Positions 1 to 21,948 of a stretch of DNA of 21,948 nucleotides are shown here, in pieces (positions within the stretch are counted from its first letter, which is position 1; each line of letters begins with the position of its first letter). The DNA comes from a virus. Where the stretch lies: positions 1 to 21,948 of the IMG/VR virus record IMGVR_UViG_3300044911_001487, one strand, 5' to 3'. Made by a program: the position numbers and the translations under genes. The notes beneath the pieces were generated by a model. That model was not told the origin of the DNA. It did not search any database and saw only the letters and a program-made list of their open reading frames with translations.

Positions 1-1
1 T

Positions 2-1195
2 ATTGGGTTTGGCGCTGCGCTGGCCGCGCAACAAGCAGCACAGCAGCCGGGGTTTGGAACGGCCACCTCGGCACTGGGCCAAGGAATAAGCGCACTGGGA
101 GGAGCCGCGCAACGCTTTGCTCCTAGCGATGTTCAAGGGTTCATGAACCCGTACCAGCAACAAGTTATTGATGAGTCCTTGCGTCAGATTAATCGGCAGG
201 GTGATATTGCTCGTCAGAATCTGCAAGCACAGGCGGTCCGCTCGGGGGCGTTTGGTGGTAGCCGTGAAGGCATTCAGCGGGCAGAACTCGAACGTGCTTT
301 GTCAGAGCAGCGTAATGCCGCCATTGTTGGTGGGTTATCGCAGGGTTATCAAAGCGCCGCGCAGCAAGCACAGCAAGCCTTTGAGCAACAGCAGCAGCGT
401 CAATTGGCGCAGGCACAGGGCTACCAAGGTGTCGCTGGACAGGCAGGCGCTTTGTCTTCGCAACAGGCCGGTTTGGGCTTACAGGCAGCGCAGCAGTTGG
501 CGCAAGCTGGGCAAATGGGGATGCAAGCAGGGTCTCAGTTGGGTGGTCTTGAGGCACAGAGAGCGCAGCAAGCCTTGGCCGCAGCGCAGTACGCTGGGAA
601 TATTGGTCAGCAATTAGGCTCACAGCAATTGCAGCAGGCAGGTCTTGGCCAATCCGGAGCCAATTTGTACGGAAACTTGGCGGGGCAACAGGCGAACCTT
701 GCTGGTATGTACGGTAATCTGGCCGCACAACAGGCCGGGATACTGGGGCAGCAAGCGCAATTGGGTCAGGCACAGGCGACAGGGATAGGCAACTTGGCGC
801 AACAGCAGTTTGGTATTGGGTCGCAGCTTGGCCAAGGGTTGGGGTCATTGGGCACTCAGCTTTCAAATGTAGGTCTGCAACAAGGCCAGTTGGGCGAGGC
901 AGCACAGCGCTTGGGCCAGCAGGATGTCAGCTTCCAGTACGGTCTTGGTCAGCAGATGCAGGGTCAGCAGCAGCGGGAGTTGGATGCCATCCGTGCAACG
1001 CAGCTTCAATCGGCCTACCAGCCGTTCCAGAGGCTGGCGTTCTTGTCGGACATCTACAAAGGGGCACCGTCCTCTCAGATGGCGCTTACGACACAGGCGG
1101 CTCCTACACCAAGCCCATTCCAGCAAATCGCTGGTGTAGCCACTGGAGCACTTGCTACGGCAGGCGCAGTAAAACAAGCAGGCGGTCTTTTCTAA
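2..1195 (+). CDS. Gln/Ala/Gly-rich repetitive phage virion protein (5' partial)
   Basis: The frame is open from base 2 to the TAA ending at 1195, so the gene starts before the window and 397 residues are visible. An ATG at 143 is internal: the same composition and the segment AQRFAPSDVQGF run straight into it. The first part carries a charged stretch containing SGAFGGSREGIQRAEL, a pattern I associate with structural proteins of environmental tailed phages. The remainder is irregular repeats of Leu-Gly/Ala-Gln-Gln units, likely long helices, followed by a less repetitive C-terminal 100 residues. It is followed 9 bases later by another large virion-type gene, so a structural or ejection role is inferred from context. 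No enzymatic motif is seen. Exact function is unknown. Confidence 0.85.
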   Translation: MGFGAALAAQQAAQQPGFGTATSALGQGISALGGAAQRFAPSDVQGFMNPYQQQVIDESLRQINRQGDIARQNLQAQAVRSGAFGGSREGIQRAELERALSEQRNAAIVGGLSQGYQSAAQQAQQAFEQQQQRQLAQAQGYQGVAGQAGALSSQQAGLGLQAAQQLAQAGQMGMQAGSQLGGLEAQRAQQALAAAQYAGNIGQQLGSQQLQQAGLGQSGANLYGNLAGQQANLAGMYGNLAAQQAGILGQQAQLGQAQATGIGNLAQQQFGIGSQLGQGLGSLGTQLSNVGLQQGQLGEAAQRLGQQDVSFQYGLGQQMQGQQQRELDAIRATQLQSAYQPFQRLAFLSDIYKGAPSSQMALTTQAAPTPSPFQQIAGVATGALATAGAVKQAGGLF

Positions 1196-1204
1196 GGGAC
1201 GGAC

Positions 1205-3919
1205 ATGAAAGAAGATATTCTGAAGCGGGCGATGTTTAATGCTCCTTCTTCAAAAAAGACCATGAACAGTGGGATCATGTCTGGGTTTGAAGATGAGATG
1301 GAGTTTGAGCAGGAAGACGAGGGCGAGGATATGCCGCCGATGGCGCGAACTCCTCAGAACCCTGAAATCCTTATGAACAACCTGCGTGGAGATATTCGTT
1401 CCGTTGATGCACGTTATCTTGAATTGGCACAGATGGTTGGAGAACAGGCAGCGATGGAAACGCCGCCAGAAGTTCTTGCCATGTTGCAGCCGCAGTTTGC
1501 CGCACAGGCGGCTCCGCCTATTCCGCAGGGCGGGATTGGTGCGCTTGCGCAGGATGCTCAGATGGCTGCTCCGCCTATGATGGGACAAGCACCTCAGATG
1601 CCTCCGGGCATGGAGGGTATGCCCCCTTTTCCACAGGGCGGGGCTGAACAGGCTCCGCCTACGCCTGATGGTATGCCCCCGCTCCGCGCAGCGGATGGTG
1701 CGTTTGTTACGCAGGACGCTCGTCGCCAGCAGCTTTACGATCCTCTTTTTGTTCCGGACATGCAGCGTTTTAATGAGCTTACCTCAGGGCAAGTTCCTCC
1801 TGACCAGATGACGGATCAGGAGAGAAGGTTTTTACGTAGCTATAACTTTGGAATGGGCTTCACAGGCGGCACTATCCGTGACGTAGCCAGCCAAGGCTTT
1901 GGCCGCATTAGCAGCGCATTGTCGCCCTATGTCCAGCGCGGCATAAACTATTTGGATGAGCTTGTCACGCCATTTACTCGCCCCACGATGCGCGTAGAGC
2001 CATTGACGGGAGCAGGTGGCGGTGGCCGTGCCGTGATCCAAGGTCGTGAGAACATTGTTCAAGGAACACGCGGCGCGGAGATGGGCACAGGCACTCGTTT
2101 ACAGGCGGCAAATACGTTGGGTTTTGGTCAAATCCCATTTAGCCAAGCAGTCCGGGAAAACCCCCTGTTGAACAGGATGGTTGATGTGGGCAAGAAATAT
2201 CCTGCGTCAACTGTAACTGGGACAGCCGGAGTAGCGGGTACATTAGCTGCGCTTACAGGGGAGAGAACTCCTCCGTCGCGTTCTGCACAGGAACTAAAGG
2301 ACGTTAACGCACTGATTAATCAAATCCCCGGCCAAGGCCCTCCTTTGCGTGACGCGAAAGGTAATCGTATTGTTCCCCCGGGTCGGGAAAATGAACCCTT
2401 TGAGGTGAACTTCAGGGATGATCGCATTGTGCCACCTGTGCCAGAGCGTCCTGAAAACGCCACAATTAATCAAGTGACGGAACCACGGATGGATATTTCT
2501 CCATTCCCTTCGGTCATCAAACCTCCTGCTTCTGAAGTTGCGCCGGGTCCTTCGACAACGGTGCCAACCAAGCCTGATATTTCGACTAAGACATTTATCG
2601 ATGAACAGCTGGTTAAGGGTGATGTAAAAGATCAGGTGTTCAAGACCCGCGCTGAACGGATCAAGGCTGAGTACGAATCTGTTGAGCCTACATTTAGAGA
2701 ATTGTTGGGGGACACTAAAGCAGATGCGCGTACCAATGCATTGCTGTTGTTGGCAGATGCAGGATTCAAATACGCTTCCACCTATGGAAAAACTCCTGCA
2801 ATAGCATTAGCTAAAGCAATGGAAGGAGTTCCACGGGGCTTTGCTGCAATTGTTGCACAGGCCAGAGATAACGGCATCAAGATCAAAACTGCGGCGCTTC
2901 AGCAAGCGATATCTAGTGTTGATACACAGGATAAGATTGCACGTGATGTCATGCTGCAACGGATGAAAAATAACGCAGACATAAATCGCGCACTGTTACA
3001 GGCAAGAAGCAAAAAAGAGGTGGAAGAGCTTAAAGCCCGTTATAAAGAGCGCGAGATAATTTTGACAGGTGATCAGAATCGCCTGACAGAAGCTTGGAAA
3101 TGGGGAACGCCAGAAGTAGAGAATGTAGGCGGCGGAATCCAAATATACAAATGGAAAAACGGAGAAACTTACACTAGCTTTGATAAAAACAGTGATATTC
3201 CTACGCGTTTCCTTGAGAGCCGTTACACGAACAAATTAACAAATCCTTATGTCACGGATCGCGGCCCGAGCGCCATGACTCCGGTGAGGGATAAGGCTAG
3301 TGTAAAAACAGCGTTGGATGATATATCGTCCTATGACCTTGCACTGCGCGAAGTGGATAATCTGCGTACTAAGGTTTTAGGTTCGTATAGCCCCGGTACA
3401 TGGGCCGTGGATAAGTACAACAATATTATTGTGCCACTTACTTTTAATACAATTACTCCAATTGTAAAAGAGGAGACACTGAGCGCGGCTATTAAATTAA
3501 GTGCAGAAAGTATTTCTAAGGCTATAGCTAGTGCGGGCCAATCAGGAAGACTGTCTAATCAAAATATACAGTATGCAAGAGAAGCGTTGGATAGTCTTTT
3601 GAACCCAACCAACTTTATGAAAAACCCGGAACTTGCAGCGGGCGTATTGTCTACATTAGAGACAAGACTAAGAAATGGCCGTCAAGCCGTTGGTGAACAA
3701 CTTGGGTATGTAAAAGAGGACTTAACGGCTGATATCCCTGCTACAGGGTCTCAAAACAACCCGTTTATCTATGGTTCAGCAGATAGTGAACAAGCTGCTC
3801 GTATGGACATGTATCTTAAAAATCTGTACAAGGGCCAAGACCCTAACGTACCAGTATATGTAAACATCAATGGGCAGACGGGGCGCACCACCATTGGAAA
3901 AATATTACAAGCTCGGTAA
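1205..3919 (+). CDS. large phage structural protein, probable internal virion protein
   Basis: ATG at 1205 lies 9 bases after the previous stop, with a purine-rich AAGGGACGG ahead of it. The 904-residue product has an acidic, Met/Pro-rich N-terminal 170 residues (many PPM and PQMPP stretches), a short Ala/Gly/Thr hydrophobic segment near residue 340, a Pro-rich linker around 390-460, and a helical second half. Around residues 505-540 there is an Ala/Leu-rich segment containing LLLLADAGFKYAS. No catalytic motif was recognised. Its size, disordered N-terminus and place between two other long genes, upstream of the lysis module, fit an internal virion or DNA-ejection protein as in podovirus-like genomes. 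That role is inference from context only. Confidence 0.85.
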   Translation: MKEDILKRAMFNAPSSKKTMNSGIMSGFEDEMEFEQEDEGEDMPPMARTPQNPEILMNNLRGDIRSVDARYLELAQMVGEQAAMETPPEVLAMLQPQFAAQAAPPIPQGGIGALAQDAQMAAPPMMGQAPQMPPGMEGMPPFPQGGAEQAPPTPDGMPPLRAADGAFVTQDARRQQLYDPLFVPDMQRFNELTSGQVPPDQMTDQERRFLRSYNFGMGFTGGTIRDVASQGFGRISSALSPYVQRGINYLDELVTPFTRPTMRVEPLTGAGGGGRAVIQGRENIVQGTRGAEMGTGTRLQAANTLGFGQIPFSQAVRENPLLNRMVDVGKKYPASTVTGTAGVAGTLAALTGERTPPSRSAQELKDVNALINQIPGQGPPLRDAKGNRIVPPGRENEPFEVNFRDDRIVPPVPERPENATINQVTEPRMDISPFPSVIKPPASEVAPGPSTTVPTKPDISTKTFIDEQLVKGDVKDQVFKTRAERIKAEYESVEPTFRELLGDTKADARTNALLLLADAGFKYASTYGKTPAIALAKAMEGVPRGFAAIVAQARDNGIKIKTAALQQAISSVDTQDKIARDVMLQRMKNNADINRALLQARSKKEVEELKARYKEREIILTGDQNRLTEAWKWGTPEVENVGGGIQIYKWKNGETYTSFDKNSDIPTRFLESRYTNKLTNPYVTDRGPSAMTPVRDKASVKTALDDISSYDLALREVDNLRTKVLGSYSPGTWAVDKYNNIIVPLTFNTITPIVKEETLSAAIKLSAESISKAIASAGQSGRLSNQNIQYAREALDSLLNPTNFMKNPELAAGVLSTLETRLRNGRQAVGEQLGYVKEDLTADIPATGSQNNPFIYGSADSEQAARMDMYLKNLYKGQDPNVPVYVNINGQTGRTTIGKILQAR

Positions 3920-3930
3920 GAGGTATTTAA

Positions 3931-6900
3931 ATGCTACTTGAAATGGATGATGGCAGGTTCATAGATACCGCTACCGGGAAGACTGAAGGTAGGCTAGCGG
4001 ATGCCCCTACCACCACTCCTTTACGTAGTGGCCTACAAAATCAAATTGTTCCAGAAGGTGACCGTCTTGGCGGACTACTTCGTAACGCAACATGGGGGTT
4101 TAATTCTGCATTGTTCGCTTTGCCCGATGCTGCAACACTGGGCATAGGTAGAGCGTTGGGGATGAAAGAGCAGGACGTTTTTACGCTAGGTAAGTTCTTT
4201 AACAGGGGACAAGTAGCACCGCGTGACGCTAATGAACGCTACGCCCGTGCAATTGCAGAAGGCGTAGGGGGCACAATGCCCTTCACTGGCATTCTTGCTT
4301 GGGCAGCACGTGTTCGTCCAATGGTAACAACTGCGAAGACTGCTTCAACCGGCGTTCTGAAAGGCATTGCTGACGATGCCATTAAATTTGTGCAGAAGAG
4401 TCCCGGTCTTGCAGCCGGGATTGATATTGCGTTCGGTGCGGGATACGAAGGTATGCGTCAAGCAGTTACAGAAACTGTTAGTGATGACAACCCTAATAAG
4501 CAGCTGTACGAAAACCTGCTCCCCATGGGCGCATTTATTGGTTTGCCCTTGGCCGCAAATATGCTGCCCTCTGTTATGGCAGGAAAGGCCATAAAAAACA
4601 AGATCAATAGTGCTACAGCAGGGCTGGGCGAAGTAGATAACGAAGTTTTAGGGGAGTTAAAAGGTTTTTGGAAACTTCCGGGCGTTCGTATTGTTCCTAA
4701 ATTGTTGCTAAAGAATGCAGAGAAAAAGCTGGAGCAAGTCTTTGGCCCAATCGCCGAGAGCAAAGAAGCGCAGCAAGCACTTCGTCAACTTGAAGTAGCT
4801 TTGCAAGACCCCCGTGTAGCAGAGGCGGGATTTATTTTTGGCAAGGAAGGTACGCCGGGTTCTTTTGATATAGCAGAGTCAACAATGTACTCACCGCTAT
4901 TGTCCAAAAAAGCAGAACTCTTGCAGCAACTTGGGCCCAAAGAACTAGAAGCAACTAGGGTGCGTATTAACGAGAACCAGCAAAAGCTGCAAGCGTTAAT
5001 GGATAACATTGCCCCAGAGGCTAGACAGTCCGTGTTTGATGCATTCCAAGCAGCGCAAGCAGAGCGTCAATCTTTCTTTGAGAATCTGCTCCGTGCACAG
5101 AAGGATATGACGGAAGCGGAAGTTTTGGCGGTGTCCGAGCGCCTCGGACCACAGAACGTGGACATGATCAATAACGAATTGCGTGGCGCATTGATGGGTG
5201 CCATGGAGTTCGACTATAAGATGCGGGACAACACGCTGCGTCTGATGGGTCTTCGTCAAGCGACAAGCCCTGAAGGCTTGCCTATGCCTACTCGGAATGA
5301 TGGGAGATCTTTGTTTCCTGCGCGGGACATGGAAAAGGCTGCAACGGGGCTTGTGGATAAGTACACACCGGAGCGTCCTTCGCTTCGCAATCCTATCCCA
5401 GAGCCAATTGTTTTCTTGCGTAACTTTATTCAGGGCCAACAGGCCACCCGAGATCGCCTAGAAGGACAGATGATCAAGGAACTGACTGATAATGAAGTTA
5501 GTAAACAACTTGGATCTTTGTCATTTGCCCTTCCGGCAGATATGGAAGAGGCTGTACGTAAGACAGCCCTAGATTTAGTACGAGGCAAACAAACTAAAGG
5601 GACTAGACGTAAATCTTCTTTGGCGGAGGCCAAGCTTCCACTAACAAGCGAAGGAGCAACTAAGATTCCTACCGGTGTTCCGAACAAATCTATCGCTATC
5701 AATCCTAGCCAGATTAAGAATGACGCTGCGCTTATCGCAGCGGATAATACCGCCATTAATATCAATCTGCCCGAGGCATTAGATTACTTAGCCTCTGCTG
5801 CACGGTTTCGCAATGATGCATTAGCACGATACAACTCTGCTATGGCCAAAGGCGGCACACGTCTAACTGATGCCCAGCGTACGCTGGATACCGGCACTGC
5901 GGTGTACAACGATATTGAGAAGCTGATCTTGGACCACGTGCCAAAGATTAAGACAGAATACGAAGGCATGAAGAATGTCTTGTCGGACTATCGTGCGGGT
6001 TTCGAGCAAAACCTGCCGCTACTCATGGCCCAGAAGACGGGTCGTGGCGATGCGTTCTTACTGGGTAACGAACAGTTGCTGCAAAAGGCATTTTCCAATG
6101 CGGGCAACCTGCGTCAGTTGCAGGTGTCCCTTGCTGGTACGCCGGGCTTTGATGATCTGCTGATGAAGGGCACGATTGATTGGCTGCGCACAAAAGGCGT
6201 GGTAAGCCCCGAGGGTTTGGTAGACCCCAAGAAGATTCGTTCTGTTCTGGACAAGAACAAGAACATCGTCGAGGCGCTGCCAGATACCGTACAGGCAAAA
6301 CTTCAGTCCGAAGTTGCATTGGCAAATGATTACGTAGCCCGCATGGGTGAGATAGACGCTCGTCGCGTAGCTGCTGGGAATGATGAATTAGATCAGGTAT
6401 TGAAACGCATAACACGCCCCGATGCTGATCCTCGTCAGACCTTGGCCAAGGCAGTGAAGGACCCGGCAACAATGCGGGTTCTAGTAGATGAACTGGGCAA
6501 AAATCCTGATCAACTTGCCGCGCTACGCCGTTCTATTTATGACATGGCCACTGAAGGTGCTACGGGTGGCGGTGCACTGAAAACATTCATTGACAACAAT
6601 GAGAAGTCGTTAAAGGTGTTGTTCAAAGACACACAGCATCTAGAAGATTTGAAGATGCTGGCTGACCTACAGCGCCGAGTTAATGCATTTGCGGATGTGA
6701 CAGGTCAGGTTCCTGCTTTTGACTCATTGGACGATACCCTGAAACGTGTGATGGGATCAGGTATTGGTGTCATGAGCACCACATACCGAAGTGTGGCAGA
6801 GGGCAGACTGTCCCCCACAACAGGGGCGATTGCATTCCTTGTGCGGCTTACTGGAGCCCTTGAGACTAATCTTTACAAGCGCCTTTTTACAAAAGCCTTG

Positions 6901-7356
6901 GAAGACCCTAACTTTGCACGTGCAGTCACACGCGTAAGCACCCCCGCAGACGGAGCAAGACTTAGCGCAGAGTTAGAAAAGATCGGCGTTCCGCGGTCCA
7001 TGCTGCAAACCCGCGTGGATCGTACAGCACGGCAGGAGCTTTCCCAGTTTGTAATGGGAGACCAAGAAACGCCTATCCCCGGAATGGCGCAGGCTCCTGT
7101 TGTTTCACGTGAAACAGCGGCATCAATGCTGCGGGCATTGCCTCCAGCGCCGCCGACCACGGGCCTTGCATTACTGAAAGAGAACGCGGCACTGCCTGTT
7201 GGACCTCCGCCTAATCTTCAGCGTACGAGAGATATTCCATTGATGTACCCAGCATTGTTCCCGAACGATCCTATCAGTGGATTACTCGAGCAGCGTAGGC
7301 AGCAGGTACAACAAGGGCAACCGATGCAACCAATGCAGCCTTTACCACAACAGTGA
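3931..7356 (+). CDS. very large phage structural protein, probable internal virion/ejection protein
   Basis: ATG at 3931 is preceded by GAGG with a 7-base spacer (GAGGTATTTAAATG), 11 bases after the upstream gene. The 1141-residue product has several Gly/Ala-rich, weakly hydrophobic segments in its first 220 residues (for example near 111-128, 157-172 and 199-218). These could insert into or contact a membrane. A long helical charged body follows, and a Pro/Gln/Met-rich tail ends in QQGQPMQPMQPLPQQ. No transglycosylase or protease motif was found. Large size, amphipathic N-terminus and position next to the lysis genes suggest an ejected core protein, which is inference. It ends with a tandem TGATGA. 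Confidence 0.85.
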   Translation: MLLEMDDGRFIDTATGKTEGRLADAPTTTPLRSGLQNQIVPEGDRLGGLLRNATWGFNSALFALPDAATLGIGRALGMKEQDVFTLGKFFNRGQVAPRDANERYARAIAEGVGGTMPFTGILAWAARVRPMVTTAKTASTGVLKGIADDAIKFVQKSPGLAAGIDIAFGAGYEGMRQAVTETVSDDNPNKQLYENLLPMGAFIGLPLAANMLPSVMAGKAIKNKINSATAGLGEVDNEVLGELKGFWKLPGVRIVPKLLLKNAEKKLEQVFGPIAESKEAQQALRQLEVALQDPRVAEAGFIFGKEGTPGSFDIAESTMYSPLLSKKAELLQQLGPKELEATRVRINENQQKLQALMDNIAPEARQSVFDAFQAAQAERQSFFENLLRAQKDMTEAEVLAVSERLGPQNVDMINNELRGALMGAMEFDYKMRDNTLRLMGLRQATSPEGLPMPTRNDGRSLFPARDMEKAATGLVDKYTPERPSLRNPIPEPIVFLRNFIQGQQATRDRLEGQMIKELTDNEVSKQLGSLSFALPADMEEAVRKTALDLVRGKQTKGTRRKSSLAEAKLPLTSEGATKIPTGVPNKSIAINPSQIKNDAALIAADNTAININLPEALDYLASAARFRNDALARYNSAMAKGGTRLTDAQRTLDTGTAVYNDIEKLILDHVPKIKTEYEGMKNVLSDYRAGFEQNLPLLMAQKTGRGDAFLLGNEQLLQKAFSNAGNLRQLQVSLAGTPGFDDLLMKGTIDWLRTKGVVSPEGLVDPKKIRSVLDKNKNIVEALPDTVQAKLQSEVALANDYVARMGEIDARRVAAGNDELDQVLKRITRPDADPRQTLAKAVKDPATMRVLVDELGKNPDQLAALRRSIYDMATEGATGGGALKTFIDNNEKSLKVLFKDTQHLEDLKMLADLQRRVNAFADVTGQVPAFDSLDDTLKRVMGSGIGVMSTTYRSVAEGRLSPTTGAIAFLVRLTGALETNLYKRLFTKALEDPNFARAVTRVSTPADGARLSAELEKIGVPRSMLQTRVDRTARQELSQFVMGDQETPIPGMAQAPVVSRETAASMLRALPPAPPTTGLALLKENAALPVGPPPNLQRTRDIPLMYPALFPNDPISGLLEQRRQQVQQGQPMQPMQPLPQQ

Positions 7357-7357
7357 T

Positions 7358-7371
7358 GAGGTATTGAAATT
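7358..7371 (+). promoter_or_regulatory. ribosome binding site leading to an apparent ATT start codon
   Basis: GAGG at 7358-7361 is followed by seven bases and then ATT at 7369-7371. The context GAGGTATTGAAATT is almost the same as GAGGTATTTAAATG, which precedes the ATG at 3931, so the ATT sits exactly where an ATG is expected. The downstream frame has no ATG, GTG or TTG until GTG at 7564, yet it codes for a convincing protein from 7369 on. Confidence 0.6.
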
Positions 7372-8079
7372 GATCCGCTTACCTTATTAGCTGCTGCCAA
7401 TGCCGCTGTTGCGGCAGTAAAGAAAGGTTGTCAATTATATAAGGACATCAAGGGGGCGGCTGGAGAGGTCAAAGATGTATTAGAAGACTTAAAGACGCAG
7501 TTTGGGAAGATACCAAATCCTACAAATGCGCAGAAGATTCAGTACAACGAAGAAGTTGCACGGGTGCAGGAGATAGGCAAGGCCGACCCGAATGACGTGT
7601 TCATCAATATCGGCAATGATCTCGGTGCCTTGATGGATGAGTACGACAAGATTGGCAAGGTATTTTTGCAGCAGGAAGCAGAAGCACAGCAGGTTTACAC
7701 AGGCACAGAATCGATTGGCAAGCGGGCGTTAATGCGCGTCATAGTCCGGTCAAGGTTGGATGCAATGCTTGCTGAACTGCGCGAAACTATGGTCTATAAA
7801 GCGCCGCCTGAGTTGGGCGCATTGTGGACGAAGTACGAAGCGATGTGGAAGCAGATCGTTATTGAACAGGACGAAGCGCATAAGCGTGAAACTGCAAAGA
7901 TGCAGATTGAGGCGGCGCAAAGGCGTAGGGTGATAAGGAAGAGGAAAGAAGAAGCGGTATGGGTTGGAGCAATCCTTTTCGTCGTGGCGTGGTTCGCAGG
8001 ACTTCTAGTCCTCCTCCGTCTGAGTCAGACGTACCGTGGACATTACTTGTCGCCGTGGTGGTCCTGTGTTTTGTGCTAG
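7369..8079 (+). CDS. phage protein with conserved helical N-terminus and C-terminal membrane anchor
   Basis: Read from the ATT at 7369, the product is 236 residues starting DPLTLLAAANAAVAAVKKGC after the initiator. This N-terminal pattern is one I recall from uncultured marine and freshwater phages. Starting at GTG 7564 would lose this segment and has no good ribosome binding site. The body is helical and charged. A strongly basic stretch (RRRVIRKRK) precedes one transmembrane segment at about residues 197-218, so the chain is probably anchored with its bulk in the cytoplasm. The last 40 codons overlap the next gene in another frame. It may belong to the lysis module or to virion assembly, but the function is unknown. 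An ATT at 7363 (IEIDPLT) is a second possible start but lies too close to the GAGG. Confidence 0.8.
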   Translation: MDPLTLLAAANAAVAAVKKGCQLYKDIKGAAGEVKDVLEDLKTQFGKIPNPTNAQKIQYNEEVARVQEIGKADPNDVFINIGNDLGALMDEYDKIGKVFLQQEAEAQQVYTGTESIGKRALMRVIVRSRLDAMLAELRETMVYKAPPELGALWTKYEAMWKQIVIEQDEAHKRETAKMQIEAAQRRRVIRKRKEEAVWVGAILFVVAWFAGLLVLLRLSQTYRGHYLSPWWSCVLC

Positions 8080-8207
8080 TCATTGCTTTGCCTGTGATGG
8101 GCGTGATGTACATGGACATGAACAATGCACTGCACCGGGCGGCGGAAGAAACCCGCAAGATGAAGGAACTACGGCTAAAGGTTTTACGTGAATTAAGGGG
8201 CGAATAA
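7959..8207 (+). CDS. small single-span phage membrane protein, lysis-module candidate
   Basis: The 82-residue product starts MGWSNPFRR, has a short basic N-terminal part, a hydrophobic stretch at about residues 27-50 (LLVAVVVLCFVLVIALPVMG) and a charged Lys/Arg/Glu-rich helical tail. This is the layout of a small holin or an antiholin-like protein, but no family was recognised with certainty. The first 121 bases lie inside the preceding gene in a different frame. Its stop codon shares one base with the endolysin start (TAATG), which points to translational coupling with the endolysin. An alternative is an accessory membrane protein of unknown role. Confidence 0.75.
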   Translation: MGWSNPFRRGVVRRTSSPPPSESDVPWTLLVAVVVLCFVLVIALPVMGVMYMDMNNALHRAAEETRKMKELRLKVLRELRGE

Positions 8208-8845
8208 TGATTACGATGCAGCAGTTTAGGCAGCTGGTCCCAAACACCAAATATCCACAGCAGTGGTACGACACACTGTTCGGCAAGCAAACTGAGTTGG
8301 GCGGGAAGACGCTGCTCGACGAGTACGAAATTAATACCCCCAAGCGTATTGCTGCATTCATGGCCCAGTGCGGTCATGAGTCAGGCGGCTTTGTCTGGCT
8401 CTCAGAAAACTTGAACTACAGTGCGGCGGGCCTGATGAAGACCTTTGCCAAATACTTCCCTGACCAAGCCACCGCCAATGCCTATGCCCGTCAGCCTGAC
8501 AAGATTGCAAACAAGGTATATGCCAATCGCATGGGTAACGGGCCAGAAGAATCGGGTGAGGGGGCTTTGTACAAGGGAAGAGGTTTGATTCAAGTCACGG
8601 GCAAGGACAACTATTTTTGGTTTGCGGCTTCCCTTGAGATCACACCAGAAGAAGCGTCAGAATATATGCAGACCTTCGAAGGAGCAGCCCAGAGTGCATG
8701 TTGGTACTGGGAGAATACAAGTTTGAACAAGCTGGCAGACGCTGGTGACATTTTGACTATGACTAAGCGGATTAACGGAGGCACCATTGGACTTGAAGAC
8801 CGTAAGAAACATTACGCTCATGCTCTGCATGTGCTGGGCGGCTAG
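8207..8845 (+). CDS. GH19 chitinase-like endolysin
   Basis: The 212-residue protein would cleave the glycan strands of peptidoglycan at the end of infection. The GH19 signature is clear: CGHESGGF with Glu58, then ENLNYSA with Glu67, then YKGRGLIQVTGKDNY at about residues 122-136. The nine-residue gap between the two Glu matches the compact, loop-poor GH19 enzymes, where these residues act as acid and base. The C-terminal part keeps the WYWE and INGG patterns of the fold. There is no signal peptide or cell-wall-binding domain, so release should depend on a holin. It begins at a TAATG junction with the upstream membrane protein and its 3' end contains the start of the next gene. Confidence 0.93.
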   Translation: MITMQQFRQLVPNTKYPQQWYDTLFGKQTELGGKTLLDEYEINTPKRIAAFMAQCGHESGGFVWLSENLNYSAAGLMKTFAKYFPDQATANAYARQPDKIANKVYANRMGNGPEESGEGALYKGRGLIQVTGKDNYFWFAASLEITPEEASEYMQTFEGAAQSACWYWENTSLNKLADAGDILTMTKRINGGTIGLEDRKKHYAHALHVLGG

Positions 8846-9050
8846 TGCCTGTGACCGATTTAGGTACGAGTGCCAAGACCCAGAGAACTGGGAGAAGAAA
8901 CAATGCCAACGGCCCTACTGTTCGGCAACCGGTACTTGCCCTGATCAATTGACGAAACCTGAAGAACTAAAGGCGGACACAAATGAACCCACTAAAGCTA
9001 ATCAGCCAGTTCCTTGCCCTAACTCAGGAACAGCACGATGCGGTAATTAA
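8787..9050 (+). CDS. cysteine-rich phage lipoprotein starting inside the endolysin gene
   Basis: The start is TTG at 8787, chosen because GGAGG lies five bases upstream (8777-8781) and because it gives a proper lipoprotein signal. The signal has a charged DLKTVR segment, a hydrophobic core and the lipobox ASAC with Cys22 as the lipidation site. ATG at 8820 would delete the positive n-region. The mature part (about 66 residues) is Cys- and Pro-rich (ECQDPENWEKKQC and later Cys residues), suggesting disulfides in the periplasm. It overlaps the endolysin by 59 bases and the next gene by 68. I recall similar proteins starting CxRFRYxCQDP next to the same neighbour in environmental phages, but no function is known. 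It could be an extra outer-membrane lysis factor or a superinfection-exclusion protein. Confidence 0.75.
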   Translation: MDLKTVRNITLMLCMCWAASACDRFRYECQDPENWEKKQCQRPYCSATGTCPDQLTKPEELKADTNEPTKANQPVPCPNSGTARCGN

Positions 9051-9426
9051 GTTTTGTATCGCTCTGACCTTCTGCTGCACCGTGATTATCATGGTGGGCG
9101 TGTCGCTATATAGTGTCGTTTTTGTAACACAACCGATGAACGGGATGGCCCCGGCAGACAAGCAGTTCTTTCTAATTTTGTCAGACATGTCAAAATATAT
9201 ACTTGGCAGCTTGGCAACATTACTCGCTGTAAAAGGTAAGGATGCACTGCCGCAGTTCATTCCACCTAACCTGTCTAAACCAGAGGCAGACCCTGTGCCG
9301 ACTAAGCCAAGTCCTGCTCCTGCACCTGTGCAGCGTACGGTTCCCGTAGTAGATGCAGCCGCAACCACAGGCTACGGCGGCAAGCCCGCACCTGTTCAAC
9401 CCCCACATCCGGAGAGAGACGAATGA
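8983..9426 (+). CDS. two-span membrane protein, holin candidate
   Basis: ATG at 8983 follows AAAGG by nine bases. The 147-residue product has a long hydrophobic segment at about residues 22-48 (IKFCIALTFCCTVIIMVGVS) and a weaker one near 72-90 (ILGSLATLLAVKG). The last 50 residues are Pro/Ala/Val-rich and probably extended. Two membrane helices, small size and location between endolysin and spanin genes make it the best holin candidate here, though the two helices are separated by about 25 polar residues and the Pro-rich tail is unusual for a holin. The stop overlaps the next start as ATGA. Confidence 0.8.
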   Translation: MNPLKLISQFLALTQEQHDAVIKFCIALTFCCTVIIMVGVSLYSVVFVTQPMNGMAPADKQFFLILSDMSKYILGSLATLLAVKGKDALPQFIPPNLSKPEADPVPTKPSPAPAPVQRTVPVVDAAATTGYGGKPAPVQPPHPERDE

Positions 9427-9587
9427 AGACTTTGATTGCACTTATTGCGTTTGTGCCCCTCATTCTGTTTGCGGCTGAGACCAAGAAGGTCTGCCATAAG
9501 GAGAAGCAAAAGGGAAAAGAAGTTGAGGTATGCAAAATGGTCAAGGTCCATAAAAAATTGGATGGTGCCAAGGTACCGCCAAAATGA
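9423..9587 (+). CDS. 54-residue exported protein with two cysteines
   Basis: This small gene starts at ATG 9423 (ATGA overlap with the upstream stop) and ends at TGA 9587, which again overlaps the next start as ATGA. The product opens MKTLIALIAFVPLILFAAE, a clean Sec signal peptide with likely cleavage after AA near residue 18. A highly basic mature part of about 36 residues with two Cys (VCHKEK and VCKM) and many Lys follows. A single disulfide in the periplasm is plausible. Perfect nesting between two genes by 4-base overlaps argues that it is real despite its length. No family was recognised. A role in lysis, for instance periplasmic control of endolysin or holin, is only suggested by position. 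Confidence 0.75.
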   Translation: MKTLIALIAFVPLILFAAETKKVCHKEKQKGKEVEVCKMVKVHKKLDGAKVPPK

Positions 9588-10069
9588 CCGCCTTCCTGAA
9601 CCCTTGGGTAATTCTAAGCCTCGTCTTAGCGATTGTCGGGGCGTTCGGGGGCGGGTACTATAAAGGCAATTCTGCTGGACAGGCAGAAGTGCAACAGAAA
9701 TGGGACAAGGAAAAGACTGAGCAATATGCGGCTCATGCCGAGGCGCAAGAAGCAGCTAGAGCACGGGACCAAAACCTTCAGATTCAAGCCGACCGGCTGC
9801 GGGAGGAAAAGGATAATGAGATCAGAAATCTTAATGCTCGGGCTACCGCTCTTTCTAACAGCTTGCGCGACAGGCCGTCCCGCACCACCATTACCAGTAC
9901 CGTGCCCAGTGCCTCCAGCGCTGGCTGCGCCCCCACAGCATGTACTGGAGCAGGACTTTCTAAAGAGGATGGAGAGTTTCTTGCAAGGGAAGCTGCCAGA
10001 GGAGCAGAAGCCGTCGCCCTCCTCAAGCAGTGCTACGCCCAGTACGAAACCATAAAAAAAGGACCCTAA
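9584..10069 (+). CDS. Rz-like inner-membrane spanin
   Basis: The 161-residue product has one N-terminal transmembrane segment (about residues 8-25, WVILSLVLAIVGAFGGGYY). A long charged helix rich in Ala, Glu, Gln, Lys and Arg follows (about 30-95, probable coiled coil), then a Ser/Thr-rich linker with two Cys near 114-119 and a short helical C-terminus. This is the architecture of an i-spanin, which spans the periplasm and, with its lipoprotein partner, fuses inner and outer membranes in the last step of Gram-negative lysis. The partner gene is nested in another frame of its 3' half. It starts at an ATGA junction and ends at a TAATG junction. Presence of a spanin pair implies a Gram-negative host. 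Confidence 0.85.
   Translation: MTAFLNPWVILSLVLAIVGAFGGGYYKGNSAGQAEVQQKWDKEKTEQYAAHAEAQEAARARDQNLQIQADRLREEKDNEIRNLNARATALSNSLRDRPSRTTITSTVPSASSAGCAPTACTGAGLSKEDGEFLAREAARGAEAVALLKQCYAQYETIKKGP
9816..10055 (+). CDS. Rz1-like outer-membrane spanin lipoprotein, nested in the Rz-like gene
   Basis: ATG at 9816 is preceded by GGAGG (9802-9806) with a nine-base spacer, in the +1 frame of the spanin gene above. The 79-residue product begins MRSEILMLGLPLFLTAC, a lipoprotein signal with lipobox LTAC and Cys17 as the lipid site. The mature part is very Pro-rich at first (RPAPPLPVPCPVPPALAAPP), as in lambda Rz1, then a helical segment and a Ser/Pro tail. The frame stays open upstream to about 9633, but that extension lacks a start with a signal and is just overlap with Rz-like coding. 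A fully embedded Rz1 is the lambda arrangement. Confidence 0.88.
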   Translation: MRSEILMLGLPLFLTACATGRPAPPLPVPCPVPPALAAPPQHVLEQDFLKRMESFLQGKLPEEQKPSPSSSSATPSTKP

Positions 10070-10734
10070 TGTACCTGACCAGCAAAATTCCTTACTTTAA
10101 ATGTTGGGTAAGGAAAGAGTTTACAAACGGTCATCAGAACTACCACGGCGAATACATCCATGCATTAGCGGTTGCCGTTACAACAATGCCCGATAGATGT
10201 TTGAGCTTTCAGGTTATTTTCACCGGATGCGAGGCCGATGATGGTAGCCAAGAAAACGTCCATGGAGGTGCAATGTGGGCGCGTATGCCTATCACTGCAT
10301 TGGTAGGAGACATACCACTAGGAACGTGGCCCGAGCGTATGCCTACGCATTTCGCGCAGCCTTGGGACTGTAATTCGTACAATCACGCCGTTCTAAGTAT
10401 TGATCGGGCAAAGCCCTCTCCGTGGCGATGCAAGATAAACAATGAGTTCTTTACTGGGCGATATTTGTTCACCGTCGATTATGCAGAGAGTGAAGTATCT
10501 GAAGACCCTTCCCAGCACAAGCAAAGTCATGTATTAATACTGACAGACGCGGGAAAATGGACCGGCAATATAGTGGCGTTACCGAACAATCGTGTGCGTG
10601 TCACGAGCCCAGCATACTGGGTCACGGGCGAAGGAGCACCTGATTTTAGACCAAGTCAATGGATTCATTGTGCCGAGCAAGATGATTCATACATGGACCC
10701 TGAGGCTACTTTTAATAACTTGTATAAGGAGTAG
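10069..10734 (+). CDS. conserved phage protein of unknown function
   Basis: ATG at 10069 shares its first base with the spanin stop (TAATG) and follows AAGGA by five bases, so it is preferred to the in-frame start at 10030. The 221-residue soluble protein looks globular and beta-rich, with many aromatic and Cys residues and segments such as VHGGAMWARMPITALVGD and NRVRVTSPAYW. I recall close patterns in uncultured marine phage proteins lacking a function. No catalytic motif, signal peptide or membrane segment is visible. It lies after the lysis genes and before two tiny basic proteins, so it might be a late virion component or host-interaction protein. This is not decided by the sequence. Confidence 0.85.
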   Translation: MYLTSKIPYFKCWVRKEFTNGHQNYHGEYIHALAVAVTTMPDRCLSFQVIFTGCEADDGSQENVHGGAMWARMPITALVGDIPLGTWPERMPTHFAQPWDCNSYNHAVLSIDRAKPSPWRCKINNEFFTGRYLFTVDYAESEVSEDPSQHKQSHVLILTDAGKWTGNIVALPNNRVRVTSPAYWVTGEGAPDFRPSQWIHCAEQDDSYMDPEATFNNLYKE

Positions 10735-10739
10735 TGAAA

Positions 10740-10964
10740 ATGATGAAAGCAAAGATGGCAGCGGGCGGCGGCATGATGAAAAAAGGCTATGCAGCGGGCG
10801 GCGCGGTTATGCCTATGGTCATGAAAGACGGCAAAAAAGTGCCAGCATTTGCAGCAGATGGCAAAGGCAAGATGGCTAAAGGCGGCGCAGTTAAATCAAA
10901 AATGATGGCGGGCGGCGGCGCTATGAAATCCAAAATGGCTACAAGCGGCGGAAAGAAGAAATAA
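10740..10964 (+). CDS. small Met/Lys/Gly/Ala-rich repetitive basic protein
   Basis: Of several possible starts (GTG 10734, ATG 10740, ATG 10743), ATG 10740 has the best spacing (eight bases) from AAGGAG at 10726-10731. The 74-residue product is almost entirely Met, Lys, Gly and Ala with repeats such as AAGGGMMKK, YAAGGAV, MAKGGAV and MMAGGGAMKSKM. A single more ordinary stretch occurs in the middle (VMKDGKKVPAFAADG). It is strongly basic and probably flexible. Comparable K/M/G-rich mini-proteins are frequent in aquatic phage genomes, with no established function. Nucleic-acid binding or DNA condensation in the capsid is a guess from charge. It is followed two bases later by another small basic protein. 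Confidence 0.8.
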   Translation: MMKAKMAAGGGMMKKGYAAGGAVMPMVMKDGKKVPAFAADGKGKMAKGGAVKSKMMAGGGAMKSKMATSGGKKK

Positions 10965-10966
10965 CT

Positions 10967-11125
10967 ATGAAAAAGCCAGTGTGGGATGCACCGCGGCCCA
11001 AGGACCTCGGTAAGCCGAAGAAATTGTCTACCAAGGCAAAATCTTCGGCCAAGGCGATGGCCGCAAAGGCGGGCCGTCCTTACCCTAATCTTGTGGACAA
11101 TATGCGGGCAGCACGGAAAAAGTGA
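10967..11125 (+). CDS. 52-residue basic protein, partner of the preceding small gene
   Basis: ATG at 10967 lies two bases after the previous stop, and TGA ends at 11125. The product starts MKKPVWDAPRPKDLGKPKKL, continues with a Lys/Ala/Ser-rich linker and ends AGRPYPNLVDNMRAARKK. I recall the C-terminal pattern GRxYPNLVDNM from many environmental phage mini-proteins, which supports it being real. It is highly basic with no Cys and no membrane segment. Placement right after another tiny basic protein and just before a terminator suggests a short late operon tail. Function is unknown, with DNA or RNA binding possible from charge alone. Confidence 0.75.
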   Translation: MKKPVWDAPRPKDLGKPKKLSTKAKSSAKAMAAKAGRPYPNLVDNMRAARKK

Positions 11126-11135
11126 GTTTGCTGGG

Positions 11136-11181
11136 CCGTTAGCGCACCTCCATCGTCTCCAACGATTGCGCTAACGGTTTT
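11136..11181 (+). terminator. intrinsic terminator between convergent operons
   Basis: CCGTTAGCGCA (11136-11146) and TGCGCTAACGG (11167-11177) form a perfect 11-pair stem followed by TTTT. Inside the loop ATCGT (11152-11156) pairs with ACGAT (11162-11166), extending the stem past a five-base CCTCC bulge to a five-base loop. It lies between the end of the rightward late genes at 11125 and the end of the leftward nuclease gene at 11187. The U-tract is on the rightward side only, so it should mainly stop rightward transcripts. Confidence 0.75.
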
Positions 11182-11186
11182 AGGGC

Positions 11187-11885
11187 CTATGTGTTTTCGT
11201 CCGTAGGCTCTCTTTTTTCGTATTGCTCTACGCGCCGCATCCACTCATCCTGATAGCCCTGAAACTCACGGCCACAGGTGACAAACTCCTGCACTTCGCC
11301 ATTCTGCGCCACCATCAGAATCACCCCGTGATCGATGGTGGTGCCGTGGACCTTGTTATGTGCAGCGGCATACGCGGCTAACTGAACAAAGTAATCCTCA
11401 ATCCACTCCCGCTTCTTCATCCTATTGGCTTGCTTGAAGTCCAAGATGGATGGCTGTCCCTTGTACACGGCAATGCAATCCGTTGTCCCGGCATAGCGGT
11501 CCGGATAGTACAGGGGGACTTCTGAGCCCCAGACTTCGTAGACATTGGGGAAGAAGTGCTCAAGCAGCGCGTAGCCCATACGGTAGCCCTTGACCTGTAG
11601 CCAAGTGCGAGGTGGCTCGAGCCCACGATTCAAGAGTAATCGCTCGATGACACTGTGCATATGAGTGCCGACAGAAGCCGCGTCATTACGAATCTTCTCC
11701 GCAGCCTCCTTGCCGACACGGTCCTCCCACTCCTTTAGGAAGGTCGCGTCCTTTGTCGCACTGAGGATTGTAGTGACACTGGGCAGAGCAATCGTGTTCT
11801 CGCCCTTGTACTGACGGCCATTTTCACCGTCGATGCGCTCGAGCTTTTCGTACTTGAACTTCTTGCGTATGGGTATGAGTTGCAT
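11187..11885 (-). CDS. PD-(D/E)XK nuclease, RecB/Cas4-like
   Basis: Two starts are possible: ATG at 11897, inside the helicase gene, or ATG at 11885, which forms a TAATG junction and has AAAGGA eleven bases upstream. I chose 11885 (232 residues, starting MQLIPIRKKFKYEKLE). With numbering from 11897, the nuclease core is visible as GTHMH near 77-81, Glu126, TTD with Asp140, LDFK with Asp153 and Lys155, and QLAAY at 172-176. These are the motifs of RecB/Cas4-type metal-dependent exonucleases. The N-terminal PSVTTIL segment is typical of phage members. It is the second gene of a leftward pair with a SNF2 helicase, so joint DNA end processing, recombination or host DNA degradation is likely. Specificity cannot be told. 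Confidence 0.85.
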   Translation of the reverse strand: MQLIPIRKKFKYEKLERIDGENGRQYKGENTIALPSVTTILSATKDATFLKEWEDRVGKEAAEKIRNDAASVGTHMHSVIERLLLNRGLEPPRTWLQVKGYRMGYALLEHFFPNVYEVWGSEVPLYYPDRYAGTTDCIAVYKGQPSILDFKQANRMKKREWIEDYFVQLAAYAAAHNKVHGTTIDHGVILMVAQNGEVQEFVTCGREFQGYQDEWMRRVEQYEKREPTDENT

Positions 11886-13336
11886 TAGATGAGCCATCCT
11901 TTGATTTCTTCGCCCAGCACAGCTGATGCGATATTGATCTTGTTACGAAGTGCCTTGACGATATGCTCGTCCACCGTATTGGTGGCAATCAAATCGATGT
12001 AGGTGACCTTCTCGGTTTGCCCGATACGATGAGCGCGGTCCTCGGACTGCAACCGCTTTTCAAGGTCAAAGCTGTTGCTGTAGTAGACCACGGTGTGCGA
12101 AGACACCAGTGTCAGACCATAGCCCCCCGTAGTCGGATTCCCCACAAAAAAGCGTAACTCACTTTTTGGATCGGAGAACTTTTCCACAATCTCCTGCCGC
12201 TCATCCGCATCGGTGTCCCCGTAGTACGTAGCTACAGAGGTCATGCCGTATTCCTTCTGGATGGCCAGCTTGATATCTTGGATGTTCTTGCGGTAGTTTG
12301 CCCAGATGATCACCTTGCCGTCTGACTCTGCCAGCAGGTCCATAAGCTCGGACAGGCGGTTGTTTGGGAGATCAATCTCCTGACCATCATCCAGCTTCAC
12401 GTAGCCACAGGCAATTTGGTGTAGCCGCATCAACTGCGTCAAGGCATTGTTGGTGCTGACCAACCCCTGATCCAAGACAGAAAGCGCCATTAGCTTCATC
12501 TGCTCATAAGCCTTCTTCTGCTCAGAGGTCAGGTCCACATCCCGGCGCAGGTAAATCTTGTCCGGCAGGTCAAGGCACTCGTCTTTAGTAACGCGGAACG
12601 CGAACCTATCCAACTTGTCCTTCAGTTCATCCAAGTGCCGGTAACCCACCACCTGCTTGAATGTGTGGGTAGGCATCTTGCGTTCTACAAGGATCGCGTA
12701 CCGGGCTTGGAAAGCGTAGTAACTGTTGTAGTTGAGGCAACTTTCGCCAAGGAAGTCGCACTGGGAATACAGGTCCAGCGGGCTTTTGGTGACCGGGGAG
12801 CCTGTGGCAATACGCCTGTACCGCGCTTCTTTGCCAATCTTGACGATGGACTTGGTCCGCTTGGCGGTCGGGGTCTTGATGGTGGTGGACTCATCAATCG
12901 CCATGAAAGCATCCGTCACCCGCAGGAATATCTTTGCAAACTGCTGGCCCTTCTCCGTGCTGAATGCCTCGATGTTCATGATCAGAATGCGCAGGTCATC
13001 CACGGCGTTGAACATGGCCTCCATTTCCATCTTCTCTGCTTTGCGTGGGGTAGGATTCCAGCACGCCATCTTGTAGCTGATGTGCTCCGGCATGTGCTTC
13101 GGAATCTCGGACTTGTACCAATTCCTGTACACGCCTTTGGGTGCAACGATCAGCATTGCATTGATCTTGCCTTTGTCATAGAGCATTGCTGCGTTGTTGA
13201 TCAGCATGAAGCTCTTACCTGTGCCCATTTCAGCAAACAAAGCCGATGTCGGATGCTCCCAGAACCGCTGCAAATAGGCGGCTTGATGGACAAACGGTTT
13301 ATTTTTGAATGGGTATTTCTCTATGAAATAATCCAT
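11885..13336 (-). CDS. SNF2-type superfamily 2 helicase
   Basis: The 483-residue protein has the full order of SF2 motifs. These are HQAAYL near residue 17, Walker A EMGTGKS at 36-42, a Walker B variant IDES at 147-150, ATGSP at 177-181, and the SNF2 motif VI EDRAHRIGQ at 432-440. The Arg finger and RIGQ pattern place it with SNF2/SWI2-like ATPases that move along double-stranded DNA. Its length covers only the two RecA-like domains, so it is a minimal form without chromatin-binding domains. The start ATG is preceded by AAAGGA on the minus strand. It shares one base or 13 bases with the nuclease gene behind it. Phage roles for such enzymes include replication restart and recombination, but which applies here is unknown. 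Confidence 0.92.
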   Translation of the reverse strand: MDYFIEKYPFKNKPFVHQAAYLQRFWEHPTSALFAEMGTGKSFMLINNAAMLYDKGKINAMLIVAPKGVYRNWYKSEIPKHMPEHISYKMACWNPTPRKAEKMEMEAMFNAVDDLRILIMNIEAFSTEKGQQFAKIFLRVTDAFMAIDESTTIKTPTAKRTKSIVKIGKEARYRRIATGSPVTKSPLDLYSQCDFLGESCLNYNSYYAFQARYAILVERKMPTHTFKQVVGYRHLDELKDKLDRFAFRVTKDECLDLPDKIYLRRDVDLTSEQKKAYEQMKLMALSVLDQGLVSTNNALTQLMRLHQIACGYVKLDDGQEIDLPNNRLSELMDLLAESDGKVIIWANYRKNIQDIKLAIQKEYGMTSVATYYGDTDADERQEIVEKFSDPKSELRFFVGNPTTGGYGLTLVSSHTVVYYSNSFDLEKRLQSEDRAHRIGQTEKVTYIDLIATNTVDEHIVKALRNKINIASAVLGEEIKGWLI

Positions 13337-13363
13337 CTTTCTTCCTTTCTATGTGCAGGTCTC

Positions 13364-13391
13364 TTGACAACCTGTTCGGGTAGTGTACACT
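13364..13391 (+). promoter_or_regulatory. sigma70-like promoter for the rightward replication operon
   Basis: TTGACA (13364-13369) is a perfect -35 box, followed after 16 bases by TACACT (13386-13391) as the -10. It lies 32 bases ahead of the GTG start at 13423 in the gap between divergent operons. No comparably good promoter was seen in any other intergenic gap of the window. Confidence 0.7.
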
Positions 13392-13392
13392 A
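13381..13392. promoter_or_regulatory. perfect 12-base palindrome over the -10, candidate operator
   Basis: TAGTGTACACTA is identical to its own reverse complement and covers the -10 box. Just downstream a second palindrome, ACGTACGT, occupies 13394-13401. A repressor dimer bound here would block the rightward promoter and could also affect leftward transcription of the helicase and nuclease. No repressor gene is in the window. Confidence 0.5.
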
Positions 13393-13422
13393 GACGTACG
13401 TTTAAAGAAAGGAGAAAGAAAC

Positions 13423-13752
13423 GTGAATAGAGTGTTTGTCGTCCAAGAGATGCCAAACCACGACATTTCCCCAGCGATGAAGTTTGGGAAGATCGAGGTT
13501 TTGTTGCCATCTAATACACAGATCGCTTTTTCCACCGTGCCTGTTGTCAGAAAGCTACGACGCAAGCTCATGGACTACGATTGTGGCGATTATATTTTGC
13601 TAACTGGGGACCCTGTGGCTATTGGGCTTGCCTGTGCCATAGCGTCTTTCAATAACGCCGGGCGGTACACGGCGCTAAAATGGGACCGCCGGGAGATGCT
13701 ATACATCCCGGTCGTGATCGATGTAACTGAGAGAGGAGAAAGTGATGAGTGA
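13423..13752 (+). CDS. small phage protein of unknown function, first gene of the replication operon
   Basis: GTG at 13423 follows AAAGGAG (13408-13414) by eight bases. The product is 109 residues, starting MNRVFVVQEMP, with alternating hydrophobic strands, an IEVLLPS segment, a helical KLRRKLMDYD part and GDPVAIGLACAIAS near the middle. It ends with VIDVTERGESDE. I recall similar small proteins beginning NRVFVVQEP in the early regions of environmental phages, always unassigned. The GDP..IG.A.AIA segment resembles a small nucleotide- or metal-binding turn only superficially. It overlaps the next gene by eight bases and is thus part of the same transcript. Confidence 0.85.
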   Translation: MNRVFVVQEMPNHDISPAMKFGKIEVLLPSNTQIAFSTVPVVRKLRRKLMDYDCGDYILLTGDPVAIGLACAIASFNNAGRYTALKWDRREMLYIPVVIDVTERGESDE

Positions 13753-14302
13753 TATGAATGACCTCTTTGAAGAGGACGCAGGTGCATTGCAGGTCAAGAA
13801 TGAAGACTTGTCTTCTGTAGGTGCTTTGGCTAAACGTGCAAAGCAGCTGGAAAAGGAAATCGATGAGATTGAGTTGGTCCTGAAGGAGCGCAAGGATCAG
13901 CAGCGCAAACTCTTGGAAGAATCTATTCCAGCCATGTTGCAGGAACTGGGCATGAAGAAGTTCACCATGGCCGATGGCAGCACCATTGAGATCAAACCAT
14001 TCTATGGTGCAAGCATCAAGGAAGAGAATCGTGCCGTTGCCTACGAGTGGCTTCGCAAGAATGGCTACGATGACATTATCAAGAATACCGTCTCTGTGCG
14101 ATTTGGTCGGAACGAAGACAAATTGTGCGAGAACCTGATCAACCAACTCCGTGAGCAAAGCTATCCTGTCGAGCAAACGGAGAAGATTGAGCCCCAAACG
14201 CTGAAGGCATGGGCGAAAGAAATGGTGGAACGCGGCGTTGAGTTCCCTACCGAAACCTTTGGTCTGTACACAGGCCACAAGGCGACAATCAAGTCTGCTT
14301 AA
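13745..14302 (+). CDS. coiled-coil phage early protein of unknown function
   Basis: ATG 13745 is chosen over GTG 13742 because AGGAG sits six bases upstream. The 185-residue product has an acidic start (MSDMNDLFEEDAG), a coiled coil of heptads rich in Lys/Glu/Leu at about residues 22-60, a small beta unit (FTMADGSTIEIKPF), and a helical C-terminal part ending in FGLYTGHKATIKSA. The pattern of coiled coil followed by MKKFTMADG recurs, as I recall, in phage proteins found next to ssDNA-binding proteins. A nuclease-inhibitor or replication accessory role has been proposed for coiled-coil proteins like Gam, but there is no diagnostic motif here. It is 23 bases ahead of the SSB-like gene. Confidence 0.85.
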   Translation: MSDMNDLFEEDAGALQVKNEDLSSVGALAKRAKQLEKEIDEIELVLKERKDQQRKLLEESIPAMLQELGMKKFTMADGSTIEIKPFYGASIKEENRAVAYEWLRKNGYDDIIKNTVSVRFGRNEDKLCENLINQLREQSYPVEQTEKIEPQTLKAWAKEMVERGVEFPTETFGLYTGHKATIKSA

Positions 14303-14325
14303 TCACGAACCAAGGAGAATGAATC

Positions 14326-15099
14326 ATGGCGAAGAATGAACTCGCAACCAAGAAAGAAGGCGCATTAGCCGTTGCAATGTCCTTTGAAGAAGACGCGCAA
14401 CAAGGGGGCTTTGACAATATGGGTCAGGAAGATTTTGCATTGCCCTTCCTGCGTCTATTGACAAACACTAGCCCTGAAGTTGGCGAAGTTGAAGGTGCAA
14501 TGCCCGGAATGATCTACAACACAGTAACAGGACAGCTTTACGATGGCAAAAAAGGCATTACCGTCATCCCCTGCGCTTACATCAGGCAGTACATCGAATG
14601 GGCCCCGCGTGGGTCGGGGTCGGGCGCACCGGTCGCTATCTATTCCGCAACGAGCGATATCCTTAGCAGAACGCACCGGGAACCGGGCGATAATAAAGAT
14701 TATCTCGACAACGGTAACTACATTGAAAACACTGCCAATCATTACGTGATGATTGTAGGTGATGACGATGTGCCTGAACCTGCACTGATCACCATGAAGT
14801 CCACGCAGCTAAAGAAGTCGCGTAAGTGGAACAGCATGATGATGTCGGCAAAGATGGTAGGTAAGAACGGCCCTTACACACCACCGATGTTCTCGCAACT
14901 CTATCGCCTGACCACTCAGGCAGAGTCGAACGACAAAGGCAAATGGTTTGGTTGGGAAGTCGAGCGTATCGGCGCGATTGAAGAACCGAACCTGTACCTT
15001 GCTGCGAAAGGTTTCTCTCAGAGCATCAGTTCTGGTGAAGTCAAGGTAAAGCATTCTGCGGATGACATCATGGAAGGTAGCGGCGCTGCACCGTTCTGA
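14326..15099 (+). CDS. probable phage ssDNA-binding protein
   Basis: ATG at 14326 follows AAGGAG by eight bases. The 257-residue product has a central beta-rich domain from about residue 40 to 235, including ALPFLRLLTNTSPEVGE, a KKGITVIPC strand and LYRLTTQAES. It ends with an acidic tip, SADDIMEGSGAAPF. A flexible acidic tail with a terminal Phe is a hallmark of SSB proteins such as T7 gp2.5 and bacterial SSB, where it docks polymerase and helicase. I recall closely similar phage proteins with FAIPFLRILQ motifs annotated this way by context. The gene precedes the primase in a replication operon. The SSB call is inferred from the tail and context, not from a confirmed OB fold. Confidence 0.8.
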   Translation: MAKNELATKKEGALAVAMSFEEDAQQGGFDNMGQEDFALPFLRLLTNTSPEVGEVEGAMPGMIYNTVTGQLYDGKKGITVIPCAYIRQYIEWAPRGSGSGAPVAIYSATSDILSRTHREPGDNKDYLDNGNYIENTANHYVMIVGDDDVPEPALITMKSTQLKKSRKWNSMMMSAKMVGKNGPYTPPMFSQLYRLTTQAESNDKGKWFGWEVERIGAIEEPNLYLAAKGFSQSISSGEVKVKHSADDIMEGSGAAPF

Positions 15100-15201
15100 T
15101 TGACGGGGGAAAGCGGATGCTGTATGCGCCACGCCGGTAAATAACTGGATGTAATGCGGTGCAGACGTAGCGAGTACCCCACCTTTTTATAGAGATAGAG
15201 A

Positions 15202-16734
15202 ATGGCCGACATAACAAAATTCAAAGCAATATTCAGTGGATTGGATATTGCCTATGGCACATACGTCATTAAGGGCGAACGGGGGGATGGCAAACAAAAT
15301 GGGCAAGCTACGGTTGTACGTAAACCTCCATCGGATGACCTTTGGGAGCGTCATCTTGCTGGTATTGAGCCTTCCCTTGGTATTATCCCTATTCGCGCTG
15401 ACAACACTTGTGTATGGGGCTGCATCGATATTGACCAGTATCCTATTGACCATCGAGGCTTGGTTGAGAAGATAGCGTCACTCAAGCTCCCCCTTATCGT
15501 CTGCCGCAGTAAATCTGGCGGCGCTCACTGCTTTTTATTCACCACTGAACCTATCCCTGCGCGGGAGATGCAAGACTACCTGAAAGCTTGCGCTGCGCTG
15601 TTGGGTGAGGCAGGGCGAGAGATATTCCCCAAGCAAGCAGAAATTCTCGTGGACCGCGGAGACACGGGAAACTTTTTGAACCTTCCCTACTTCGCGGGGG
15701 ATAACGGGACACGATATGCGTTTAACGCGGATGGTTCGGCAGCGACACTCGAAGAATTCTATGCGTTGTATGAAGCGTTCGCACAGACTCCTCCGCTTTC
15801 GTTCCCGGAAGCACCCAAGGTTGCGGAAGCGCCGATTAAAGATGGTCCCCCGTGCCTACAGGCTCTCTGTAGTCAAGGATTCCCAGAAGGTACTCGAAAT
15901 AACGGTCTCTTCAATGTTGGCATCTATCTTAAAAAGCTTGCGCCCGCAAGTTGGGAAGACAAAGTAGTTGAACATAACCAAAAATATTTTGCTCCACCGC
16001 TTCAAAATAATGAGGTGCAACTTGTTATCAAGCAATTGGGGAAGAAGGATTATCGTTACAAGTGTAAGGATGCCCCGCTCAATTCGTTCTGCAACGCTGG
16101 TCTATGCCGAACAAGGAAATATGGCATCGGCGGTAATGGTCCTGATTCGCCAACACTTTCATCGCTCTCAAAGTATGCCAGTGAGCCACCACTCTGGTTC
16201 CTTGACATCAACGGTCGGCGGATCGAACTCGAAACGGACAGTCTCTTTAATCAAGCTGCGTTTCAGAAAGCGTGTCTTGAACGTCTTAACCTACTCCCAC
16301 CCACGCTCAAAAAGATGGATTGGGAGAACATGCTTAACGGACTTCTTAAAGAGATGGTCGAGACTGAACAAATCTCGGAAGCCAGCGAGGACACGTCGGT
16401 TACGGGCCGTTTCATGGACCTCCTTGAAGAGTTTACTACGCACATGCAGCAAGCCATGGACCGTGAGGAGCTCCTCATGGGGAGACCGTGGGTTGACGCT
16501 GAAGATGGCCGGTGTCATTTCCGGATAAAGGACCTCGATGCGCATCTGCTGCGCAACAACTTCAAGGGAATGACTGCACCCAAGATGGCCCAGCGACTGC
16601 GGGACATGGGCGGCGAACCTATCAGCCTGTTCTTGAAAGGCAGAACTGTACGCTGCTGGCGTATACCTGCGTTCGCAAAACAGGATGCACCATTTACTAC
16701 AGAGACAGTGCGACAGCAGGGGAGCCCATTTTGA
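15202..16734 (+). CDS. archaeo-eukaryotic type DNA primase (TOTE/AEP family)
   Basis: The 510-residue protein carries the catalytic signature of AEP primases: CIDID with Asp76 and Asp78, SKSGGAHCFLF with His109 in the sGGxH motif, and a third region with FPKQAE and DTGNFLNLPYF at about 143-164. The N-terminal fold thus makes primers from nucleotides on single-stranded DNA. The second half has a PriCT-like helical part (EGTRNNGLFNVGIYLKK). It also has a cysteine cluster (Cys288, Cys297, Cys302, with Cys218 or Cys223) that may bind zinc or an iron-sulfur cluster. No helicase domain is fused. The gap of 102 bases upstream gives no clear promoter. The 3' end overlaps the next start by TTGA. Confidence 0.88.
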   Translation: MADITKFKAIFSGLDIAYGTYVIKGERGDGKQNGQATVVRKPPSDDLWERHLAGIEPSLGIIPIRADNTCVWGCIDIDQYPIDHRGLVEKIASLKLPLIVCRSKSGGAHCFLFTTEPIPAREMQDYLKACAALLGEAGREIFPKQAEILVDRGDTGNFLNLPYFAGDNGTRYAFNADGSAATLEEFYALYEAFAQTPPLSFPEAPKVAEAPIKDGPPCLQALCSQGFPEGTRNNGLFNVGIYLKKLAPASWEDKVVEHNQKYFAPPLQNNEVQLVIKQLGKKDYRYKCKDAPLNSFCNAGLCRTRKYGIGGNGPDSPTLSSLSKYASEPPLWFLDINGRRIELETDSLFNQAAFQKACLERLNLLPPTLKKMDWENMLNGLLKEMVETEQISEASEDTSVTGRFMDLLEEFTTHMQQAMDREELLMGRPWVDAEDGRCHFRIKDLDAHLLRNNFKGMTAPKMAQRLRDMGGEPISLFLKGRTVRCWRIPAFAKQDAPFTTETVRQQGSPF

Positions 16735-18458
16735 AGATTCCACGTATGCCCAAGCCGCCTACGCTGTCTTCCTTGCGTCCTGCAAAGCGGACCGTGTATC
16801 GCGGGTCCACCAAGAAATTACCCCCGGTTAAGCCACTGCCGCCCCTAGTGAAGGTGAAGGGCGTGACTGAACGCAGGGATCGTCTCACGCACATTGAGCA
16901 CATAGAAGATCGCTTCATCAAAGGCGGCAACATAGATTTGTCTTACACATTGCGGACGATGACAGAAGTCCACAATATGCTAGTCGCGTCGATGGAGGAT
17001 AGACATTACAAATCAAGTGCCATCATTACGGAGAAGTTTGACGGCAGTCCTAGCATTGTGTTCGGCCATGATAAAGAGACGGGTAGATTCTTTGTTGCTA
17101 CAAAATCCTTCTTCAGCAAATCCCCGAAGCTGAACTTTAGTGAGGAAGATATTCGCTTAAACCACGGTTACTCTTCTAACCTTCTAGACAAGCTGACCGC
17201 GGCGCTGAAGTATCTACCGAAGATCACACCAGAGACAGGCATCTTTCAGGGCGACTTGATGTACGTGCAGGGCATGAATGTTGAAACGGCGGCTGACAAG
17301 ATTTACTTTACCGCAAACACCGTCAACTACTCATGCTACTCCGACACCTTCATGGGCAAGAGAATCTATGATTCTCGGATAGGTATCGCGATACACACGC
17401 AACACATTACTGATCGGCATATACCTGCGGACCTTACGCTCTTTAATAAAGATGAAGATGTCGTTGTTATTGACCCCCGGATCAATATCAATCGTGCATA
17501 TTACCCTGCGGAGCACCAGAAAGAGTTCTTGACGCTGCTACAGGAGATCAACAACACGCCATTAACGCAGTCTGAAGTTAATGAGGTAATGCGGCACTCG
17601 GTCAAGTTGATGCAGTACATCAATAAGATCGTTAAAGGCACTGCGGTCCCGCGTGAAGAATCAGAGTTCGCTTCACCTATATTTGATGCTTTCTTCTTTG
17701 TGCATTCGCATCTGCAAGCAGCTAAAAAATTACTGAACGATGCACTGTCCAATACGCGGCAGTTCTATACGGAGATCAATGGCCAAGAAACTAAGGGTGA
17801 GGGCTTCGTTGTTATCTACGAGCAGAGAATGAATAAGATTGTAGATAGAGAAGAATTTAGCCGACAGAACTTCATGCGGCAGACTGAATTAAAAGAAGGC
17901 GCGAAGACTACCGTATTTGCTTTTGCGCGAATGAATCCTCCTACACGTGGCCATGAGCATTTGATTCAACAAGTAAAGCGGCTGGCAAAAGAACACAAGG
18001 CAGGGCACACCATTGCATTGAGCCCTTCTCATGGCATAGACAACCCCTTATCTGCCTCACTCAAGTTTGAATACCTAAAGGAGTTGTTCCCCGGTACTGA
18101 CTTTTATATGCGGAAGAGTTCAGCAGGATTCATCCGCAGTCTATGCGACATCTATGAAGAGGGTACGGAGCATCTTATTCTTGTGTCGGGTGACGATAGG
18201 ATGGAGTCCTATCAGAGTTACCTTGAACTAAATGGCAAGGACAACTTCTTTCACTTCAAAAAGATATCGTTCGTTTCCGCAGGAGCAAGGAACCCTGAGG
18301 GGGAGGGCATTGAAGCCGTCTCTGGTACAAGGGTTCGCCAATATGCTGATGACAATCAATTCGATAAATTCTTTAAGGACCTGCCCAGCACTGCGACAGA
18401 AGAGTTAGCCAAGCGCTTGTTTGAAGATGTGCGGAAGGGGCTTATAAAGTATGACTGA
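16731..18458 (+). CDS. fusion of a ligase-like (KxDG) domain and an NMNAT/cytidylyltransferase-like domain
   Basis: TTG at 16731 is taken as start because GGAG lies six bases upstream and the codon overlaps the primase stop as TTGA. The frame is open further upstream but that part is antiphase to the primase. The product is 575 residues. Domain 1 (about 50-380) shows EKFDGSPSIVFG with Lys102 as the possible adenylated lysine, TKSFF at 124-128, GIFQGDL at 170-176 and EGFVVIYE at 357-364, in ligase-family order. It resembles DUF6267 proteins of large phages. Domain 2 (about 388-575) has ARMNPPTRGH at 399-408, the HxGH-type nucleotide site with Thr-Arg-Gly-His, and SGTRVR at 531-536, the SGTxxR signature of NMNAT-like nucleotidyltransferases. 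The role may be nucleic-acid repair or NAD-related metabolism, but is undetermined. Confidence 0.82.
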   Translation: MKIPRMPKPPTLSSLRPAKRTVYRGSTKKLPPVKPLPPLVKVKGVTERRDRLTHIEHIEDRFIKGGNIDLSYTLRTMTEVHNMLVASMEDRHYKSSAIITEKFDGSPSIVFGHDKETGRFFVATKSFFSKSPKLNFSEEDIRLNHGYSSNLLDKLTAALKYLPKITPETGIFQGDLMYVQGMNVETAADKIYFTANTVNYSCYSDTFMGKRIYDSRIGIAIHTQHITDRHIPADLTLFNKDEDVVVIDPRININRAYYPAEHQKEFLTLLQEINNTPLTQSEVNEVMRHSVKLMQYINKIVKGTAVPREESEFASPIFDAFFFVHSHLQAAKKLLNDALSNTRQFYTEINGQETKGEGFVVIYEQRMNKIVDREEFSRQNFMRQTELKEGAKTTVFAFARMNPPTRGHEHLIQQVKRLAKEHKAGHTIALSPSHGIDNPLSASLKFEYLKELFPGTDFYMRKSSAGFIRSLCDIYEEGTEHLILVSGDDRMESYQSYLELNGKDNFFHFKKISFVSAGARNPEGEGIEAVSGTRVRQYADDNQFDKFFKDLPSTATEELAKRLFEDVRKGLIKYD

Positions 18459-19953
18459 CATATGCAAAGTCTTCGGGCCCCCCGGATCAGGGAAGACCAC
18501 GTACCTTTTGAATCGTGTCGAGCAGGAGCTGGAGAGCGGCGTTCAGTCGGGCAGGATCGGTTACTTCTCGTTTACCCGAAAGGCTGCGAACGAAGCCAGA
18601 GATCGTGCTATAGCCAAGTTCCCGCACCTGAGTGAGAAGACCGACTTCCCTTACTTCCGCACACTACACAGTCTCGCTTTCCGTTGCCTTGGCACAAAAG
18701 CAGATGACATGATGCAGCCGGAGCATTATGCTGAGTTTGCCCAGCAAACAGGTATCGTGCTGGATGTATCCAAAGATGATGAGGAAGGCTATGCAAAGGC
18801 AGACAATCCTATTCTCAATGAGATCAACCTCGCCCGCATTCGAGGGGTGGATCTTAGAGAGCATTACAACCAATCAGGATTGGATATTGAGTGGCACCAC
18901 TTTGAGTTTGTGGAGCGAAGCTACCGACACTACAAAACCGCTCGTAGTCTACTTGACTTCACAGACCTCCTTGAGATGGCAGTAGTAGATTCTGCTCGTC
19001 TACCGTCTCTTGAAGTCTTAATTATCGATGAAGCACAGGATTTATCCCGGCTTCAATGGCAACTTGTCGAAATCTTAGTCAGCAAATCCCAGCGGGTTTT
19101 CATTGCCGGGGACGATGACCAAGCCGTATTCACGTGGGCCGGGGCCGATGTGAAATCCTTCCTCGAATTCAAAGGTGATATTCATGTCCTCCAACAGTCC
19201 TACCGAATCCCATCTTCAGTCCACCAATTTGCAAATAACATTGTCAAAAGAATCAGAAATCGCCAAAGTAAGACATGGAAACCACGTGACTTTGTTGGCT
19301 CCGTCCGACAGTACTACCGCTTCGAAGATGTGCCTGTTAGTGACGGAGAATGGCTCATTCTCGCTAGTACAAATTACCTGCTCAATCCAATACACGAGTG
19401 GCTCAAGTCAAACGGAGTTCTTTTTGAACGTAACAGCGTCCCCAGCCTCTCACCCCAAATGCTCAAAGCCGTCATCGATTGGGAGAGGCTCCGCAAAGGC
19501 CTCGCGCTAGGATTAAACGACACCCAGAACATCTACAAGTATCTGGGACCAAGCTTCGTGGCTCGGGGCTTTAAGAACTTCAAGGGCGACCCGGATGTGA
19601 TCGAGTATGATTTACCTACCCTGAGTAAGCACTATGGACTAATGACCGATGCTGTCTGGCATGAAGCCTTACTTAGGATCAGTGAGGACAAGCGAGACTA
19701 CCTCCGCGCCGTGCTGCGCCGGGGCTACAAGATTTCCAATGCGGGCCAGATCAAACTCTCCACCATCCACGGAGCCAAAGGCGGGGAAGCCGACAATGTC
19801 CTATTGATGATGGACATCTCGCCTAAATTTGCTAAAGATTATGCTGTCAACTCAGACAGCGTGAACCGGCTATTCTATGTTGGCGTGACACGGGCAAAAC
19901 AAACGCTGCACTTAGTATTACCAAAACAACAAGACAAAGGATTTCGCCTGTGA
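18451..19953 (+). CDS. UvrD/Rep-like superfamily 1 DNA helicase
   Basis: The 500-residue protein has all SF1A motifs: GPPGSGKTT at 9-17, FSFTRKAANEAR at 39-50, TLHSLAFR at 71-78, IIDEAQD at 191-197, GDDDQAVFTWAGAD at 220-233, QQSYRIP at 248-254, LSTIHGAKGGEADNV at about 436-450, and FYVGVTRAKQ at 475-484. It would unwind DNA 3' to 5' at the fork using ATP. It is about 200 residues shorter than UvrD, so most of the 2B subdomain is missing. The gene overlaps the upstream gene by eight bases, and the polymerase start by GTGA, so helicase and polymerase are probably made together. Confidence 0.93.
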   Translation: MTDICKVFGPPGSGKTTYLLNRVEQELESGVQSGRIGYFSFTRKAANEARDRAIAKFPHLSEKTDFPYFRTLHSLAFRCLGTKADDMMQPEHYAEFAQQTGIVLDVSKDDEEGYAKADNPILNEINLARIRGVDLREHYNQSGLDIEWHHFEFVERSYRHYKTARSLLDFTDLLEMAVVDSARLPSLEVLIIDEAQDLSRLQWQLVEILVSKSQRVFIAGDDDQAVFTWAGADVKSFLEFKGDIHVLQQSYRIPSSVHQFANNIVKRIRNRQSKTWKPRDFVGSVRQYYRFEDVPVSDGEWLILASTNYLLNPIHEWLKSNGVLFERNSVPSLSPQMLKAVIDWERLRKGLALGLNDTQNIYKYLGPSFVARGFKNFKGDPDVIEYDLPTLSKHYGLMTDAVWHEALLRISEDKRDYLRAVLRRGYKISNAGQIKLSTIHGAKGGEADNVLLMMDISPKFAKDYAVNSDSVNRLFYVGVTRAKQTLHLVLPKQQDKGFRL

Positions 19954-21815
19954 AGACCATGCCACTATTCCCAATGCAAAGTGATTGGGTTGCGCCGGAT
20001 TCATTTCCAAACTTATCGAACGCAAAGGAGATTGCAATTGACCTCGAAACTTGTGACCCTAACATGGAGTCGATGGGCCCCGGTTGGCCTCGGCGCGACG
20101 GGTATATTGTTGGGTACGCTGTTGCTGTGGAAGGCTGGGCTGGATATTTTCCTGTCGCTCATGGTGGTGGTGGCAATCTGGATAAACGGCGCGTCGAGCG
20201 TTGGATTATGGATGTTCTTGCATCCCCTGCTGACAAAATCATGCACAACGCGGCGTACGACTGCGGCTGGCTCAAAGCGTCAGGCTTCACCATCAACGGG
20301 AGAATCATCGACACCATGATCGCGGCCCCGCTGCTCGATGAAAATCGATTCAGCTTTGCCTTAAACAGTCTGGGATTCGATTACCTCAAAGAAACCAAGA
20401 GCGAAGCGGGCTTAAAGCAAGCCGCCGGGGACTTCGGTGTGCATCCAAAGAAGGAACTCTGGAAGCTCCCTGCCATGTATGTGGGCAATTACGCAGAGCA
20501 AGATGCGGCGCTGACCCTAAAGCTCTGGCAATACTTCAAAGTCAAGCTTCGACAGGACGATGTCGAATCCATCTTCGACCTCGAAACGCGGCTCCTGCCT
20601 GTCCTTTTAGGGATCACGGAACGCGGCATCCGCTTCGACCGCAACAAGTGTGAGCAGACTATTGATGCGCTGATCAAGCGGGAAAAAGAACTCCATACCC
20701 AGATCAAAACCCTCTCCGGGATCGGCGTGGACATCTGGGCCGCTGCCAGTATCGCTAAAGCCTTCGACAAGCTGAACGTAACGTACCCCAAGACCGACAC
20801 CGGCTTACCAAGCTTCACCAAATCCTTCTTGGATGAATGCCCGCACCAGATCGGCAAAATGATCATCGAGGCTCGAGAGACCAATAAGACGCACAGCACG
20901 TTCCTCCAGCCCTACCTGAACTTCTCCGCCAAAGATGGGCGCATCCATCCGCACGTCAACCAGCTACGCAACGACGAAGGCGGCACCGTGTCTGGCCGCT
21001 TATCCATGAACAACCCGAATCTCCAGCAGGTTCCTGCCCGGCACGAGATCATCGGACCGATGGTCCGAAGTTTATTTTTGCCCGAAGAGGGTCAAATATG
21101 GGCCTCAAACGACTTTTCCTCGCAAGAACCGCGTTTATTAGTGCACTACGCCTCATTATTGGACCTACCCGGCGCAGAAGTCATGGTAGATGCCTACCGA
21201 GCCAATCCCGACACCGACTTCCACCAAATGGTGGCCGACATGGCGGGCATCAAACGTAAAGCCGCCAAGACCATCGGTCTGGGCCTGATGTACGGCATGG
21301 GCGTGGCCAAGCTATCGAACCAGCTGGACCTAACCCACGATGAAGCCAAGGAACTCATTCAAACCTTCCACACCAAGGTGCCCTTCCTTAAAGGCACGGT
21401 GAACGCGGTCATGCGCCGCATCGAACATCCCGCCTCTGGTGGCGCTATCCGCACCCTCTTGGGCCGCAAATGCCGCTTCCCGCTCTGGGAACCCATGGAG
21501 TGGGGCAGCAACAAAGCACTCCCTTACGAGCAAGCAGTCGTGGAGTACGGCTCAAGGATCAAGCGCAGCGGGACCTACAAGGGATTAAATAGGCTCATCC
21601 AAGGATCAGCAGCAGACCAAACTAAAATGGCCATGGTGGCCCTCCACGAAGCCGGGGAGACCCTTCTTTTACAGGTGCACGATGAGATTGTGTTGAGTGT
21701 CGCGGACCGGGGACAAGCAGAACGGGCCGCGGAGATCATGGCCAACTGCGTCAAGATGGAAATCCCGAACCGAGTGGATGTGGAGATGGGCCCCAACTGG
21801 GGCGAAGCGAAGTAA
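19950..21815 (+). CDS. family A DNA polymerase with 3'-5' exonuclease
   Basis: Start GTG 19950 overlaps the helicase stop as GTGA (an in-frame ATG at 19959 is an alternative). The 621-residue protein has a DEDDy proofreading exonuclease: IDLE with Asp31 and Glu33, NAAYD at 100-104, and YAEQDA at 181-186. The polymerase domain has motif A NDFSSQEPR (Asp388), motif B KRKAAKTIGLGLMYG (Arg436, Lys440, Leu444, Tyr448) and motif C QVHDE (Asp578). There is no 5'-3' exonuclease domain, as in other phage PolA enzymes. The residue aligned to E. coli Phe762 is Leu444, a variant reported as common in marine virioplankton. It is the replicative polymerase of this phage. Confidence 0.95.
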   Translation: MKTMPLFPMQSDWVAPDSFPNLSNAKEIAIDLETCDPNMESMGPGWPRRDGYIVGYAVAVEGWAGYFPVAHGGGGNLDKRRVERWIMDVLASPADKIMHNAAYDCGWLKASGFTINGRIIDTMIAAPLLDENRFSFALNSLGFDYLKETKSEAGLKQAAGDFGVHPKKELWKLPAMYVGNYAEQDAALTLKLWQYFKVKLRQDDVESIFDLETRLLPVLLGITERGIRFDRNKCEQTIDALIKREKELHTQIKTLSGIGVDIWAAASIAKAFDKLNVTYPKTDTGLPSFTKSFLDECPHQIGKMIIEARETNKTHSTFLQPYLNFSAKDGRIHPHVNQLRNDEGGTVSGRLSMNNPNLQQVPARHEIIGPMVRSLFLPEEGQIWASNDFSSQEPRLLVHYASLLDLPGAEVMVDAYRANPDTDFHQMVADMAGIKRKAAKTIGLGLMYGMGVAKLSNQLDLTHDEAKELIQTFHTKVPFLKGTVNAVMRRIEHPASGGAIRTLLGRKCRFPLWEPMEWGSNKALPYEQAVVEYGSRIKRSGTYKGLNRLIQGSAADQTKMAMVALHEAGETLLLQVHDEIVLSVADRGQAERAAEIMANCVKMEIPNRVDVEMGPNWGEAK

Positions 21816-21840
21816 GGTGGGGTACTTACAAGGATTTAGG

Positions 21841-21948
21841 ATGAACCGACCAAAGTCCCTGCCAGCCCTGCTTTCCCCCGGTGATATTTTACCGCTCATT
21901 CATCATCAGTCTCCGAAAACTTCGTCCCCTCTACATACTTCATTGCAG
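21841..21948 (+). CDS. possible start of a rightward gene, cut by the window end
   Basis: ATG at 21841 follows AAGGA (21830-21834) by six bases and lies 25 bases after the polymerase stop. The frame stays open to the edge, giving 36 residues starting MNRPKSLPALLSPGDIL. The Ser/Pro/Leu/His-rich composition is not very protein-like, and a competing leftward frame covers its 3' part, so this call is weak. Confidence 0.35.
   Translation, partial: MNRPKSLPALLSPGDILPLIHHQSPKTSSPLHTSLQ
21896..21948 (-). CDS. possible C-terminal end of a leftward gene, cut by the window end
   Basis: On the minus strand a frame enters from the right edge and stops at TGA (21896-21898), with visible C-terminus MKYVEGTKFSETDDE. 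The acidic, balanced composition looks more like a real protein end than the overlapping rightward frame. If real, this gene converges on the polymerase. Only 16 residues can be seen, so the identity is unknown. Confidence 0.35.
   Translation of the reverse strand, partial: AMKYVEGTKFSETDDE

Follow-up and report, generated by a model that had tools for sequence, protein, structure and literature searches.

Phage T4 has two RNA ligases, Rnl1 and Rnl2, in addition to the ATP-dependent DNA ligase gp30. In surveys of phage genomes, RNA ligases are accompanied by kinases, HAD phosphatases and nucleotidyltransferases (PMC7824862). For the cyanomyoviruses, a 2010 review reported no homologue of the T4 g30 DNA ligase, leaving a distant homologue possible, and listed S-PM2_138 as an unknown signature cyanophage gene (PMC2984593). 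In the literature that we searched, no paper links S-PM2_138 to the missing g30 ligase. S-PM2_138 and the gene pair syn9 gp183-gp184 belong to the same protein family as the protein described here, DUF6267 (PF19782) or PHROG 455, and have the same domain pair. The Pfam and PHROG entries for this family give no function and do not record a ligase fold; the open-access literature that was searched yielded no paper on DUF6267, and none that describes a phage protein joining a ligase to an NMNAT. The family without a function and the presence of the fusion in databases were already known. What is new is that these proteins are probably ligase-superfamily enzymes, and that their architecture is unusual.

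Gene and operon

The window, that is, the whole stretch of DNA analyzed, is a virus record of 21,948 bases; all features are given in its coordinates and lie on the + strand. Positions 16731-18458 form one open frame encoding 575 amino acids plus the stop, which is included in these coordinates. As judged by the translation and by Pfam and PHROG matches, the product combines a ligase-fold domain, DUF6267, with a HIGH-type nucleotidyltransferase. The initial annotation, made from the letters alone, had described such a union of a ligase-like and an NMNAT-like domain in one protein, and all the motifs that it quoted are indeed there: EKFDG (with Lys102), TKSFF, QGDL, EGFVVIYE, MNPPTRGH and SGTRVR. 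The family name DUF6267 that it gave agrees with Pfam. That these motifs go beyond chance is clear from the conservation of their residues and from the family matches, namely DUF6267 (E 1.3e-61, 209 bits against a gathering cut-off of 27) and PHROG 455 (E 5e-75) in the N-terminal part, and PHROG 3041 'cytidyltransferase' (E 3e-42) in the C-terminal part.

The TTG start at 16731 overlaps the TGA stop of the preceding primase gene (TTGA). Since relatives start at the same place, with TTG in L003-L009 and ATG in L010, this start is probably right. It opens a basic, proline-rich tail (residues 1-51, 16731-16883; 15 K/R, 10 P, 1 E and 1 D), which is not conserved in distant relatives.

The primase is of the AEP (TOTE) type (15202-16734; PF22548, E 3e-12; PHROG primase, E 2e-97), and its gene overlaps the start of the fusion gene by 4 nt. 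On the other side, a gene for a UvrD-type helicase (18451-19953; PF00580, E 9e-33) overlaps the stop of the fusion gene by 8 nt and is itself overlapped by 4 nt by the gene for a family A DNA polymerase with a 3'-5' exonuclease domain (19950-21815; PF00476, E 5e-60). These overlaps place the fusion gene within a tight set of AEP primase, fusion protein, UvrD-type helicase and family A polymerase. The gene order is identical in a relative on a 60 kb contig. The replication operon to which the gene had been assigned at the outset is real by the Pfam and PHROG matches of the neighbours. Farther upstream are genes for a Pam3 gp33-like protein (13742-14302; PF23984, E 1e-31) and a Pam3 gp34-like protein (14326-15099; PF23977, E 1e-67). 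The window has no kinase or phosphatase gene, and PADLOC gave no match to anti-phage defence.

N-terminal ligase-like domain

Each half of the protein was modelled separately from an alignment of the window protein with the locus proteins. In the model of the N-terminal half (pLDDT 94, pTM 0.89), residues 52-390 (16884-17900), the DUF6267 core, adopt a covalent-nucleotidyltransferase (ligase) fold, as had been anticipated. This assignment is supported by VIA-align, in which the Naegleria gruberi RNA ligase came first (Z 9.6, 178 residues, 3.6 A), followed by T. brucei REL1 (8.4), T4 Rnl2 (8.1), T4 Rnl1 (7.9), fungal Trl1 (7.9) and many DNA ligases. The best 50 matches are all RNA or DNA ligases; LigA is not among these 50, which excludes nothing about an NMN-binding Ia-like fold. 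Foldseek against the PDB returned weak matches, a DNA ligase with E 0.026 at best and T4 Rnl2, among unrelated barrels. In a BFVD search, the named matches below DUF6267's own relatives were mostly RNA ligases, capping enzyme(s) and NAD-dependent DNA ligase.

The motifs expected of such a fold can be recognized along the domain. Motif I, KFDG (Lys102-Gly105, 17034-17045), stands right after a beta strand and includes the predicted AMP-acceptor lysine. Lys102, Asp104 and Gly105 are kept in 94/94 alignable matches, which had been gathered with search patterns that left the Lys102 motif out. The motif III-like QGDL (residues 173-176, 17247-17258) lies on a beta strand and has D175 in 95/95 matches, and the motif IIIa-like IGIAIHTQHI (residues 217-226, 17379-17408), likewise a strand in the model, has H222 in 93/93 alignable matches. 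Motif IV, EGFV (residues 357-360, 17799-17810), and the motif V-like KIVDR (residues 369-373, 17835-17849) were counted in the 53 rows of alignment A3: K369 and R373 are present in all 53, and so are E357 and G358, the rows having been chosen for having EG. QGDL, EGFV and KIVDR sit on strands of the model in the canonical order of motifs III, IV and V.

Nick-sealing RNA ligases, such as the Naegleria gruberi Rnl, T4 Rnl2 and TbREL1, thus have in common with DUF6267 the fold and the order of motifs I, III, IIIa, IV and V. DUF6267 differs from them in two elements. The first is the family-specific HxxHxED in the first helix (residues 54-60, 16890-16910), whose H54, H57 and E59 are found in 94/94 matches. 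Judging from the alignment ends, where model residue 1 corresponds to chain residue 144, it would map close to R149, an arginine in the N-terminal part of the Naegleria ligase. The second is a long helical insert that comes after the IIIa-like strand and before motif IV (residues 260-342, 17508-17756, from the secondary structure of the model); by its topology, it appears to be unlike known ligases. What follows motif V is different as well: in the models there is neither motif VI nor an OB or other nucleic-acid-binding module, only one helix and then the HIGH domain. DUF6267 is also without the C-terminal domain of the Rnl2 type. KxDG lysine chemistry is to be expected both in DUF6267 and in ATP-dependent DNA ligases of the T4 gp30 type, and the replication setting is common to both, but the fusion protein has no OB domain and no match to PF01068.

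At the sequence level, similarity to known ligases is not detectable. The fusion protein has no Pfam match to Rnl2 (PF09414) or Rnl1 (PF09511) at E up to 1, nor does it match LigA (PF01653), and PDB sequence searches with the N-terminal domain, both as a single protein and as profiles, gave nothing above noise. When the N-terminal profile was compared with the Rnl2 and Rnl1 profiles by hhalign, the probabilities (0.1 and 1.3) were no better than those of unrelated controls. Because the controls score equally, we do not claim sequence homology to Rnl1/Rnl2; our claim is a shared fold and motif order. On these grounds, DUF6267 would represent a previously unrecognized branch of the covalent nucleotidyltransferase superfamily, with a kinship to known ligases that is structural only.

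C-terminal nucleotidyltransferase domain

Residues 388-575 (17892-18455) are modelled (pLDDT 92.5) as a nucleotidyltransferase of the HIGH superfamily, in agreement with the NMNAT-like domain proposed initially. The model resembles phosphopantetheine adenylyltransferase (PPAT, Z 14.4) and NMN adenylyltransferases (Z 13.7) about equally, and a PDB sequence search with this domain found PPAT, NadR and UPF0348. PHROG 395, like PHROG 3041, is annotated 'cytidyltransferase', and Pfam CTP_transf_like matches weakly. Both defining motifs of the superfamily, [HT]xGH and [ST]x[ST]xxR, are present together with the Rossmann-like fold. The former lies in RMNPPTRGH (residues 400-408, 17928-17954; R400 and H408 in 65/65) and the latter is SGTRVR (residues 531-536, 18321-18338; S531 and R536 each in 61/62 alignable matches). 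Lys445 (18063-18065), found in 65/65, is a candidate for a conserved active-site lysine. An unrelated fold, or the loss of the catalytic lysine or histidine in homologues, had been named in advance as grounds against the two-domain reading; what we see is a ligase-like fold, with the Lys and the His conserved.

The fold and the RxNPPTxGH and SxTxxR motifs are the same as in NMNAT, NadR and PPAT, whereas GxDR and the SAGxRDP loop belong to the phage family, which falls below every equivalog cut-off. NMNAT equivalog models do not match the fusion protein, all of them scoring far below cut-off. For the S-PM2 homologue, the best NCBIfam match is NMN/NaMN adenylyltransferase (E 3e-6, 27.5 bits against a cut-off of 112). 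In some loci, the HIGH domains of relatives are fused to a RimK ATP-grasp, a Zn protease, a pol-beta nucleotidyltransferase or kinases.

Association of the two domains in other phages

DUF6267 is found in about 460 phage isolate records, mostly with a HIGH enzyme gene adjoining. To this we added 94 usable IMG/VR loci in which a relative is encoded; the identity is 26-40% for most of them. The two domains are fused in 21 of these loci, and a HIGH gene lies nearby on the same strand in another 45; consequently, they are paired, by fusion or linkage, in 66 of the 75 loci that have a HIGH match or at least 2 kb of downstream sequence. The order of the fusion is reversed, with the HIGH domain first, in L040 and L092, hence there are at least two orders, and in L054 the fusion involves a different HIGH subfamily. 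On the tree of DUF6267 domains, the architecture labels require five changes. The survey of neighbours for split versions that had been suggested earlier did find them: in syn9, the two halves are the adjoining genes gp183 and gp184, a split form typical of cyanomyoviruses. Nor is the fusion unique: S-PM2 gene 138 encodes it as well, with about 33% identity, and others have it too. Such recurrent pairing, fused or split, points to a functional tie that is older and broader than one fusion. In T4-like loci, the DUF6267 gene comes after the genes for gp41 and UvsX.

Proposed function

The computational evidence, which consists of the two folds, the residue conservation, the operon setting and the repeated pairing of the domains, leads us to favor, with a probability of about 0.55, the reading that DUF6267 is an unrecognized branch of the ligase superfamily that seals phage nucleic acid in replication, recombination or repair, with the HIGH domain as its partner. 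The ligase activity itself we infer. That the target is nucleic acid is suggested by the basic tail, by the operon and by the neighbouring genes. The gene context lends support to the route of nucleic-acid repair or modification, one of two put forward in the initial annotation. According to this scheme, Lys102 would take AMP from a nucleotide cofactor and pass it to a 5'-phosphate, which would then be joined to a 3'-OH, sealing a strand break in the phage nucleic acid. The HIGH domain might adenylylate a second phosphate substrate, or it might reverse the adenylylation of abortive ends. It may feed, reset or complement the adenylation of Lys102. A DNA target would fit the operon, and an RNA target would agree with the closest structural matches and with the healing enzymes encoded near some relatives.

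If the target is DNA, DUF6267 is a candidate for the ligase that seems to be missing from cyanophages. A PF01068 DNA ligase is found in neither S-PM2 nor syn9, and the LigA adenylation domain (PF01653) is found in none of the tested DUF6267 genomes. A strict replacement of a missing DNA ligase is ruled out, however, since 3 of 11 genomes carry a PF01068 ligase alongside DUF6267. Hundreds of phages have the DUF6267-HIGH pair, fused or as neighbouring genes, and among them are ocean cyanophages for which no enzyme that seals DNA had been reported. With its ligase fold and a lysine that is conserved throughout, the DUF6267 domain is a direct and testable candidate for the cyanomyovirus ligase. 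Its recurrent association with HIGH enzymes, in fusions of either order and with HIGH domains from more than one subfamily, would couple two AMP-transfer chemistries in a new way.

If the target is RNA, for example tRNA, DUF6267 might instead do the sealing in a repair set of the T4 Pnkp-Rnl1 kind, which heals and seals ends and thereby counters host ribotoxins. We see this as possible but unlikely. In its favor, the best fold matches are RNA ligases, and the relatives include loci with apparent healing enzymes: 18 loci encode a P-loop kinase (zeta/polynucleotide-kinase type), which in 4 loci is joined to the HIGH domain, and 11 encode a HAD phosphatase, the two examined having PHROG 415 'polynucleotide kinase' as best match. 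Kinase, HAD phosphatase and ligase-fold enzyme are thus close together in part of the DUF6267 relatives, a set that resembles the T4 repair genes for Pnkp and Rnl1. Rnl1 and Rnl2 also have no match in 14 DUF6267 genomes, while both are matched in T4, and 33 phage genomes that carry an Rnl have no DUF6267, a mutual exclusion that may be a lineage effect. These neighbours and this exclusion speak for our favored reading too. On the other hand, the protein families differ from those of T4, the HIGH enzyme is additional, most loci have neither a kinase nor a phosphatase gene, and the kinases may be of the zeta type with another substrate. In 22 DUF6267 records there is no RlaP, the Pol-beta protein that commonly accompanies RNA ligases, which counts against our favored reading as well. 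Neither the window nor 60 kb of a close relative contains tRNA genes, and the gene lies here within a DNA replication operon.

The other route proposed at the outset was linked to NAD; although attractive, it has fared poorly. In its most explicit form, the HIGH domain would be an NMNAT (NMN + ATP -> NAD+), the ligase-fold domain would use NAD+, the released NMN would be recycled, and HxxHxED would hold the leaving group. This appears improbable to us. The HIGH fold does tie with NMNAT, HxxHxED is invariant and family-specific, two HIGH subfamilies occur in fusions, the HIGH-kinase fusions L025 and L041 recall NadR, and there is the NMN/NaMN adenylyltransferase match of the S-PM2 homologue. 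Nonetheless, every NMNAT model is below cut-off, and the closest folds belong to RNA ligases that use ATP, LigA being absent from the best 50 VIA-align matches. Furthermore, the neighbouring kinases match Zeta_toxin/AAA_33 and not the NadR kinase family, and a NadV-type NAPRTase is present in only 1 of 14 DUF6267 genomes. A broader version, in which NAD+ or an analogue made by the HIGH domain would serve as AMP donor and the by-product would be recycled within one polypeptide, with HxxHxED as the leaving-group site, strikes us as more doubtful still.

We know of no ligase-fold enzyme that acts as a modifier of a target other than nucleic acid. It is quite improbable that DUF6267 transfers AMP to a small molecule or protein, in the virion or in rewiring the host, with the HIGH domain making a nucleotide-linked donor; the fusions of relatives' HIGH domains with RimK ATP-grasp, Zn protease or kinases and the HIGH/NMNAT-like proteins in the virion proteomes of four cyanomyoviruses would agree with such a role, but the gene lies here in a replication operon, the virion listing has the HIGH protein only, and its authors allow for carry-over (PMC10665884). 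A virion role for the HIGH protein itself is possible. The fusion is already present in databases, under the name 'Cytidyltransferase-like domain-containing protein'.

Domain partners of the HIGH domain and integrity of the fusion

Among the IMG/VR loci carrying DUF6267 relatives, the HIGH-superfamily nucleotidyltransferase (HIGH) domain is found fused to a RimK ATP-grasp and a Zn protease (L031, 7152-10148 in locus coordinates), to a pol-beta nucleotidyltransferase (L050, 7788-10178) and to a zeta-type kinase (L025, 6746-8626). Many relatives have, after the HIGH domain or as a separate gene, a small domain that fits the pattern GxIxxxGxNYV...(K/R)xW; the loci named for it are L034, L050, L068, L095, L014 and L015. 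In cyanophage S-PM2, it is a gene of its own, S-PM2d141, labelled 'possible cytitidyltransferase', yet this protein has no HIGH motifs. The DUF6267-HIGH fusion is interrupted in L011, a 98% identical relative, by a frameshift near 2380, immediately before motif V, so that the two halves would form separate frames. This frameshift could be a sequence error. The L095 and L097 contigs with DUF6267 genes were binned as Flavobacteriaceae and Aenigmatarchaeota genomes; both are probably phage contigs.

Other genes of the window

Two very long proteins without any PHROG match, 904 aa (1205-3919, +) and 1141 aa (3931-7356, +), are both kept in the 60 kb relative sharing the window's gene order and are probably internal virion proteins. 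An Rz-like spanin gene (9584-10069, +; PHROG 1327) contains a second open frame (9633-10055, +). This inner frame, in which an LTAC stretch resembles a lipobox, is probably an embedded Rz1. The 234-aa protein at 10030-10734 (+) matches PHROG 3704 'ferredoxin' (E 1e-28) and has no Pfam match. At 11187-13336 (-), a Cas4-like exonuclease (PHROG 298) and an SNF2 helicase lie on the strand opposite to the remaining replication genes.
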